In this document: positions 1 through 64,000 of the stretch, piece by piece
Layout: every line of letters starts with the position of its first letter
Position numbering within the stretch: position 1 is the first letter of the stretch
Source of the DNA: an uncultured Hyphomicrobiales bacterium
Lineage (GTDB): Bacteria > Pseudomonadota > Alphaproteobacteria > Rhizobiales > Beijerinckiaceae
Direction of reading: 5' to 3'
DNA: 64,000 bases
Assembly (NCBI GenBank): GCA_903847605.1
Contig: CAINED010000014.1
Span: 1-64,000 of the forward strand
Translations under genes and position numbers: made by a program
The notes under the pieces: model-generated
What the model saw: the letters and a program-made list of their open reading frames with translations, nothing else
Database searches by the model: none
Told to the model about the DNA's origin: nothing

Positions 1-28
1 AGCGTCTGATCACGCTCAATAACTCCAT
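1..28 (-). CDS. istA: Putative IstA transposase, first 9 codons only
   Basis: An ATG at 28 (minus strand) opens the frame MELLSVIRR, which then leaves the window. A GGAG motif lies 8 bases upstream. The position, about 110 bases inside the IS21-type end, is where istA starts in this family, and IstA proteins commonly begin with a short hydrophobic-basic stretch like this. Nine residues are too few to prove identity; the call depends mainly on the surrounding terminal repeats. Confidence 0.45.
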
Positions 29-80
29 GCTGATCACTCCGTTCTCTCCCGCTCTCATCGCGGGGAAAAGGTTCCAACAT

Positions 81-134
81 GGGTCAAATCTCGATGGAAA
101 AACCTTGGCTTCCCGGGTCAGTTCTTAGTGGAAA
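81..134. repeat. Two subterminal direct repeats of the IS end
   Basis: Copies at 81-100 and 115-134 share GGGTCA-N2-TCT-N3-TGGAAA, with their starts 34 bases apart. In IS21-family elements such multiple terminal repeats are thought to be transposase-binding sites. Confidence 0.65.
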
Positions 135-140
135 TCAACA

Positions 141-308
141 GTAAGGCCCCAAAGTCATCATCTTCTCGCTACCCAGAAAATGGTAGCGCAAGCGCCAGAA
201 TTTGGATCCGTTGGGATTGACGAGGAGGGCAAGGCCGCCCCCGTCAGTAAGCTTGTAGGGCTTTTCAGCGGGTTTGGCGTTGCGTGCAGCGACAGGAGAA
301 AGGGGCAT
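141..308 (-). pseudogene. Truncated P4-type tyrosine integrase (N-terminal 56 residues)
   Basis: The frame opens at ATG 308 and reads MPLSPVAARNAKPAEKPYKL, then TDGGGLALLVNPNGSKFWRL and a segment ending MTLGPY. This is the amino-terminal arm-binding (DUF4102-type) domain of phage P4-like integrases, which have about 400 residues. The match stops at the IS terminus at 140, and the frame closes two codons later (stop at 135-137). The catalytic domain is missing here; it may lie beyond the IS element, outside the window. The gene lies 160 bases 3' of tRNA-Phe, the usual position for an integrase that uses the tRNA 3' end as its attachment site. Confidence 0.8.
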
Positions 309-345
309 ATGGGTAACACTCAGTGTGGTTTTGGTCGTTACCCAT
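309..345. promoter_or_regulatory. Inverted repeat upstream of the integrase remnant
   Basis: ATGGGTAAC (309-317) and GTTACCCAT (337-345) form a perfect 9-bp inverted repeat with a 19-base spacer, directly upstream of the integrase start codon. It could be an arm-type integrase or excisionase site, or an operator that controlled the integrase. No function can be proven from the sequence. The rest of 346-471 shows no gene; this stretch is AT-richer than its surroundings and would hold the attachment region next to the tRNA. Confidence 0.4.
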
Positions 346-471
346 AAATTTGACCCACCCCATGACGCGATGCAAGGAGACGCGGCGCAACATCGAGTGC
401 CCCGATAAGTCTATAAATCATTGATTTTATTGATGTGATGAGATGCTATGAGACGTGGTGAAAACACCAAA

Positions 472-547
472 TGGTGCCCGGGGGCGGAATCGAACCACCG
501 ACACTGCGATTTTCAGTCGCATGCTCTACCAACTGAGCTACCCGGGC
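472..547 (-). tRNA. tRNA-Phe (anticodon GAA)
   Basis: Read on the minus strand, the sequence folds into a complete 76-base cloverleaf. The acceptor stem is GCCCGGG/CCCGGGC, the anticodon stem is TGCGA/TCGCA, and its loop CTGAAAA contains GAA. The TpsiC arm carries GGTGG-TTCGATT-CCGCC, and the 3' CCA is encoded at 472-474. It lies downstream of infA-maf-yacG on the same strand. Its 3' end faces the integrase remnant, so it is a probable integration site. Confidence 0.97.
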
Positions 548-640
548 GTCTCACGCTACGATGCGGCGCGAAGTGGGCGGTTTATATGGACGGCCGGGGG
601 GAATGTCCAGCCCCATCGCAAGAGCTTTGCGCGCGTTACC

Positions 641-657
641 CGGGAGGGATTCTCCCG
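641..657. terminator. Short hairpin between yacG and tRNA-Phe
   Basis: CGGGAG (641-646) and CTCCCG (652-657) pair around a 5-base loop just after the yacG stop. There is no clear T-run on either side, so a role in termination or in separating yacG from the tRNA is only possible. Confidence 0.3.
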
Positions 658-662
658 TACCT

Positions 663-884
663 TCAGCGCTCTTCGCCCTCGCCTGTGGCCATGCCGTCTT
701 CGTCCTCCTCGGGCCTGACGGGGACGGCGTAGCGCCCGCCAAGCCAGCGGGCGAGATCGACGTCCGCGCAATGCTTCGAGCAGAACGGCCGGTATTTGGT
801 GTCAAACGGTTTCGTGCAGATCGGGCAGCGTGCAACACGCGCTTCCGTCCGCTCCGGTTTGTTGTCGTTCGCAGGCCCGGTCAC
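663..884 (-). CDS. yacG: DNA gyrase inhibitor YacG, zinc-binding
   Basis: The 73-residue protein carries the YacG zinc motif with Cys20, Cys23, Cys35 and Cys39 (CPIC...RPFCSKHC) followed by ADVDLARWLGGRY, the family signature. YacG binds the GyrB subunit and blocks gyrase from binding DNA in studied bacteria. The N-terminal extension and acidic C-terminal tail are ordinary for the family. The gene starts 3 bases after the maf stop, so it is almost certainly co-transcribed with maf and infA. The order infA-maf-yacG-tRNA-Phe is typical of Hyphomicrobiales. Confidence 0.95.
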   Translation of the reverse strand: MTGPANDNKPERTEARVARCPICTKPFDTKYRPFCSKHCADVDLARWLGGRYAVPVRPEEDEDGMATGEGEER

Positions 885-887
885 GCC

Positions 888-1544
888 TCAGATCCTGTCC
901 AGCCAGCCGAGATGGGCCGGATAACCTTCTCCGACCAGCAAGGACATCGCCTCGTGCAGCGGCAATCCCACGACATTCGTATAGGAGCCGATCAGCTTGA
1001 CGACGAAGGCGCCCGCCAGTCCCTGGATCGCATAGCCGCCCGCCTTGCCGCGCCATTCGCCAGACGCGAGGTAGGCTTCCATCTCGTCTGAGGAGAGACG
1101 CTTGAAACGCACGCGCGTCTCGACGAGGCGGCTGCGCTCGCTGCCGCGCGGCGTGATCAGTGTGAGGCCCGTGTGCACGCGATGAGCGCGGCCGGAGAGC
1201 AGGCGCAGGCATTCGCTGGCTTCATCCATCAACTCGCATTTCGGCAGGATGCGGCGTCCGACGCTGACGACCGTATCGGCGGCAATGACGATGGACGTGC
1301 CTGCCAATTCCGGACGCGCCTCCACGATTTTCGCTGCGGCGCGGGCCTTCTCTCGCGCGAGTCGCGCGGCGAGGGTACGCGGCAATTCGCTGCGCTTGGG
1401 CGTCTCGTCGATATCCGCGGGGATCAGTTCGTCAGGTTCGATGCCGATCTGTTGCAGAAGGGCAAGGCGGCGCGGCGAGGCGGAGGCCAGCACAAGCTTG
1501 GGCCGCCAGCCCTGGTCAGCTTTTCGAGAGCGGCCAAACAGCAA
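888..1544 (-). CDS. maf: Maf-family nucleoside triphosphate pyrophosphatase
   Basis: The 218-residue protein contains the Maf P-loop-like signature [10 protein letters not shown] (residues 17-26) and the motif AADTVVSVG (88-96), whose aspartate is the probable catalytic base. Maf proteins hydrolyse non-canonical or modified nucleoside triphosphates to the monophosphate and diphosphate, a housecleaning role, and are linked to septum formation when overproduced. The N-terminal 15 residues before the conserved start are an extension, so the true start may be slightly downstream. It lies between infA and yacG, with short spacings. Confidence 0.93.
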
Positions 1545-1580
1545 GATTGCGCCTCCCGGCGAAAGGGCTGCGCAGGCAGC

Positions 1581-1799
1581 TTACTTGAAGCGATAGGTGA
1601 TGCGGCCCTTGGTGATGTCGTAGGGCGTCATCTCGACCATGACACGGTCGCCGGTGAGCACGCGGATACGGTTCTTGCGCATCTTGCCGGCGGTGTGAGC
1701 GATAATTTCGTGATCGTTTTCCAGCTTCACACGAAACGTCGCATTGGGAAGGAGTTCCGAGACGACGCCGGGAATTTCAAGCAGTTCTTCTTTCGCCAT
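1581..1799 (-). CDS. infA: Translation initiation factor IF-1
   Basis: The 72-residue protein is full-length IF-1: a single OB-fold beginning [20 protein letters not shown] and ending [10 protein letters not shown]-1 occupies the ribosomal A site during initiation, together with IF-2 and IF-3. The alphaproteobacterial form begins MAKEE, as here. It is the first gene of the infA-maf-yacG-tRNA-Phe group, with 196 bases between it and pssA upstream; that gap should hold its promoter. Confidence 0.98.
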
Positions 1800-1994
1800 A
1801 GGGTTCCTTGGGGCGGTTCGGGCAGTCGGTGCGATGAGGGGAAGGCAGCGAAAAGCCCGCTAAGGCGATCCGACCTTGTTCAGGGCGCGGAAACTAGTCG
1901 AGATTGGGCCGCTTGTGAACTGCGCCACATACGCTTTTCCCGGTCCGATCGCCTGAATGGAAGGAAATATGATCGAATTGAGGAAAAAATTCGC

Positions 1995-2834
1995 TCAGGC
2001 CGGCGTCTCCGGGGGAGTGGCGGCGTCCGGCGCCGCTTTGGCCGCCTGCGCGTCCGCACGGGTCAGAGCTGCGTGCCGACGCACCGCCAGAGGAATCATC
2101 GCCAGGTAAGCGATGCTGGCCACCAGCAGTACTTCCATCGTGAACGTGGCCAGCAGCAGGATTCCGGCGACCGCGCCGAACATGGCCAGAACCAGAAATT
2201 CGCGGGGAATGCGCCCGACCTGCTTGCCTGAAAAATGCGGTATGCGGCTCACCATCAGGAACGCGATCAGCAGGACATAGGCGATTTCATAGGGCACGAA
2301 GGCGCGGCTTTGGGGCAGGCCGACAAAAGAGAGGTGCAGATAGATCGGCAGCATCACGACAATGGCGCCGGCCGGCGAAGGCATGCCCGTGAAGAATTGC
2401 GCGCTCCAGGCCGGCTTGTTCGGCTCGTCGATCATCACGTTGAAACGCGCGAGCCGCAAGGAACAGGCGACCGCATAAACCAGCGCCGCGAGCCAGCCCG
2501 CGCTCTTGATGTCGTGCAGGCTCCAGAAATAAAGCAGCATCGCCGGCGCTACGCCGAAATCGACGAAATCCGCCAGCGAATCCAGTTCCGCCCCGAAACG
2601 CGACGTACTCTTGAGCGCCCGGGCGATGCGGCCGTCGAGGCCGTCGAGAACAGCCGCGGCGATGATGGCGTAAACAGCCCAGTCGAACCGCCCCTCGAAG
2701 GCGAAACGGATCGATGTCAGCCCGAGACACAGCCCGAGCAGGGTGACGAGGTTCGGCAGGATATAGCGCAGCGGAATCCGGACGAAACGGGGGCGGCGCT
2801 TTTCCGGCGGCGGACTGGCGAATGAATCTGTCAC
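1995..2834 (-). CDS. pssA: CDP-diacylglycerol--serine O-phosphatidyltransferase
   Basis: The 279-residue integral membrane protein carries the CDP-alcohol phosphotransferase motif, with D64 and D67 in LDGLDGRIAR followed by G81, D85 and D89 (GAELDSLAD). It joins CDP-diacylglycerol and serine to form phosphatidylserine, the precursor of phosphatidylethanolamine. About eight hydrophobic segments are visible. The Ala/Pro-rich C-terminal tail is typical of alphaproteobacterial PssA. The partner gene psd lies upstream on the same strand, but three genes separate the two, whereas in most relatives they are adjacent. Confidence 0.96.
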   Translation of the reverse strand: MTDSFASPPPEKRRPRFVRIPLRYILPNLVTLLGLCLGLTSIRFAFEGRFDWAVYAIIAAAVLDGLDGRIARALKSTSRFGAELDSLADFVDFGVAPAMLLYFWSLHDIKSAGWLAALVYAVACSLRLARFNVMIDEPNKPAWSAQFFTGMPSPAGAIVVMLPIYLHLSFVGLPQSRAFVPYEIAYVLLIAFLMVSRIPHFSGKQVGRIPREFLVLAMFGAVAGILLLATFTMEVLLVASIAYLAMIPLAVRRHAALTRADAQAAKAAPDAATPPETPA

Positions 2835-2906
2835 GGATCCTCCATACTGGCTTGCGTCAAGATAGAGGAATTCGCTCTTAAGCGCGACTGGGGGTTGAGA
2901 CCGACC

Positions 2907-3209
2907 TCAACGTCCCAACAGTCTACGCCACCGTTCGCGCAGGGTTTTGTAGGCTGCGACACACCAGAGGATGAAGCTGCCGACGGGTTTGCGAAGGAAT
3001 GGAATGTCTTCGGCAAGCAACAGCAGGCCTAGCGGCAGCATTTCCAGGCCCAAAAAAGGCAGGATGAACAGGAAAGAGCCCGCGATGAGCGACGACCCGG
3101 CAAGAAGGCGCAGGGGACGCGCCTGCGGCCTGCGCACCCGGAGCAGGAACCGGTTCAACCACGCTGGAAGTATCTCGGCGAGTGCTTCGTAGGCCTGGTT
3201 GAGTTTCAT
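2907..3209 (-). CDS. Small membrane protein of unknown function
   Basis: This 100-residue protein has an amphipathic N-terminal helix (MKLNQAYEALAEILPAWLNR), a basic stretch, and two close hydrophobic segments (about residues 33-51 and 53-67, then a third near 77-86) rich in Leu, Gly and Pro, ending in a basic tail. I recognise no specific family, although the LPFLGLEMLPLGLLLLAED arrangement resembles small two-helix inner-membrane proteins. It lies between an SDR and pssA on the same strand and may be part of the psd-to-pssA transcription unit. Confidence 0.6.
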   Translation of the reverse strand: MKLNQAYEALAEILPAWLNRFLLRVRRPQARPLRLLAGSSLIAGSFLFILPFLGLEMLPLGLLLLAEDIPFLRKPVGSFILWCVAAYKTLRERWRRLLGR

Positions 3210-3295
3210 TTCATGCGCCTGCCGTTGCCGCTGTTAACGCGGCCATGGCCTACGGCGTTCCGGAGCAGTCGACGCGACAATTGCGCGCCGTCTGG

Positions 3296-4084
3296 CTACC
3301 TGGCGAGAAATCCCTTCACGGCCACAACCTGCGCCATGCCGCTGTCTACGGGCACGATCGCTCCGGTCATGCAGGTGGACATGTCCGACAGAAGAAACAC
3401 GAGCGCCTTGGCGATATCGTCGGGCTCCGCCGGCCGGCGCAAAGGCAGCGCGGAAGATATTTCGTCCCAGAATTCGTTGCCGAAGCGCATGAGGCGCGGT
3501 GTGCGAACGAAACTCGGAGCGACGGCGTTGATGCGCACATTGCGAGGGCCGAATTCATGCGCGGAAGTCTCGACAAGATGATGGAGCGCGGCCTTCGCTG
3601 TTCCGTAGGCCGCCTGTCCGGCAATGCTGAGGTTTCCCGCGATGGAGCCGACGAAAGCCATGGAGCCGCCGCCGCGAGCAGCCAAAGCCTCTCCGCCGAT
3701 CTGTATCGCAAGAAAAGCATGGCGCAGCACGATGTCGAACTGTCGATCCCACGCCTCGTCATCGAGCGCTGTGATCGGGCCAGTGTTCGCCATGCCGACA
3801 ATGTCAACGACGCCGGCGAGCGAACTGCCGAAATGCCTGTGCGCCTCGGCAAAAATGCGCTGCATGTCCTCGCGTTTGGTGACATCGGCAATCGCTGCGA
3901 TGCCGCCCACCTCTTGCGCGATAGCCTCGCCGCGTCCGGTATCGTTATCGACACAAAGCACGCGTGCGCCGAGACTCGCGAGCCCCCGGCATGTCGCGGC
4001 GCCGATGCCCTGGCCAGCGCCGATAACGACATAGCCGCGGCCGTTCATATCCAGCGATTTGAGAATATGACTGGCAGTCATCAA
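3296..4084 (-). CDS. SDR-family NAD(P)-dependent oxidoreductase
   Basis: The 262-residue protein is a classical short-chain dehydrogenase: cofactor motif GAGQGIG at 22-28, acidic D46 after beta-2 (suggesting NAD preference), and the catalytic Ser147, Tyr160 and Lys164 (YGTAK). The usual NNAG motif is replaced by GMANTG. Substrate unknown. It is 19 bases downstream of the luciferase-like monooxygenase on the same strand, so the two probably work together on one oxygenated substrate. The pair sits inside the interval between psd and pssA. Confidence 0.88.
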   Translation of the reverse strand: MMTASHILKSLDMNGRGYVVIGAGQGIGAATCRGLASLGARVLCVDNDTGRGEAIAQEVGGIAAIADVTKREDMQRIFAEAHRHFGSSLAGVVDIVGMANTGPITALDDEAWDRQFDIVLRHAFLAIQIGGEALAARGGGSMAFVGSIAGNLSIAGQAAYGTAKAALHHLVETSAHEFGPRNVRINAVAPSFVRTPRLMRFGNEFWDEISSALPLRRPAEPDDIAKALVFLLSDMSTCMTGAIVPVDSGMAQVVAVKGFLAR

Positions 4085-4103
4085 TCGTCTCCGCGTGAGA
4101 TGC

Positions 4104-5192
4104 TCAAAATGGTTCGTAGCCGCGCAATGCCGGAATGACCTGCTCGCCGAAAAGCCGGATCGAGCGCATCAGGTCGTCTTCGGGCAGATCGGCAAAATTG
4201 TATTCGCCGAGGAAGGTATTGAAGACGCCTTCGTCAGCCAGCGCCCGCAGCTTTTCGGTGACCGTCTTGACCGAACCGATGATGACGAGGTCGTTCTTGA
4301 GGAGATAGTCAGGGTTGAAAATATTCGCCATGATTTCGGCCGCGCCCGGCTCGCCCCGGCCGATGAAACGTGAGGAATGTTCGCGCACGCGGTCTTCGAA
4401 CGTCTCGCCGGGCGCCGGCTCTTTCAGAAAGCCCTCGTAGGCGCGGCTTGCACGCAGGAGGCCTCGTTCGAGAGCGGCGTCGTCGCTTTCATCCACATAG
4501 ATGGGCAGCGAATAGCCGATCTTCGGCTTGTGTTTCCAACCCGCAGCCTTCCAGTCCTCCAGAAATTTACGATAGCGCGGCGCGGCGTCCTTGCGGGGGA
4601 AGACGATGAAATAGCCGGTGTTGACGCCATTCTTCGCGCAGAATTCGAGCGTCTCCGGATCGCGGCTCTGCATCCACACCTGCGGATGCGGCTTTTGCAC
4701 CGGCTGCACGGAAATGCGCGCACTTTTCGTCTTGTGGTTCTCGCCATCGAAGGAGAAGGGCTGCTTCTCGCCATAGGCGGCGCGCATGTAATCGACGAAT
4801 TCAAGCGTGGGCGACTTGCGGAATCCGTAGTCGACTTCGAAGGGCCGGAAGTAGTCGGGGTTGATGCCGGGCACGAGGCCGACTTCCATGCGCCCGCCGA
4901 GCATCTGGTCGACGATGGCGATTTCCTCGACGAGCCGCAGCGGATGATAGAGCGGCACGATATAGCCCATGGGTCCAATGCGCAGCCGCTTCGTGCGCGC
5001 ACCTGCGCCGACGGCATAAAGCGAGGGCGAGGACATCCAGCTTTCGTCCGGCCGGAAATGATGTTCGACGCAAAAGGCGTATTCGAAGCCGACATCGTCG
5101 CAGAGCTGCAATTCGCGCCACAACTGCTCGTAGCGCTGGTGCGGCGTCATCCCCGGCTTGCACCAGATGTGCGAGAAATGCGCGAAATGCAT
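4104..5192 (-). CDS. LLM-class (luciferase-like) flavin-dependent monooxygenase
   Basis: The 362-residue TIM-barrel protein begins MHFAHFSHIWCKPGMTPHQR and has the features of bacterial-luciferase-like FMN oxidoreductases: an early EHHF motif (FCVEHHF), RIGPMGYIVPLYHPLRLVEE at the flavin-binding region, and GRMEVGLVPG. Such enzymes use reduced flavin supplied by a separate reductase to oxygenate aldehydes, ketones, alkanes or sulfonates; the substrate cannot be told here. It is followed directly by the SDR. It starts 38 bases after psd ends, so read-through from psd is likely. Confidence 0.87.
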   Translation of the reverse strand: MHFAHFSHIWCKPGMTPHQRYEQLWRELQLCDDVGFEYAFCVEHHFRPDESWMSSPSLYAVGAGARTKRLRIGPMGYIVPLYHPLRLVEEIAIVDQMLGGRMEVGLVPGINPDYFRPFEVDYGFRKSPTLEFVDYMRAAYGEKQPFSFDGENHKTKSARISVQPVQKPHPQVWMQSRDPETLEFCAKNGVNTGYFIVFPRKDAAPRYRKFLEDWKAAGWKHKPKIGYSLPIYVDESDDAALERGLLRASRAYEGFLKEPAPGETFEDRVREHSSRFIGRGEPGAAEIMANIFNPDYLLKNDLVIIGSVKTVTEKLRALADEGVFNTFLGEYNFADLPEDDLMRSIRLFGEQVIPALRGYEPF

Positions 5193-5230
5193 TCCATCCT
5201 CCCGTTTGTTCTTGTCTTGCTTTTATTAAC

Positions 5231-5926
5231 TCAGCCGCGCCTGAACTGATAGTTTGCACCGGCGCCGAATTCCGCCAGCACTGTCTCGCCGGCAATCGCG
5301 GTCGAATTCAACCCGACTTTGACCCGCGCGCCGGCAGGCAGATAGACATCGACGCGCGATCCAAAACGGATCAGGCCGACGCGTTCGCCCGTCGCCAGAT
5401 TGTTGCCTTCATGCACAAAGCAGACGATGCGCCGGGCGATCAGCCCGGCGATCTGCACCATGCCGACCCGCCCGTGCGGGCTCTCGATCAAAAAGCCGTT
5501 GCGCTCGTTGTCCTCGCTCGCCTTGTCGAGGTCGGCATTGAGGAACAGGCCGGGCTTGTAAGCGATGCGCGCGATGCGCCCGCTCACGGGCATGCGGTTC
5601 ACGTGGCAGTCGAACACCGACATGAACACGCAGATGCGCTCCATCGGTTCTGCGCCGAGGCCCAGTTCCGGCGGCGGCACGGCAGGCCCGAGCAGGCACA
5701 CTATTCCATCGGCCGGCGAAACCACGAGGTTGTCGTCTGCCGGCGTCACACGCACCGGATCGCGGAAGAAATAGATGCACCACACCGTGACGATCGCACC
5801 GATCCAGCCGAGAGGCGACCATAGCCAGAACAGGATCAGGGCGAGCACGGCGAAACCCGCGATGAACGGATAGCCCTCCTTGTGGACGGGCACGATCTGG
5901 CGGCGAATGGAATCGAGGATGCTCAT
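5231..5926 (-). CDS. psd: Phosphatidylserine decarboxylase proenzyme, short type
   Basis: This 231-residue protein is the short (PSD-A) form found in alphaproteobacteria. It has two N-terminal membrane helices (about 20-52), FFRDPVR, the motif [13 protein letters not shown], and the self-cleavage site in RFGSRVD, between Gly189 and Ser190; Ser190 becomes the pyruvoyl cofactor. It converts phosphatidylserine to phosphatidylethanolamine. The length is normal. The product of pssA (1995-2834) is its substrate source. Upstream it is divergent from the FAD oxidoreductase gene, with about 127 bases between the two starts. Confidence 0.95.
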
Positions 5927-6053
5927 CGGTCTGATTATCCGGGGGCTGGGAAGCTTCTATTGCCTGCTTTTCGCATGGCGGTGCGGCGAAGTCACGGGTT
6001 CCGAAGCGCGGAAAGCTCAACTATGGTGCCGCCAAATTCGGGAGGAAACGCAA

Positions 6054-7664
6054 ATGGCCGCGGCTCTGGAAAAAACCTATGACGGCATCATCATCGGCGC
6101 GGGCCACCACGGCCTCGTGCTCGGCTCCTATCTGGCGAAGGCCGGACTCGATGTGCTGCTCGTGGACCGGCGGCTGAAATACGGCGGCGGCCTCTGCACC
6201 GAAGAGGCGACGCTGCCGGGCTTCTATCACAACCTGCATTCCATCAATCATTTCCACATCAGCGAGACGCCCTGGTTCAAGGATTTGAACCTCGCCGAGC
6301 GTGTCGACTACATCACGCCGCGCTACGAATTCGGCCAGCCGCATCTCGACGGCACCGCATTGGTCTTCGGCCGCGACCTCGAGGAAACGCTCGCCAATGT
6401 CGCGCGCTTTTCGAAGAAGGATGCTCAGACCTTCCGTGAATGGAATGCAAAGGCGGAAGAAATCACGCGCGACATCTTTCTGCCCGAGCGCTATTCGGAG
6501 CCGTTGCCGCAAGAGGAACGCGAGGCGCTGCTTCGCCGCACGCAGGCCGGGCGCGATTTCCTGGAAATGACATTGCGCCAGCCGCTCGATGTCGTGCAGG
6601 AACTCTTCGAGAACGAACACGTCAAACTGCTCTTCCTGTTCAAGGTGTCGCTCTTTGGCACATGGCTCGTCGACACGATGTCGAAGACAAGCCCGATGGG
6701 CTCCGTCATCCGCGCCTTCGATCTGCAAAGCGGCTACCAGCTTTGCAAGGGCGGCTCGTTCAATCTTGCGCGCGGGCTGATGGAAACCTTTATCGCTGCG
6801 GGCGGGCGCTTTCAGCCGCAGGTCGCCATCGACAAGATCCTCATCGAAGGCGGCAAGGCCACCGGCATCGTGACATCAGATGGCAAGACCGTGCGGGCGC
6901 GCAAGTTCGTGGCATCGACGCTCGACATTCATCAGACGTTTGAAAACATGATCGGACGCAGGCAGTTGCCGAAGGCCTTCTGCGAGAAACTCGACAATTT
7001 CAAATACACGTCATGGAGCCTCTTCGGCCTGCATCTCGCGCTCGACGAAGCGCCGCACATGTCCGCCGCTGCCTTCGATCCGAATGTCAATCGCGCGATG
7101 AAGTGGAGCCTCGGCGCGGAGACGATGGAAGACCTCTTCTCCGCCTTCGCCGATGTGAATGCGGGACGCGCGCCGAAGATCGTGCAATTCGGTTCCGGGC
7201 CGCTCACTGTGCTCGATCCCACGCAGGCGCCTCCCGGCAAACACACGACCTATTGCTGGCATGTCATGCCGCTCGACCCCGATCTCGAAGGCCGGAACTA
7301 CGAGGACTTCAAGGAAGAGTTCGCCGAAAAGATCATCGAGACTTTCGCGCGCTACGCGCCCAACGTCTCCAGCAAGACCATTTTGGGCAAGCATGTCTAT
7401 ACCGGCCGCGAATATGTCGCTGAACTCGTGAACATGCGCGGCGGTGACATTTTTATGGGCGCGTTCAACGCCGAACAAGTGATGTACAATCACTTCGGCT
7501 ATCGCACGCCGATCCCCGGTCTTTACATGGCTGGCTCTGCAGCGCATCCCGGCGGCGCGATCTCCGGCGGCTCCGGCTATATCAGCGCGGGCATCATCGC
7601 ACATGATGTCGGCGCAAAACTCTGGTGGAAGCCGTGGAACGCGCGCGAAGCGCTGTCGGCGTAG
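6054..7664 (+). CDS. FAD-dependent oxidoreductase, phytoene-desaturase/PYROXD2-like
   Basis: The 536-residue protein has an N-terminal dinucleotide-binding fold with GAGHHG at 15-20 and VDRR at 37-40, and a C-terminal FAD-contact region (GLYMAGSAAHPGGAISGGSG). It belongs to the amine-oxidase/carotenoid-desaturase-like superfamily; the closest named relatives I recall are PYROXD2-type proteins, whose substrates are unknown. The frame is open further upstream, but ATG 6054 is chosen because a GGAGG motif lies at 6041-6045 and the conserved fold starts ten residues later. Nothing in the neighbourhood indicates carotenoid synthesis. It is a single-gene unit divergent from psd. Confidence 0.88.
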   Translation: MAAALEKTYDGIIIGAGHHGLVLGSYLAKAGLDVLLVDRRLKYGGGLCTEEATLPGFYHNLHSINHFHISETPWFKDLNLAERVDYITPRYEFGQPHLDGTALVFGRDLEETLANVARFSKKDAQTFREWNAKAEEITRDIFLPERYSEPLPQEEREALLRRTQAGRDFLEMTLRQPLDVVQELFENEHVKLLFLFKVSLFGTWLVDTMSKTSPMGSVIRAFDLQSGYQLCKGGSFNLARGLMETFIAAGGRFQPQVAIDKILIEGGKATGIVTSDGKTVRARKFVASTLDIHQTFENMIGRRQLPKAFCEKLDNFKYTSWSLFGLHLALDEAPHMSAAAFDPNVNRAMKWSLGAETMEDLFSAFADVNAGRAPKIVQFGSGPLTVLDPTQAPPGKHTTYCWHVMPLDPDLEGRNYEDFKEEFAEKIIETFARYAPNVSSKTILGKHVYTGREYVAELVNMRGGDIFMGAFNAEQVMYNHFGYRTPIPGLYMAGSAAHPGGAISGGSGYISAGIIAHDVGAKLWWKPWNAREALSA

Positions 7665-7681
7665 GATCAAGCTAGACTTGC

Positions 7682-7721
7682 GCTGTGATCCCGCACGCCG
7701 AAGGCGATCCGGGATCACAGC
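7682..7721. repeat. Intergenic hairpin repeat, family B copy 1
   Basis: GCTGTGATCCCG (7682-7693) pairs perfectly with CGGGATCACAGC (7710-7721), and the inner CGCC/GGCG extends the stem around GAA. The core recurs at 43,109-43,136 and a variant at 12,713-12,750. It follows the FAD oxidoreductase gene and may act as a terminator. Confidence 0.75.
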
Positions 7722-7740
7722 GTGGAATTGCGATGACTTA

Positions 7741-7788
7741 GAGCATCGGGCGAAAAAGTGGGTCCGGTTTTTCGCTGAACCGATGCTC
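7741..7788. repeat. REP-like palindrome, family C
   Basis: GAGCATCGG (7741-7749) and CCGATGCTC (7780-7788) form the outer stem, and GCGAAAAA / TTTTTCGC form the inner arms. Palindromes of this design are common between genes in Hyphomicrobiales genomes. No other copy was seen in this window. Confidence 0.7.
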
Positions 7789-7802
7789 TCATTTATTGAA
7801 TC

Positions 7803-7850
7803 GATCAGCTTTTGGGCGATCAAATGATTTCATTTGATCGCCCGCTGATC
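7803..7850. repeat. Long perfect hairpin
   Basis: A 14-bp perfect stem (7814-7827 with 7830-7843, two-base loop) is flanked by a further 7-bp pair, GATCAGC (7803-7809) and GCTGATC (7844-7850), separated by TTTT on one side. It sits between the convergent 3' ends of the FAD oxidoreductase and cimA and could terminate both transcripts. Confidence 0.7.
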
Positions 7851-7855
7851 TAGCG

Positions 7856-7889
7856 ATCCCGGATAAAATGCTTTGCATTTTTCCGGGAT
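7856..7889. repeat. 34-base palindromic repeat, family A copy 1
   Basis: ATCCCGG (7856-7862) and CCGGGAT (7883-7889) flank an inner AAAATGC/GCATTTT pair. A second copy of the same length and layout lies at 12,771-12,804, next to the 3' end of creA. Confidence 0.75.
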
Positions 7890-7901
7890 GACAACGGCTC
7901 T

Positions 7902-9491
7902 TCAAACACCCGCCTTCACCAGCTTGTAGTTGATGGCGTCGAGCAGCGCCTGGAATGACGCGTCGATGATATTGGCGGAGACGCCGACCGTCGACCAGCG
8001 CGCGCCGCTTGAATCGGAAACCTCGATCAGAACGCGCGTTACCGCATCCGTGCCCCCCTGAAACACGCGCACGCGATAATCGACGAGTTCGAGATCCTCG
8101 ATATATTGCTGATACTTGCCGAGATCCTTGCGCAGCGCCTGATCGAGCGCATTGACCGGACCATTGCCTTCGGCAGCCGAGATCAGAACCTCGTCGCCGA
8201 CTTTTACCTTCACGATCGCTTCTGACACCGAGACGAGTTGCCCGACCGCATTGTGGCGGCGCTCGACATTCACGCTGAAACGCTCGACCTCGAAATAATC
8301 AGGCGCCTGTCCCAGCATGCGTCGCGCGAGCAACTCAAAGGAAGCATCCGCCGCTTCATAGGCGTAACCGAGTGACTCGCGTTCCTTCACTTCGTCCAGC
8401 AGACGGCCGATGCGCGGATCGTCCTTCGCGACATCGACGCCGAGGCGCTCGAGTTCCGACAGCACATTCGATTTGCCGGCCTGATCGCTGACCAGAACCT
8501 TGCGCCTGTTGCCGACGCTATCAGGCGTGACATGTTCGTAGGTGCGTGGATCTTTCAGCACGGCGGAAGCGTGAATACCGGCCTTTGTCGCGAAGGCGGA
8601 ATCGCCGACATAGGGCGCGTGGCGATTGGGCTGACGGTTCAACATCTCGTCGAACGTGAGGCTCAGGCGACGCAACCCATGCAGCTTTTCCGCAGCAATG
8701 CCGGTTTCGAATTTCTGCGCATACTCATCTTTTAGCAGCAGCGTCGGAATGAGCGACGTGAGGTTCGCATTGCCGCAGCGTTCGCCAAGGCCGTTCAGCG
8801 TGCCCTGAATGTGGCGCACGCCGGCGCGGACGGCCGCCAGCGTATTGGAGACAGCATTTTCAGTATCGTTATGTGTGTGAATGCCGAGATGATCGCCGGG
8901 CACATGCTGGGCGACATCGTGCACGATCGCCTCGATTTCGTGCGGCAAGGTTCCGCCGTTCGTATCGCAGAGTACGATCCAGCGCGCGCCTGCCTTGTGC
9001 GCGGTAACGGCGCATTGCAGCGCATAGTCGCGATTGGCCTTGTAGCCGTCGAAGAAATGTTCGCAATCCAGAATGGCTTCGCGGCCTTTCTTCACGGCGT
9101 AGCGGATGGAATCGTCGATGCCTTCGAGATTTTCCTCCAGCGTGCAGCCGAGCGCGACATGCACATGATAGTCCCAGGTCTTCGCAACATACGTGATCAC
9201 ATCGGCATCGGCTTCCAGAAGCCCGGCGACGCCGGGATCGTTCTCCGCGGAGCGGCCCGCGCGCTTCGTCATGCCGAAGGCTGCGAACTTGGCTGACATG
9301 ACTGGCTTCTTGCGAAAGAATTCCGTGTCGAGCGGGTTTGCGCCGGGATAGCCGCCCTCGATGTAGTCGACGCCGAGGCCGTCGAGCAAAGCGGCGATCT
9401 GGCGCTTGTCTTCCAGCGAGAAATCGACGCCGGTCGTCTGCGCGCCGTCGCGCAATGTCGTATCGAAGATGTAAAGGCGTTCGCGGGTCAT
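7902..9491 (-). CDS. cimA: Citramalate synthase
   Basis: The 529-residue protein opens with DTTLRDGAQ (10-18), the HMGL-like TIM-barrel signature, and carries the metal site HTHNDTENAVSN. It has the C-terminal LeuA-type regulatory domain typical of CimA. CimA condenses pyruvate and acetyl-CoA to (R)-citramalate, giving 2-ketobutyrate and isoleucine by a threonine-independent route; the C-terminal domain normally mediates isoleucine feedback. Length fits CimA (about 520-540) rather than LeuA. The start at 9491 follows 4 bases after the stop of the 47-residue membrane protein, and the two are probably translated from one mRNA. Confidence 0.92.
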   Translation of the reverse strand: MTRERLYIFDTTLRDGAQTTGVDFSLEDKRQIAALLDGLGVDYIEGGYPGANPLDTEFFRKKPVMSAKFAAFGMTKRAGRSAENDPGVAGLLEADADVITYVAKTWDYHVHVALGCTLEENLEGIDDSIRYAVKKGREAILDCEHFFDGYKANRDYALQCAVTAHKAGARWIVLCDTNGGTLPHEIEAIVHDVAQHVPGDHLGIHTHNDTENAVSNTLAAVRAGVRHIQGTLNGLGERCGNANLTSLIPTLLLKDEYAQKFETGIAAEKLHGLRRLSLTFDEMLNRQPNRHAPYVGDSAFATKAGIHASAVLKDPRTYEHVTPDSVGNRRKVLVSDQAGKSNVLSELERLGVDVAKDDPRIGRLLDEVKERESLGYAYEAADASFELLARRMLGQAPDYFEVERFSVNVERRHNAVGQLVSVSEAIVKVKVGDEVLISAAEGNGPVNALDQALRKDLGKYQQYIEDLELVDYRVRVFQGGTDAVTRVLIEVSDSSGARWSTVGVSANIIDASFQALLDAINYKLVKAGV

Positions 9492-9495
9492 TGTT

Positions 9496-9639
9496 TCAAA
9501 CCAGTCCGTACCATCGCAGCGTCAGCCAGATCGCCAGCGCGAGAATGCCGAGTTTCACGGCGATGTAGAGCGCCCATTTTTTCGGAAAAGGCAGGGTGGT
9601 CTTCCAGGTCGGTTCGTCCTGTGGTTTTTGATCGCTCAT
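9496..9639 (-). CDS. 47-residue single-pass membrane protein
   Basis: The frame from ATG 9639 to TGA 9496 encodes MSDQKPQDEPTWKTTLPFPK followed by KWALYIAVKLGILALAIWLT and LRWYGLV: a polar N-terminus, one hydrophobic helix (about 22-41) and a short aromatic tail. The start codon overlaps the stop of the upstream acetyltransferase gene as ATGA, and the stop is 4 bases before the cimA start, so it is translationally coupled in a three-gene operon. I recognise no family. The tight packing and a clear membrane segment argue that it is real. Confidence 0.7.
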   Translation of the reverse strand: MSDQKPQDEPTWKTTLPFPKKWALYIAVKLGILALAIWLTLRWYGLV

Positions 9640-10166
9640 GGCTTGCCTCGCATGATCCGGTTTTTCTCGTCCTTGTCCGGCGCGGGCTTCGCCGTTTCTT
9701 TCAACGTCTTTCGCATCGTGGTGTTGCCGAGCGCTTCGTCGTCGATCATCACCATGTTGCGCTTTTCGGCGACGAATCCGAAATGTTCGAAAAAGGCTTT
9801 CGCATTGTCGCTGACATCGGCCGTCAGCGCTTCCGCGCCGCGCGCCGTCGCAATCTTGATCGCGGCGTCCATCAGCGCCGTCCCAGCGCCCTCGCGCGCA
9901 AAGCCCGGGAGCACGAAGATGAGATCGACATGCGTGCCGTCTTTGATCGAGATGAACGCGGCGGGTTCGCCGGCGTCGAGCGCAACGAGCGTCAGTTGCG
10001 ATTCAAGCCGCTCGCCGAAGGCGTCTTCGTCGCTGGCCACTCCGATCCATGCCTCAAGCTGGTCCTCGTCGTAATCCTCGCGCGCCAGTTCGTAGATGGA
10101 TTCGCGGAAGATTTCCGCGAGGAGCGGCGTATCCGTGGGAAGGAAGGGACGGAGAGGGAAGGTCAT
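9636..10166 (-). CDS. GNAT-family N-acetyltransferase
   Basis: The protein (176 residues from ATG 10,166) has the GNAT layout: MTFPLRPFLPTDTPLLAEIF at the N-terminus, the acetyl-CoA-binding segment LPGFAREGAGTALMDAAI, and the C-terminal SDNAKAFFEHFGFV (motif B). The acetyl acceptor is unknown. The open frame extends further upstream into intergenic repeats, but the conserved domain begins at MTFPLRP, so the downstream ATG is chosen. A charged tail (about 25 residues) follows the domain. It heads the operon with the 47-residue membrane protein and cimA. Confidence 0.87.
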   Translation of the reverse strand: MTFPLRPFLPTDTPLLAEIFRESIYELAREDYDEDQLEAWIGVASDEDAFGERLESQLTLVALDAGEPAAFISIKDGTHVDLIFVLPGFAREGAGTALMDAAIKIATARGAEALTADVSDNAKAFFEHFGFVAEKRNMVMIDDEALGNTTMRKTLKETAKPAPDKDEKNRIMRGKP

Positions 10167-10174
10167 GGCGCGCC

Positions 10175-10284
10175 CCTTCTCCCATTGTGGGAGAAGGTCC
10201 CTCGCGAAGCGAGTGGGATGAGGGAGGGGGCAATCCGCAAATTCGATAACGAGGCACACCCCACCCGTCTCCCCTGAAGGGGAG
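10175..10284. repeat. Cluster of short palindromes upstream of the GNAT gene
   Basis: Three palindromes are visible: CCTTCTCCCA/TGGGAGAAGG with a TTG loop (10,175-10,197), CTCGC-GAA-GCGAG (10,201-10,213), and CTCCCC-TGAA-GGGGAG (10,269-10,284). Such Cys- and Gly-rich-looking intergenic palindromes are typical mobile REP-like repeats of alphaproteobacteria. They lie between the 116-residue protein gene and the GNAT gene. Confidence 0.6.
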
Positions 10285-10329
10285 GGACGAAATGCGCCGA
10301 TGTTCGTTGGATAGATGATGGCATCGTAT

Positions 10330-10680
10330 TCATGACGCCAGTTCCCATTTCGTCGAAACGGTACGGCTGATCGGCGCAACTTCATCGATCAGTTCGACGC
10401 CTGCTGCAAGTAACTCGCCGCGAATGCGCGAAGCCTCGATCGCGTCGCCATTGCGGATTGCTTTCAGGCGCGCCTCGATCATGGCGTTCACGTCGAGCTT
10501 TTCCCAGATCCGGTCTGCCCGAGAGACGGTGTCAGGCGAATAGTGTCGCGCTCCCGGGTTAAAGTATTTGATGAATTTATCCCAGGTGACGAAACGGGTC
10601 GCGCCCCACGCCGCCTTCAATCTGCGCGTTGCTTCCAGTGCGCGATTGAGATCGTCCGGCGTTTGCGGCGCTGCGCTCAT
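10330..10680 (-). CDS. Stand-alone homologue of the cysteinyl-tRNA synthetase C-terminal tail
   Basis: The 116-residue protein starts at ATG 10,680, which overlaps the cysS stop as ATGA, so it is translationally coupled to cysS. Its C-terminal part (residues 68-116, including [20 protein letters not shown], then [12 protein letters not shown] and TKWEL) aligns by eye with the end of CysS ([20 protein letters not shown], then [12 protein letters not shown] and TTWEVKR). The N-terminal 60 residues ([20 protein letters not shown]) have no counterpart I recognise. It may have arisen by duplication of the CysS tail domain, which recognises tRNA-Cys. Function unknown; a role in aminoacylation or tRNA binding is inference. 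Confidence 0.65.
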
Positions 10681-12083
10681 CGCTTCACCTCCCATGTGGT
10701 GATGGGCTCGCCCGTCGCGGGATCCTTGCCGTCTTTCAACTGAATGCCCATGGCGGCAAGTTCGTCGCGGATACGATCGGATTCGGCCCAGTTCTTATTC
10801 TTGCGGGCTTCGAGTCGGGCGATGATACTTAGCTCAACCGATACCTTTAGGTCCTCATCTGGATCGTGGGGCATAAACCCTTCGATGCCGAGAAGAGCTA
10901 GGCTACCAACAAAATTCTTCGCGGATTTTGAGTCATGCCTAGCTCGTTCCCCTAAGTGATAAAGTATGCTTAGCGCTTTCGAAGTGTTCAGGTCATCGGC
11001 AAGCGCGGAAACAATTTCGGGGTCTGGCTCATTGTTATGCGAACGTTCTATCCCAAATTTTTCCGATGCGTCTTTCTCAATCAACGCCCAATCAACCGTC
11101 CTGATCTGCGCGAATTCCAGACCGCTAGTCGTCCAATCTATAGGCTTCCGATAGTGGGTCATTAGCATCGCGAATCGCAATGCTGAGCCTGTCCAAATCT
11201 TTCCCCCAAACTTCTCTGTATTTAACAACTCATGAATCGTCACGAAATTCCCAAGGCTCTTCGACATCTTCTCGCCTTCGACTTGCAGGAAGCCGTTGTG
11301 CATCCAGACGTTCGCCATGACGTCGTGATTGAAGGCGCAGCGCGATTGGGCGATTTCGTTTTCGTGGTGCGGGAAGACCAGGTCGATGCCGCCGCCGTGG
11401 ATGTCGAAAATTTCGCCAAGGTGTTTCCAACTCATCGCCGAACATTCGATATGCCAGCCCGGACGGCCGCGACCCCACGGCGAATCCCAGCCGGGCTCGT
11501 TGTCCTTCGAGGGCTTCCACAACACGAAATCCATGTCGCCCTTCTTGTAGGGCGCGACATCGACGCGCGCGCCAGCGATCATTTCGTCGAGCGGGCGGCG
11601 CGAGAGTTTTCCGTAATCCTTCATCGACGGCACGGAGAAGAGCACGTGCCCGTCGGCCGCATAGGCATTGCCCTGTGCGATCAGCCGCTCGATGATCGTG
11701 ATCATCTCGGCGATATGCTCGGTTGCGCGCGGTTGCACGTCGGGTTCGAGGCAGCCGAGCGCCTGCACGTCTTCCTGAAAGATTTTGTTCGTCTCTTCCG
11801 TGAGGTCGCGGATGGAGACGCCGCGCTCCGCCGCGCGCGCGTTGATCTTGTCGTCCACGTCCGTGATGTTGCGGACATATTTGACGTGGTCCTTGCCGTA
11901 GAGATGCCGCAGCAGCCTGTAGAGGACGTCGAAAACGATCACCGGCCGCGCGTTGCCGATATGGGCGTAGTCGTAAACGGTGGGGCCGCAGACATACATG
12001 CGCACGTTGGCGGGATCGAGGGGGGCGAAATCCTCCTTCGAGCGGGTCAGCGTGTTGTAAAGGCGCAGTTTCGGTAACGACAT
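10677..12083 (-). CDS. cysS: Cysteinyl-tRNA synthetase
   Basis: The 468-residue class I synthetase contains the HIGH-type motif HIGN (41-44), zinc ligands including Cys32 and the HxxC-type segment [19 protein letters not shown], and KMSKS at 272-276. It charges tRNA-Cys in the cytoplasm. Length is normal. Codon use changes sharply at about 11,230: residues from about 285 to 435 use TTA, CTA, ATA, ACA, GGA and other A/T-rich codons that are rare in the N-terminal half and in neighbouring genes, while the protein still reads as CysS. This suggests a mosaic gene. The stop overlaps the start of the downstream tail-homologue gene. Confidence 0.95.
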
Positions 12084-12346
12084 GGGGTCCTCGGGCCTGC
12101 CGGCCGGGGCGTCTGTCGTTTCATGGGTGAGAAATGACGGCTCCAGCCAGCGGGTCGGCTAGCGAATAATAATCCGGCAGGTGCGGCAGCGGCGCGTCAT
12201 GGCCGGCACCATGCGCAAGGGCGCCCGGGCCGTCAAGTCCGGAAAGCGATGAAATATCGGAGTCTTCGCGTCAGGTTAAACGAATATTCACCGCCGCAGG
12301 GCAGTTTGCCCAAACACTTTTTCAACCACGAATGCCCGGGTCCGCC

Positions 12347-12706
12347 ATGCGCCGCTTCTTCACTGTCGATGGTCCGCTGCCGCCGCTGTTCCTGCCGATC
12401 ATCGGCGCGCTGATCGCCATCGCCGCCGTGCGGGGGCCCTCAACGGCGCAGGCGCAAGACGCAATCAAGACGCCCGATCCCGTGCGAACCAAGACTTATG
12501 TCATCCCGGCCTCCGACGGCTATGGCGTCAGCGACTGCTTCCGGCAGGGTGGCGCCTGCGGTGAAATCATCGCCTCGAGCTGGTGCGAGAGTCGCGGCCA
12601 CGGCAAGCCCGCAGCCTGGGGCGCGGCTGAAGATGTGACGGCCAGCGTTTCCGCCAGCAGCAAGGCCCCGCCCAAGGGCGCGCTGGTGATCACCTGTAAC
12701 GAGTAG
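12347..12706 (+). CDS. Conserved secreted protein of unknown function
   Basis: From ATG 12,347 the product has 119 residues; an ATG at 12,332 would add five. A hydrophobic signal segment (LPIIGALIAIAAV) ends at a probable signal-peptidase site near AQAQ. The mature part is about 80 residues and holds four cysteines (SDCFRQGGACGEIIASSWCE and ITCNE), pointing to two disulfides in the periplasm. I recall similar short proteins in Hyphomicrobiales but no function. The 263 bases upstream (12,084-12,346) hold no gene and should contain promoters for it and for cysS. Confidence 0.65.
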   Translation: MRRFFTVDGPLPPLFLPIIGALIAIAAVRGPSTAQAQDAIKTPDPVRTKTYVIPASDGYGVSDCFRQGGACGEIIASSWCESRGHGKPAAWGAAEDVTASVSASSKAPPKGALVITCNE

Positions 12707-12712
12707 GGGGCT

Positions 12713-12750
12713 TGTCATCCCGCAAAGCGCAAAGCGCTTGTGCGGGATCG
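12713..12750. repeat. Intergenic hairpin repeat, family B variant
   Basis: GATCCCGCA-type arms pair here: CATCCCGCA with TGCGGGATC around an inner AAGCGC/GCGCTT-like arm. The flanks TGTC...ATCGC match the copy at 43,109. It lies between the convergent 3' ends of the 119-residue protein and creA. Confidence 0.6.
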
Positions 12751-12770
12751 CATGCCTCTAAACCCTGGAG

Positions 12771-12804
12771 ATCCCCGATAAAATGCCTTGCATTTTTCGG
12801 GGAT
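12771..12804. repeat. 34-base palindromic repeat, family A copy 2
   Basis: ATCCCCG (12,771-12,777) pairs with CGGGGAT (12,798-12,804) around the same AAAATGC/GCATTTT core as the copy at 7856-7889. The stem arms differ by compensating changes (CCCGG versus CCCCG on one arm, and the matching change on the other), which supports selection for the hairpin. Confidence 0.75.
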
Positions 12805-12826
12805 GACATCTTTTCCGGTTGGGCCG

Positions 12827-13363
12827 CTACCCGCTCACGAAATCCCCGCATTTGGGCACGCTGCCCTGCGGCCCCCACGGCATCACGGGAACGGCCGACG
12901 TCGAGTTTTTCGGCGAGCCTTCGATGAGCCGGTCCGAATAGGCCATGTAAACCAGCACGTTGCGCTTGGCGTCGCAACCGCGCACGATCTGCATCTTCTT
13001 GAACACCAGCGAGCGGCGCTCGCGGAACACCACGTCGCCCTGCTCGAACTTTTCCTTGAATGTGATCGGGCCGAATTGCCGGCAGGCGATCGACACGTCC
13101 GAGGTTTCCTCGGCGACGCCGAACATGCCCTTGAGGCCGCCCTTTTCCGGCACCGTGTAATGGCAGACGACGCCATCCACGACGGGGTCGTCGATGGCGT
13201 AGGTCGCCAGTCTGTCGTTCGGCGTCAGCAGCTTGAAGACCGTGGACTTGCGGAAGATCAGGTCCGGCCCATCGGCCAGCGCGATACCGGACGCCACCAT
13301 CGCCGCCGCCGCAAAGGCGAAGGCGACCAGCAAACGCAGTTGAACCGGGAAAGACGCGTTCAT
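12827..13363 (-). CDS. creA: CreA-family periplasmic protein
   Basis: The 178-residue product from ATG 13,363 has a signal peptide (LLVAFAFAAAAMVASGIALA) and the CreA domain: DDPVVDGVVCHYTVPEKGGL, ETSDVSIACRQFGPI, and MQIVRGCDAKRNVLVYMAYS, ending in a conserved Cys near the C-terminus. CreA is widely conserved in proteobacteria, but its role is not known. The frame is open upstream, but only this start gives a signal peptide. It is transcribed towards the small secreted protein, and the repeat pair separates their ends. Confidence 0.9.
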   Translation of the reverse strand: MNASFPVQLRLLVAFAFAAAAMVASGIALADGPDLIFRKSTVFKLLTPNDRLATYAIDDPVVDGVVCHYTVPEKGGLKGMFGVAEETSDVSIACRQFGPITFKEKFEQGDVVFRERRSLVFKKMQIVRGCDAKRNVLVYMAYSDRLIEGSPKNSTSAVPVMPWGPQGSVPKCGDFVSG

Positions 13364-13532
13364 TTCCAAAGCTCCACCAGCTAAGTCACTGTCATGTATA
13401 TGGGTAAGCTTGCGCCGCGCTCCAAGGGCAGGAAGCATCGGTCGAATGAAGCGCTTAAAATTTGCCATAAGCTGAGACCCGCGTGGACGCCGCCGCACCC
13501 GCCGGGCTATGCAATTCGGACCGGGGGCTGAA

Positions 13533-14783
13533 ATGGCGCAATTGCAATCGCTTGGCGGAATTTTCGGGTTGCTCGCCCTTTGCTGGGCGTTGAGCGAGAA
13601 CCACCGCGCTGTCAGCCTGCGCGACACTCTCATTGGCCTTGCGGTCACCTTCGCGACAGCCGCCCTGTTGTTGAAGGCGCCCGTCGTCGCCCAGACCTTC
13701 GGCCTCATCAATGCGGCAGTGGAGGGCGTTGCGGCTGCGACGAGATCGGGCACCAGCTTCGTTTTCGGCTATATCGGCGGCGGCCCGGCCCCCTTCGATG
13801 TGAAGAATCCCGGCGCGACGTTCATCCTCGCCTTTCAGGCCCTGCCGGTCGTTCTCGTCGTCAGCGCGCTGACGACGCTGCTGTTCTACTGGCGGATACT
13901 GCCGCCGGTGGTGCACGGATTTTCGTGGCTGCTCGGGCGCACGATGAATGTGCGCGGCGCGGTGGGCCTGTCGACCGCCGCCAACATTTTTCTCGGCATG
14001 GTCGAGGCTCCGCTCTTCATCAAGCCCTATCTCGCAAAGCTGACGCGCTGCGAACTCTTCATGGTCATGACCGGCGGCATGGCGGGCATCGCCGGCACGG
14101 TCTTCGTTCTCTATGCGATTTTCCTGAAGCCGGTGCTCGCCGATGCGAGCGGGCACCTGCTGATCGCCTCTATTCTTAGTGCGCCCGCGGCTCTTCTTGT
14201 CAGCCGCATCATGGTGCCGGAGACGGAGCAGCGGAACCTCGCAGGCGACTATGCGGAGATACCCCCGGTCGCGACCTCGACGATGGACGCCATCGTGCGG
14301 GGAACCGCTGCCGGTCTCGAACTCCTTTGGTCGATCATCGCAATGATTATCGTGCTGGTCGCGCTGGTTTGGATCGCCAATGCCGCGCTGGGCCTCGCGC
14401 CGGATATTTATGGCGCGCCGCTGACCTTGCAGCGCATCCTCGGCTGGATCATGTCGCCGGTCTGCTGGCTCATGGGCATTCCCTGGCAGGAAGCGCAGAT
14501 CGCTGGATCTTTGATGGGCACCAAGACCGTGCTCAACGAGTTTCTGGCCTATATCGATCTCGCCAACATACCGAAGGAGGCGCTTGGCGATCGCTCGCGA
14601 TTGATCATGGTCTATGCCCTCTGCGGCTTCGCCAATTTCGGCTCGCTTGGCATCATGATCGCAGGCCTTGTCGGCATGTGTCCGGAACGGCGCGATGAAA
14701 TCGTCAGGCTTGGCCCGAAAACTCTGATTTCAGGTACGCTGACAACCTGCCTGATGGCAGCTATGGTGGGCGTTCTGGCATAG
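13533..14783 (+). CDS. Concentrative nucleoside transporter (CNT/NupC family)
   Basis: The 416-residue integral membrane protein starts MAQLQSLGGIFGLLALCWAL and shows the CNT layout: about ten membrane helices, the conserved GxKTVLNEFLAY segment (GTKTVLNEFLAYIDL, substrate and cation contact) and a C-terminal YALCGFANFGSLGIMIAGL. CNT proteins import nucleosides by proton or sodium symport. An ATG eight codons earlier is possible, but the family usually begins near the chosen start. It is 51 bases upstream of a TTT receptor gene, so co-expression is possible though functionally unexplained. Confidence 0.9.
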   Translation: MAQLQSLGGIFGLLALCWALSENHRAVSLRDTLIGLAVTFATAALLLKAPVVAQTFGLINAAVEGVAAATRSGTSFVFGYIGGGPAPFDVKNPGATFILAFQALPVVLVVSALTTLLFYWRILPPVVHGFSWLLGRTMNVRGAVGLSTAANIFLGMVEAPLFIKPYLAKLTRCELFMVMTGGMAGIAGTVFVLYAIFLKPVLADASGHLLIASILSAPAALLVSRIMVPETEQRNLAGDYAEIPPVATSTMDAIVRGTAAGLELLWSIIAMIIVLVALVWIANAALGLAPDIYGAPLTLQRILGWIMSPVCWLMGIPWQEAQIAGSLMGTKTVLNEFLAYIDLANIPKEALGDRSRLIMVYALCGFANFGSLGIMIAGLVGMCPERRDEIVRLGPKTLISGTLTTCLMAAMVGVLA

Positions 14784-14834
14784 GCCGGCCCGCAATGGTC
14801 AAGCCCGCGCAGTGAACGTTTTCCGGGGAGGATT

Positions 14835-15806
14835 ATGAAAACTGTTGCGTTTGCGGTGCTTGCTGCGCTGTGCGCCACCTCGCCATCGCATGCACAGAGC
14901 GCCTATCCCGACCGGCCCATCAAACTCATAGTGCCCTTTCCGCCGGGCGGCGTGAACGATGCCGTGGCGCGGCCATTCGCGGAAAAGTTCAAGAACGCCC
15001 TGGGTGCGATGGTTATCGAAAACCGCGGCGGCGCAGGTGGCACCATTGGCGGCGCTGCAGTCGCCCGTTCGGATCCCGATGGCTACACGCTGCTGCTTGG
15101 CAGCGGTGCGACGCATATTGTCGGTCCGCTGATCACCCCAACCCGCACCTACGATCCCCGCACCGATTTCAAGCCGGTGGCGATCCTTTCCGTCAGCGGG
15201 CTGGCATTGGCGATCCACCCGTCGATTCCGGTCAGAACGCTCAGGGAATTTCTAGCCTATGCCAGGGCCAACAGGGGGCAATTGTCCTATGGCTCTGCCG
15301 GCGTCGGTTCCGCGACCCATCTGGGCGCGGAGCTTTTCAAGGCGCTCGTCGATGCGCCGGACATCGCTCACGTGCCCTACCGCGGCGGCGCGCCGGCGCT
15401 GGCCGATCTCGCCAGCGGACAGATCAAGCTCGCTTTTCTGAACGTCAGCGGTCAGCTGATCTCATTGCACAAGGCCGGAAACATTCGATTGCTTGCGGTG
15501 ACGTCCGCGCGGCGCAATGGGGGCGCCCCGGATATCGAAACGGCCGTGGAAGCAGGTCTTGCCGGCATGGTCGCCGTCAATTTCGCCGGAATTTTTGCGC
15601 CTGCCGGCACTCCGGATGCGATTATCGACCAGCTGGCGGCGGCATCCCGCAAAGCGATGGCCGATCCTGAATTGCGCGATATCTTCGACAAGGCCGGGCT
15701 TGAAGTCTCGGTCGAGGACACGCCCGCCAAAGCCGCGAAATTCATAGATGAGGAAATTGCGCGCTGGACACCAGTGATCCGCTCGATCAATCTGAAAGCT
15801 CAGTAA
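14835..15806 (+). CDS. Tripartite tricarboxylate transporter (Bug/TctC) receptor 1
   Basis: The 323-residue protein has a signal peptide ending AHAQ and the Bug-family pattern YPDRPIKLIVPFPPGGVNDA, IENRGGAGGTIG, DGYTLLLGS, and IAHVPYRGGAPALADLASGQ. Bug proteins are periplasmic receptors that bind carboxylated ligands for TctA/TctB permeases or for sensing. No TctA or TctB gene lies in this window. A GGGGAGG-like Shine-Dalgarno precedes the ATG. Its neighbours are a CNT permease and an NMT1-type protein; the ligand cannot be predicted. Confidence 0.92.
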   Translation: MKTVAFAVLAALCATSPSHAQSAYPDRPIKLIVPFPPGGVNDAVARPFAEKFKNALGAMVIENRGGAGGTIGGAAVARSDPDGYTLLLGSGATHIVGPLITPTRTYDPRTDFKPVAILSVSGLALAIHPSIPVRTLREFLAYARANRGQLSYGSAGVGSATHLGAELFKALVDAPDIAHVPYRGGAPALADLASGQIKLAFLNVSGQLISLHKAGNIRLLAVTSARRNGGAPDIETAVEAGLAGMVAVNFAGIFAPAGTPDAIIDQLAAASRKAMADPELRDIFDKAGLEVSVEDTPAKAAKFIDEEIARWTPVIRSINLKAQ

Positions 15807-15876
15807 GGCGGCAGCCGCCTTGCGGCACGACAATACACGGGGGGCGACAAAGCCCTGCGACAAGTGGGAGAGGCTT

Positions 15877-16788
15877 ATGACAAACGCATTGAAGAAGACA
15901 CGCGTCGAATTGAACAACGCCGTTTTTTCGCTGCCGGATCATGTGGCGAAAGCGGAAGGCTATTTCGAACAGGAAGGTCTCGACGTCGATCTCGTTGTGC
16001 CGCAAAAGCGCAAGGATATGATCGCCGCCGCCGGCGCACCGATTCAACAGCACACCGCGATCCAGTCTTTCCTCTGGCATGAAGGCATCGAGAAGGGCGA
16101 ATTTTCCGTCTATCACGCCTGCGAATGGGGCCAGATGCGCCGCACGCAGGACACGCACACCGGCGTGAAGGTGATCACCAAGCGCGCTGCCGTCTCGACG
16201 CAGGCGATCATCGTTCCCAAGAATTCGAAACTGAACGTGCCGCAGGATCTGGCGAATGTCGAAGTCGCCGTGAATTTCCATGCGGGCTCGCATTACATCA
16301 CGCTCGGCATGCTCGCGGGCTTCATGCGCAAGGAGGAAGTCAAGACCGTGCATATCGGCGTGCCGAACCAGCGTTTTCGGGCGGTGCTGGAAGGGCGCGT
16401 GCAGGCCGCCGCCGTCATGGAGCCGTGGATATCGCTCGCCGAAAAACTCGGCATGAAGGTGATCTGCGAAGCCTTCTACAATGGTCTTGAGGTCGCAGAC
16501 ACTTCGGTGGATCAGCAGATATTCTCCGGCCTTCATCGCGCCCATATCAAGGCGGTCGACAAGATCAATCAGGATATCACGCCGTGGCTGCACTTGCTGG
16601 TCGATGAAGTGCCGAAAGAATATGGCTTCACCGCCGCCGATCTGCATCTGCCGCGTTTGCGCTACAACTATCCCGAACCTTACGCGCCCGAAGAGTTCCA
16701 GCGCACCCATGACTGGATGGTCGATTGGGGATTGATCAAGTCCGAAAGCACATTCGACAAGCTGGTCGATATTCGCGTGGCCGTGTGA
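15877..16788 (+). CDS. NMT1/SsuA-like substrate-binding protein without signal peptide
   Basis: The 303-residue product from ATG 15,877 (GGGAGAG just upstream) resembles ABC solute-binding proteins of the NMT1/THI5-like fold: FSLPDHVAKAEGYFEQEGLDVDL near the start (residues about 15-37) and a two-domain type II layout with VAVNFHAGSHYITLGMLAG. Unlike a transported receptor it has no signal peptide, so it may be cytoplasmic, like THI5-type or decarboxylase relatives of this fold. No ABC permease or ATPase accompanies it. A hairpin with downstream Ts follows at 16,812-16,830. Confidence 0.75.
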   Translation: MTNALKKTRVELNNAVFSLPDHVAKAEGYFEQEGLDVDLVVPQKRKDMIAAAGAPIQQHTAIQSFLWHEGIEKGEFSVYHACEWGQMRRTQDTHTGVKVITKRAAVSTQAIIVPKNSKLNVPQDLANVEVAVNFHAGSHYITLGMLAGFMRKEEVKTVHIGVPNQRFRAVLEGRVQAAAVMEPWISLAEKLGMKVICEAFYNGLEVADTSVDQQIFSGLHRAHIKAVDKINQDITPWLHLLVDEVPKEYGFTAADLHLPRLRYNYPEPYAPEEFQRTHDWMVDWGLIKSESTFDKLVDIRVAV

Positions 16789-16811
16789 TTTGCAGGCGTG
16801 ATCAATGGATG

Positions 16812-16830
16812 CGCCGGGAGCTTCCCGGCG
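16812..16830 (+). terminator. Terminator-like hairpin after the NMT1-type gene
   Basis: CGCCGGGA (16,812-16,819) and TCCCGGCG (16,823-16,830) pair perfectly around a 3-base loop, followed by TTTCC. It lies 24 bases after the stop at 16,788. The rest of 16,831-16,988 shows no gene. Confidence 0.6.
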
Positions 16831-16988
16831 TTTCCGGTCGAAGCAGGTGTGCACTTTAAGTTTTTTCAGCCGCTATTGCGCCATCATTCTCCGCGCAGTC
16901 GTTTACCAATGCCAATTATTTGCAAAGTTTCGTCCGCTCTCGTGTCATAGGCGGTATTCTACCACTTCCGACAAGATGTGCGTCGAAC

Positions 16989-17002
16989 GTGCGCTGGCGC
17001 AC
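16989..17002. promoter_or_regulatory. Palindrome upstream of secreted paralogue 1
   Basis: GTGCGC-TG-GCGCAC is a perfect 6-bp dyad 85 bases before the first paralogue's ATG. A near copy (GTGCGA-TA-GCGCAC) occupies the same place before the second paralogue. It is a candidate operator or a piece of duplicated promoter. Confidence 0.45.
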
Positions 17003-17087
17003 CTGCCGTCAATTCGAAGATCTGTAAGTTGCAGCATCTTCGACGCAGGTTGGACCGTGCGTCTTTTCTGACAGGAACTTGCATCCC

Positions 17088-17519
17088 ATGCCAAAATTTC
17101 TCTTTCGCGCTATCGCAATTATAGCGCTCGCGACAGCCAGCCTCACTAGCCCCGTTCTCGCGCAGAACAACGAAAAAGCGCCAGCTGCCGTACAGGCCGA
17201 ATTCAATCCGTTCATAGCGAAATTTCGCGCTGCCATGAAAGCCAATGACGTCCCAGCGGTGGCTTCGATGACGCGGTTTCCATTCCTTCATATGACCAAG
17301 GATTACGACGAGGCCGCCTTCCGTAAACAGATCTACCCCGAATTCTTCACGGCGCGTCTGCGCGACTGCATTCAGAAGGCGCGTCCTGTCTATGACCTCG
17401 ACGGCCTCAAGAACCATGGCTTCACAATATTCTGCGGCAAGGTAATGCTGATCATGGAGAAGCCCGCCGTGGGCGGCGATTTCCGCTTCGTGGAAGCCGC
17501 CTTCGATGGGGAGGGCTGA
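17088..17519 (+). CDS. Small secreted protein, tandem paralogue 1
   Basis: The 143-residue product starts at ATG 17,088 (AGGAA 10 bases upstream; the earlier TTG at 17,079 is too close to that site). A signal peptide ends PVLAQ. The mature domain of about 118 residues contains AVQAEFNPFIAKFRAAMKAN, MTRFPFLHM, AFRKQIYPEFF, RDC and FCGK; the two cysteines (RDC, FCGK) are conserved in all three paralogues and may form a disulfide. The fold suggests an NTF2-like or other small alpha/beta domain, but I do not recognise the family. Function unknown; periplasmic location inferred. Confidence 0.8.
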   Translation: MPKFLFRAIAIIALATASLTSPVLAQNNEKAPAAVQAEFNPFIAKFRAAMKANDVPAVASMTRFPFLHMTKDYDEAAFRKQIYPEFFTARLRDCIQKARPVYDLDGLKNHGFTIFCGKVMLIMEKPAVGGDFRFVEAAFDGEG

Positions 17520-17584
17520 AGGCGGCATCCTCTGTCGTGTCGAAGTCGTTGTGCGCGCGCCCCCGCACAAGATAAGCGCCGGGT

Positions 17585-17598
17585 GTGCGATAGCGCAC
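17585..17598. promoter_or_regulatory. Palindrome upstream of secreted paralogue 2
   Basis: GTGCGATAGCGCAC, an imperfect dyad, lies 80 bases before the second paralogue's ATG and matches the element at 16,989-17,002. The sequence between it and the start (including CTGACAGGAAC and GCATCCCATGCCAAAA) is also shared, so the promoter region was duplicated with the gene. Confidence 0.45.
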
Positions 17599-17678
17599 CT
17601 GTGTTAGGTTGAAAAAACCGTAAGCATTGTCGACGTTCGTTAGGCTTTGCATCTTTTTCTGACAGGAACGTGCATCCC

Positions 17679-18110
17679 ATGCCAAAAACTCTCTCTCGAG
17701 GCTTCGCTGTTCTCGTACTGGCGATAGCCAGTCTTTCCGGCCCCGTCGTCGCGCAGAACCGTGACAAGCCGCCTCCTGCCGTCCAGGCAGAGTTCAATGC
17801 GTTCGTCGGGAAATTCCGTGCGGCAGTGAAAGCCAACGATGCCACCGCCGTGACGGCGATGACGAAATTTCCCTTTCGCCAGATGGGCAACCACCACGAC
17901 GAAAACGCATTTCGAAAACAGGTCTATCCCAAACTGTTCACAGCGCGCATACGCGATTGCGTGCAGAAGGCGCGGCCCATCTATGAGCTTGACGGTCAAG
18001 ACAACCACAGTTTCTCGATCATGTGCGGAAAAGCGTTGTTGCTGATCGAAAAGCCGGGGACCGGTGGCGAATTCCGCTTCACCGAAACCCATGTCGAAGA
18101 GGGCCCTTAG
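17679..18110 (+). CDS. Small secreted protein, tandem paralogue 2
   Basis: The 143-residue product (ATG 17,679; AGGAA 10 bases upstream) is colinear with paralogue 1, starting MPKTLSRGFAVLVLAIASLS with a signal peptide ending PVVAQ. It has AVQAEFNAFVGKFRAAVKAN, MTKFPF, AFRKQVYPKLFTAR, RDC and MCGK. Its signal peptide and leader resemble paralogue 1, whereas its central domain is closer to paralogue 3, suggesting gene conversion or successive duplications. Paralogue 3 follows 61 bases downstream with no palindrome between, so genes 2 and 3 probably share a transcript. Confidence 0.8.
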   Translation: MPKTLSRGFAVLVLAIASLSGPVVAQNRDKPPPAVQAEFNAFVGKFRAAVKANDATAVTAMTKFPFRQMGNHHDENAFRKQVYPKLFTARIRDCVQKARPIYELDGQDNHSFSIMCGKALLLIEKPGTGGEFRFTETHVEEGP

Positions 18111-18171
18111 CCTTGTCGTAACGAGGCTCTGATTGGGCCGGTCTCCAGTAAATTGGATTTGGAGGATGCAC

Positions 18172-18591
18172 ATGAAACTCTCCCACGTCTTCGCAATTTT
18201 GAGCATAGCAATGTTGGGCTTGCCCGGCTCAGGCATGGCCCAGAAGAACGACAGGGCGCCGCCCGCCGTTCAAGCCGAGTTCAACGCATTCATCGGCAAA
18301 TTTCGCGCGGCGGTGAAAGCAAATGATGCTGGCGCGGTAACCGCAATGACCCGGTTTCCATTCCTGCATTTCAGTGATCTGCGCGATGAAGCGGCATTCC
18401 GCAAACAGGTCTACCCCAAACTGTTCACCGCGCGTGTGCGCGATTGCCTGCAGAGAGGCCGAGGCGCCTACGGTCTCGACGGCGAAGGCAGTCACAACTT
18501 TTCGCTGTTTTGCGGCGAGACAATTTTTCTGATGGCGAAGCGCAAGAACGACACCGGGTTCTTGTTCGCGGAGACCGGTGTCAACGATTGA
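18172..18591 (+). CDS. Small secreted protein, tandem paralogue 3
   Basis: The 139-residue product starts at ATG 18,172 behind GGAGG (18,161-18,165); an ATG at 18,166 is also possible but too close. The signal peptide (MKLSHVFAILSIAMLGLPGS) differs from those of copies 1 and 2, but the mature part repeats AVQAEFNAFIGKFRAAVKAN, MTRFPFLHF, AFRKQVYPKLFTAR, RDC and FCGE. The C-terminal 20 residues diverge most. It ends 3 bases before the convergent LOG gene. Confidence 0.8.
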   Translation: MKLSHVFAILSIAMLGLPGSGMAQKNDRAPPAVQAEFNAFIGKFRAAVKANDAGAVTAMTRFPFLHFSDLRDEAAFRKQVYPKLFTARVRDCLQRGRGAYGLDGEGSHNFSLFCGETIFLMAKRKNDTGFLFAETGVND

Positions 18592-18594
18592 GGA

Positions 18595-19200
18595 TCAAAG
18601 TCGCGGATCGAGCGAAATCGACGGTGTCTTCGTCGCAAGCGTGCGTTCGGCCGCCATCTGCATCATCGGCAGAATGTCTTCGATGCGCTCCGAGACGAGA
18701 TAGCGCACTTCGAGGTCGGCGCGGATAAAGCCGTTGATGCGCATGTGTGCGAGCAGATCGAGCAGCGGCCGCCAGAAACCGCCGATATCCGCGAGCACGA
18801 CAGGCTTGTCGTGCCGGTCGAGCTGAACCCAGGTGAGTTGCTCGACGAGTTCTTCCAGAGTGCCGATACCGCCCGGCAATGCGACGAAGGCATCGGCGCG
18901 CTCGAACATCATGCGCTTGCGGGTATGCATGTCCGGAACGATCACGAGTTCGGACGCATCCTCGAACTTGCGTTCGCGCGAATGCAGAAATTCCGGAATG
19001 ATCCCGGTGACGTGTCCGCCGTGGTCGATGACCGAGCGCGCGACCGCGCCCATCAGGCCGAGTTGCCCGCCGCCGTAGACGAGGCCGACCTTCCCCTCCG
19101 CCAGCAGCCTGCCGAGTTGCCGCGCGCTCTCCATGAAGCGTTGATCGGCGCCGGGTGAGGAACCGCAGTAAACGCAGACATTGCGAATCGGAGAGGTCAT
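18595..19200 (-). CDS. LOG-family protein (TIGR00730-type Rossmann fold)
   Basis: The 201-residue protein begins RNVCVYCGSSPGAD and contains GLVYGGGQLGLMG and the LOG signature PGGIGTLEEL with the preceding RKRMMFERADAFVALPGG. LOG proteins release free bases from nucleoside 5'-monophosphates (cytokinin ribotide phosphoribohydrolase activity in plants and some bacteria); many bacterial members may simply act on AMP-like nucleotides. Length is normal. It is convergent with the secreted paralogues and divergent from the LysM gene. Confidence 0.9.
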   Translation of the reverse strand: MTSPIRNVCVYCGSSPGADQRFMESARQLGRLLAEGKVGLVYGGGQLGLMGAVARSVIDHGGHVTGIIPEFLHSRERKFEDASELVIVPDMHTRKRMMFERADAFVALPGGIGTLEELVEQLTWVQLDRHDKPVVLADIGGFWRPLLDLLAHMRINGFIRADLEVRYLVSERIEDILPMMQMAAERTLATKTPSISLDPRL

Positions 19201-19331
19201 GGGAACTTTTTGCTTGAGCGCGGGAGCGGGTCAACAGCCCAGATGCCGGCAAAGTTCCCGCCTCTCGCACAAGAATTGGCAAAAATCGCGGCAAATGTTT
19301 ACGTTGATCCGGGACCGCCCCCGGAAACTCC

Positions 19332-20960
19332 ATGCCGAACGTATCGAAGAATGTCCTCATCGCAGCCGCAGCGGCCCTCGTGTCGGTCGTGGCGATCGCC
19401 ATTCTGGCCTGGTGGGCTGGAACGGCGCCGCCTCCGCTTCCGCCGCAGCGTCCGGCGACAGTTGCCGTCGAGCCTGGCAAGCCTGAAACGCCGGCGACGG
19501 CCGCCGGGTCGGTTCCCTCGAGCGCGGCCCCGGCTGGAAGCCCAATGCCCGCGCCGGCCCCTTCGCAATCGGCATCGTCGAGTGCGCCCGGGGTCCCACT
19601 GCCGGCGGCTCCCGCGCCATCCTTCGATGTCGTGCGGGTCGAACCATCGGGAGACACAGTCGTCGCCGGCCGCGCCGCGCCGGGGACGACAGTGACATTG
19701 ATGTCTTCAGGGCAGCCGGTGGGCACTGCGACCGCCGATGCCGGCGGCCAATTCGTCATCATTCCCGGTCCGCTCAAGCCCGGCGCGCAGGAGCTATCGC
19801 TGACCGTGCGCGGCCCTTCGGGCGAGCAGCAATCCTTGCAGAGCGTTGCCGTCTCGATTCCGCAGAAGGGCAGCAAGGACGAAGTGATCGTGGCTCTTGC
19901 CGAGCCCGGCAAGCCCACGCAGATCCTCTCCGATCCAAAGCCGGCGGCAAAACCGGCAGCGCCCGCTGCCCCGGGCGCCACTCCGTCAGCGCCTGCGCCG
20001 GCCCAACAGCCAACGGCACCGGCGAAGCCGCCACAGACTTCGGCTCCCCAGGCGCCTTCTGCACAGCCTCCGCAGGTTGCTTTCCGCACCGTTGAAATCG
20101 AACAGGGGTCAGGCTTCTTCGCCACAGGCAGCGCGACAGCCGGCGCTCGGCTTCGTATCTATCTTAATGACGCTCATGTTGCCGATGTGACGGCGGCGCA
20201 GAACGGGCAATGGTCCCTGCGCATCACGCGCGGCCTCCCGGCTGGCAAATATGCGGTGCGGGCAGATCAGATCGATCCGGCCAATGGCGGCGTCGTGGCG
20301 CGGGCGGAAGTGCCTTTCGCGGTGACGCCGCAACTGGCAGCCGTCGAACCCTCTGGCGCTTTACGCACGCCTCCGCGCGCTTCCGACGCCGCGCCGCCGG
20401 CGCAGTCTGGCGCTAGCCTGCCCGCGACGGGGGCGTCCGGTCCTTCGGTCACGGCCGCGCCCTCGAACGCTCCCGAAACTGCAAAACCCGTTGCAGCGCC
20501 GCCTTCTTCGCCTGCGACAGCCGGAACAGCCGCTGCGCCAACCGCCAGGACCGCGGCCGTCAGGCCTGAGACAGCCAAGCCTGAGGCCGCCGCGCCGGTT
20601 CCGCCAGCCGGGGCGGCAACGCCAGCTTCACGGGCTGCCGCAGTTCCAGCGCCGGTCAATCCGCCCCCGGCTCCATCGCCGCCTTCCGCGCCCGCCAGCG
20701 CATCACAGCGCCCCGAAGCCGTCGCGGCCGTGCCGGCCGCCGCCGACCCCTCGAATGTGACGATCGACCAGCTGACCACCGCGACGGTCGTTCGCGGCGA
20801 TAGCCTCTGGCGGATCAGTCGCAAGATGCTGGGCCGCGGCATTCGCTACACGCAGATTTACGACGCCAACACGACCCAGATCCGCGATCCGCGCCGCATC
20901 TATCCGGGCCAGGTGCTCGTGGTGCCAAAAGATCGTGAAACCCCGCCAAAATCGCCCTGA
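19332..20960 (+). CDS. Membrane-anchored LysM peptidoglycan-binding protein
   Basis: The 542-residue protein has an N-terminal membrane anchor (about residues 8-28), a long Pro/Ala-rich linker, two beta-sandwich-like modules (around VVRVEPSGDTVVAGRAAPGT and VEIEQGSGFFATGSATAGAR, the latter with LRIYLNDAHVADVTAAQNGQ), a second Pro/Ala-rich linker, and a C-terminal LysM domain (TTATVVRGDSLWRISRKMLG, ending YPGQVLVVPK). LysM binds N-acetylglucosamine chains of peptidoglycan. Similar proteins are common in Hyphomicrobiales. It probably spans the periplasm from inner membrane to cell wall. Confidence 0.87.
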   Translation: MPNVSKNVLIAAAAALVSVVAIAILAWWAGTAPPPLPPQRPATVAVEPGKPETPATAAGSVPSSAAPAGSPMPAPAPSQSASSSAPGVPLPAAPAPSFDVVRVEPSGDTVVAGRAAPGTTVTLMSSGQPVGTATADAGGQFVIIPGPLKPGAQELSLTVRGPSGEQQSLQSVAVSIPQKGSKDEVIVALAEPGKPTQILSDPKPAAKPAAPAAPGATPSAPAPAQQPTAPAKPPQTSAPQAPSAQPPQVAFRTVEIEQGSGFFATGSATAGARLRIYLNDAHVADVTAAQNGQWSLRITRGLPAGKYAVRADQIDPANGGVVARAEVPFAVTPQLAAVEPSGALRTPPRASDAAPPAQSGASLPATGASGPSVTAAPSNAPETAKPVAAPPSSPATAGTAAAPTARTAAVRPETAKPEAAAPVPPAGAATPASRAAAVPAPVNPPPAPSPPSAPASASQRPEAVAAVPAAADPSNVTIDQLTTATVVRGDSLWRISRKMLGRGIRYTQIYDANTTQIRDPRRIYPGQVLVVPKDRETPPKSP

Positions 20961-21082
20961 CAATCGTGCTTTTGGCGGGCATTCCGCCTATATGGGAAAC
21001 ATGAGTCTGGACTCGTTCCAAAAAGCGAGCTGGACCTGCCGGACTAGCGCCTGCGAACTTGGCGCGCAGCCATGAGTTTTCG

Positions 21083-22975
21083 ATGAAACACCTTGCCGCC
21101 GGGGCGAAACCGCCCGGCCCACGCCGCGAAGCGTCGCTGACAGCGACTGTGATGCATCTGTGGCCCTATGTCTGGCCGTCCGACCGCGCCGACCTGAAGT
21201 GGCGGGTCATCGCTGCGCTTTTTCTCCTGTTTCTGGCCAAAATCGCGACGATCGGCGTTCCCTACGCCTTCAAATGGGTGACGGATGTTCTGACCGATCC
21301 GACCAAGGCCAACGTGCCGCTGCCGCATTTGCTCGCCGGCCCGATCGCGCTCTGCATTCTCTACGGACTGCTGCGATCTTTCATGCAATTCTTCACGCAG
21401 GCGCGCGACGCATTGTTTGCGGCGGTATCGATGAACGCCGTGCGCCGTCTCGCCAACGAAGTCTTCGTTCACCTGCACCAGCTTTCGCTACGCTTCCATC
21501 TCGAGCGCAAGACGGGCGGCCTCACGCGCATTCTCGAGCGCGGCCGCGAGGCGATCCAGCAGATCGTGCGCATGAGCATGCTGACCGGCGTGCCGACCGT
21601 CGTCGAACTCGCGATGATCCTGGCGGTCTTCCTCTTCAGTTTCGACTGGCGCTATTGCGTCGTGCTGATCGTGATGATGTGGGCCTATCTCTGGTTCACG
21701 CGCGTCGCGACGGACTGGCGCATCACCATTCGCCGCAACATGAACGAGAGCGACACCGACGCCAATGTGAAGGCCATCGATTCGCTGCTCAATTACGAGA
21801 CGGTGAAGTATTTCAGCGCCGAGAAGCGCGAGGCTTCCCGCTACGACAAGTCGATGGAGCGCTACGAGCGCAATTCAGTTTCGAGCTATGTTTCGCTGGC
21901 GGTTCTGAACTCCGGCCAGGGTTTCATCTTCGCCGTGGCGCTGACGGTCATGATGATCATGTGCGTGCAGGGCATGCGCAACGGCACGAATACCATCGGC
22001 GATTTCGTGCTTCTCAATGCGATGATGATCCAGCTCTACCAGCCCTTGAATTTCATGGGCATGGTCTATCGCGAGATCAAGCAGGCGACGATCGACATCG
22101 AGCAGATGTTCGACGTTCTCCAGCAGCCGCCGGAGATCAGGGACAAGCCCGATGCGAAAGCGCTGATCGTCAGCGAAGGCGCGATACGCTTCGACGACGT
22201 GCATTTCGCTTACGATCCGAATCGTCAAATCCTGAAAGGCATCACGTTCGAGGTGCCCGCAGGCAAGACGGTCGCCGTGGTTGGCCCGTCCGGCGCCGGC
22301 AAGTCGACGATCTCGCGCCTGTTGTTCCGCTTCTACGAGCCGCAAAAGGGCGCGATCACCATCGACGGCCAGAACCTCTCCGATGTGACGCAGGATTCGC
22401 TCCGTGAAAAGATCGGCATGGTCCCGCAGGACACGGTGCTGTTCAACGACAGCATCGAATACAACGTGCGTTACGGGCGCTGGGACGCGACCGAAGAGGA
22501 AGTCCGCGAAGCCGCTCAATTCGCGCAGATCGACGATTTCATTCGCTCGCTGCCGGACGGCTACAATACGCAGGTCGGCGAACGCGGCCTGAAACTTTCG
22601 GGTGGCGAGAAACAGCGCGTCGCCATCGCCCGTACGATTCTCAAGGGGCCGCCAATTCTGTTGCTCGACGAAGCGACATCGGCGCTCGACAGCTTTACGG
22701 AACGCGAGATCCAGTCGGCGCTCGACCGTGTGGTGAAGGGGCGCACGACACTTGTCATCGCGCACCGGCTTTCCACCATCGTGAATGCCGACGAGATCAT
22801 CGTTCTCGATGCCGGCCGTATCGTCGAGCGTGGTACGCATGACGAATTGCTCGTGCGCCACGGCGTCTACGAGGCCATGTGGAACCGCCAGCGCGAAGTC
22901 GATGCCGCGCAGGAGACCCTGCGCCGCGCGGCCGACGAGGAGTCTGCGAGCGTCCGCGTGAAGGTCGGCGTATAA
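21083..22975 (+). CDS. Atm1-type ABC exporter (fused permease and ATPase)
   Basis: The 630-residue half-transporter has six membrane helices followed by a nucleotide-binding domain with Walker A GPSGAGKS (about residue 404), signature LSGGEKQR (about 504) and Walker B LLLDEATSALD (about 526). The membrane part carries the Atm1/HMT1-like segments RHLHQLSLRFH-type helix and LNFMGMVYREI. Bacterial Atm1 proteins export glutathione conjugates, polysulfides or metal-glutathione complexes. ATG 21,083 is preferred over an upstream TTG. Glutathione-using enzymes are encoded nearby, but no direct link can be shown. Confidence 0.9.
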   Translation: MKHLAAGAKPPGPRREASLTATVMHLWPYVWPSDRADLKWRVIAALFLLFLAKIATIGVPYAFKWVTDVLTDPTKANVPLPHLLAGPIALCILYGLLRSFMQFFTQARDALFAAVSMNAVRRLANEVFVHLHQLSLRFHLERKTGGLTRILERGREAIQQIVRMSMLTGVPTVVELAMILAVFLFSFDWRYCVVLIVMMWAYLWFTRVATDWRITIRRNMNESDTDANVKAIDSLLNYETVKYFSAEKREASRYDKSMERYERNSVSSYVSLAVLNSGQGFIFAVALTVMMIMCVQGMRNGTNTIGDFVLLNAMMIQLYQPLNFMGMVYREIKQATIDIEQMFDVLQQPPEIRDKPDAKALIVSEGAIRFDDVHFAYDPNRQILKGITFEVPAGKTVAVVGPSGAGKSTISRLLFRFYEPQKGAITIDGQNLSDVTQDSLREKIGMVPQDTVLFNDSIEYNVRYGRWDATEEEVREAAQFAQIDDFIRSLPDGYNTQVGERGLKLSGGEKQRVAIARTILKGPPILLLDEATSALDSFTEREIQSALDRVVKGRTTLVIAHRLSTIVNADEIIVLDAGRIVERGTHDELLVRHGVYEAMWNRQREVDAAQETLRRAADEESASVRVKVGV

Positions 22976-23096
22976 CCGAACGCGCATCCCCGATGTGGCG
23001 CCGATTGCGCCACATTCCCTGCACATTTTCTGTTTTAGGTGATCCTGCGCCTCGCGGCGCTGAGGGGCTGGCATTCCGTCGAAACGGGAGGCCGGA

Positions 23097-23408
23097 ATGA
23101 AAACTCGAATTGCGATCCTGGCAGCGGCAAGCGCAGCGCTTTTCGTATCCACCGCGGATGCAAAACAACTGCGTATCGAAAACAAGCGCGATGTCGCGCT
23201 TGAACAGCTGATCATCACGGCGAAAGCTGGCGAAACGCAAAAATCCTTCATTCTCGCCGAGAAGATCGATGCAGGAAAAGTGACAACGCGCAGCGTGCCG
23301 CGCGAACATTGTCTCTACGATGTAAAGGGCGTCTTCGCCGACAAGTCCACGCTTTCGGCCGATGACATGAACCTGTGCGCGCAGCACACGATCAGGCTGG
23401 TTAAATAG
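23097..23408 (+). CDS. Small secreted protein of unknown function
   Basis: The 103-residue product has a signal peptide (MKTRIAILAAASAALFVSTA, cleavage after ADA) and a mature domain of about 80 residues with two cysteines (REHCLYDVKG, MNLCAQH) that may form a disulfide. It resembles small beta-sandwich periplasmic proteins (QLRIENKRDVALEQLIITAK) but no family is recognised. A GGGAGG motif precedes the ATG. Its stop abuts the convergent glutathionyl-hydroquinone reductase gene. Confidence 0.7.
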   Translation: MKTRIAILAAASAALFVSTADAKQLRIENKRDVALEQLIITAKAGETQKSFILAEKIDAGKVTTRSVPREHCLYDVKGVFADKSTLSADDMNLCAQHTIRLVK

Positions 23409-24383
23409 CTATTCCGCCGCCATCTGCACAAAGCGCCCGCGATCATGCGGGCGCATGTGATCTATGTATGGACCAAGCGGGACGATGCCGTTGCTCTTGA
23501 TCGGCCCCGCAGGACCGAAGACACCGGCCTTCATGCCCTCGATATCGCAGACGTGGGCGATACCAGGCGTCTGATAAAGATCGCGAAGATAGTTCGAGAG
23601 ATTGGGATAATCCTCGATGCGCCGCAGGTTGCACTTGTAACCGATATAGGACACCGGATCGAAGCGGATGAGATTGGGGAAGAGCCGCCAGTCGGCCTCC
23701 GTCTGCGCGGCGCCGCAGAGATAGCGCTGCTTGCCCAGTCGCGCCTCAAGTGTATCTAGCGTTTCGAACAGCAGCTTGAAGCTCTGAGCATAGGCTTCCT
23801 GCGTGAACGATCTGCCGCACCCGTTCACGGCGTCGTTGACGCCCTTCAGCACGAAAGCATTTGTCGCATCGATCTCTTCACGCAGATGCTCAGGATAATA
23901 ATCGGGAGTGGGCGGCGCGATGTCGCGAAATTCCGAATTGAACATGCGGATGATTTCGGACGATTCGTTGTTGACGACCCTGCAGGTCTTTGCGTCCCAG
24001 AGCGTCGGCACCGTCACGCGGCTCGTGCAGCTGGGATCGGCGATCGTGTAAAGTTCGTGCAGGTATTTCACGCGCCGGTCCGTGCCGGGAACGACGTGGT
24101 CTGTTTCGAAAGTCCAGCCCTGTCCGCCGACCGTCTGCGCAACGTTTGTAAGCGTGACGACGCCTTCGAGTTTCTTCAGCACGCGGTAGAGAACGGTGCG
24201 ATGCGCCCAGGGACACGAGACGGCGGCGTAGAGATGATAGCGGCCGGCCTCCGCCGGAAATTCGCTCGCGCCGTTTGCCGTGATACGATTGCGAAAAACG
24301 GAAGGGTTCTTCACGTAAAGGCCGTTCTTGTTCTCGGTAAGAACGTCTTTGTCGGTCCATGCGCCGTCGAGAAGGTGGCCCAT
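23409..24383 (-). CDS. Glutathionyl-hydroquinone reductase (Xi-class GST)
   Basis: The 324-residue protein from ATG 24,383 (MGHLLDGAWT) carries SCPWAHRT with the catalytic Cys57, NNESSEIIRMFN, and the long C-terminal helical domain typical of Xi-class GSTs (YqjG/PcpF/ECM4). These enzymes remove glutathione from glutathionyl-(hydro)quinones, repairing products of quinone stress during aromatic or chlorophenol degradation. It lies downstream of operon A on the same strand, so it may protect against quinones formed by the catabolic enzymes nearby. Confidence 0.92.
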   Translation of the reverse strand: MGHLLDGAWTDKDVLTENKNGLYVKNPSVFRNRITANGASEFPAEAGRYHLYAAVSCPWAHRTVLYRVLKKLEGVVTLTNVAQTVGGQGWTFETDHVVPGTDRRVKYLHELYTIADPSCTSRVTVPTLWDAKTCRVVNNESSEIIRMFNSEFRDIAPPTPDYYPEHLREEIDATNAFVLKGVNDAVNGCGRSFTQEAYAQSFKLLFETLDTLEARLGKQRYLCGAAQTEADWRLFPNLIRFDPVSYIGYKCNLRRIEDYPNLSNYLRDLYQTPGIAHVCDIEGMKAGVFGPAGPIKSNGIVPLGPYIDHMRPHDRGRFVQMAAE

Positions 24384-24396
24384 CGCTTTTCTCCCG

Positions 24397-25371
24397 CTAT
24401 TCCGCCGCAAGACGCGCGGGATGCAATCCCGAGGCGCCATCCCGTTCGATGCCCGCGGCTTTCATTGCCGCGCCGATCCGTGCGATTTCGGTTTCGGGGA
24501 GTTTGACCAGCGGCGCACGCACGACCGCCTTGTCCAGACGGCCAAGAAGCACCAGCGCTTCTTTCATGCGATTGTGCATGTCGCCGAACGGGTCGCAGTA
24601 AAAAACCTCAGTCGTATGCCAGATACGCGCCGCAAGCTCCTGCGCGCGCACCAGGTCTTTTGCCTGTACGGCATCGAACAGGGCGACTTGCAGGTCGGCG
24701 ATGACCGATCCCGCGCCGGAAAGCAGGCCATCGGCGCCCATGACGAGCGAAGACATCAGCCAGGCTGAATTGGTCGACAGCACATTTATGGGCCGCGGCA
24801 AGTGGCGCAAAACGCGGATATTCTTCTCGTGCCTTTGCGGCGGCGACCAGTCCTTGATCGCCTTGATGTTCGGAATGTCCTCAACCATGCGAACGAGCGT
24901 ATCGAGGGGATAGCCGAGTTCGTCAGCATATTGAAAGACGATGATCGGCAAATCGGTTGCATCGGCGATGGTGCGGAAATGCGCAAGCGCCGCTTCTGGC
25001 CTGCGCTGCACGACGCCAAGGCCCATGGAATGCGGCGGGAAGCAGAGAAGGCATGACGCGCCGCCGGCTTCCGCCATCTTCGCAAGTTTGGCCGCCTCCA
25101 GACTGCCATCGGCATAGATGCCATTGATGACGGGCAATCGATTGCCAATCTCGTTCATGGTGACATCGAGAATCCGCTTCTGTTCGTCGAAAGAACAGGC
25201 ATGTACTTCGGACGCATGGCCATTCACGGTGACGGCTGTAATGCCCGGCGTCGCCGCCACATGGCGCAGATGCCGGAGCGACTCTTTCTCGTTGATCGAG
25301 AAATCGTCGTTGAAGGCGAGCAGGGTGGCCGGGATCACGCCCTTGGGAATGTAGTTGCGAACTGTCGCCAT
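24397..25371 (-). CDS. Dihydrodipicolinate synthase-family lyase/aldolase
   Basis: The 324-residue TIM-barrel protein (ATG 25,371, GGAGG 8 bases upstream) has the DapA-family catalytic pair Tyr148 (VFQYAD) and Schiff-base Lys173 (IKAIKDW). The usual TTGE loop is replaced by NGHASEV. It is not DapA of lysine synthesis: the surrounding genes are catabolic, and the family includes many pyruvate-type aldolases and hydratases. The substrate is unknown. It is the last gene of operon A, 56 bases after the molybdenum hydroxylase large subunit. Confidence 0.85.
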   Translation of the reverse strand: MATVRNYIPKGVIPATLLAFNDDFSINEKESLRHLRHVAATPGITAVTVNGHASEVHACSFDEQKRILDVTMNEIGNRLPVINGIYADGSLEAAKLAKMAEAGGASCLLCFPPHSMGLGVVQRRPEAALAHFRTIADATDLPIIVFQYADELGYPLDTLVRMVEDIPNIKAIKDWSPPQRHEKNIRVLRHLPRPINVLSTNSAWLMSSLVMGADGLLSGAGSVIADLQVALFDAVQAKDLVRAQELAARIWHTTEVFYCDPFGDMHNRMKEALVLLGRLDKAVVRAPLVKLPETEIARIGAAMKAAGIERDGASGLHPARLAAE

Positions 25372-25427
25372 ATGCTTGGCCTCCAATGTCTGCATTCGAT
25401 CTTAGCGCCTGGCGGCTACTTCTGTCA

Positions 25428-27557
25428 TCAGGCCGCGTTGACCGCAGCAATCACTCGATCGGGCGTCAAAGGCAGATCGTACACGCGCACACCCATCGCA
25501 TCGGCAATAGCGTTGGCGATGGCGGCGACGGTCGGCCCATGCGCGCCTTCGCCGGCGCCCAGCGCACGTTCGCCGGGACGATTGATGATTTCCACTTCAA
25601 CAGCCGGCGCTTCGGAGAATTTCAGGATCGGATAGGTCTCCCACGTGTCGCTCGTGATGCGCTCGCGGTCGAACGTCACGGCCTCTTTCAGCGCGTGGCT
25701 CGTCGCCTGGATCGCGCCGCCCTCAATCTGGTTGACGACGCCATCGGGATTGATGACTTCGCCGACATCGACTGCGATCGTCAGCTTGCGCACGCGAATG
25801 TCGCGCCCGCATTCCACCTCCGCGACGACGGCACACCATGCGCCAAGGTTCTTGTATTTGGCATAGCCGATACCGTAGCCGACGCCATCTTCGCGCTTCT
25901 GCTTGCCCCAGTTTGCCCGGCGCGCAGCAGCCTCGACGACAGCGCGTGCGCGCGCATCCTCAAGATGTCGCAACCGAAACGCGACGGGATCCTCGCCTTT
26001 TTCCGTTGCGATGATGTCCATCATGCTTTCGATGGCGAAGACATTCGCAAAAGCGCCGAGCGAGCGCAAAGCCGATGTTCGGATCGGCATTTCGAGCAGG
26101 CGGTGGTTCGTGATGCGCTGGCTTGCGAAAGCGTAGGCGGGCACGGCATTGCGATCCGCGCCGCCGCCTGTCGCAAGCGGCATGTTGCCGCCGGGCAGCA
26201 TCGGAAAAGGCTTTTCGAGATAGTAGCCGGAGAGCAAAGTCGGCGAATCGCCGCGCCCCGGGCGCGTGGCATGGCCATTGCTCCAGAGGTCGAAGCGCCA
26301 TTGCAGGATATCGCCCGCATCGTCGAGATCGGCTTCGACCGCGATCGCCATGGCAGGGCTGAACGGACCCCAGCCCAGTTCTTCCTCGCGCGACCATGCA
26401 ACGCGTACTTGTCGTCCGGGGGCTGCCCTGGCGAGAAGCGAAGCGTCGAGGCCGACGTCGTCCGCCCCATTGTGCCCGTAGCATCCCGCGCCTTCGCGAT
26501 GCTCGACGACGATATCGCTTTCGCTCATGCCGAAGACGAGGGCAAGATCGGCGCGCAAATTGTAAATGCCCTGGCAGTGTGTCCAGACATTCAATTTGTC
26601 GCCTTGCCATTGCGCAACGGCGCAGGACGTGCCCACGGAAGCATGGGCCGTATAGGGACGCGTGAATTCGCGGCGTATGGCTCTCGCGGGAACAGCGGAG
26701 ACAGCTGTCTTTTTCTCCGCAACGACCTTGCTTTCGAGCGGCCGCGACTTCAGCCAGTTCGCGAGGTTATGAAAGTCGGGCAGTTCGAGGCCCTCGCTCC
26801 AGGTGGCGCTTTTCGCAAGAGCATCCCGCGCACGAACGGCAGCCAATTCGCTGTCTGCGACGACGCCAACAAAACTGCCGTCGCGAACGATGGCTGCGAT
26901 GCCGTCGATATTGCGGGCAGCGGTTTCGTCGAGCGAAAGAAGCTTCGCGCCCGGCGATGGGGGACGCACGACGCGGCCGTGCAAAACGCCTTCGTAGAGC
27001 GTGTCATGAATGAAGCGCCTTTGTCCGAAAACCTTTTCGGGCAGATCGAGGCGCGCAGCGGAGGCTCCCGCGATCTTGCGTGCCGCTGGCGCTTTGGCCT
27101 TGATACCAGGCGTCGCGTCGAGATTGATATCGACGCTCTCTGCCAGTTCCCAATAAGAGGTCGCGACATTGCCGGGGCCGCGAATGGCGCCGTCCTCGAC
27201 GGTGAGTTGCGACGCGTCGACGCCCAGGCGTTCCGCGGCTGAAGCCAGAAACAGCCCGCGCGCTTGCGCGCAGGCGTGACGAATGGCCGATCCCGAATCC
27301 TGTATCGACAGCGATCCCGACGTAACGCCTTCATTCGGACTTGCCGCCGTCGTCGCCGGCTTGAGCCGGATGCGCTCGGGCGCCACATCGAACTCGTCGG
27401 CGGCGATCTGCGTCAGCGCGGTCAAAATACCCTGGCCGATCTCGACCTTGCCGGGAGAAAGCTCGACGAAGCCTTGGGGATCGACGCGGAGCCATTGGCC
27501 AAGACGCGGATTTGACTTGAGGTTGCCGGGCAGTTGCGGAGGCGGAGGTGTTGTCAT
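25428..27557 (-). CDS. Molybdopterin-binding large subunit, IorB/nicotinate-dehydrogenase-like
   Basis: The 709-residue protein belongs to the xanthine oxidase superfamily. The start KVEIGQGILTALTQIAADEF and VTSGSLSIQDSG is of the IorB type; the C-terminal GAGEGAHGP holds the probable catalytic base Glu670. Such subunits hydroxylate N-heteroaromatic or related rings using water and the molybdopterin cytosine dinucleotide cofactor. Many IorB proteins have a twin-arginine leader and some a cytochrome c tail; this one has neither, so it is probably cytoplasmic. Its start overlaps the stop of the iron-sulfur subunit (ATGA), so they form one enzyme. Confidence 0.9.
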   Translation of the reverse strand: MTTPPPPQLPGNLKSNPRLGQWLRVDPQGFVELSPGKVEIGQGILTALTQIAADEFDVAPERIRLKPATTAASPNEGVTSGSLSIQDSGSAIRHACAQARGLFLASAAERLGVDASQLTVEDGAIRGPGNVATSYWELAESVDINLDATPGIKAKAPAARKIAGASAARLDLPEKVFGQRRFIHDTLYEGVLHGRVVRPPSPGAKLLSLDETAARNIDGIAAIVRDGSFVGVVADSELAAVRARDALAKSATWSEGLELPDFHNLANWLKSRPLESKVVAEKKTAVSAVPARAIRREFTRPYTAHASVGTSCAVAQWQGDKLNVWTHCQGIYNLRADLALVFGMSESDIVVEHREGAGCYGHNGADDVGLDASLLARAAPGRQVRVAWSREEELGWGPFSPAMAIAVEADLDDAGDILQWRFDLWSNGHATRPGRGDSPTLLSGYYLEKPFPMLPGGNMPLATGGGADRNAVPAYAFASQRITNHRLLEMPIRTSALRSLGAFANVFAIESMMDIIATEKGEDPVAFRLRHLEDARARAVVEAAARRANWGKQKREDGVGYGIGYAKYKNLGAWCAVVAEVECGRDIRVRKLTIAVDVGEVINPDGVVNQIEGGAIQATSHALKEAVTFDRERITSDTWETYPILKFSEAPAVEVEIINRPGERALGAGEGAHGPTVAAIANAIADAMGVRVYDLPLTPDRVIAAVNAA

Positions 27558-28036
27558 GCCTTCGCTCCTTCCCGCATGGCTTCGGCCGCGCGCCGCACTG
27601 CGCGCACGATACGATTATGCGCGCCACAGCGGCAGAGATTGCCGTCGAGGGCTTCGCGCACGTCCTTGTCCGTGGGATCAGGATTTTTCTCGAGCAATGC
27701 CGCCGCGGAAATCTGGATGCCGGAAATGCAATAGCCGCATTGCAAGGCCTGTTCCTCGATCAATGCCGTTTGCAGCGGATGCGGCTTGCCGGGCGATCCT
27801 AATCCCTCGACTGTTACGACAGACTTGCCTGCGACCGACCACATCGGCGTGTCGCACGAGGCGAGAGGCTGACCGTCGACCAGCACGAAACAAGCGCCGC
27901 ATTGATTGAGCCCGCAGCCGAAATGCGTACCTGTCAGTCCGCATTGCTCGCGCAGGACATAAAGCAGGGGAGATGACGGATCGCAGTTAATCGACCGCGA
28001 GCCGCCGTTGACGGTCAGCTGGATGGTATCGCTCAT
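27554..28036 (-). CDS. (2Fe-2S)-binding small subunit of the molybdenum hydroxylase
   Basis: The 160-residue protein has both iron-sulfur domains of the xanthine oxidase family: plant-type ferredoxin ligands Cys41, Cys46, Cys49 and Cys61, and the second cluster ligands Cys100, Cys103, Cys135 and Cys137 (QCGYC, LCRC). It passes electrons from the Mo centre to an external acceptor. No FAD subunit gene is present, as is usual for IorAB-type two-subunit enzymes, whose acceptor is often a cytochrome. It is coupled to the large subunit and lies directly after a TTT receptor gene. Confidence 0.95.
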   Translation of the reverse strand: MSDTIQLTVNGGSRSINCDPSSPLLYVLREQCGLTGTHFGCGLNQCGACFVLVDGQPLASCDTPMWSVAGKSVVTVEGLGSPGKPHPLQTALIEEQALQCGYCISGIQISAAALLEKNPDPTDKDVREALDGNLCRCGAHNRIVRAVRRAAEAMREGAKA

Positions 28037-28043
28037 GGAGAGA

Positions 28044-29012
28044 CTACTGCACTTTCGCGCCGGAGATTTTGACGACTTCCGACCACTTCGTGATTTCCTT
28101 GTTCAGGAAATCCTCGAATTGATCGACGCTCATGTTGAAGGGGACTGCCCCTTGCTTGGCCCAGGCGGTCTTCACTTCCGGGCTCTGTTGAACCTTGTTG
28201 ATCTCGGCGTTCAGCTTCACGAGGATGTCGCGCGGCGTCGCCTTGGGCGCCATCACGCCGAGCCAGATGGTTGCCGAATAGCCCGTCACACCCGCTTCGC
28301 TGACAGTCGGCACATTGGGCAGGACATCCGCACGATTGTCGCCGCTCGTGCCCAGCGCGACGAGTTTCCCGGTCGCTACATTCTGCGCCATGGTCGTGAC
28401 GGCGTCGAACATCATGTGGACATGGCCCGCGAGCACATCGTTGCGTGCGCCGCCGCTGTCCTTGTAGGGCACATGGACGATCTGCGTCTTGCTCATCGCT
28501 TTGAACAGTTCGCCGGCCATGTGATAGGGCGTGCCGGGTCCCGACGACGCATAATTGAGGCCGTTGGGCTTGGATTGCGCGAGCGCGATGAATTCCTTCA
28601 GCGTTTTCACATTCAGCGAAGGATGCACGACCATCACGAGGTCGGAATAGTTCACGGCCGCCACCGGCGCGAGATCACGCATCAGCGCATAAGGCTTGTT
28701 CGGAATGAGCGATTCATTCGTCGCCTGTGTATTCGACATCATCAGCAGCGTGTAGCCGTCTGCCGGCGATTTCACGACCTCGTTCGTGCCGACGACGGCA
28801 CCGGCGCCCGGGCGGTTCTCGATGACGAAGGATTGGCCGAGGCTCTTGCTCAACTGCTCGCCCAGCGCGCGCGCATAGACATCGGCTGGCCCACCGGCGC
28901 CGAAAGGCACAATGATCTTAACGCTACGCGCAGGATAGTTTTGAGCCTGCACGCCGCCCGCCGCCAGCGCTGCGAGTGTGGTGGCAATCGTCAATCCGAT
29001 TACGGCTTTCAT
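28044..29012 (-). CDS. Tripartite tricarboxylate transporter (Bug/TctC) receptor 2
   Basis: The 322-residue product from ATG 29,012 (GGAGGGG just upstream; an ATG at 29,024 would add four residues) has a signal peptide ending VQAQ and the Bug motifs YPARSVKIIVPFGAGGPADV, IENRPGAGAVVG, DGYTLLMMSN, and IVHVPYKDSGGARNDVLAGH. It is a periplasmic receptor for carboxylated ligands, lying between the SDR and the Mo hydroxylase genes with spacings under 35 bases. Its ligand is therefore probably the substrate handled by that hydroxylase. No permease genes accompany it. Confidence 0.92.
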   Translation of the reverse strand: MKAVIGLTIATTLAALAAGGVQAQNYPARSVKIIVPFGAGGPADVYARALGEQLSKSLGQSFVIENRPGAGAVVGTNEVVKSPADGYTLLMMSNTQATNESLIPNKPYALMRDLAPVAAVNYSDLVMVVHPSLNVKTLKEFIALAQSKPNGLNYASSGPGTPYHMAGELFKAMSKTQIVHVPYKDSGGARNDVLAGHVHMMFDAVTTMAQNVATGKLVALGTSGDNRADVLPNVPTVSEAGVTGYSATIWLGVMAPKATPRDILVKLNAEINKVQQSPEVKTAWAKQGAVPFNMSVDQFEDFLNKEITKWSEVVKISGAKVQ

Positions 29013-29045
29013 TTTCCCCTCCATCGACTTCCCCTCCTTGAAAAG

Positions 29046-29801
29046 TCACCACATCATCTTGCCGCCATCGACATTGATCGTCTGTCCCGTGACGAAATCG
29101 CTGTCGGGCGAAGATAGATAGACGAGAGTTCCCAACAGGTCTTCAGGAACCATGTCCCTGCCGATCGCCCGTTGAGCGCGGTTCGGCGCACGCATGCCAT
29201 GCATGCCCTCGTTCGCCTGCACGCCTTCGCTTTCGGTGAGGCCGGGCGCGATGGCGTTGACCGTTATCTTTTTCGCGCCGAGTTCGCGCGCCATGGAGCG
29301 CGTCATGCCGATCACAGCCGCTTTCGACGCAACGTAGTGCAGAAAACCCGGCGGACCCAGAAAGAACGTGGCGGAAGATATGTTCACGATCTTGCCGCGC
29401 CCGGTCTTCTCCATGCTCGGCAAAACCGCGCGGCTCGCCTGAAAGATGCCGCGCACGTTCACGCGCATGATCGCATCCCACTCCTCGTCGGGTATCTCCC
29501 AGAAAGGCTTCAGCTTGAGGTGCGAAAACAGACCGGCATTGTTGATGAGGATTTCGATCGGGCCGTATGCCGCCTCGACCTCTTTCACCATCCGCGCGAG
29601 ATCGTCGTTGCTGGTCACATCGACCTTCATGCCGATGGCCTGATGGCCTTCGCCGTTGATCGCGTCCACGCAAGGCTGGGTGTCGATCACATCGGTCACG
29701 ACAGTTCGCGCGCCCTCGCGCGCCAGCGCCTTGGCATAGGCGGCCCCGATACCCTGCGCTGCCCCTGTGACGATGGCGACCCTGCCCTGAAGACGGCCCA
29801 T
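29046..29801 (-). CDS. SDR-family oxidoreductase
   Basis: The 251-residue protein from ATG 29,801 (GGAGG 5 bases upstream) is a classical SDR: GAAQGIG (13-19), D36 (NAD preference likely), NNAG (87-90), Ser142/143, Tyr156 and Lys160 (YVASK), and a C-terminal VTGQTINVDGG. It belongs with the many FabG-like alcohol/dihydrodiol dehydrogenases. The substrate is not predictable. It is the first gene of operon A, divergent from the TRAP transporter genes, with about 118 bases for two promoters. Confidence 0.9.
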   Translation of the reverse strand: MGRLQGRVAIVTGAAQGIGAAYAKALAREGARTVVTDVIDTQPCVDAINGEGHQAIGMKVDVTSNDDLARMVKEVEAAYGPIEILINNAGLFSHLKLKPFWEIPDEEWDAIMRVNVRGIFQASRAVLPSMEKTGRGKIVNISSATFFLGPPGFLHYVASKAAVIGMTRSMARELGAKKITVNAIAPGLTESEGVQANEGMHGMRAPNRAQRAIGRDMVPEDLLGTLVYLSSPDSDFVTGQTINVDGGKMMW

Positions 29802-29919
29802 GACTTCCTCCCGCTCACCCCGATTTCTAGGGCAGGGAGGACCGTTTGCCAAATCCGGAAAGCGCGTGTTAGCGTTTGAACAGGAGCAGGTTCAACAAGT
29901 CTTGCCCGGGGAGGATTCG

Positions 29920-30918
29920 ATGATCCAGACGATCCGCGCCAGTATCAGGCGCGCTGCCGTTGCCACTGCGTTTGCCGCCAGCGCTTTCGCTCTACCGGCC
30001 GCCGCGCAACAGACCTTCGAATTTGCCGTGTGGTATTCGGATCGCGACTATTACGCGCCGATGACCAATGAGTTCGCCGCCGAAGTAGAAAAGGCGACCG
30101 CCGGGCGTGTGAAATTCAAGCTACATTATTCCGGCGCGCTGGTCCCGGCGAAAGAGACGGTCGAGGCGGCGCGCAACGGTTCCATCGGCGGGGGCACGAC
30201 CAGTATAAGCTTTCTCGCGCCGATCATTCGCGAGTTTTCCTACATCGAGCCGCTGTTCTGGATTCCTGCCGACGCAAAAGTGGCCGCGGACATGATGGAT
30301 AATCTGGGTCCGCTGATGCAGACGGCGATGGAGAGGCGCGGCATGGCGCTGATCTTCGCTCTGCCATCGTCGGGGCTGATTTCCGCCTGCCGCCGCGATC
30401 ATATCCGCACAGTCGCCGACTGGAAGGGTAAGAAGATTCGCGCCGCGGGCCGTCTGCAAGGGATTCAACTCTCTGCCGTCGGCGCCTCGCCAGTCGCCAT
30501 CGATCCCGGCGAACTCTATATCGCCCTGCAAAACGGCACGGTTGATTGCACCATGTTCCTTGCCAACCTGTCGCTCTCGACCAAAATATATGAAGTCGCG
30601 CCGAATATTACTTATTGGGCTGACGGCGCGAACTCCTCGCTTTATTTCGTAAATCTCGCGCAATGGCGAAAAGTGTCAGAGGCGGATCGAAAAGCCGTTC
30701 TGGCCGTGGGCGATCGCATCGCGAAGAAATGGGCGGTGGAACAAATCGGCATGCAGCAGAATGCTGCGAAGGATCTCGAAAAGGCCGGCGCCAAGGTCAT
30801 CTATCCCACGCGCGAGGAGATCGACGCCACAAAAAAGGCGATGTCGGCCGTGTGGGCCGAGGTCGACAAGATTGCGGGCGAAGCGGGGAAACCGTATCGC
30901 GCACTCATCGTGAAGTAG
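29920..30918 (+). CDS. dctP: TRAP transporter substrate-binding protein DctP
   Basis: The 332-residue protein from ATG 29,920 (GGGGAGG 8 bases upstream) has a signal peptide ending AAAQQ and the DctP-like fold: FEFAVWYSDRDYYAPMTNEF, YSGALVPAKETVEAARNGSI, and the ligand-binding LQNGTVDCTMFLANL. A conserved TRAP arginine is probably R150 in KKIRAAGR. It binds an organic acid and delivers it to DctQ/DctM. The three TRAP genes follow each other on the plus strand. It is divergent from operon A. Confidence 0.9.
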   Translation: MIQTIRASIRRAAVATAFAASAFALPAAAQQTFEFAVWYSDRDYYAPMTNEFAAEVEKATAGRVKFKLHYSGALVPAKETVEAARNGSIGGGTTSISFLAPIIREFSYIEPLFWIPADAKVAADMMDNLGPLMQTAMERRGMALIFALPSSGLISACRRDHIRTVADWKGKKIRAAGRLQGIQLSAVGASPVAIDPGELYIALQNGTVDCTMFLANLSLSTKIYEVAPNITYWADGANSSLYFVNLAQWRKVSEADRKAVLAVGDRIAKKWAVEQIGMQQNAAKDLEKAGAKVIYPTREEIDATKKAMSAVWAEVDKIAGEAGKPYRALIVK

Positions 30919-30979
30919 TCTGCACATCGGCGAGGGCGGAACAACCGCCCCGCCAATTCAATTTAGCGGGGGAAACAGG

Positions 30980-31531
30980 ATGGATGCGAGTGCCGGTGGC
31001 GGCGGGTGGTTTGCAGCCCTCGAACGCTTTACCCAACGGGTGAACAGGATTTTTCTGATTCTGTCGGCCATTCTTGTGCTTGCGATTCTGGCGCTGGTTT
31101 GCCTCTCGGTCATATTTCGCTACTTTTTGAATAACCCTCTGGCTTGGGCGCTCGACTACACGACGTTCCTGCTCGTTTTCGTTTTCTTTCTCGCAATCTC
31201 GCCGGCGCTGCAGGGCGGCAATCACATCGAAGTCGATCTGTTCGATCCCTTGATTCCCGAAAAATGGCACAAAGCGCAGCGGATGATCGGCAAGTTGCTC
31301 ACGCTCGTCTTCGCGGTGGCGCTCCTGATCTTCATCGCGCGCCGTTTCGAGGACATCGTCGACCTCGACGAACTCTCGTTCACGATGGTTCACATGCCGC
31401 TGAAGTATATCTTCTGGATCGGTCCCATTGGCGCGGCGCAGTTCCTTCTCACAGCAATTGTGGACATCATTCGCTTTGCAAAGACTCCTGCCGAAGATGT
31501 CGCGAAGTTTGGCGCGGCGACCGGACACTAG
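30980..31531 (+). CDS. dctQ: TRAP transporter small permease subunit DctQ
   Basis: The 183-residue protein has four membrane helices (about residues 23-48, 57-77, 98-118 and 140-160) with the DctQ patterns VICLSVIFRYFLNNPLAWAL-like segment (LSVIFRYFLNNPLAWALDYT) and GGNHIEVDLF. It pairs with the large DctM subunit. It lies 62 bases after dctP and 12 bases before dctM. Confidence 0.92.
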   Translation: MDASAGGGGWFAALERFTQRVNRIFLILSAILVLAILALVCLSVIFRYFLNNPLAWALDYTTFLLVFVFFLAISPALQGGNHIEVDLFDPLIPEKWHKAQRMIGKLLTLVFAVALLIFIARRFEDIVDLDELSFTMVHMPLKYIFWIGPIGAAQFLLTAIVDIIRFAKTPAEDVAKFGAATGH

Positions 31532-31543
31532 GGCGACCCTCAC

Positions 31544-32854
31544 ATGTATGCCTTTATCGGCTTCTCGACGTTCCTCCTTGTCCTTCTGGTCCTCTTTGCT
31601 GTCCGGACTCCGGTCGGCATCGCCCTCGCCATGGTGGCTCTGTTCGGCACCGCGTCGCTGGTGTCGACGGCCTCAGTGGGGCAGGTCGCGGCCATCGCCT
31701 ATTCGGTCTCGAGCAATCCGATCATCGTCGTTGTGCCGTTGTTCGTGTTGATGGGCGAAATCCTGTCCTCGGCGCAGATCGGCGCGAACCTGTTCCGTGC
31801 CGCGGAAATCTGGTTCCGCCGGATTCCCGGCGCGCTGGCAGTAGCGACCATCTGGGCCTGCGCCATATTCGGTTCGGTCTGCGGCTCGAGCCCGGTGACT
31901 GCGACGACCATTGGCTCCATGGCGATCCCGGAAATGTTGCGGCGCGGCTACAACATGTCTCTGGCGCTGGGGGCGACAGCCGCGGGCGGCACGCTTGGCA
32001 TTCTCATTCCGCCTTCGATCATCATGGTGGTCTATGGCGTCATTACGGATACGTAGATTGGCCATCTTTTTATCGGTGGCGTGGTTCCCGGCATTTTGCT
32101 TGCGACATTGTTGAGCTTGACTGTCGTCATCGCCGTGAAGCGCAATCCCGACTATGCGCCGGCGATCAAGGAGGTGCCGACCCGCGAAGAACGGCGCAGC
32201 GCGATGATCGGCGTTTTGCCTGTACTGAGTCTTGCGGCCTTCGTGATCCTGTCGATCTATACAGGCGCTGCTACGCCGACCGAAGCGAGCGGCGTCGGCG
32301 CTGCGGGCGCCATCGTCATCGCCTGGGCGATGGGCCGCATGAAACTGCAGGTCATGATGCAGAGCCTCGACCGCACCGTGCGGACGACTGCGATGTTCAT
32401 GCTGCTTTTGGTCGGCGGGCTTTTCAGTTCGTTTCTTCTGGCGCGGCTCGGCATACCACAGGCGATGTCCGACCTTTTGACCAGCCTGCCGCTGCCGACA
32501 TGGGGAATCATGGTCGTGATCAACTTGATCCTGCTGATCCTCGGCATGTTCATGGATCCCGGCAGTATAATCGTCATCGTTATTCCCATCTTTATCAAGA
32601 CGATCATAAACCTCGGCTACGATCCCGTCTGGTTCGGCATCATCGTCACCATCCAGTCGGAGATTGCCGCCATCACGCCGCCGGTGGGGTTCAACCTGTT
32701 CATCCTCAAGAACATCACGCCCGGCGCCGATATGAGGATTATCTCGAAGGGCGCGGTGATATTCGTCGTGCCCATGCTGCTATGCATTGCGATCCTCACG
32801 GCCTTTCCGCAGATCGTGACCTTCCTGCCGAGCATGATACTCTCGGTCAAATAG
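31544..32854 (+). pseudogene. dctM: TRAP transporter large permease DctM, interrupted by an amber codon
   Basis: Two same-frame stretches, 31,544-32,053 (170 residues) and 32,057-32,854 (266 codons including the stop), read together as one normal-length DctM of about 436 residues. They are separated only by a TAG at 32,054-32,056: GVITDT-stop-IGHLFIGG. In DctM proteins this place usually reads T-S-I-G, so a single TCG-to-TAG change explains the stop. Motifs on both sides are intact (GSSPVTATTIGSMAIPEM; ITPPVGFNLFILKN). It may be an inactivating mutation, a sequence error, or suppressed in the cell. A GTG at 32,081 could restart translation, but a half DctM should not transport. Confidence 0.85.
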
Positions 32855-32910
32855 CGGCGCTTGCGCGAGCCTCCCGCGGCTGCGATGATCGCTGGAAACG
32901 GGAGGATCAC

Positions 32911-33933
32911 ATGCGGATTGCATTTGCGGGAGTGATAGCGATTGCCCTGACGGGCGCAGCCGTTGCGGCCGAAAGCGTGAAGGTCGGCTACACGCGCACC
33001 GCGACCGACATTGCGCTCTATGTCGCGGACAAGCGCGGTTACTTCAAGGCCGAGGGGCTCGACGTCTCCCTTATCAATATGCAGTCTGCCGCTGTGATGA
33101 TCGTGCCGATGTCGTCGGGCGATATAGACGTGATGGCGGGCTCGGCCTCGGCCGGTCTCTATAACGCCATCACGCGCGGCCTCGACATACGTCTCGTCGC
33201 CAGCAAGGTGACGACGCCAAAGGGCTACACGAGCCAGACGCTGATCGTGCGCAAGGACCTGTTCGACTCCGGCAAGATCAAATCGGTTGCCGATCTCAAG
33301 GGTCAGAAGATTGCGAATTCCGGCACGGGTACGGCAGCGCTCGGCACGATGCAGCGGATGCTGAAAACGGGTGGTCTGACGCTGAAAGACATCGACATGG
33401 TGGCGCTCGCCTTCCCGCAGATGCGCACGGCGCTCGAGAACGGCGCTATCGTCGCAGCGCTGCCGGCCGAGCCCGTCACCACACAGACCGTCAATGCCGG
33501 TGTTGCGGTAAAACTGATCAAGGACGACGAAGCCTATCCCGGGCACGAGATTGCATCCTTCATGTATTCGAGCAAGCTTCTGAAGGAGCGGCGCGAGGTC
33601 GGCCTCAAATTCATGCGCGCACTCATTCGCGGCGCGCGCGACCACAATGACGGGCTCGACGACAAAGGCATGTTTTCAGGGCCAAAGGGCGATGCGATCA
33701 TCGCCATCCTCAACGAATATACGCCCGTGAAGGATCCGAATTTCTTCAAGACATTCGCGCTCGCCTACTGCGATCCGGATGGCGCAATATCCGTCGATAG
33801 CCTGCGCGAGGATCTCGAACTCTTCAGGGAGCTTGGTTTGATCCAGGGCGCGGCAAGCGTCGAAAAACTCGTCGACGACTCGCTTAGGCAGCAGGTGGTG
33901 AAGGAACTTGGGCCGTACAAGAAAGCGAATTGA
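32911..33933 (+). CDS. NMT1/SsuA-like periplasmic substrate-binding protein
   Basis: The 340-residue protein (ATG 32,911, GGAGG 6 bases upstream) has a signal peptide (MRIAFAGVIAIALTGAAVAA) and an ABC-type NMT1-like fold: YTRTATDIALYVADKRGYFK, GLDIRLVAS and LKGQKIANSGTGTAALGTMQ. It probably binds an aromatic or sulfonate-type ligand. No ABC permease or ATPase lies nearby. It follows dctM by 56 bases, so it could be co-transcribed with the TRAP genes or replace a lost ABC system. Confidence 0.85.
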   Translation: MRIAFAGVIAIALTGAAVAAESVKVGYTRTATDIALYVADKRGYFKAEGLDVSLINMQSAAVMIVPMSSGDIDVMAGSASAGLYNAITRGLDIRLVASKVTTPKGYTSQTLIVRKDLFDSGKIKSVADLKGQKIANSGTGTAALGTMQRMLKTGGLTLKDIDMVALAFPQMRTALENGAIVAALPAEPVTTQTVNAGVAVKLIKDDEAYPGHEIASFMYSSKLLKERREVGLKFMRALIRGARDHNDGLDDKGMFSGPKGDAIIAILNEYTPVKDPNFFKTFALAYCDPDGAISVDSLREDLELFRELGLIQGAASVEKLVDDSLRQQVVKELGPYKKAN

Positions 33934-33940
33934 CTGCTGC

Positions 33941-34921
33941 TTAAGCGCGTACGCTCGCCAGCAGCGCGAAGGCGTCGATGACGGACTGCGGATCGGCGAT
34001 GCCTTTTCCCGCGATATCGTGCGCGGAGCCGTGGCCAACGCTTGAAAAAACCACGGGTGCGCCAATCGTTACGGCTGACGCGACACGCGGGCTGATCAGC
34101 TTGACTGGCACATGCCCCTGATCGTGATACATGGCGACATAGGCGTCGTGCTTGCGATTGGCGAGCAGCACGTCCGCGCCAATGGGACCATCCGCGCCGA
34201 TGCCTTCGGCCTTGACCATTGCGACAGCGGGCTCCGTGACTCGCTGATCGTCGTCGCCGAATAGGCCGTTTTCGCCCGCATGGGGATTGATGCCGAAGAC
34301 GCCGATTTTCGGTTGTGAGATGCCCAAACGCTTCAGCGTATCGTCCAGCGCCCTGATGCCATCGGCGACTAGGTCGGGCGTGAGGCGCGCAATCGCCTGA
34401 TGCAGCGGCTCGTGCAGCGTAACATGCGCGATGCGCAAGCCCGCGCCGGAAAGCATCATGAAAACCTTGTCGCGCGGCGTCTGCGTGAGATCGGCGATCA
34501 GCGGCGGATAGCCTGAAAATTCGATGCCGGCCTGATGGACCGCTGTCTCGTTCTGCGGACAGCCGACGATGGCTGCACAATGGCCGCTGCGCACGAGGTC
34601 CACGCATGAGCTGACATAAGCGATGGTCGCGCGTCCCGCCGCCGCGCAAATGCGGCCGGGTGAAAAGTCTTCGCGGGGCAGGGAGGGAACATCGCAGATG
34701 GCCATTTCGCGGTCCGCATCCGCCTGTTCGAAATCGGCAAGCCGTTTCTGGATGCCGAGCGATGCGCGGTAATGCTCGATCACATAGCGATCGCCGACCA
34801 GCACGGCCTGCGCGGGACTTGCGGAATTGAACCCAGCTGCCGCCTTGATGGCGATTTCCGGGCCGATCCCGTTCGCATCGCCGATGGAGATGGCGATGCG
34901 CGGCTTTTTGGTCGCGCTCAT
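33941..34921 (-). CDS. PdxA-family dehydrogenase, TphB-like dihydrodiol dehydrogenase
   Basis: The 326-residue protein from ATG 34,921 has GDANGIGPE (14-22) and the metal-binding histidines of the PdxA family at His166 (RIAHVTLHE), His214 (INPHAGE) and His266 (YHDQGH). PdxA of vitamin B6 synthesis oxidises 4-phosphohydroxythreonine, while TphB, a family member, oxidises and decarboxylates the dihydrodiol formed from terephthalate. The segment ETAVHQAGIEFSGYPPLIAD and its place among aromatic-degradation genes match the TphB type as I recall it. It is the last gene of operon B, 5 bases after the TTT receptor stop. A biosynthetic role cannot be excluded. Confidence 0.82.
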   Translation of the reverse strand: MSATKKPRIAISIGDANGIGPEIAIKAAAGFNSASPAQAVLVGDRYVIEHYRASLGIQKRLADFEQADADREMAICDVPSLPREDFSPGRICAAAGRATIAYVSSCVDLVRSGHCAAIVGCPQNETAVHQAGIEFSGYPPLIADLTQTPRDKVFMMLSGAGLRIAHVTLHEPLHQAIARLTPDLVADGIRALDDTLKRLGISQPKIGVFGINPHAGENGLFGDDDQRVTEPAVAMVKAEGIGADGPIGADVLLANRKHDAYVAMYHDQGHVPVKLISPRVASAVTIGAPVVFSSVGHGSAHDIAGKGIADPQSVIDAFALLASVRA

Positions 34922-34926
34922 TGAAG

Positions 34927-35904
34927 TCAGTTGCCCTCGATCTTCACATTGGCGCGCTTGATGACCTCGCTCCACAGCTTGCGTTCGCCTGCCATGAATT
35001 GCGCCGTTTCCTCGGGCGTGCCGCCGATGGGCGTTGCTTCCTGCGCCAGATATCTTTCGCGGATCGAAGACTGCTGCAGCGCTTCGGCAATATCGGCGCT
35101 GATCTTCTGCGTGATCGCCTTGGGCGTGCCCGGAGGCGCGACGACGCCGAACCAGGCTGTCGCGACGAAGCCGGGATAGCCGGCCTCGATCATCGTCGGC
35201 ACATCCGAAATTTTCGTCGAGCGCTGCCGCGACGCGACAGCGAGAATGCGGATATTTCCGCCCTGGTGTTGCGGCAGGGATGAGGCGATATTGTCGAAGA
35301 ACACATCTACATGGCCGGCGCCCAGATCCGTCAGCGCCGGTGCTGTGCCGCGATAGGGCACGTGATTGAACTTCACGCCGGCAGCGGCCTGGAACATTTC
35401 GAATGTCAGATGTGAGGTCGAGCCATTGCCTTGCGAGGCGACGCTGACCTTGCCTTCATTCGCCTTGGCATGCGCCACGAATTCAGCAACCGTCTTGACG
35501 CCGAGCTTGTTGCTGACCGCCATCACGTTCGGCGTCGAAGCGAGAATGCTGATCGGTTCGAACTTCTGCGGTTCGAATTGCAGCTTCGAATAGAGGTTTT
35601 CGTTCACGACGAGCGGCGGCGGCGGCGAGGAAAGCAGCGTGTAGCCATCGGGCGCTGCACGGAAAACTGCGGTCGCCCCGATATTGCCGCCCGCGCCCGT
35701 GCGATTTTCGACGACGATCTGCTGTTTCCATTTTTGCGACAGATATTCGCTGGCGATACGCGGCAGAACGTCGGCAGATCCGCCCGCCGCGAAAGGCACG
35801 ATGATTGTTACGGCGCGGTTGGGAAAGTCGGTCTGCGCTTGCGCCTGTGCCGCAAAGGCCAAAGCCGCAAGAGCAACCCATCCGTACTTTTCGAAATTCT
35901 TCAT
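34927..35904 (-). CDS. Tripartite tricarboxylate transporter (Bug/TctC) receptor 3
   Basis: The 325-residue protein has a signal peptide ending AQAQAQ and Bug motifs FPNRAVTIIVPFAAGGSADV, VENRTGAGGNIG, DGYTLLSSPPPP, and FNHVPYRGTAPALTDLGAGH. TphC, the terephthalate receptor of Comamonas, is a member of this family, and this gene neighbours a TphB-like dehydrogenase and a gentisate-dioxygenase-like gene. Its ligand is therefore probably an aromatic carboxylate. It is 10 bases after the cupin gene stop, inside operon B. No TctA/TctB is in the window. Confidence 0.92.
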   Translation of the reverse strand: MKNFEKYGWVALAALAFAAQAQAQTDFPNRAVTIIVPFAAGGSADVLPRIASEYLSQKWKQQIVVENRTGAGGNIGATAVFRAAPDGYTLLSSPPPPLVVNENLYSKLQFEPQKFEPISILASTPNVMAVSNKLGVKTVAEFVAHAKANEGKVSVASQGNGSTSHLTFEMFQAAAGVKFNHVPYRGTAPALTDLGAGHVDVFFDNIASSLPQHQGGNIRILAVASRQRSTKISDVPTMIEAGYPGFVATAWFGVVAPPGTPKAITQKISADIAEALQQSSIRERYLAQEATPIGGTPEETAQFMAGERKLWSEVIKRANVKIEGN

Positions 35905-35914
35905 CTTCGCCTCT

Positions 35915-37126
35915 TTACGCGACGATCTGTTCGACCTTGCCGCTCTCGTTCATGCCCTGCGCGCGATATTGGCCGATCTTCTCGATCAGCGGCCGATCGC
36001 TCATCGTGTAGAGGATCGCGTCTTTCGATCCCGTATTGACGTGCCGGCGCCACAGAAAATTCGGAACAACGAATATATCGTTCTCTTCCCAGTCGTAAGT
36101 GCGGCCCGCGACCTCGGTCTGCCCGCGTCCGTGCATGCAGACATAAACAGTGCTGCACGTTTCGCGCTTGAAGCGGGTTTCCTCGCCGGGCTTGAGCAAC
36201 TGCGCGCCATAGCCGAGCGTCGTGAACAGCGCCCCGCCAGTGACTGGATTACGCAGGTCAATTGGCGTGCCCTCGTAGGGATCGCGCACATCGTTCTGCA
36301 TCGCCGTCAGCGCATTCTGGATGTCGACGCCCTTGAAATGGAAGAACGGCGTCTCGGCATGTCCGACGCCGCGCTGATGCGAGGACATGCGCGGCACGAG
36401 GCCGCCATGAGCATAGAGCCGCTGCGAGTGACCGCGGGGAATCTTTTCGCTCTGTGCGCGCTGGTTGCCTTCAAGGCCGGGCGCTTCCTCGTCGAGCCAG
36501 ATGAGATCGAGCACTTCGAGCAGCGGCCAGTCCAGTGTGTCGATCCACATGACCGGTTCCTTGCCGTCATTGCCGTGGTCGTGCCACGTGCCGTTCGGCG
36601 TCAGCATCACGTCGCCGCGCATGGCGTCGCAGCGCTCGCCCTCGACATTCGTGTAGCCGCCAAATTCCGAGAGGATCGTGCGCGTCGCATTGGGCGAATG
36701 AAGATGCGCGCGCGCCACGTCGCCGGGATTGTAGATCGAGACGGCGCAACGGATCGCCGCCGCCACCTGCAGACGCCCCCCGAGGCCGGGATTGGTCAGC
36801 AGGAATTGCTGGCGGTCGGCGAATTCCGTCGGCGGAATGTCGGAATTCTTGGCGACATCGGCGATCTTGAGGAGGTAGGGCGAGATTTCCTTCCAGCGCC
36901 AGCGGTGCGGCAGAGCCTTCATCTGCCCGCCGGCCACGCGGCCCTGCGCCATCCGCCCGGCTTCCTCGACGCTCGTCGGCTTGAACCATGCCTTTTGCGC
37001 GGGCGCATTGGCCTGCGTGCGCAGCCAGATGTTGTATTGCCCAGCTTCTGCATTCAGCGCTTCCATCGCGGCGCGGGCGTCGATCTTGCCCGGCGTCGTC
37101 GGCGCTGTGCTCATCGTGTCGGTCAT
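35915..37126 (-). CDS. Gentisate 1,2-dioxygenase-like bicupin
   Basis: The 403-residue protein is a bicupin of the gentisate/salicylate/1-hydroxy-2-naphthoate 1,2-dioxygenase family. The N-terminal cupin has the iron-binding histidines in AHLHSPNATR and NGTWHDHGND, and WIDTLDWPLLEVLD. The C-terminal cupin reads ETCSTVYVCMHGRGQTEV. These Fe(II) enzymes cleave the ring between the hydroxyl-bearing carbon and the neighbouring carboxyl-bearing carbon; gentisate gives maleylpyruvate. The protein is longer than most gentisate dioxygenases (about 340-380), so it may act on a related hydroxyaromatic acid. It is in the middle of operon B. Confidence 0.88.
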   Translation of the reverse strand: MTDTMSTAPTTPGKIDARAAMEALNAEAGQYNIWLRTQANAPAQKAWFKPTSVEEAGRMAQGRVAGGQMKALPHRWRWKEISPYLLKIADVAKNSDIPPTEFADRQQFLLTNPGLGGRLQVAAAIRCAVSIYNPGDVARAHLHSPNATRTILSEFGGYTNVEGERCDAMRGDVMLTPNGTWHDHGNDGKEPVMWIDTLDWPLLEVLDLIWLDEEAPGLEGNQRAQSEKIPRGHSQRLYAHGGLVPRMSSHQRGVGHAETPFFHFKGVDIQNALTAMQNDVRDPYEGTPIDLRNPVTGGALFTTLGYGAQLLKPGEETRFKRETCSTVYVCMHGRGQTEVAGRTYDWEENDIFVVPNFLWRRHVNTGSKDAILYTMSDRPLIEKIGQYRAQGMNESGKVEQIVA

Positions 37127-37206
37127 GGGCCGTCTCCTCGAACTGTATTCTCTTAGCCGGATAGCTGCTTGTCTATCGGCTGCCCTGGCCGGCGGGATAC
37201 TTTACA

Positions 37207-37422
37207 TCATTGTGCCGCAATAGGCTTCAACTCGTATACCTCGGCTTCCTGCCGGGCTGCGTCGATATCGCCTCGGCGCAGCGCAAGGCGAACGCGATCA
37301 AGTTTACGAACCTGTTCTTTATCAAGCGCCGGAGCCCAGGGTGAGCCATCTTCGGTCAGAGAGATCTCGACCTTCGCGAGATATTTGCCTTCCTCGATCA
37401 GGTGCATGCTCTTGCCAGTCAT
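37207..37422 (-). CDS. 71-residue protein inside the catabolic operon
   Basis: From ATG 37,422 (GGAGAA 6 bases upstream) the protein reads MTGKSMHLIEEGKYLAKVEI and then SLTEDGSPWAPALDKEQVRK, with a C-terminal helical part LDRVRLALRRGDIDAARQEA. It has no signal or membrane segment. The beta-strand plus helix pattern suggests a small cytoplasmic accessory protein. I recognise no family. It lies between the FAH-family gene (30 bases upstream) and the cupin gene, in the same operon, so it is probably expressed with them. Confidence 0.65.
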   Translation of the reverse strand: MTGKSMHLIEEGKYLAKVEISLTEDGSPWAPALDKEQVRKLDRVRLALRRGDIDAARQEAEVYELKPIAAQ

Positions 37423-37452
37423 GGCGTTCTCCGAACTCGACCGCAATCTGCT

Positions 37453-38313
37453 TCAGGTCGGATTTTCGTCTTCTACCACATTGCGCAACACGCCGACGCC
37501 GGAAACCTCCAGTTCCAGCACATCGCCGGGCTTCAGCCAGACCGGCGGCTTGAGGTTGCCGCCGACGCCCACCGGCGTGCCGGTGGCGATCACGTCGCCG
37601 GCCTCCAGCGGCATGATCGTCGAGACATAGGCGATCAGTTCCTCGTAGGGGCGCATCATATTGGCGGTCGTATCTTTCTGGCGCGTCTCGCCGTTGACGC
37701 GGACCTCGATCGTCATGTCATGAGGATCTGCGATTTCCTCGGCGGTCGAGATCCATGGACCGAAGGAGCCCGAGCGGTAAAAGTTCTTGCCCGATGTGAC
37801 GTTGGCCGTCGTGTGCTTCATCCAGTCGCGCACCGAGCCTTCATTGAAACAGGAATAGCCGAAGATGTGGTCTATTGCGTTCTCGCGTGCGATGCGCCGT
37901 CCGCCCTTGCCGATAACGATGGCGATCTCGCCTTCGTAGTCGAAATGATTGGATTCCGGCGGCCGCAGGATCGGTGAAAGATGCGGCGCATGGGCCGAGG
38001 ATGTCCGCCAGAAGAGAGAGGGATAATTCCAGCTGTAGCCGCCGCCGGGCACTTCGTCGGGGCGCGACTTGTAGTTCACGCCGATGCAGAGGATCGGCTT
38101 GTGCACGGGCAGCATGAATTCGATGTCGCCGATCTTGAAATCGTCGGCAGCGCCTTGCGCCATTCGTGCCGCTTCGCCTTTCAGATCCCGGGTGATGAAC
38201 TCGACCATGTTTGCTGCTCTGCCCTGCAGGCGCGAGCCGAGATCGAATATGCCTTCGCCGCGAAAGATACCGAAACTTTCGCGGCCCTTGTGGCGGTAGC
38301 TGGCAAGTTTCAT
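37453..38313 (-). CDS. Fumarylacetoacetate hydrolase-family protein (fumarylpyruvate-type)
   Basis: The 286-residue protein has the FAH catalytic core: ILCIGVNYKSR, FDYEGEIAIVIGKGGRRI with the metal-binding Glu pair, YSCFNEGSVRDWM, and LEAGDVIATGTPVGVG. FAH-family enzymes use a divalent metal to hydrolyse C-C bonds in fumarylpyruvate, acylpyruvates or 2-hydroxymuconates. Beside a gentisate-type dioxygenase and a GST, a fumarylpyruvate hydrolase role is the simplest reading. It lies 21 bases after the GST stop. Confidence 0.9.
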   Translation of the reverse strand: MKLASYRHKGRESFGIFRGEGIFDLGSRLQGRAANMVEFITRDLKGEAARMAQGAADDFKIGDIEFMLPVHKPILCIGVNYKSRPDEVPGGGYSWNYPSLFWRTSSAHAPHLSPILRPPESNHFDYEGEIAIVIGKGGRRIARENAIDHIFGYSCFNEGSVRDWMKHTTANVTSGKNFYRSGSFGPWISTAEEIADPHDMTIEVRVNGETRQKDTTANMMRPYEELIAYVSTIMPLEAGDVIATGTPVGVGGNLKPPVWLKPGDVLELEVSGVGVLRNVVEDENPT

Positions 38314-38334
38314 GTTTTTTCCCCGACTCGTTTG

Positions 38335-39078
38335 TTATCCGCGCTGTGGGCCGCCGTAGATAAATATCTGGCGCGCCGGTTCCGCATAGGTTCTCCCGAA
38401 CGCCGGCCGTGCCTGCAAGCGATCATACCATTTTCCCACGAACGGGTGTTGTGACCACATATCGTTCATCTTCAGATCGTCGAGCCGGACGATGTTCGGC
38501 ATGACGCAGATGTCGGCTTGGGTCAGCATTTCGCCGCAGATCCACGGACGTCCGTCGGAAAGGGCCTTTTCCATCCGGTCGATCGTTTGCTGCAGCTTTT
38601 CGCGGGCTTCGCTGAGGTCCGCTTCGCTGAAACCGCCGTTCTTCATCTTCAGATAGAAATGCTTGCGAATGGGCCGGCGCGCGGCCTCTGCCTCAAAGGC
38701 GTCGCCATCCTTGAACGTGCGCCGGATGAACGCCTGAAATGACGGCACACGAATGGCTGGCGTCGGAACTTCGTCGATATATTGTCGCCAAGCCCGCATG
38801 GCCGCGAGCGCCTTCGCTGTCTCCGGCCGCAGCGGTTGCCCGGGAAATACATCGTCGAGATACTCAAGGATAACAGATGACTCGACGATGGCGTCGCCGT
38901 CATGGACGAGGGTTGGCACGACGCCGTTTGGATTGAGCTGCAGATATTCCGGCGTGAGATGCTCGTTCTTGCGCAGATCGATTTCGTGTGAGACCCAGTC
39001 GAGCCCCTTCTCGAATAGGGCCATCCGGACTTTCTGGCTGCATGTTGAGCGCGCAGCATGCATGAGAACAAGCGCCAT
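38335..39078 (-). CDS. Glutathione S-transferase, candidate maleylpyruvate isomerase
   Basis: The 247-residue protein has the thioredoxin-like GST N-domain with the catalytic-region motif RSTCSQKVRMALFEKGLD and the glutathione-binding segment LNPNGVVPTLVHDGDAIVES, then an all-helical C-domain. The SxCS pattern resembles zeta-class enzymes, which isomerise maleylpyruvate to fumarylpyruvate; the YLDDVFPGQP segment is shared with other GSTs such as lignin beta-etherases. The neighbourhood supports the isomerase role, but the sequence alone does not decide it. Operon B, 25 bases after the dehydrogenase stop. Confidence 0.82.
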   Translation of the reverse strand: MALVLMHAARSTCSQKVRMALFEKGLDWVSHEIDLRKNEHLTPEYLQLNPNGVVPTLVHDGDAIVESSVILEYLDDVFPGQPLRPETAKALAAMRAWRQYIDEVPTPAIRVPSFQAFIRRTFKDGDAFEAEAARRPIRKHFYLKMKNGGFSEADLSEAREKLQQTIDRMEKALSDGRPWICGEMLTQADICVMPNIVRLDDLKMNDMWSQHPFVGKWYDRLQARPAFGRTYAEPARQIFIYGGPQRG

Positions 39079-39103
39079 CGGTGCTTCCTCGATAAAAAGC
39101 TGT

Positions 39104-40066
39104 TCAGTGTCCGGAGGGGGCGAGCACCCGTACCGGCTTGCCGTCGAGCCAGGCTTCGATGTCCTCGACGCTTTGCGTATAGGTCGTGCGATAATTTTCT
39201 TCCATGACGTAACCGAGATGCGGCGTCAGCAGCGTGTTGGGCGCGCGCATGATCGGATGCGCCGACGGCAGCGGCTCGATGTCGTAAACGTCGAGCGCAG
39301 CGCCGCCGATGCGCCCGGCATTGAGGGCGTCCAGCATGGCCTGCTGATCGACGAGCGCCGCGCGCGCCGTATTCACGAGTAGCGCGGTCTTCTTCATCAA
39401 TCCGATCTCGCGCGCGCCGATCATCCCGTTCGTCTGCGCATTAGCCACGAGATGCAGCGACACCACATCCGATTGCGCCATCACTTCATCGAGGCTGGCC
39501 ATCGTTACGCCCGCAGCCGCCGCTTTTTCCGCTGTCATCGAACGCGACCATGCCAGCACCTTCATGCCGAGCGCGAGGCCGACCTTGGCGACATCGCCGC
39601 CGATCCGTCCGAAGCCGACGATGCCCAAAGTCTTGCCGCGCACGCCGACGCCGACCGTCTGCTGCCAGCGTCCGGCATGAAGGTTGTTCACCTCCTGCGG
39701 AATGTGGCGGAACCAGCCGAGGATCATGCCGACTGTCAGTTCGGCGGTCGGGTAGCCGAGTGTCGCGGTGCCGCATACCGTGACGCCGCGCGCCGCCGCT
39801 GCGTCGATGTCGATCGAATTGTTGCGCATCCCCGAGGTGACGACGAGTTCGAGCTTCGGCAAGGCGGCGAGCAATTCCTTTGTCACCGGCGTGCGCTCGC
39901 GATTGCAGACGATGACATTGGCGTCACTCAGTTCGCCGACGAGTGCGCTGAATTCGCCGATGTAGTGCGACAGCACCTTGATTTCCGCGCGACCTTTCAA
40001 TCTCTCCCAGGGTCCCATCTTCAGGGCGCAGTTTTGATAGTCATCGAGAATGACGACGGATTTCAT
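39104..40066 (-). CDS. D-2-hydroxyacid dehydrogenase
   Basis: The 320-residue protein has the NAD-binding GFGRIGGDVAK (about residues 149-159) and the catalytic Arg (NTARAALVD), Glu (DVYDIEPLP) and His (LTPHLGYV) of the 2-hydroxyacid dehydrogenase family. Such enzymes reduce 2-oxo acids or oxidise D-2-hydroxy acids with NAD(P)H. It could handle a pyruvate-type product of ring cleavage or glyoxylate, but the substrate is unknown. It is the second gene of operon B, 90 bases after the TauD-like gene. Confidence 0.9.
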   Translation of the reverse strand: MKSVVILDDYQNCALKMGPWERLKGRAEIKVLSHYIGEFSALVGELSDANVIVCNRERTPVTKELLAALPKLELVVTSGMRNNSIDIDAAAARGVTVCGTATLGYPTAELTVGMILGWFRHIPQEVNNLHAGRWQQTVGVGVRGKTLGIVGFGRIGGDVAKVGLALGMKVLAWSRSMTAEKAAAAGVTMASLDEVMAQSDVVSLHLVANAQTNGMIGAREIGLMKKTALLVNTARAALVDQQAMLDALNAGRIGGAALDVYDIEPLPSAHPIMRAPNTLLTPHLGYVMEENYRTTYTQSVEDIEAWLDGKPVRVLAPSGH

Positions 40067-40156
40067 GAGGGCTCCCCCAGCTTTGATGGCCGCGCGATTT
40101 TGCCGTTGCTCCGGCGCTTGATCGCCGCTTGCGTCCGCGCTGTCAATGGAGCGGAC

Positions 40157-41152
40157 TCAGGCCGGTTCTGTCGCCAGTTCGACATCGGTATGGGGCACAT
40201 TCGCCGGAAATTTCCGCCAGCCGGGCATGGTGAGCCATGTGCGCAGCAACAGGCGACGCTGGTCAGGCTCGCCGAAATCCTCATAGTCGGTCCGTCCGTG
40301 CAGTGTCACCCGGTTGTTGAGGAACTGGATATCGCCCGGTTCTATGTCCATGGTCATGCAGTAGGGCTTGCTGCCGGCGATGCTTTCCAGAACGTCCATC
40401 GCTTCCCGCTCCGGCCCGCTCAGTGTCATCAAGCCGTCCTCGACCGCCATCTGTATGGGCGCGGGCAAATAGTTGCAGATCACCTCGCCGCCGATGTCTG
40501 CAAATACCGGGCAATAATGTTCGGTCAGGGCGGAGCCGCCCTGCCGGCGGTGTTCGCGCCGGCGGTGACGATAGCCGCGGTAGAGTATGTCGAGCAGGTC
40601 GGGCCGGGTGCGTAGCATCTCGTTATGGATGGCCATCGAACTGGCGATCAGGCTTTCGCCGCCCTTCTTCGCCTTGCGCACGCAAAGCAGGCCGACAATA
40701 TCGACCGGATCCATGTGCATCGGCAGCGGCCCGCCGACATGATAATAGAAGCGCCCGCCGTCCTGCGGGTTCACATCCATCACTTCGGCGATGCCCTTGG
40801 CGCGATGCTCCTGCGGGCCGACGAGACCGAGGTGATGGCCAATCACGAGCAGGGCAAGTTTCAGCTCTTCGACTTTGAATTTCGAAACGTCCATTCCCCG
40901 TACCAGGGCGAGCCCATAGCCCTGCGAGAGAGCGTCTTTTGCAGGAGCGAGTCCCGCGCGCAGTTCCGCAATGTCGATCGCCTCGAAATCGAACGTGTCC
41001 TGATCGAGGCCCTTTGCCCCAGCGTCAGCGACGGCCTTGCCGAGGCGTTCGAGAGCCGTGGCGGGAAGTTCGTAAATCCAGTCGCTGCGCGCTTCCAGGT
41101 CCGCGCCGAGCCAAACCTGCGCACCCCTAACGAGTTGCGGCGATTGATCCAT
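40157..41152 (-). CDS. TauD/TfdA-family 2-oxoglutarate dioxygenase
   Basis: The 331-residue protein has the non-haem iron and 2-oxoglutarate motifs HxD (PMHMDPVD, about residues 165-172) and a distal His with Arg (TLHGRTDYED, then RRLLLRTWL). Family members hydroxylate taurine, aryloxyacids, carnitine precursors or other acids with succinate and carbon dioxide release. Length is above TauD (about 280) because of an N-terminal extension of about 50 residues. It begins operon B, divergent from the ring-hydroxylating oxygenase genes. Its substrate is unknown. Confidence 0.85.
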   Translation of the reverse strand: MDQSPQLVRGAQVWLGADLEARSDWIYELPATALERLGKAVADAGAKGLDQDTFDFEAIDIAELRAGLAPAKDALSQGYGLALVRGMDVSKFKVEELKLALLVIGHHLGLVGPQEHRAKGIAEVMDVNPQDGGRFYYHVGGPLPMHMDPVDIVGLLCVRKAKKGGESLIASSMAIHNEMLRTRPDLLDILYRGYRHRRREHRRQGGSALTEHYCPVFADIGGEVICNYLPAPIQMAVEDGLMTLSGPEREAMDVLESIAGSKPYCMTMDIEPGDIQFLNNRVTLHGRTDYEDFGEPDQRRLLLRTWLTMPGWRKFPANVPHTDVELATEPA

Positions 41153-41361
41153 CCCGGCCTCCCTAGGCTGTTTCGGCGTGTCTTGCTTGGGGGGATGCTA
41201 CAGGAATCTTGACTGTTATCAAAGCGAACACGGGCTTGGTCCGTAGTCTCGGCGCAAATCGAACGAGCGGCCGGCGCAGCTTGACTTGCGCGGGGCTGCA
41301 CCGCACTGAAAAGACCATTGAGGCTGCGCCCATGCGCGCCCGAGGCGAGGAACGCAACGAA

Positions 41362-42612
41362 ATGAACGTAGCGACCGAAGCGAGCCCGATTCTGCCCGCA
41401 TGGCCGGACGGTGGCGTCACGCGCGTGCCCTATTGGATTTTCCAACGCGACGATGTCTATGCGCGCGAACAGGAGCGCGTATTTCAGGGCAAGTCCTGGT
41501 TCTACTTGTGCCTCGAAGCCGACTTGCCGGAAGCCGGCAGCTTTCGCACGACATTCGTAGGCGATACGCCCGTCGTCGTGGTGCGCGACAACGATGGCGA
41601 AATCTGCGCCTTCGAAAACCGCTGCGCGCATCGCGGCGCGCTGCTCTGTCTCGATGAGGACGGCAAGGCAAAGCAAGGGTTCACCTGCGTCTATCACGGC
41701 TGGAGCTACGACCTCAAAGGCAACCTAAACGGGGTCGCCTTCCTCAAGGGTTTGAAGGGGCAGGGCGGCATGCCCTCGACCTTCAAAATGGCGGATCACG
41801 GCCCGCGCAAACTGCGGATCGCGACGATCTTTGGACTGGTATTCGGCACTTTCTCAGATGAAACGCCACCGCTCGACGACTGGCTTGGCGAAACCATCAT
41901 TTCGCGCATCGCTCGCGTGCTTGAGGGACGAAAGCCCGTCGTTCTCGCGCGCTACACGCAAACGCTTCCCAACAACTGGAAGCTTTACATGGAGAATGTG
42001 AAGGACAGCTACCACGCGAGCATTCTCCACCTGTTCTTCACGACCTTCGAACTCAATCGCCTCAACTACAAGGGCGGACTCATCGTCGAAGGCGGTGGCG
42101 GCCATCACGTCAGCTTTAACCAGCTTGATAGGGCCCAGCTCGACAAGGCCTATTCCGACCAGAACCTTCGCTCCGACAGCAATTACAAGCTGAAGGATCC
42201 CTCGATGCTACAGGGGTTCAATGAATTCCCGGATGGCATCACCCTGCAAATCCTCACGGTTTTCCCGACATTCGTTCTGCAGCAGATACAGAACTCCGTT
42301 GCCGTTCGTCAGATCGTCCCGCGCGGCCCCGAACGATCCGACCTCAACTGGACCATCCTCGGCTTCGAGGACGATACGCCGGAGCAGCGCCTCGTACGCG
42401 TAAAGCAGGCCAACCTCGTGGGAGCTGCGGGCTTCATCTCAATGGAGGACGGCTGTGTTGGCGGCTTCGTGCAGCGCGGCGTTGCCGGGGCGCCTCATCT
42501 GCCGTCGGTGCTGGAAATGGGCGGCTCGTCGACGCAATCGAGCGAAAGCCGCGTCAGCGAAGCGGCCATTCGCGGTTTCTGGCAGCAATATCGCGATCTG
42601 ATGGGACTGTGA
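41362..42612 (+). CDS. Rieske ring-hydroxylating oxygenase large subunit, TphA2-like
   Basis: The 416-residue protein from ATG 41,362 (GAGGA 11 bases upstream; an ATG at 41,332 is also possible) carries the Rieske [2Fe-2S] ligands Cys88, His90, Cys109 and His112 and the mononuclear iron ligands Asp215-region, His218 and His223 ([13 protein letters not shown]). The segments [17 protein letters not shown] and [12 protein letters not shown] fit the terephthalate 1,2-dioxygenase (TphA2) and salicylate 5-hydroxylase group. It dihydroxylates or monohydroxylates an aromatic carboxylate. It is divergent from operon B and followed 4 bases later by its small subunit gene. Confidence 0.9.
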
Positions 42613-42616
42613 GCGC

Positions 42617-43099
42617 ATGAGTCAGAAAAGCGATAGCGACATGTTCCACAAGATCGTGCGCGCGCAGGCCGAATATGCCCGCGCCATCGACAACGACAGG
42701 CTCGAAGACTGGCCTGCCTTCTTCGAGGATCCCTGCCTCTACAGGATCACGACAGCGGGCAATTTTGCGAAAGGCTATGAAGCCGGAATCGTATTCGCCA
42801 ATACGCGCGGCATGTTGACGGACCGCATCACGGCGCTGCGCGAAGCCAACATTTTCGAGCGCCATACATATCGCCACATTTCAGGCGCGCCCTGCATTCT
42901 CTCGGAAGATGCGGACGGCGCACGCAGCGAAACGCCCTTCGTGGTCGTGCGTATCATGCGCGACGGCGTGACAGATGTTTTCGCCAGCGGTTGCTATCGC
43001 GATTTGTGGCGGGCGCATGGCGCGCAGGTTAAGCTCGCCGAGCGCATCGTCATCTGCGATTCCTCGCGCATCGACACGCTGCTGGTGATACCGTTGTAA
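42617..43099 (+). CDS. Rieske oxygenase small subunit, TphA3-like
   Basis: The 160-residue protein has the cystatin-like fold of ring-hydroxylating oxygenase beta subunits: AEYARAIDNDRLEDWPAFFE, MLTDRITALREANIFERHTY, and a C-terminal ICDSSRIDTLLVIPL. It stabilises the large subunit and may affect specificity. As I recall TphA3, the MLTDRIxALREANI and CDSxxxDTL segments are shared, so it fits a terephthalate- or salicylate-type enzyme. The reductase component of the oxygenase is not encoded in the window. Convergent with TTT receptor 4, with a hairpin repeat between. Confidence 0.9.
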   Translation: MSQKSDSDMFHKIVRAQAEYARAIDNDRLEDWPAFFEDPCLYRITTAGNFAKGYEAGIVFANTRGMLTDRITALREANIFERHTYRHISGAPCILSEDADGARSETPFVVVRIMRDGVTDVFASGCYRDLWRAHGAQVKLAERIVICDSSRIDTLLVIPL

Positions 43100-43108
43100 C
43101 GCGCTGTC

Positions 43109-43136
43109 ATCCCGGACGCCGAAGGCGATCCGGGAT
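43109..43136. repeat. Intergenic hairpin repeat, family B copy 2
   Basis: ATCCCGGA (43,109-43,116) pairs with TCCGGGAT (43,129-43,136), extended by CGCC-GAA-GGCG with one unpaired A. Its core equals the copy at 7682-7721. It lies between convergent genes and may terminate both. Confidence 0.75.
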
Positions 43137-43203
43137 CGCTTCCCGGTTTTCCCTACGCGATTCCGGATCTCGCGGTGCTCGGGCGGGATAGGCCTTTCAG
43201 CCA

Positions 43204-44172
43204 TCACTTCTCCTGCAGAACATCTGCCAGCAAAACCTTGTATTTCTCGACTTCGCGCAACACGAGCGCGCCGAGAAATGCTGACTCCAGTTCCTCTCCG
43301 CTCGCCGGAACCGAGGAAAGATCGAGCAGGCGCTGTTTCACAGTATCGCTGGCAACCGCTGTGCGCAGTGCGCCATTCAATCGGGCGATGATGGGCGCAG
43401 GCGTGCCCGCCGGTGCAAACAGCGCGTTCCAGCCCTCGGCCTGAAAGCCTGGCGTGCCCGCCTCGATCGACGTCGGCATCCCCGGTACATTCGGAAGCCG
43501 CGCCGTCGATCCCACCGCGAGCCCGATCACCTTGCCCGCGAGGATCGCGCTCGAAACCGATGTCGCGGAATCGCAGGCGCCGTCGATATGCCCTGCGATG
43601 AGATCGTTCAGCGCGGGGGCCGCGCCGCGATAGCTCACGAGATTCACCTCGACGCCGGAGGCGCGAATGAAGCTGCGGCAGATGAGATAATTCGACGAAC
43701 CGACGCCCGCATGGCCGAGGCTCACCTTGCCGGGGTTGGCCTTCGCATAGGCGACAAACTCGGCGAGCGTCTTCGCCGGAAAGCCCGTCTTGATGGCGAG
43801 CACGGGCGCTGTCTTGGCGATCAGGCCGACGGGCGCAAAAGAGTCCGGCGCATATTGCAGGTTTTTCTGCAGGAAATAGGACGCAGCATGCGTGCCGGTA
43901 TTGCCGATGATGAGCGTATAGCCATCCGGCGTCGCCCGCGCCGCGCGCCCAAGCGCGATCGCGCCGCCGGCGCCGCCGACATTCTCGATGACAAAGCGTT
44001 GACCGAGCACGCGTCCTGCCTCGTCCGCCGCAAGACGGGCGATCACGTCCGATGTGCCGCCGGCCGCAAAGGGCACGATCAGGTTGATGGATTTCGAAGG
44101 GTAGGTGTCCTGCGCCTGCGCGGACGCCGTGACCAGGAACGCGCTTGCCAGCGCCAGTTTCCAGCTTTTCAT
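43204..44172 (-). CDS. Tripartite tricarboxylate transporter (Bug/TctC) receptor 4
   Basis: The 322-residue protein has a signal peptide ending ASAQAQ and Bug motifs YPSKSINLIVPFAAGGTSDV, IENVGGAGGAIALG, DGYTLIIGNTGTH, and VNLVSYRGAAPALNDLIAGH. It is a periplasmic receptor for a carboxylated ligand; the neighbouring divergent feruloyl-CoA-type genes suggest a cinnamate-like acid. About 89 bases separate its start from that gene, enough for two promoters. No permease genes are present. Confidence 0.92.
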   Translation of the reverse strand: MKSWKLALASAFLVTASAQAQDTYPSKSINLIVPFAAGGTSDVIARLAADEAGRVLGQRFVIENVGGAGGAIALGRAARATPDGYTLIIGNTGTHAASYFLQKNLQYAPDSFAPVGLIAKTAPVLAIKTGFPAKTLAEFVAYAKANPGKVSLGHAGVGSSNYLICRSFIRASGVEVNLVSYRGAAPALNDLIAGHIDGACDSATSVSSAILAGKVIGLAVGSTARLPNVPGMPTSIEAGTPGFQAEGWNALFAPAGTPAPIIARLNGALRTAVASDTVKQRLLDLSSVPASGEELESAFLGALVLREVEKYKVLLADVLQEK

Positions 44173-44261
44173 ACGTGCCTCTCCCTGCCTGCTTGCACCC
44201 GTGCGGACCCATGGTTATCAATCCGGGCAAGCGATTGCAAAGGTCGCGCCGGGAGGATGAA

Positions 44262-45092
44262 ATGGCTGACAAGACCTATGAGAATATCAAAATCGTCCGT
44301 GAGGGACCCATAACCTTCCTCACGCTGAACCGTCCCGGCAAGCGCAACGCCATGAGCCCGGCTCTCCATTACGAGATGGAAGAGGCCATGCTCTTCCTCG
44401 CGACCGACAAGGCAACGCGCGTTCTCGTGCTGGCCGGGGAAGGCGAAGCCTGGTGCGCCGGACAGGACCTGAAGCTCTATTTTCGCGAAACGTCCAATAA
44501 TCCAGAGGAGCGTCGCCGTTCCAATGCATCCAGCCATCGCTGGCGCTGGGATCTGATGACGACATTCCCCAAGCCCACCATTGCCATGGTGAACGGTTAC
44601 TGTTTCGGCGCGGCCTTCACCCAGCTTTGCGCCTGCGATTTTGCGATCGCGGCGGAGGACGCAACTTTCGGTCTTTCCGAAGTGAACTGGGGCATTCTGC
44701 CCGGCGGCATCGTCAGCTGGAATCTCACGGACATGATGCTGCCGCGTCACGCGCTCTACTACGCAACGACGGGCGAGCCTTTCGATGGCAAGCGTGCGGT
44801 GGAACTCGGGCTCGTGAACTTTGCCGTGCCGAAAGAGAAATTGCGCGAAGAGACGATGAAGCTGGCCGAAAAGATGCTGAAGCTCAATCCGTCTGTCGTT
44901 CGCTACACGAAGGAAGCGATCCGCGCCGTGCGCGGCATGACGCAGGAAAAAGCACGCGATTACCTCGGCGCCAAGCAGGACTCCCTGCATCGCGCGGACA
45001 AGGAAATCGGCGACAAGGTCGGCATGAAGAAGTTTCTCGACGACAAGTCCTATCGCCCCGGTCTCGGCCCCTATCAGCGCGAAGAAGGCTGA
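44262..45092 (+). CDS. Feruloyl-CoA hydratase/lyase-like crotonase
   Basis: The 276-residue crotonase-fold protein (GGGAGGA before ATG 44,262) has the oxyanion-hole segments AWCAGQDLKLYF and NGYCFGAAF and E140 in GLSEVNWGI, which matches the catalytic Glu of hydroxycinnamoyl-CoA hydratase-lyase. The length equals that enzyme's 276 residues. The C-terminal DDKSYRPGLGPYQRE also fits. It would hydrate and cleave feruloyl- or coumaroyl-CoA to an aromatic aldehyde and acetyl-CoA. The acyl-CoA synthetase gene starts 6 bases after its stop. Confidence 0.86.
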   Translation: MADKTYENIKIVREGPITFLTLNRPGKRNAMSPALHYEMEEAMLFLATDKATRVLVLAGEGEAWCAGQDLKLYFRETSNNPEERRRSNASSHRWRWDLMTTFPKPTIAMVNGYCFGAAFTQLCACDFAIAAEDATFGLSEVNWGILPGGIVSWNLTDMMLPRHALYYATTGEPFDGKRAVELGLVNFAVPKEKLREETMKLAEKMLKLNPSVVRYTKEAIRAVRGMTQEKARDYLGAKQDSLHRADKEIGDKVGMKKFLDDKSYRPGLGPYQREEG

Positions 45093-45098
45093 GACGCG

Positions 45099-47243
45099 AT
45101 GGACAAGGGCAAGTCGATTGCGGCGCTGTTTGCGCCCAATAATGTCGTGCTGGTTGGAGCCTCGGACCGCAACTGGGCGCCGCGCGTATTTCATAATCTG
45201 CAGCGCTTTGGCTATGCGGGCGAAATCTATCTCGTCAATCCCAACCGCAGCGAACTCTGGGGCCGCCGCTGCTACGCATCGCTGGCCGATCTGCCTGCAG
45301 CGCCCGATCATCTCGCGCTCTTTGTTCCCGCAGACCAGTCTCTCGACATTCTCGAAGACGGAGCGGCGCGTGGCGCACGCAGCGCGACTTTTTTCGCCGC
45401 AGGTTTCGGCGAAGGCGGCGATGCAAAAGGGCTGGCGCGCGCGAAACGGCTCAAGAACATTCTGGACCGTACCGGCATTGCAGCCATCGGCCCCAATTGC
45501 ATGGGCCTTGCAGTCGGACGCGCGAAATTCTCCACCATTCCCGACGAGCACCACGCGCCGCTGAAGCCCGGTCCGGTCGCGGCCATCACGCAAAGCGGAA
45601 TGCTGGTGCAGACTGTCGGACGCGGCCTGAACGATGCCGGCCTGCCGCTCGCCTATCTTCTTTCTGCCGGTAACCAGACCGGGTTGACGATTGCGGACTA
45701 TGTCTCGCACCTGGCCGACGACGACGACCTGCGTGTGATCGTCTGCTACATCGAGGCGGTCAGGGATGCGCCGGACTTTCTCGCTGCGGCCAGAAAAGCC
45801 AAAGCGAATGGGAAGACGGTCGTCGTCGCCAAGATCGGAGGTTCCGAGGAGTCGCGCGCTGCGGCGCTGGCGCACACCGGTTCTCTCGCCGGCAGTCTCG
45901 ACGTCTTCGATGCATTCGCGCGCGACGCGGGAATTGTGCGCGTCGATTCTCTTGAAGATATCGTCATGGCCGCCGAATATCTTTCGCGCTCGCAGCGGCC
46001 CAAGGGCAAGCGCGTCGGCTTGATGACGAATTCGGGCGCGTTGCGTTCCCTCACCAGCGAAACGGCGCCGCATTTCGGCATTTCCTTTCCGCCTTTCTCC
46101 GAAGAAACGGCGGCGCGTCTGAAAGAGCTTCATCCGGAAGCGGAAGTCTCAAACCCCTACGACTTCAAGCGCACGCTGCCTTCGGACCTTTACATTAAGC
46201 TGATCGAAACCGTGCATGCAGATCCAAACTGCGACATGGTTCTCCTGACCGAAGAACTGCCGCGCGAAGCGGGCATAGAACGCAAGGTTTCGAATTTCAG
46301 GGCCATCGAGAAATGGCTGGCGGAAGGGCACGCCCGTGAAAAGCCGCTTGCAGTCTTCTCGCCCATCACGCTGAATGAAAATCATTACATGCAGCAGCTT
46401 CGCGAGGAGCTGCCGCACATTCCTTGGCTCCACGACATATCCAAGACATTCCGTACGCTGGCGCGGCTGCCGGACGCGAGCGGGAATGGCAGCGCAGGCG
46501 CGTCCGAAATTCCGGCGAACCGGCGCGCATTGATCGACAAGTGGCGCGCGCATGCAAGAACCCTCGATAAGCCCGTCGCGCTCAACGAGGTCGACTCGAA
46601 ATCCATTCTTGCTGCATATGGCGTCGCGTCCCCCGCTGAAATCATCGTGAAGACTTCCGAAGAAGCGGCTGCCGCAGCTGAAAAACTCGGCTTTCCCGTC
46701 GTTATCAAGGCGGTCAGTGCTGAGATCGCGCACAAGAGCGATGCGGGGCTCGTCAAGCTTGGTATCGCCGACGCCACGCAGGCCCGCAACGCGGCCGATG
46801 AGATGACAAGCACGTGTGCACGGCTTGGCGTGCGGCTCGAAGGCATTCTCGTTGCCCAGCAGGTGAAGGGCGGCATCGAGATGGTGGCCGGAATTCATCG
46901 CGATCCAGAAATGGGTCCGGTCGTGATGGCGGGACTAGGCGGCGTCTGGCTCGAACTCTTCAAGGACGTCGCTTTCGCGCCGCCATGGCTGGATCGCGAC
47001 GCTGCGCTCGAAGCGATTGCAACGACGCGCGCTGCAACTTTGCTTGCGGGCTATCGCGGCGCGCCCGCCGCCGATGCCGCTGCGCTTGCCGATGTCATGG
47101 TTTCGCTCGGCGCATTGTCACGCGAATTCGGTGACATCATGGAATCCGTCGACGTCAATCCCTTGCTGGTCCGGGAGAAGGGCAAGGGCGCCGTCGCGCT
47201 GGACGGGCTTGTCGTGCTGCGGCCGCCAGCCGCGAACGCCTGA
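45099..47243 (+). CDS. ADP-forming-type acyl-CoA synthetase, FerA-like
   Basis: The 714-residue protein is the fused form of the NDP-forming acyl-CoA synthetase family: an N-terminal CoA-binding domain (LVGASDRNWAPRVFHNL), the ligase domain with phosphohistidine His259 (ALAHTGSLAGS), and a C-terminal ATP-grasp domain (LGFPVVIKAVSAEIAHKSD). FerA of Sphingobium, which activates ferulate, belongs to this family. Next to a feruloyl-CoA hydratase/lyase-like gene with a 6-base gap, this is probably the matching CoA ligase. Other family members act on acetate, pimelate or aryl acids. Confidence 0.86.
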   Translation: MDKGKSIAALFAPNNVVLVGASDRNWAPRVFHNLQRFGYAGEIYLVNPNRSELWGRRCYASLADLPAAPDHLALFVPADQSLDILEDGAARGARSATFFAAGFGEGGDAKGLARAKRLKNILDRTGIAAIGPNCMGLAVGRAKFSTIPDEHHAPLKPGPVAAITQSGMLVQTVGRGLNDAGLPLAYLLSAGNQTGLTIADYVSHLADDDDLRVIVCYIEAVRDAPDFLAAARKAKANGKTVVVAKIGGSEESRAAALAHTGSLAGSLDVFDAFARDAGIVRVDSLEDIVMAAEYLSRSQRPKGKRVGLMTNSGALRSLTSETAPHFGISFPPFSEETAARLKELHPEAEVSNPYDFKRTLPSDLYIKLIETVHADPNCDMVLLTEELPREAGIERKVSNFRAIEKWLAEGHAREKPLAVFSPITLNENHYMQQLREELPHIPWLHDISKTFRTLARLPDASGNGSAGASEIPANRRALIDKWRAHARTLDKPVALNEVDSKSILAAYGVASPAEIIVKTSEEAAAAAEKLGFPVVIKAVSAEIAHKSDAGLVKLGIADATQARNAADEMTSTCARLGVRLEGILVAQQVKGGIEMVAGIHRDPEMGPVVMAGLGGVWLELFKDVAFAPPWLDRDAALEAIATTRAATLLAGYRGAPAADAAALADVMVSLGALSREFGDIMESVDVNPLLVREKGKGAVALDGLVVLRPPAANA

Positions 47244-47332
47244 GGATTGCTTCGCGCTTGACAGGCTGATGGCGCGCGCATCCAATCGTAGCAGGCGAAC
47301 TGAAAAACCAACGAAGACGCCGGGAGGACAAC

Positions 47333-49501
47333 ATGGACTTCGAAACGTCCAGCAAAAAAGTCGACGCCCTCACCCATCCCCGGAACGCCGTCGTCGTCGG
47401 GGCCAGCGACAGGCCGGGCTCATGGGCCTCCCGCGTCTGGCGCAACCTGCACGAATACAGTTTTCCCGGAAAAGTTTATCCCTTCAATCCCGGCCGTACC
47501 GAGCTTTACGGCCAGCCCTGTTACGGCGATTTCGCGGCTCTGCCGGAAAAGCCTGATCATCTCGTCGTTCTCGTCCCCGCGCCGCATGTGCCCGAGCTTT
47601 TGCGGCAGGGCGCGGCTGCCGGCGCGCGTAGCGCCACGGTGTTCTCGTCAGGCTTCGGCGAGGCTTACGACAAGGCCGCCGAAAAACTTGGCGCGGAATT
47701 GCGCAAGGCCATTGCCGATACAGGTCTTGGCGTATCCGGCCCCAACTGCATGGGCAATATCTGCGGCCCCGCGAGTTTCGTGACCCTGACCGAAGAACGG
47801 CCCCTGTCGCCCGGGCAGGGCCCAGTCGCGCTCGTAGGCCAGTCCGGCGGCGTCATGCTTTTCATGAATGCGGCGCTCGACGAGCGCGGCATCAAGGCCG
47901 GCTATCTCATCACCAGCGGCAACGAGGCTGGCCTCGGCATCGCCGATTACATCGCCTATTTCGCGACGCAGCCAGAAGTGAAGGTCATTTTCATGTATAG
48001 CGAAGGGCTGAAAGATGTCGCGCGCTTTCGCGCGGCATGCCGGCTCGCGCGCGCCAACGGCAAGGAAATCATCGCCTACAAACTCGGTCACTCCGAAGCC
48101 GGACGCGGGGCGGCCATGGCGCATACAGGTTCGCTCGCAGGGTCCATCGAAGCCTTCGATGCCGTCGCTGGCGATCTCGGCATCGTGCGCGCGGACACGC
48201 TCGATGACGCCGTCGAGATTTGCGAATTGCTCGTGCATACGGGTGCGCCGCGTGGCCGACGTCTCGGGGCGATCACGCTGTCGGGCGCCTATCGCGGCAT
48301 GCTCTACGACGCTGCCGATCGAAACGGACTTTCGTTTCCAACGCTCGAACAGAAGACGTTCGACGACCTTAACGCGATCCTTGGCGTGGGCTCGCTCGTC
48401 AGCAATCCCGTCGATGGCGGCTTCGGCGTGCTCACCAGCGAACAGAATTTTCTGCGCAGTGTCGAAGCGCTCGACGCGGATGCGAATGTCGACATGATCC
48501 TGCTGCAGGACTCGCTGCCGCGCGTGAAGACGGCAGGACGAGGCGAGCGCTATATCAAGCTCATGGAAGACTATGTGACCGGCAAGGCCACCAAGCCCAT
48601 CGCCTTCATCACGCCGACATCGCATGGCCAGTCCGACTACAGCCGCGGCATCCGGGCAGAAGTGCCGCATATCTCATTCCTGCAGGAAGCCAACAAGGCC
48701 CTGCGCGCTATCGCCAAAATCGCGCGCAGCCGTGAACTCGAAGCGTTGGGAATGGATGCTGCGAAGCTGAAGCACAAGCAAGACGCCGCGCAGAAGGCGG
48801 CCATCGCCGATTTGCGCCAGCGCGCCCGCAAGACCAAAGCTCCGCTCGCTCTCAACGAATACGAGTCCAAGGAACTCTTGCGCTTGTGGGGTGTGCCCCT
48901 TGGAGCGGAAGCCCTCGTGAAGACTCCGGCCGCGGCTGTGAAAGCTGCCGAAAAGATTGGTTATCCCGTTGTCCTCAAGGCCGTCAGCGCGACATTGCTG
49001 CACAAATCCGACGTCGGCGCGGTGCAACTCAATCTCGCCAATGCGCGCGCCGTTGAAGCCGCCTGGAAACGCATCCAGGACAATCTCAAAAAACATGGTG
49101 TGAAGGACAAGCTCGATGGCATGCTCGTGGCCAAACAGGCGAAGGGCGGGCTCGAAGTCGTGCTTGGCATTCATCGCGATCCCGAAGTCGGGCCGGTCGT
49201 CATGGTCGGAACGGGCGGCGTTCTCCTTGAACTGACGAAGGATGTCGCCTTCGGCGCTGCGCCCATCTCGCGCGAGAAGGCGCTGGACATGCTGGCGCAG
49301 ACGAATGCGGGTACGCTACTCAAAGGTTATCGTGGCGGGCCTAAATACGACATCGAGGCTGCGATCAGCGCCATCATGGCGCTTGGCCGTCTCGCGCAGG
49401 ATTTATCGGGCATCGTCCATTCGGCAGACGTGAATCCGTTCGTCATCATGCCGGAAGGGCAGGGCGCTGTGGCGCTCGATGCACTCCTCATTGTCGAATA
49501 G
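47333..49501 (+). CDS. Second ADP-forming-type acyl-CoA synthetase
   Basis: The 722-residue protein is a paralogue of the preceding gene with the same domain order: CoA-binding (VVGASDRPGSWASRVWRNLH), ligase with phosphohistidine His264 (AMAHTGSLAGS), and ATP-grasp (IGYPVVLKAVSATLLHKSD). The pair is probably an old duplication, since the sequences diverge in the middle. Its substrate may differ from that of the first copy. It follows 89 bases downstream with its own GGGAGGA site and precedes an ornithine-cyclodeaminase-family gene by 17 bases. Confidence 0.86.
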   Translation: MDFETSSKKVDALTHPRNAVVVGASDRPGSWASRVWRNLHEYSFPGKVYPFNPGRTELYGQPCYGDFAALPEKPDHLVVLVPAPHVPELLRQGAAAGARSATVFSSGFGEAYDKAAEKLGAELRKAIADTGLGVSGPNCMGNICGPASFVTLTEERPLSPGQGPVALVGQSGGVMLFMNAALDERGIKAGYLITSGNEAGLGIADYIAYFATQPEVKVIFMYSEGLKDVARFRAACRLARANGKEIIAYKLGHSEAGRGAAMAHTGSLAGSIEAFDAVAGDLGIVRADTLDDAVEICELLVHTGAPRGRRLGAITLSGAYRGMLYDAADRNGLSFPTLEQKTFDDLNAILGVGSLVSNPVDGGFGVLTSEQNFLRSVEALDADANVDMILLQDSLPRVKTAGRGERYIKLMEDYVTGKATKPIAFITPTSHGQSDYSRGIRAEVPHISFLQEANKALRAIAKIARSRELEALGMDAAKLKHKQDAAQKAAIADLRQRARKTKAPLALNEYESKELLRLWGVPLGAEALVKTPAAAVKAAEKIGYPVVLKAVSATLLHKSDVGAVQLNLANARAVEAAWKRIQDNLKKHGVKDKLDGMLVAKQAKGGLEVVLGIHRDPEVGPVVMVGTGGVLLELTKDVAFGAAPISREKALDMLAQTNAGTLLKGYRGGPKYDIEAAISAIMALGRLAQDLSGIVHSADVNPFVIMPEGQGAVALDALLIVE

Positions 49502-49518
49502 CTTTTCAGGGGACGCTC

Positions 49519-50625
49519 GTGACTCTCATCATCAACAACGACGACGTGCATCGCGTCCTGACCATGCCCGATACGATTGACGTCCTCGAGCAAGCCTATC
49601 TCGACCTTGCGCAGGGCGAAGCGATTTGCCGTCCGCGCATCGACATCCGAATCCCGACGGAAGATGTGGGCCGCAATTACCAATGGGGTACGATGGAAGG
49701 CGGCTCGACGCGCGGCTATTTCGCGATCCGCATGAAGTCAGACATTGTCTATGAGACCGAGTACAACGGCGTACGCACCCAGGAAAAATATTGTGTCGAG
49801 CCGGGCACATTCTGCGGCCTCATTCTGCTGACCTCAATTCAGAATGGCGAGCCGCTCGCCTTCATCAACGATGGCCATCTGCAGCATATGCGCGTTGGCG
49901 CGGATGGCGGCATCGGTGTCAAATACATGTCGCGGCCGGATTCCGAAGTCGTGGGCATGCTCGGTTCCGGCGGCATGGCGCGCACTCATATGCAAGCCTT
50001 CACCTATGTCCGCAACATTAAAAAGCTCAAGGTATTTTCGCCGACGCGCGCCAATCGCGAGGCTTTCGCCGAAGAAATGCGCGCGCTCTATAATATCGAA
50101 GTCGAGGTCTGCGACGCGCCCGAACAAATTTATCGCGGCGCTCATATCGTGGCGGGGCTGACGGATTCCGCCGTGCCTGTACTCGACGGCGCCTGTCTCG
50201 AGGAGGGCCAGCATCTGGTCAATATCGGCGGCAGCGGAACGCCGGACAAAGCAAGCATCGAGCGCGTGGATGTCTATTTGCGCTTCGGCAACGCGCCGGG
50301 CCCGAAAGGCCATCCTGAACTCGCGACCGATGCGGAACATCTTGGCTATGAAGCGCGCCCGCGTCAGGAAAAATTCGGCGACGGGCGCAAGGGCAAGCGC
50401 GGTCACGGCGCGATGCTTCCGGACAAGATGGTGACGCTCGCCGACCTCGTTCATGGACAAAAGAAGGGGCGCACAGACGAGCGCCAGATCACATGGTCGG
50501 AGCGCGGCAATCTGCAAGGTGCGCAGTTCTTCTCTGTGGCAGGCCGCGTCTATGAAAAAGCGAAGGAAGCGGGTCTCGGCTATGAAATTCCGACCGGTTT
50601 ATTTTTGCAGAATATTCGAAATTGA
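49519..50625 (+). CDS. Ornithine cyclodeaminase/mu-crystallin family protein
   Basis: The 368-residue protein has the family's NAD-binding segment VVGMLGSGGMARTHMQAFTY and the N-terminal substrate region MPDTIDVLEQAYLDLAQGEA. Family members include ornithine cyclodeaminase, alanine dehydrogenase, ketimine reductases and related NAD(P)-dependent enzymes. It is longer than typical (about 315-350) because of inserted loops. It starts 17 bases after the second acyl-CoA synthetase and is followed by intergenic hairpins. The role in this operon is not obvious; the product may be an imine or an amino acid rather than ornithine. Confidence 0.82.
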   Translation: MTLIINNDDVHRVLTMPDTIDVLEQAYLDLAQGEAICRPRIDIRIPTEDVGRNYQWGTMEGGSTRGYFAIRMKSDIVYETEYNGVRTQEKYCVEPGTFCGLILLTSIQNGEPLAFINDGHLQHMRVGADGGIGVKYMSRPDSEVVGMLGSGGMARTHMQAFTYVRNIKKLKVFSPTRANREAFAEEMRALYNIEVEVCDAPEQIYRGAHIVAGLTDSAVPVLDGACLEEGQHLVNIGGSGTPDKASIERVDVYLRFGNAPGPKGHPELATDAEHLGYEARPRQEKFGDGRKGKRGHGAMLPDKMVTLADLVHGQKKGRTDERQITWSERGNLQGAQFFSVAGRVYEKAKEAGLGYEIPTGLFLQNIRN

Positions 50626-50947
50626 ATAAAAGTTTATCGAAAAGGGGTGGGCCGCGATGACAGTATGTGGGGATAGGTGTCACCGCGGCCCGGGGCGGGT
50701 GCCAGCACCTGTGGGACGGATTGGCGCTGGCAAACGCAAACCTAATGCTCAAGTTTTATGAAATAGCGCTTAGAATGCGCGGCAAATTGCTAACGCGGAT
50801 CAAGCTTGATGCATTCTGTCTCGGATAGTTGCAATTTTACCGATCGCGTAGCGTGCGGACGCAAGTGCTTCTGTCGCAGTGACAAATTCGCGAGTGGCGG
50901 CATCGAAAATTCCTCTCGATTGGCAATGCGCCGCAGCGGAAACGCCG
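50626..50947. other. Intergenic region with two hairpins, no gene seen
   Basis: Between the ornithine-cyclodeaminase-family gene and the MFS gene there is no recognisable coding frame. Two hairpins are visible: 50,648-50,661 with 50,677-50,690 (14-bp arms, one mismatch, 15-base loop), and GCCAGC (50,700-50,705) with GCTGGC (50,725-50,730). The part 50,740-50,840 is AT-richer and may hold a promoter. The first hairpin could be a terminator without a T-run or part of a structured RNA. Confidence 0.5.
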
Positions 50948-52180
50948 ATGGCTGACGGTCTTATGGGCGGCGGTCGCGCTGCTTTCGCCATTCGCGATTA
51001 CAGCATCTACATCGCATCACGATTTCTGTGGGGGCTTGGTCAACACATCCAGACGATTGCGATTGCCTGGCTCGTTTACGAATTGACACGCGATCCCCTG
51101 GCGCTCGGCCTGATCGGTCTCGCCGCTTTTGTACCCGTGATCGTTCTGGCGCTGGTGAGCGGACCCGTTGCCGATCGTTACGACCGGCGCCTCATCATCG
51201 TTATATGCAGCGTGACGATGGCCGCGGCCTCTGCGGGCGTTATGGCGGCAGTTCTCACGGGATATGTTCACGCGGGGCGTACCTGGCCGCTCTATGCGGC
51301 GGTGATCGTGTTCGGAGCCGCGCGCGCATTTTCCGGTCCGGCCGGACAGGCCCTCGTCATGTCGCTGGTCCCGCGCGAGATCTATACCTCCGCCGCTGCG
51401 TGGAACAACACGGTCAATCAATCGGCAACCCTGATCGGGCCCTCCATCGGCGGACTCCTGTTCCCCTTCGGCGCAATGGTGCCCTTCGCTGTCGCCTGCG
51501 TTTCGCTTGTTGCGGCTGCCGTGCTGGCGATCATGATTTCGGCGCGTCCGAAAGCGGAAGCGAAGCCGCCCGTCACTTTCGCGATGCTCGTTGCCGGCTA
51601 TCAATTCATCTGGCGCACGCCGGTCATTCTGGGCACGATCACGCTCGATCTCGTGGCGGTTCTGTTCGCTGGCGCGACGGCGCTGCTGCCGATTTTCGCC
51701 AAGGACATTTTCGAGACAGGACCCTGGGGCCTCGGTCTGCTGCGTTCGATGCCCTCGGTCGGCTCCATTCTCGCCGCGTTGATCCTCGCGAATTTTACCT
51801 TGCGCTGGCATGTCGGACGCACGATGTTCGCATCGGTTGCTATTTATGGCCTCGCCACGATCGGCTTCGGTCTTTCGACAAATATATTCGTCGGCGCGAT
51901 CTTTTTGGTCCTTCTGGGCGCCGCCGACATGGTGAGCGTCGTTATTCGCCAGACGCTGATCCAGATTGAAACGCCCGATGACATGCGTGGCCGCACGATC
52001 GCCGTGCATAACATTCTGACGGGCACGTCCAACCAGCTCGGCGAATTCGAATCCGGGGTACTGGCCTCATTCATCGGCACTGTGCCGACCGTCGTCACAG
52101 GCGGCGTGATCGCGGTGGTTTCGACATTTATCTGGATGCGGCTGTTCCCGGATCTGCGCAATCGCGAAAGATTCTCGTAA
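50948..52180 (+). CDS. MFS transporter, EntS/MFS_3-like
   Basis: The 410-residue protein from ATG 50,948 has twelve predicted membrane helices. It starts RDYSIYIASRFLWGLGQHIQ and contains the MFS loop motif GPVADRYDRRL. The C-terminal half has RQTLIQIETPDDMRGRTIAV, typical of the MFS_3/EntS-type drug or siderophore exporters. A GTG further upstream is possible, but the predicted first helix begins shortly after the chosen ATG. The substrate is unknown. Neighbours are unrelated, and it appears to be a single gene. Confidence 0.85.
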   Translation: MADGLMGGGRAAFAIRDYSIYIASRFLWGLGQHIQTIAIAWLVYELTRDPLALGLIGLAAFVPVIVLALVSGPVADRYDRRLIIVICSVTMAAASAGVMAAVLTGYVHAGRTWPLYAAVIVFGAARAFSGPAGQALVMSLVPREIYTSAAAWNNTVNQSATLIGPSIGGLLFPFGAMVPFAVACVSLVAAAVLAIMISARPKAEAKPPVTFAMLVAGYQFIWRTPVILGTITLDLVAVLFAGATALLPIFAKDIFETGPWGLGLLRSMPSVGSILAALILANFTLRWHVGRTMFASVAIYGLATIGFGLSTNIFVGAIFLVLLGAADMVSVVIRQTLIQIETPDDMRGRTIAVHNILTGTSNQLGEFESGVLASFIGTVPTVVTGGVIAVVSTFIWMRLFPDLRNRERFS

Positions 52181-52255
52181 CAAACCGTTAGCCTTAAGAC
52201 TCCATTAAGGACCGCGCGGAATCATCGCCTCCTGTTTCACGCAGGGGACGCTGTG

Positions 52256-53374
52256 ATGAGTCTGTCTGATGAGAATTCGAAGTTTTCGCCCGATGCTAAC
52301 GGGCCAGCGCTCCTGCCGCCGCCCGTAAAGCCCGCGAAATCCGTGCTGCGCGCCATCGAGGCTCTCGATGCCGCCGAAGCGCGCGGCCCCGGGGAGGCGG
52401 CAAGACCCGAGGCGCGCAAGTGCGAAGCGCCTGTCATTGAAGCTGTCGCCATTGAGCAAAAGGCCGCCGAGCCGAAGCCAGTACGAGAGCCGCAGGCTGA
52501 AGCGCGCAAACCCGCCGAAGCGCCCAAGGTCGAGCCTGTCAAGGCCGACGCCGTAAAGGCAGAACCTCTCAAACCTTTGCGCGCCAGCGCCTTTCGGCCG
52601 AATGGCGCCGCAGCACAATCGCCTGCGCCTTCACGCAGACATACGTGGTTGATGCGCGCGGCGGGCGTCACGGTGCTTCTGGGCGCAGGATGGATCGCTG
52701 CTGCGCAGGTTTCCTCCGGCGACTTCAATCCGTTCGGCGCTTCCAAGCCTGCGATTGCGCAGCTATCGCCCATCGACCAGTTGCGGCTCGATCTGAAACA
52801 GGTTGTCGGCGACCTGACGACGATCCGCGCGCAACTCGGCAGGCTCGGCTCCCCCGAACATCGCGCGCGTCAGACCGCCGAACTCGATTCGCTGAAGCGT
52901 TCGCTCGCCGATCTTTCGCGCCGTATCGAGCAGGGCCGCACGGCGCAGACTGCCGCCGCTGCTGATCTCGGCGCTCGGCTCGATCGCGCACGCAACGATG
53001 ACGCCAAGCAACGCGAGGAAATTTCTGAGCGTATCGCACGCATCGAACGGCAGATTTCCGACGGCCGGCCCACGGCGACGCAGGCGTCATTGCCCCAGCC
53101 GAATAACAGCACCGTGGTTCCGCGCGTGGCCATCGCGCCGCCGCCGCCAGCGGCGGCAAGCGAGCCGAGCCAGCGCAAGCCGCAGGGACTGGCAGGCTAT
53201 GTGGTGCGCGAAGTTTATAACGGCATGGCGCTCATCGAGGGCCGCAACGGCTATCTCGAAGTCTATCCCGGCGCCTTCGTGCCGGGCGCCGGCCGCGTGC
53301 AGCAGATCACGCGCCGTTCCGGTCAGTGGGTCGTTGTCACATCGAATGGCGTGATTGGTCCGCAGGTCGAATAA
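52256..53374 (+). CDS. Membrane-anchored coiled-coil protein of unknown function
   Basis: The 372-residue protein has a Pro/Lys/Glu-rich cytoplasmic N-terminus (about 130 residues), one membrane segment (AAGVTVLLGAGWIAAAQV), a coiled coil (about 165-270, rich in RxE/LxxL repeats), and a C-terminal globular domain GLAGYVVREVYNGMALIEGR...YPGAFVPGAG. Proteins with this layout are recurrent in Hyphomicrobiales but I recall no function; the C-terminal module may be periplasmic. A GTG at 52,253 precedes the chosen ATG. Confidence 0.7.
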   Translation: MSLSDENSKFSPDANGPALLPPPVKPAKSVLRAIEALDAAEARGPGEAARPEARKCEAPVIEAVAIEQKAAEPKPVREPQAEARKPAEAPKVEPVKADAVKAEPLKPLRASAFRPNGAAAQSPAPSRRHTWLMRAAGVTVLLGAGWIAAAQVSSGDFNPFGASKPAIAQLSPIDQLRLDLKQVVGDLTTIRAQLGRLGSPEHRARQTAELDSLKRSLADLSRRIEQGRTAQTAAAADLGARLDRARNDDAKQREEISERIARIERQISDGRPTATQASLPQPNNSTVVPRVAIAPPPPAAASEPSQRKPQGLAGYVVREVYNGMALIEGRNGYLEVYPGAFVPGAGRVQQITRRSGQWVVVTSNGVIGPQVE

Positions 53375-53428
53375 GCGTCACGGCAAGCGGGATTTCTTTG
53401 AAGCCAGCGTCCGTTAGCGCCGGCTTCC

Positions 53429-55630
53429 TTATGCTGCATTCGCCTCTGCGCGCGCCGGCAAACGGGCGAGCACGTCGATGAGCGCGCGGTCGTGCAGCAG
53501 CACGTTGCACTCCGCAGGCTTCAGCCATGCGACTGCTTCCTCTAGATCGTGCGCATCGTTGAGCTTGGCTTCCGCCATCGCGCGGTAGGGATCGATCCTG
53601 CCGCGCACATGCGGCGGCGCTTCCGGCAAAAAGTGTTCGTGCGTTTCGCGCAGGGCGGGATTGCCGTGGATGGCGCGCAGCGCGCTCGGCGGATCGTCGT
53701 ACTCGCGAATTTCGGAAAAGATTTGCGCGGCGCGGCGCGCAACCGATGGCGGGCGCGTTTCTTCCGGCGTACGCAATAGGCCCATCGCCTTGAGCGCAAG
53801 GCCGATTGCGGCAAGGCCGCTTGCCCATGACAGCACGATGGCGAAGATAAGGCCCGCGATGGTCGGCGACATCCATGCCGCCAAGGACGGCGCGATCAGG
53901 AAAGCTGCGATCAAGGTCAGGAAGCCCAGCACCATGTGCCAGAAGTGACGCCTGAAAATGTCGCGGAATGGTATCGAGCCGTCGTCGCGCCGCTGCGGAT
54001 TCCAGCCCGCGTCGCGGCCGGACAGGATACGCAATACCGATCCCGTCTGGATCAGCATCATGATGGGCGCATAGAGCGACGACAGGATGACTTCGAGGAT
54101 CGTCGAGAAGAAGATGCCGATTGCCCCGCCACTCTCGCGTCGCACGCGCGCCATCGCGATTGCAACAACCATGCCGAACAGTTTTGGCGCAAGCAGCACA
54201 GCCATCGTCACGCCGAAGAGCCAAAGCGCGCGTTCGGCGTCGAACACGGGCCATGCGGGCAGCAACGTCACCTGGTCGGTGAAATATTCGGGACGAATGT
54301 AGGTCGATTGCAGAACGAGCACGAGACCGACGAGCAATTGCGCCAGCCAGAAGGGCGATGCGAGATAGCTGAATATGCCTGCCGCGATGTGTTGCCGCGT
54401 CGCGAAGGTAAAGCCCTTCGAGAGGATGATGCGGATATGCTGCAGATTGCCCTGGCACCAGCGCCGGTCGCGCAGAGCGAGGTCGATCAACGAAGGTGGA
54501 CTTTCTTCGTAGCTGCCGGTAAGCGCCGGGAGCATGTAGACGGAATAGCCTGCGCGGCGAAGAAGGGCAGCCTCGATGAAATCGTGGCTCATGATATGGC
54601 CGCCGAAGGGCGGACGCCCTCTCAGGTCTGGCAGTCCGCAGTGATCGGCGAAGGCCTTCATGCGGATGATGGCGTTGTGGCCCCAGTAATTGCCATTGAC
54701 GCCGGACCATGTCTGCAACCCGGCAGAAACAATCGGGCCCTGAAAGCGCGCCGCGAATTGATGAAGGCGCGCCAGCAGCGTGTTGCGATTGATGATCAGC
54801 GGCGGCGACTGGATGATCGCGGCGTCCGGATCTTTCTCCATCGCTTCGGTCAAGCGCAAGATCGTGTCCGCTGCGAGAAGGCTGTCGGCGTCGAGCACGA
54901 GCATGTGGTCGTAGGAGCCGCCCCAACGCGTGACGAAGTCGGCGATGTTGCCGGTCTTGCGCGCCGTGTTTTTCGGGCGGTGACGGTAATAGACACGGCC
55001 CTTGTCCCCGAGGCGCCTGCGCAATTCGACGAACTGCCGCTCTTCCTCGATCCAGATGTCGGGATTGGTCGTATCGGAAAGTAAAAACCAGTCGAAATGT
55101 TCGCCCTGGCCCGTCTCGTGCACTTCCTCGATCATCGCCTGAATAGCACTGCATACGCGGGCCGGCGTCTCGTTGTAGATCGGCATGACGATGGCGGTGC
55201 GCGCCTTCAGAGGCGAAACTGGCGGCGGTTTGCGGCGGCCTTCCGTAAGCAGCCACATCGCGCCGGCGACCGAGGCGCAGAACGACAGGGCGATCCACGA
55301 GAAATTGATGACGAACAGGACGAGCAGCAGCCACTTCAGCACCGTAATGGCGCCGACGTTGATGACGCCGTACATCTCGTAGGCGCCGTAGGCAGTGAGC
55401 GCGAGGCCGCCGCCGAACGTGATAAGGCGACTGAAAAATGTCCACCAGTTCGGCGCGTTATTAATCGGCTTGCGGCGCGTACTGCGATCGAACCGCGTCA
55501 GCGACTGGATGGGCATCGCCAAATGCGATTCCACTGGCATGGAGGCCAGCGTTCGTCTGGGCTCGGCCTCTTCCGGCTTAGCTTTGATTTCCGGCGCGTC
55601 GGCAGCGGGCGCGAGGGTTATGCTGTCCAT
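53429..55630 (-). CDS. opgH: Glucans biosynthesis glucosyltransferase OpgH (MdoH)
   Basis: The 733-residue protein from ATG 55,630 has GT2 catalytic motifs DADSLLA (DxD type) and RDRRWCQGN (the QxxRW-type segment), with about eight membrane helices. OpgH polymerises UDP-glucose into osmoregulated periplasmic glucans at the inner membrane. The start overlaps opgG by 13 bases; a TTG 12 bases upstream would also be possible, but ATG is preferred. The opgG-opgH order on one strand is the usual operon. Length is below E. coli OpgH (about 847) but within alphaproteobacterial forms. Confidence 0.93.
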   Translation of the reverse strand: MDSITLAPAADAPEIKAKPEEAEPRRTLASMPVESHLAMPIQSLTRFDRSTRRKPINNAPNWWTFFSRLITFGGGLALTAYGAYEMYGVINVGAITVLKWLLLVLFVINFSWIALSFCASVAGAMWLLTEGRRKPPPVSPLKARTAIVMPIYNETPARVCSAIQAMIEEVHETGQGEHFDWFLLSDTTNPDIWIEEERQFVELRRRLGDKGRVYYRHRPKNTARKTGNIADFVTRWGGSYDHMLVLDADSLLAADTILRLTEAMEKDPDAAIIQSPPLIINRNTLLARLHQFAARFQGPIVSAGLQTWSGVNGNYWGHNAIIRMKAFADHCGLPDLRGRPPFGGHIMSHDFIEAALLRRAGYSVYMLPALTGSYEESPPSLIDLALRDRRWCQGNLQHIRIILSKGFTFATRQHIAAGIFSYLASPFWLAQLLVGLVLVLQSTYIRPEYFTDQVTLLPAWPVFDAERALWLFGVTMAVLLAPKLFGMVVAIAMARVRRESGGAIGIFFSTILEVILSSLYAPIMMLIQTGSVLRILSGRDAGWNPQRRDDGSIPFRDIFRRHFWHMVLGFLTLIAAFLIAPSLAAWMSPTIAGLIFAIVLSWASGLAAIGLALKAMGLLRTPEETRPPSVARRAAQIFSEIREYDDPPSALRAIHGNPALRETHEHFLPEAPPHVRGRIDPYRAMAEAKLNDAHDLEEAVAWLKPAECNVLLHDRALIDVLARLPARAEANAA

Positions 55631-57201
55631 CGATAAAGCCAAGTCTCCGTGACGGGCGTATCGCGTAATGCCAGATCAAGGCGTAATTCGCACTGACCGG
55701 ATTGTCCCGGATCGAAATCGAACTGGACGCGCACGGTCTTGCGATCCTTGATCAGGGTTGTCTTGACGCCGGAAATTGCGCCGGGATGAGCCGAGATGCG
55801 CGGCTTGATTTCATCTTGCGGACGGTTCTCGCCGAAAATGCCGCCTTCGAATTCCACAAGCACCCGGCGGCGGCGCGAATTGGGCGAAGCGCCATGCACG
55901 CGGCCAAGGCGGGAGTTGCGCGCGACCGCCAGCGGCGGGCGCTCCGGCGGCGTCCAGCACCAGAATTGCCGGTAGGCGAAATTCGTCTCGCTGCCGGCGG
56001 CGAGCGGTTCGCGCGGCCGGTAATAGGCGACGATATTCTGGTTCACCTGGGAATCTGCGGGTATTTCCGCCAAGGTTACGCTGCCGCGTCCCCATTCGCC
56101 AAGAGGCTCGACCCACACCGACGGACGCTGGTGCCAGAGCTGCTCTTCGTCGAGAAAGCGCGCGAATTCCCGGTCGCGCTGGATGAGGCCGAAGCCAACC
56201 GGATTTTCGTCGACGAAAGCGGAGACTTGTAACGTCTCCCGGTTGGCGATGGGACGCCAGATCCATTCCTTGCGTCCGCTGAGAATTTGCAGGCCGGTAA
56301 CCTCGTAAACACCGGGCCTCAGATCTTCGGAGCGGCGTCTGTCCATGGGCCCAAAGAGGTGTGTCGCCTGCATCGCGCCGAGCCCGTAATGCTCGACGGT
56401 AACACGGGTGAACAACGTGCATTCCGTGTCGATGATCGTGGCTTCGCCGGGACGCATGGTGAAGCGGAATGCGCCGCTGAGGCTCGGCGAATCCAGAAGG
56501 GCGTGGATAACGAGCGTATTCTTGGCCCGCGTTGGCTTTTCGATCCAGACGGCTGTCAGGCGCGGCACTTCCTCGCCCTTGGGATCGCCGACACGCAATG
56601 CCAACGCGCGCGCGGTAACGCCCGCCGGCTGATGTTCGCCCATCGCCTTGTAAAAGCACGCGCCCTGAAAACTGGCGATCTCCTCGAGATTGCCTTTCCC
56701 GTCGTTCTGCAGCACGCGAAAACCGGAGAAGCCGATATCGGCATTGTCGGCAGGCGGCTTGATCTTGCCGAAGTCGAAATCGTCGCGACGATAGGCGAGC
56801 CGTGTGTCAACGCCGTTTTCGACCAGCGTCACTTGCATCTGGCCGGAAAAGATCGAGCCGCGATGGAGGGGCTCGATGGCGAAGCCGATGTTTTCGTCGC
56901 GCCATATGATCCGGTCGCTCTTGCGGCGAATGTCCTGATACTGGTCGTATTCCAGCTTGGCGAATGTATCCGCCAATTCCTGCGCCGGCGCGCGGAAGGG
57001 TTTGGACGCGAGTTCTCGGGCCTCCGCCGCAACCGACTGTGCGCTAAAAGCCTTTTTCGGCGCTGCCTCCGGCGGCGCTTTTTCGCCGTTTGGGGCCGCG
57101 CCATTCTGGGCGCTGGTCTTGGAAATAGCGGTGACGCCGATCAACGCCGGGGTGGCGACGCCAGCCAGCGCAAATTTCAACAACTCCCGACGCCTGAACA
57201 T
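55618..57201 (-). CDS. opgG: Glucan biosynthesis protein OpgG/OpgD, Tat-exported
   Basis: The 527-residue periplasmic protein starts MFRRRELLKFALAGVATPAL, a twin-arginine-type leader (RRRELLK) ending in TSAQN. It has the MdoG domain with EFYAPM-like core, WVEPLGEWGRGSVTLAEIPA and the C-terminal beta-domain LRLDLALRDTPVTETWLY. OpgG/OpgD adds or shapes glucan branches in the periplasm; the Tat leader is characteristic of OpgD-type proteins, so the symbol could be opgD. ATG 57,201 is preferred over one 21 bases upstream. The gene lies upstream of opgH. Confidence 0.9.
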   Translation of the reverse strand: MFRRRELLKFALAGVATPALIGVTAISKTSAQNGAAPNGEKAPPEAAPKKAFSAQSVAAEARELASKPFRAPAQELADTFAKLEYDQYQDIRRKSDRIIWRDENIGFAIEPLHRGSIFSGQMQVTLVENGVDTRLAYRRDDFDFGKIKPPADNADIGFSGFRVLQNDGKGNLEEIASFQGACFYKAMGEHQPAGVTARALALRVGDPKGEEVPRLTAVWIEKPTRAKNTLVIHALLDSPSLSGAFRFTMRPGEATIIDTECTLFTRVTVEHYGLGAMQATHLFGPMDRRRSEDLRPGVYEVTGLQILSGRKEWIWRPIANRETLQVSAFVDENPVGFGLIQRDREFARFLDEEQLWHQRPSVWVEPLGEWGRGSVTLAEIPADSQVNQNIVAYYRPREPLAAGSETNFAYRQFWCWTPPERPPLAVARNSRLGRVHGASPNSRRRRVLVEFEGGIFGENRPQDEIKPRISAHPGAISGVKTTLIKDRKTVRVQFDFDPGQSGQCELRLDLALRDTPVTETWLYRWTA

Positions 57202-57424
57202 GCAGCCCGCTGACTCGATCACCGAGAACTCACCCGCGACGGTTTTCTATACCAAATGCGACTGGCGTGCGACGGCCCGTCAATAAATTGTTAGTCATAT
57301 TCATTTCCGGCGGTAAGGATGGTTAACGTCCGCTGCAGGACGCCGCGTTTGACCCGGAGTGTCGGCCGTGCGTAAGCCTCCCGAATCTGGCAAATGAATG
57401 CCCGGTCGCAGCGGGGGAGTTTCC

Positions 57425-58795
57425 GTGACGAGCAACAAAGAAGGCGTGCGCACATGTCTGGCGGTGGTTCTCGCCGCCGGTGAAGGCAAGCGCATGAAAT
57501 CGGACTTGCCGAAGGTGCTGCACCGGGTCGCCGGGCGCAGCATGCTGGGCCATGCGCTGGCGGCCGTAACGGCGGCAGGCGCGGATTCCGTCGCGGTGAT
57601 CGTCGGACCGGGCAGGGACGACGTGGCGGCCGAAGCGCGCGCCTGCGCTCCCGCGGCCGAAGTGTTCGTGCAGGAGGACAGGCTGGGTACGGCTCACGCC
57701 GTGTTGCGCGCCCGCGCAGCGCTGGAGCGCGGCTTTGACGATGTCGTCGTCGCCTTTGCAGACACGCCGCTCGTGCTGGCGCAAACCTTCGGCGGGTTGC
57801 GCACCGAACTCGTGGAAGGCGCAGCGGTGGCGGCGCTCGGGTTCGAGGCCGGCGATCCCACGGGCTACGGCCGTTTTCTCATGGAGGAGGGCGAACTCGC
57901 CGCGATCCGCGAGCACAAGGACGCCAGCGAAAAAGAGCGGGAAATCAGAATTTGCAATGCCGGGCTGATGGCTCTTTCCGGCAAGTCGGCGCTCGGCATT
58001 CTCGACGCCATCGGCAACGCCAATGCCCAGGGCGAATACTATCTCACCGATGCCGTCGCCACGGCGCGTAGCCAGGGGCTGAAAACAGCCGCGGTCATAG
58101 CGCCGGAAAGCGAGGTGATGGGCGTCAACGACCGCATTCAGCTTGCCGACGCGGAAGCGGCGATGCAGCGGCGCCTGCGCGCGGACGCCATGCGCGATGG
58201 CGTGACCATGATCGATCCCGCAACCGTGCATCTGTGGTTCGACACGAAGTTGGGTCGTGATGTCGTCATCGAGCCGGGCGTCTTTTTCGGGGCGGGCTGC
58301 GAGATCGGCGACGGCGCGATCATCAAGGCGTGGTCGCATCTTGAAGGCGCGAAGGTCGCGCGGGGCGCCAGCGTCGGCCCGTTTGCGCGCCTGCGTCCGG
58401 GTGCGGTCATCGGCGAGCAGGCCAAGATCGGAAATTTCGTGGAGATCAAAGCCGCCGATATCGGTCCGGGTGCAGCGGTCAGTCACCTGACCTACATTGG
58501 CGACGCCAGCATCGGCGCGAAGGCGAATATCGGCGCGGGCACGATCACCTGCAACTATGACGGCTTTTCCAAATTCCGGACCGAGATAGGCGCGGGGGCT
58601 TTCATCGGATCGAATTCGTCGCTCGTTGCGCCGGTCCGGATTGGCGCGGGCGCCATCGTCGGCTCGGGCTCGGTCATTACACAGGATGTCGAAGCCGATG
58701 CATTGGCGCTTGGCCGGGGCCGCCAGACCGACAAGCCCGGCTGGGCAAAGGCGTTTCGGGAACGGCCGGAAAACGCTGGAAAATCAAAAAAATAA
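57425..58795 (+). CDS. glmU: Bifunctional GlmU (glucosamine-1-phosphate acetyltransferase / GlcNAc-1-phosphate uridyltransferase)
   Basis: The 456-residue protein from GTG 57,425 (GGGGGAG 5 bases upstream; an ATG at 57,398 would add 9 residues) has the N-terminal uridyltransferase motif [18 protein letters not shown] and the left-handed beta-helix acetyltransferase domain with repeated hexapeptides ([20 protein letters not shown], then [20 protein letters not shown]). It makes UDP-GlcNAc for peptidoglycan and lipopolysaccharide. It is divergent from opgG and 133 bases upstream of glmS, its pathway partner. Confidence 0.94.
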
Positions 58796-58928
58796 AATGC
58801 GAACCTGATTCTGATTCAGAACTTCAGGCAACGTCATAAACCTTCACGGGAATTGACTTGAGCTGGCCGCTTCGCCGGCCTAGCCATGGCGCGAAATTTG
58901 CTGCTGGACGGCAGCCGGAGAGTTGAAA

Positions 58929-60755
58929 ATGTGCGGAATTGTCGGGGTCCTCGGACAGGAACAGGTCGCGGACCGTATCGTGGAAGCGCTGAAACGTCTG
59001 GAATATCGCGGCTACGATTCCGCCGGCGTTGCGACTCTGGAAGGTGGACGGTTGGAACGCCGCCGCGCCGAGGGAAAGCTTCGCAATCTCGATCAGCGCC
59101 TGCGCCAGTCACCGCTAAATGGCTCGACCGGCATCGGGCACACCCGCTGGGCGACGCACGGCCGCCCGACCGAAAACAACGCGCATCCCCACGCCACGGA
59201 CAAGGTGGCGGTGGTCCACAACGGCATCATCGAGAACTTTCGCGAGTTGCGAGAGGAATTGACCGCCCACGGTCACGTCTTCTCGACTGAGACCGATACT
59301 GAAGTCATCGCGCATCTCGTCACGCACGAGATTCAGAGTGGCAAGGCGCCGGTCGAGGCTGTGGCGGCGGCGCTGCCGCGCCTGCGCGGCGCCTTCGCGC
59401 TGGCGCTCATCTTCGACGGTCATGAGGGCATGATGATCGGGGCGCGGCAGGGCGCGCCGCTGGCTGTCGGCCGGGGCGACGGCGAAATGTATATCGCCTC
59501 CGACGCGCTGGCGCTCGCACCCTTCACTGACACCATCGCCTATCTCGACGATGGCGACTGGGTGATCCTGACGCGCGACACCTGCGAATTCCGCGACCGC
59601 AGCGACGCAAAGGTCGTTCGCAACTGGATCAAGACTCAGGCTTCGGCCTTTCTCGTCGACAAGGGCAATTACCGCCACTTCATGGCCAAAGAAATTCACG
59701 AACAGCCGGAAGTCGTCGGCCGGACCCTGGCCCATTATCTCGACATGTCGAGCGGGCGCGTACGCCTGCCGTTCGACCTGCCGTTCGATCCCGCCACACT
59801 GTCGCGCATCACGATTTCCGCCTGCGGAACCGCCTATTATGCCGGCTTGACCGCAAAATACTGGATCGAGCGCTTTGCCCGGCTACCCGTCGAAATCGAT
59901 GTCGCCTCCGAATTCCGCTACCGCGAAGCGCCGCTCGACGAGACCGGCCTGATGATCGTCGTGTCGCAATCCGGCGAGACGGCGGATACGCTGGCGTCGC
60001 TGCGCTACGCCAAGGAGCAGGGCCAGAAAATTCTCTCCGTCGTCAACGTGCCGACCTCGACCATCGCCCGCGAAAGCGACGTGGCGGCGCTGACGCTTGC
60101 GGGCCCCGAAATCGGCGTCGCCTCGACGAAGGCTTTCACGTGCCAGCTTGCGGTGCTCGCGGCGCTTGCCATCGCCTTCGGGCGCGCACGCGGCAAGATC
60201 AGCGAATTGGAAGAACAACGCCTGGTGTCCCAGCTCATCGGTATTCCCGGCCTCATGGCCGAAGCCATGAAGGGCGAAGCGCATATCGAGAGCCTCGCGG
60301 GCAGCCTCGCCAAGGCGCGCGACGTTCTCTATCTCGGCCGCGGCACGAGCTATCCGCTGGCGCTGGAAGGCGCGCTGAAGCTCAAGGAAATCTCCTATAT
60401 CCATGCCGAGGGCTATGCGGCAGGCGAGCTTAAGCATGGGCCGATCGCGCTGATCGACGAGGACATGCCCGTCATCTGCATCACGCCCTTTGACTCCGTT
60501 TACGAAAAGTCCGTCTCCAACATGCAGGAAGTGGCGGCGCGCGGCGGCCGGCTCATACTGGTCGGCGATCGCCGGGCTGCCGACGGCGCCGGGATCGACT
60601 TCGAGTCCGTCGTCCGCCTGCCTGACATGGAGCCGGAGTTCGCGCCGCTGGTCTATGCGATACCCGTCCAGATGATCGCCTATCATACGGCTGTTTTCAT
60701 GGGCAAAGATGTCGATCAGCCCAGAAATCTCGCCAAGAGCGTCACAGTGGAGTGA
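58929..60755 (+). CDS. glmS: Glutamine--fructose-6-phosphate aminotransferase
   Basis: The 608-residue protein starts MCGIVGVLG; ATG 58,929 is chosen because Cys2 becomes the N-terminal nucleophile of the glutaminase domain after Met removal (the TTG six bases upstream would block this). The C-terminal half has two SIS domains (SACGTAYYAG, QSGETADTLASLRYA, STKAFTCQ) and ends LAKSVTVE. It makes glucosamine-6-phosphate from fructose-6-phosphate and glutamine. The 133 bases upstream contain a small hairpin (GCCGGCC-type) that I cannot assign. Confidence 0.96.
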   Translation: MCGIVGVLGQEQVADRIVEALKRLEYRGYDSAGVATLEGGRLERRRAEGKLRNLDQRLRQSPLNGSTGIGHTRWATHGRPTENNAHPHATDKVAVVHNGIIENFRELREELTAHGHVFSTETDTEVIAHLVTHEIQSGKAPVEAVAAALPRLRGAFALALIFDGHEGMMIGARQGAPLAVGRGDGEMYIASDALALAPFTDTIAYLDDGDWVILTRDTCEFRDRSDAKVVRNWIKTQASAFLVDKGNYRHFMAKEIHEQPEVVGRTLAHYLDMSSGRVRLPFDLPFDPATLSRITISACGTAYYAGLTAKYWIERFARLPVEIDVASEFRYREAPLDETGLMIVVSQSGETADTLASLRYAKEQGQKILSVVNVPTSTIARESDVAALTLAGPEIGVASTKAFTCQLAVLAALAIAFGRARGKISELEEQRLVSQLIGIPGLMAEAMKGEAHIESLAGSLAKARDVLYLGRGTSYPLALEGALKLKEISYIHAEGYAAGELKHGPIALIDEDMPVICITPFDSVYEKSVSNMQEVAARGGRLILVGDRRAADGAGIDFESVVRLPDMEPEFAPLVYAIPVQMIAYHTAVFMGKDVDQPRNLAKSVTVE

Positions 60756-60870
60756 CATTCCCCGTCCAGAAGAGCGCGCTGGGCGGGTGGCGTAAGTCGC
60801 CTATTTCGTCGCTTGCTTTTAGAGGCTGTGCTGCCCATCTTGCGCCGCAGCGAGACCATTGAGACAGGAC

Positions 60871-61608
60871 ATGCACGACCCCAACAGCCCGCTGCCCCAT
60901 CCCCACGAGGCGACGCCGCACAGGCACTTCGGGGCCGGAATCCGGACGTGGTTCCTGACCGGCCTCGTTATTGCGGGCCCCTTGGCGGTAACCGCATCGA
61001 TCGTCTGGTGGTTCGTCACGACCGTGGACAACTGGATCAGGCCCCTGATCCCCCAAAGTCTCTGGCCGGAAAATTTTCTTCCGTTTCACATTCCTGGCCT
61101 TGGCGTCATCATCGCCTTTCTGGGCCTGACTCTTCTTGGATTTCTCGCTGCGAACCTTGCCGGGCGCACGCTGATCCGGCTCGGCGAGCGCATCCTCGAC
61201 GGGATGCCGGTGGTCCGCGGCATCTATAAAAGCGTGAAGCAACTCTTCGAGACCGTGTTTTCCCAAACGGGAACGGGCTTCCGCAAGGTTGGCCTCGTGC
61301 AGTTCCCGGGGCCTGGACAATGGTCGCTCGTCTTTATTTCGACGCCCCCGTCCGGTGTGGTTCTGGAAGCTTTGCCTGACTCCGTCGAATTTATATCAGT
61401 ATTCCTGCCGTGTACGCCGAACCCCACGACGGGCTTTTATTACTATCTGCCAAAAAGCGACGTGATCGAGATCGGGCTTTCGCCGGAAGACGCGGCGAAA
61501 CTGATCATGTCGGCCGGCCTGATTCAGCCGGAGACGCAGGCGAAATTGGGCAAGCTGGCGATCGAGGGACGGGCGAAAAAGCCCGCGCCGATTTCCTCTA
61601 ATTCCTGA
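60871..61608 (+). CDS. DUF502-family inner-membrane protein
   Basis: The 245-residue protein from ATG 60,871 has two N-terminal membrane helices (about residues 30-50 and 75-100) and the DUF502 signature LGERILDGMPVVRGIYKSVK, KVGLVQFPGPGQWSLVFIST, and CTPNPTTGFYYYLPKSD. The family is widespread but uncharacterised; plant relatives (COV1-like) are membrane proteins. It commonly sits between glmS and recG in Hyphomicrobiales, as here. Confidence 0.9.
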   Translation: MHDPNSPLPHPHEATPHRHFGAGIRTWFLTGLVIAGPLAVTASIVWWFVTTVDNWIRPLIPQSLWPENFLPFHIPGLGVIIAFLGLTLLGFLAANLAGRTLIRLGERILDGMPVVRGIYKSVKQLFETVFSQTGTGFRKVGLVQFPGPGQWSLVFISTPPSGVVLEALPDSVEFISVFLPCTPNPTTGFYYYLPKSDVIEIGLSPEDAAKLIMSAGLIQPETQAKLGKLAIEGRAKKPAPISSNS

Positions 61609-61740
61609 CGCATTCGATTCAAATACTATCCATTAAGGCCGTCCAACGGGTATTTCCTCGCATTAACTTTTGACCAAGCCGGCTGTGTGAACCTCTTTCT
61701 TTCGAATGGGCCACATCGGTCCCGTTCGGGGCGGGGTTCG

Positions 61741-62925
61741 ATGTCCATCAGCGTGCCGACACTGATACTTGTCACGACCATCGTGACATTCACGACGAGC
61801 ATGCTGCTCGCGATCTCGTGGCTGCAGAATCCGTCGGAGCGATGCCTGTTCTACTGGGCGGCAGCCAATCTGGTGGGAACCATCGCGGCTTTGCTGTTCG
61901 GCCAGCGCAGCCTCGGTCTCGATTTCCTGACAATCCACGGGGCCAACATTGCGCTGTTCGTCAGCGGCGGACTCGCATGGTGCGGAATGCGCGAGTTCAC
62001 GCGGCAAGGATTCTCGCTCTACGTCGTGGTCATTGCACCGGCGCTCTGGATTGCGCTGGCGATCGCGACGCCCTTTGCGGCCTCCATGATCGCGCGCACG
62101 ATCTTTTCGTCTGCCGTGGTCTCCACCTTTGCATTCGCCGCCGCATTCAGTCTCTGGAGTCACAAGACCGAGAAGCTGATGTCGCGTTATCCCGCCATCA
62201 TTGTCTGCGCTGTGCATGGATTGTTCTATGTTGCACGTATTCCTGCCGTGCTTGTCATGGGCGTGAACGATCAGCGCGATCTTTTCGCCGCGCCGGTCAT
62301 TACGCCGGTCGCGCTGGAGACGCTGATCTACGTCGTCATGATTTCCTTCCTGCGCATCGCGTTGGTGAAAGAGCGCGCCGAATCGGTAAGCCGGCGCGCT
62401 GTCGCGACCGATCAACTGACGGGCGTTGCGAGCCGCCGCGCGTTTTTCGAGGATGGCCAGCCGATGCTTTCACACTGCCTGCTCAAAAGCGAGCAATGCA
62501 GCGTCGTGCTCATCGATCTCGATCACTTCAAGTCGATCAACGACCGCTACGGACATGCGGTGGGCGATGCCGTGCTGCAGGAGTTCTCGCGTCGGGCGCA
62601 GAACGTTATTGGACAACGTGGCCTGTTCGCAAGACTTGGCGGCGAGGAATTCGCGGCGATAATGCCCAATGTCCCGCAGGAACAGGCATTCGAATTAGCC
62701 AACGCCATCATGCAGGATACTGCAGCCGCTGCATTCGAAGCCGAAGATGTGACGTTGAAATTGACGATCAGCATTGGCATGGCGTTTTCGCATCGCTCCG
62801 GTTACGATCTCGACCGCCTGCTTCGTCACGCCGACAAGGCGCTCTACTGCGCCAAGAACAACGGTCGCGACCGCATCGAATGCGCCGTTGTTGAGGATAA
62901 TGGCATCACGCGCTTTGCGGCGTGA
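61741..62925 (+). CDS. Membrane-bound diguanylate cyclase (GGDEF)
   Basis: The 394-residue protein from ATG 61,741 has about seven hydrophobic helices (residues 1-200), then a GGDEF domain (about 220-380) with the active-site GGEEF at 300-304, metal-binding DLDHFK and RYGH. It should make cyclic di-GMP from GTP. The I-site normally RxxD four residues before the active site reads RGLF-AR here, without Asp, so product inhibition may be weak. The signal sensed by the membrane part is unknown. It is convergent with recG. Confidence 0.88.
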   Translation: MSISVPTLILVTTIVTFTTSMLLAISWLQNPSERCLFYWAAANLVGTIAALLFGQRSLGLDFLTIHGANIALFVSGGLAWCGMREFTRQGFSLYVVVIAPALWIALAIATPFAASMIARTIFSSAVVSTFAFAAAFSLWSHKTEKLMSRYPAIIVCAVHGLFYVARIPAVLVMGVNDQRDLFAAPVITPVALETLIYVVMISFLRIALVKERAESVSRRAVATDQLTGVASRRAFFEDGQPMLSHCLLKSEQCSVVLIDLDHFKSINDRYGHAVGDAVLQEFSRRAQNVIGQRGLFARLGGEEFAAIMPNVPQEQAFELANAIMQDTAAAAFEAEDVTLKLTISIGMAFSHRSGYDLDRLLRHADKALYCAKNNGRDRIECAVVEDNGITRFAA

Positions 62926-64000
62926 TTAACCCGCGCGCATCAATTTGATCGCTTCGTCACGTTCGAACAGGTAAAGCAATATTCGCAACGCTTTTCCTCG
63001 CTCGCTTTCGAGGTTGGGATCGCGCGCGAGGATCAATCCAGCGTCGTCGCGCGCGGCCGCCAGCAAGCCACCGTGAATTTCAAGCGAAGCCAGCCGGAAA
63101 CCGGGCGTGCCCGATTGCCGTGTTCCCAACACTTCGCCTTCGCCGCGAAGCTTCAGATCTTCTTCGGCGATGCGAAATCCGTCTTCCGTCTCACGCATGA
63201 TTTCGATACGGGCCCGCGCGACTTCGCCGAGACCTTGCTTGTAGAGCAGGAGGCAGGATGATTTTGCCGCGCCGCGCCCGACGCGCCCGCGCAACTGGTG
63301 CAATTGCGCGAGCCCAAATCGCTCGGCATGTTCGATCACCATGATCGTCGCCTCGGGCACGTCGACACCAACCTCGATAACCGTGGTGGCGACGAGGATT
63401 TGCGTTTCGCCGCGCTGGAAGGCGGACATTGCCGCGTCTTTCTCCGGGCCCTTCAGGCGGCCGTGCACGAGACCAGCCCTGCCGGGGAAAGTCTGCGACA
63501 GTTCCGCGAAGCGATCCTGCGCCGCCGCCACATCGAGTTCTTCGCTTTCCTCTACGAGCGGACAGACCCAGTAAACGCGAGCGCCTTTCGCCATCGCGCG
63601 CCCGATGCCATCGATGACTTCATTGATGCGTTCGAGCGGCATCGCGCGGGTTTCGATCGGCGAACGCCCGGCGGGTTTTTCACGCAGAGTCGAAACATCC
63701 ATATCGCCGAAATAGGTGAGCACCAGCGTGCGCGGGATGGGCGTTGCCGTCATCACGAGGATGTCGACAGCCTCGCCCTTCTCGCCGAGCGAAAGACGCT
63801 GATGCACGCCGAAGCGATGCTGTTCGTCCACTACGGCGAGTGCGAGATCGTGAAAGACGACGCTTTCCTGAAAGAGCGCATGCGTGCCGACGGCGATATC
63901 GATCTCGCCGCTCGCCAGTTCTTCCAGAACTTTGTTGCGATGGGCGGCTCGATCCCTCCCCGTCAACAGCGCCAGACGCAAACCCGCAGCCTCGCAAAGC
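62926..64000 (-). CDS. recG: ATP-dependent DNA helicase RecG, C-terminal part
   Basis: The frame reads leftward from the window edge at 64,000 to the stop at 62,926, giving the last 357 residues. It contains LALLTGR, the DEQHRFGVHQR box, ILVMTATPIPRTLVLTYFGD, LVATTVIEVGVDVPEATIMV, and QLRGRVGRG, the helicase and RecG-specific motifs. RecG reverses stalled replication forks and processes branched DNA. The N-terminal wedge domain lies outside the window, so nothing can be said about its integrity. Downstream ends with diguanylate cyclase. Confidence 0.96.
   Translation of the reverse strand, partial: LCEAAGLRLALLTGRDRAAHRNKVLEELASGEIDIAVGTHALFQESVVFHDLALAVVDEQHRFGVHQRLSLGEKGEAVDILVMTATPIPRTLVLTYFGDMDVSTLREKPAGRSPIETRAMPLERINEVIDGIGRAMAKGARVYWVCPLVEESEELDVAAAQDRFAELSQTFPGRAGLVHGRLKGPEKDAAMSAFQRGETQILVATTVIEVGVDVPEATIMVIEHAERFGLAQLHQLRGRVGRGAAKSSCLLLYKQGLGEVARARIEIMRETEDGFRIAEEDLKLRGEGEVLGTRQSGTPGFRLASLEIHGGLLAAARDDAGLILARDPNLESERGKALRILLYLFERDEAIKLMRAG

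Follow-up and report, generated by a model that had tools for sequence, protein, structure and literature searches.

The window, by which we mean the whole 64,000-nucleotide stretch of DNA analysed, contains between positions 33941 and 43099 the TphA2-, TphA3-, TphB- and TphC-like genes, the cupin, the glutathione S-transferase (GST) and the FAH gene that the original prediction had listed; all were found there by open reading frame analysis and a Pfam scan, and each of the 10 window proteins scanned matched a Pfam family above its cut-off. Along the minus strand lie a PdxA-family dehydrogenase that sequence comparison marks as possibly TphB (33941-34921), a TphC-like Bug/TctC receptor predicted to bind terephthalate (34927-35904), a gentisate/salicylate-class bicupin that profile scores and alignment place in a new clade (35915-37126), a FAH-superfamily hydrolase/decarboxylase (37453-38313; PF01557, 214 bits) and, by family match, a GST-family protein (38335-39078). 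Two further genes of the same run had been omitted from the earlier list, namely a member of the D-2-hydroxyacid dehydrogenase family (39104-40066; family match, 10 of the 27 cupin loci compared) and a TauD/TfdA-family dioxygenase whose nearest solved relative is FrbJ (40157-41152; 2/27 loci). On the plus strand, a TphA2-like Rieske oxygenase alpha subunit (41362-42612) is followed directly 3' by a TphA3-like beta subunit (42617-43099; PF00866); the oxygenase, OxB, was found in 23 of the 27 loci. A scan of the divergent gap for promoters gave a single weak sigma-70-like match. The locus is flanked by a second Bug/TctC receptor (43204-44172, minus strand; PF03401, 185 bits), an 81% identical relative of which adjoins OxB in locus L020, and by a recurrent neighbour, an NMT1-like ABC substrate-binding protein (32911-33933, plus strand; PF09084), with relatives at least 45% identical in 15/27 loci, the window included.

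The alpha subunit was 67.7% identical to the RHA1 protein by tblastn (96% covered), or 65% by MAFFT, and it scored 575 bits against the terephthalate dioxygenase TPADO (7q04) compared with 322 bits against salicylate 5-hydroxylase (7c8z). Eight ligand or substrate-contact residues of TPADO (H210, H215, N224, S243, I290, R309, D356 and R390) were checked and were retained in 24 of 24 alpha subunits from such loci; H210, H215 and D356 are iron ligands, all present in the window protein, and three of the eight residues have been reported only for terephthalate dioxygenase. The 24 sequences comprise 22 in the alignment and two (L042, L070) read separately, with the G531 oxygenase outside the set. 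An L037 open reading frame (21% identical), which overlaps the real oxygenase gene in another frame, was excluded from the residue count, and seven loci from genomes fetched twice were left out of both the oxygenase and the cupin alignments as duplicates. A control alpha subunit from a gtdA-bearing cluster (L024) had W, M, M, R and M at the five substrate positions. The roles of the active-site residues follow sections of PMC9060491. The difference in score and these residues exclude a salicylate 5-hydroxylase (NagGH), the active site of which would be without a second carboxylate pocket; the second-carboxylate residues of TPADO are present. The TphA2A3-like oxygenase was thus borne out by the RHA1 identity, the 7q04 score and the eight conserved residues, which support its prediction as a terephthalate-type enzyme.

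Relatives of the RHA1 tph reductase (tphA1) or regulator (tphR) were found in none of the 27 loci at E 1e-15 and 30% identity, some of these loci ending at contig ends, and the nearest reductase of the window's genome (40% identity) is encoded on a different contig. Because neither gene was found in the 27 loci, we refer to the locus as tph-like rather than as a canonical tph operon. TphC-, A2-, A3- and B-like genes, as well as the diagnostic residues of the oxygenase, are common to the window, the tph operon of Comamonas sp. E6 (tphR C A2 A3 B A1) and the operons of RHA1, P. veronii G2 and P. aurescens TC1; the last three are regarded as tph operons, in part by their layout, their records giving general product names. 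Close to the P. veronii operon, one gene with a cupin domain encodes, by its domains, an AraC-family regulator. Apart from tphA1 and tphR, which were not found in the locus, the window differs from these operons in that its TphB- and TphC-like genes lie on the strand opposite the oxygenase and in its added cupin, FAH, GST, hydroxyacid dehydrogenase and TauD genes. Alternative layouts also occur in the alpha-proteobacterial tph-like operons of Bradyrhizobium ivorense and Roseomonas deserti (PMC8556258); no cupin or FAH is mentioned for these in section 13 of that paper.

The best solved matches of the first receptor were 8hka (342 bits) and TphC, 7ndr (329 bits), both of which bind terephthalate; the next match reached 222 bits. 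Moreover, the receptor carries the signature PQTA, read off alignments at the P86, Q150, T155 and T/A242 positions of PMC8556258, passages of which report binding of terephthalate, 2-hydroxyterephthalate and 2,5-dihydroxyterephthalate by Comamonas E6 TphC at 0.36-1.9 µM. These matches and the signature agree with the TphC-like receptor originally proposed and support its prediction as a terephthalate-type protein.

The TphB assignment was less secure. The PdxA-like protein was 53, 51 and 49% identical to the PdxA genes adjoining the tph-like oxygenases of RHA1, P. veronii and P. aurescens, respectively. Against solved structures it scored 273 bits to TphB (4aty) and 277 bits to 8zhy, whose deposited name is 4-hydroxythreonine-4-phosphate dehydrogenase. 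Its score of 270.8 bits was under the vitamin B6 PdxA equivalog cut-off of 290.35, and the window's genome carries a separate PdxA homologue; the 569 bits obtained for the protein in the genome profile search are a self-match, the protein being in the profile, as is also the case for profiles A1 and A2. Because of this other homologue and the position of the gene within the cluster, vitamin B6 synthesis is unlikely to be its only role. However, ten genus copies from other neighbourhoods or contigs were 54-56% identical to the window protein, compared with 48-53% for the tph-linked references, and in a tree the window protein, together with L008, L019 and L033 as its nearest relatives, grouped with the three tph-linked references at a support of only 0.79. 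A firm TphB assignment was abandoned on these two grounds; the original claim stands to the extent that the B6 cut-off and the other homologue speak for it, and the protein is possibly a TphB, with which its sequence is compatible.

The cupin is of the gentisate class, as had been predicted, but it is not an ordinary gentisate dioxygenase. It scored 203 bits against gentisate 1,2-dioxygenase (TIGR02272), for which the curated cut-off is 442, and was also far under the cut-off of the 5-aminosalicylate family. With the Pseudaminobacter salicylatoxidans salicylate 1,2-dioxygenase (SDO) and the gentisate 1,2-dioxygenases 3bu7 and 2d40, bicupins of class III to which it is only about 31-34% identical, it shares the three histidine iron ligands, the equivalents of Arg83, Arg127, His162 and Asp174, and the fold. 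The iron site, the Arg83 and Arg127 equivalents and the fold match to these enzymes place it among the class III ring-cleaving dioxygenases. In the relevant passages of PMC10306065 and PMC11264262, changes of Arg83 or Arg127 abolished activity, and Trp104 together with Asp174 reads the 5-substituent in SDO. The window cupin has an arginine (Arg126) at position 104, as do all 32 clade sequences covering that position (30 in the alignment plus L037 and L044, read separately; the rows of L019 and L021 lack coverage there), whereas Tyr, Phe or Trp was found in 5/5 references and 2/2 more distant relatives; the Tyr (or Trp/Phe) that TIGR02272 specifies there for the 5-hydroxyl is absent. Together with the profile score, this arginine rules out an ordinary gentisate dioxygenase. 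Because Gln108 of SDO is replaced by Ser and the wild-type Gly106 by Ala, the pocket differs more widely from that of SDO. An AlphaFold model (mean pLDDT 65, 12 sequences) confirmed the fold only, the placement of Arg126 lying beyond its confidence. Taken together, the residues favour as substrate an ortho-hydroxy acid bearing an extra negative group.

The TphA2A3-like oxygenase and this cupin of the gentisate class form a real and conserved pair. Of the host-genus genomes carrying the tph-type oxygenase, 25 of 25 also had the cupin, the oxygenase being delimited by a 767-bit line set after the gap was seen (32/51 genomes match at E 1e-100, weaker paralogues included). The oxygenase lies divergently nearby in 23 of the 27 cupin loci, and the protein distances of cupin and oxygenase correlate at 0.88 over 22 loci. 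Since the two genes stay together across one genus, the cluster is more than chance; literature searches found no published report of this pairing. The gentisate-type lower pathway, on the other hand, was not supported. The FAH and GST proteins matched superfamilies only, below every listed NCBIfam cut-off, and because GST occurs in 2/27 loci and FAH in 11/27, such a pathway is not shown; the cupin's profile score and specificity residue also argue against it. The nagGH/nagIKL-type salicylate-to-gentisate pathway likewise has a Rieske alpha-beta oxygenase next to a cupin of the gentisate class, with FAH and GST. The window has the same kinds of gene, but its oxygenase is of the terephthalate type, and its GST and FAH resemble those partners only at superfamily level and are not conserved in the locus.

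Terephthalate is an aromatic monomer of PET, and to our knowledge all aerobic pathways for it run through protocatechuate. In the best explanation, to which we give a probability of roughly 0.38, the cluster is tph-like and serves terephthalate or a closely related para-dicarboxylate, and a cupin of a new clade linked to it would open a hydroxylated terephthalate, with the main route passing through protocatechuate; the sequence itself shows the gene families, the key residues and the co-occurrence, and we infer each reaction, the TphB role and, most of all, the cupin substrate. The receptor would capture the diacid, the oxygenase would dihydroxylate it with a reductase encoded elsewhere, and the PdxA-like protein, acting as TphB, would yield protocatechuate. 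Ring opening of protocatechuate could fall to the two LigA/LigB-like pairs of the window's genome (LigA assigned by eye). LigB-class matches above cut-off, in a family wider than protocatechuate enzymes, occurred in 12/12 cupin-bearing genomes (at least 250 bits in 11), and PcaH was above cut-off in one of the 12, that of L018; a need for the cupin for want of other protocatechuate enzymes is not supported by these LigB-class matches. As a second branch, the cupin would cleave 2-hydroxy- or 2,5-dihydroxyterephthalate at the bond linking the carbon that carries the carboxyl group to the one that carries the hydroxyl, and Arg126 would bind the additional carboxylate; FAH, perhaps with GST in the window locus, would process the tricarboxylic ring-opened product. 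The best PDB match of FAH was 6iym, named 5-oxopent-3-ene-1,2,5-tricarboxylate decarboxylase, and this tricarboxylate is presumably close to the product predicted for the cupin.

Several points weigh against this explanation. A source of hydroxyterephthalate is absent from the evidence, and TPADO and TphB lead to protocatechuate; the TphB role is weak, with unlinked homologues as similar; 12 of the 27 loci (type B) have no TphB or TphC relative adjoining the oxygenase; six loci of the cupin clade are without an adjoining oxygenase, and FAH is restricted to a minority; and the changes at positions 106 and 108 set the pocket further apart from that of SDO, and the model is of low confidence as to the place of Arg126. 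The link of the cupin with a terephthalate-type dioxygenase in all 25 oxygenase-bearing genomes of the host genus points to a second ring-opening enzyme, which hints at an undescribed ring-opening route. At somewhat less than even odds, the cupin may found a new family of class III ring-cleaving dioxygenases acting on aromatic dicarboxylates (hydroxylated terephthalates), by which these bacteria would enter the terephthalate ring without passing through protocatechuate; its invariant arginine at the specificity position would form a second carboxylate site to match the two-carboxylate pocket of the oxygenase, alongside which it diverges in step. If true, this would widen the specificities available for breaking down plastic monomers and give a sequence mark by which further such clusters could be found, and the single residue Arg126 makes the prediction directly testable.

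It is rather unlikely that the locus holds two neighbouring pathways, in which the tph-like genes would convert terephthalate to protocatechuate and the cupin, GST and FAH would serve an unrelated ortho-hydroxy aromatic acid such as gentisate, a substituted salicylate or 4-hydroxyisophthalate. GST and FAH are like gentisate-pathway partners in kind, and the six loci without an adjoining oxygenase (L014, L017, L018, L048, L049 and L050, the L048 genome having one on another contig) also suit such a division; in other bacteria, where no oxygenase adjoins it, the cupin clade lies near luciferase-like monooxygenases in L017, L021 and L049, a gene of the arylmalonate-decarboxylase family in L014 and several FAH genes in L018. 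The strict co-occurrence in the host genus, the recurrent divergent arrangement and the distance correlation all argue against separate pathways.

Growth on 2-hydroxyterephthalate, or its amino analogue, as the real substrate appears improbable; here the oxygenase would produce protocatechuate without TphB, and the cupin and, where present, an amidohydrolase would provide alternative first steps. According to sections of PMC9060491, TPADO accepts 2-hydroxyterephthalate and needs no dehydrogenase to convert this compound or 2-aminoterephthalate to protocatechuate. In keeping with this, TphB does not adjoin the oxygenase in the 12 type B loci, of which 7 have a UbiD gene and 6 an amidohydrolase resembling gamma-resorcylate decarboxylase. 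However, the PdxA-like gene, needless for such a substrate, is present in 15/27 loci including the window, 11 of the 12 type B genomes have a PdxA-like homologue on a different contig, and the window's genome has no close copy of the amidohydrolase (best 30-35%).

Least probable of all is that the cupin opens protocatechuate itself, in which case a protocatechuate dioxygenase of a new type would make the cluster a complete pathway for terephthalate: the oxygenase and TphB would yield protocatechuate, Arg126 could bind its carboxylate, and six type B loci have a gene like that of the 3-dehydroshikimate dehydratase QuiC, whose product is protocatechuate, but the cupin keeps the residues by which SDO handles an ortho-hydroxy carboxylate (Arg83, Arg127 and His162, though not Gln108), the LigB-class matches and the two LigA/LigB-like pairs are already at hand, and we know of no protocatechuate-acting cupin.

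The amidohydrolase (c6) was rejected as a required step, being found in only 13 of the 27 loci (the G710 copy on another contig) and having no close counterpart in the window's genome. Its nearest solved relatives were hydroxybenzoate decarboxylases, at 94 bits compared with 54 bits for ACMSD.

The cluster at positions 33941 to 43099 was found to be coded on both strands, and it contained the genes named in the original prediction, which had combined TphA2/TphA3/TphB/TphC-like genes with a gentisate-type lower pathway. The minus strand codes for a TauD-family dioxygenase (40157-41152), a D-2-hydroxyacid dehydrogenase (39104-40066), a GST (38335-39078), an FAH (37453-38313), a cupin (35915-37126), a Bug receptor (34927-35904) and a PdxA-like protein (33941-34921); the Rieske alpha (41362-42612) and beta (42617-43099) subunits are coded divergently on the plus strand. 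In searches, the alpha subunit was represented by a 417-residue query beginning at 41359, one codon ahead of the ATG.

When compared with the corresponding RHA1 protein, which we take to be TphA2, the alpha subunit was 67.7% identical over 96% of the length by tblastn (65% by MAFFT). It also scored 575 bits against the solved terephthalate dioxygenase (TPADO) 7q04, compared with 322 bits against salicylate 5-hydroxylase 7c8z. According to PMC9060491, the TPADO substrate is contacted by R309, I290, N224, S243 and R390, of which N224, S243 and R390 were found only in TPADO among five characterised homologues. All 24 alpha subunits examined from such loci keep these five residues and the iron ligands H210, H215 and D356, as do three tph-like references. 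The control alpha subunit from a gtdA-bearing cluster (L024) had W, M, M, R and M at the five substrate positions; its neighbour genes suggest a salicylate-5-hydroxylase role. The receptor scored 342 bits against 8hka and 329 against 7ndr (TphC), both terephthalate-binding, with the next solved match at 222. By our own reading of the alignment, it carries P, Q, T and A at four binding positions, a binding-site variant reported in PMC8556258. These combined data support well, at the level of sequence, the assignment of oxygenase and receptor to the terephthalate type, as predicted.

The PdxA-like protein fits a predicted TphB role less surely than the oxygenase and receptor fit theirs. It shared 49-53% identity with the PdxA copies found in three tph-like operons, and its 270.8 bits fell under the vitamin-B6 PdxA cut-off of 290.35; another PdxA homologue is present in the window's genome. 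However, ten PdxA homologues of the genus from other neighbourhoods were 54-56% identical to it, and its grouping with tph-linked references had a tree support of only 0.79. Its best solved match was 8zhy (277 bits), deposited as 4-hydroxythreonine-4-phosphate dehydrogenase, followed by TphB 4aty (273). Relatives of the RHA1 reductase and regulator were not found at 30% identity in the 27 cupin loci, some of them short. Within the window's genome, the best reductase match, 40% identical to that of RHA1, lies on another contig; in genome G710, a relative of the RHA1 regulator from the IclR family (32%) is located close to the PdxA homologue, on a contig (L069) other than those of the oxygenase.

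The cupin is a member of the gentisate/salicylate bicupins, but its score of 203 bits lies below both the gentisate (442) and the 5-aminosalicylate (650) cut-off. Equivalents of His119, His121, His160, Arg83, Arg127, His162, Trp172 and Asp174 of salicylate 1,2-dioxygenase (SDO) were kept, while Gln108 was replaced by Ser and Gly106 by Ala. SDO activity is reported to be lost on changes at Arg83 or Arg127 (PMC11264262), and position 104 together with Asp174 recognises the 5-substituent (PMC10306065). All 32 clade sequences covering position 104 have Arg there, whereas the five references all have Tyr, Phe or Trp; two more distant relatives (L051, L052) carry Tyr and Phe. The quality of the predicted cupin model was too low to locate this residue, Arg126 in the window's cupin. 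Given these kept and changed residues, our guess is that the substrate may be an ortho-hydroxy aromatic carboxylate bearing an extra negative group. The gentisate half of the prediction gives way to a new cupin clade, whose substrate is probably a dicarboxylate. Some clade members have no adjoining oxygenase, and their neighbours may hint at other substrates: alpha/beta hydrolases and luciferase-like monooxygenases for L017 and L021, a gene that passes the cut-off of the arylmalonate decarboxylase family for L014, and an NtaA-like monooxygenase for L049.

A profile built from 12 cupins (E 1e-80) matched 27 of 397 genomes of the family, all among the 46 genomes of the host's own genus in that sample. 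In the class sample it matched 4 of 385 genomes, the window's own included; one of the other three, G168, had two cupin copies read, both without the Arg. Of 51 genomes of the genus, 25 had the oxygenase at a score of at least 767 bits, the next score below being 518, and all 25 also carried the cupin. The two cupin genomes without an oxygenase match, G715 and G764, have the cupin on short contigs, and that of G764 (L009) terminates in a 40-residue oxygenase fragment. Co-occurrence gave 5e-11 in Fisher's exact test (46 genomes in both samples, kinship uncorrected). Cupin and oxygenase shared one contig in divergent orientation in 23 of the 27 genomes, at distances of 170 to 4798 bases. At most one gene separates them in 21 of these, and four genes do so in the window and its relative G665; cupin and oxygenase lay on different contigs in G710, and contig ends were met in G715, G764 and G531. 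Moreover, pairwise distances of the two proteins correlated at 0.88 over 22 loci, a value that none of 2000 permutations reached, and nearest neighbours were of the same locus type in 22 of 22 cases for each protein.

Two locus types were distinguished. Type A (15 of 27 loci, the window included) has the PdxA-like gene, with a TphC-like receptor in 14, the FAH in 11 and a second FAH type (c23) in three more. The 12 type B loci (of 27) lack both PdxA and TphC in their vicinity; in 11 of these genomes a PdxA homologue scoring 468 bits or more lies on a contig other than that of the oxygenase or cupin, and in G547 none exceeded 206 bits. The gene sets of type B vary: hydroxyacid dehydrogenase in 7 (one partial), UbiD in 7 (one partial), and in 6 an amidohydrolase nearest to gamma-resorcylate decarboxylase (94 bits), which occurs in 13 of 27 loci across both types. 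In six type B loci, among them L040 (15783-17696), a gene resembling the 3-dehydroshikimate dehydratase QuiC (696 bits; cut-off 1200) lies close to the oxygenase, which links a further likely protocatechuate source to the cluster there. The TauD-dehydrogenase-GST-FAH-cupin run was confined to the window and G665 among the 27 loci.

By homology, terephthalate would be bound, dihydroxylated and then converted to protocatechuate by tph chemistry, the final step being the least sure. The window's genome holds two LigA/LigB-like pairs (LigA assigned by eye), and protocatechuate could therefore be handled without need of the cupin. The cupin would open a hydroxylated terephthalate, its most likely ring-opening substrate. 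Such compounds may enter the pathway, since TphC of Comamonas sp. E6 binds 2-hydroxy- and 2,5-dihydroxyterephthalate (PMC8556258) and TPADO accepts 2-hydroxyterephthalate (PMC9060491). Cleavage of the C1-C2 bond of 2-hydroxyterephthalate would yield a 5-carboxy-2-oxoheptadienedioate. This product differs by one double bond from what HpaG-type FAH decarboxylases use as substrate; an enzyme of that type was the best solved match of the FAH, although the superfamily is broad. Full-text literature searches, covering few subscription papers, gave no title that describes the pairing of a terephthalate-type cluster with such a cupin.

The window's genome also has six further Rieske ring-hydroxylating alpha-subunit matches (contigs C13, C21, C39, C50 and C80) and eleven LigB-class matches in total, and the host is probably a versatile aromatic degrader. 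The sole solved relatives of the TauD protein at E 0.01 were FrbJ (5eqn) and 7n7v, and it was kept in 2 of 27 loci. Facing the cluster is an NMT1-like ABC substrate-binding protein (32911-33933) that recurs in 15 of 27 loci, with three copies in L008. A TRAP transporter DctM gene (31544-32854) is interrupted by an in-frame TAG (32054-32056), which leaves two pieces in the same frame; its relatives in L008 and L013 are single open frames of about 435 residues. After the oxygenase (44262-50625) come an enoyl-CoA hydratase, two tandem NDP-forming acyl-CoA synthetase-like genes, one with a relative (74%) also close to the oxygenase in L020, and an ornithine cyclodeaminase-like gene. A second catabolic-looking run (23409-29852, minus strand) contains GST-like, DHDPS-family, molybdopterin oxidoreductase large subunit, [2Fe-2S] small subunit, Bug receptor and SDR genes, the last three assigned by eye.
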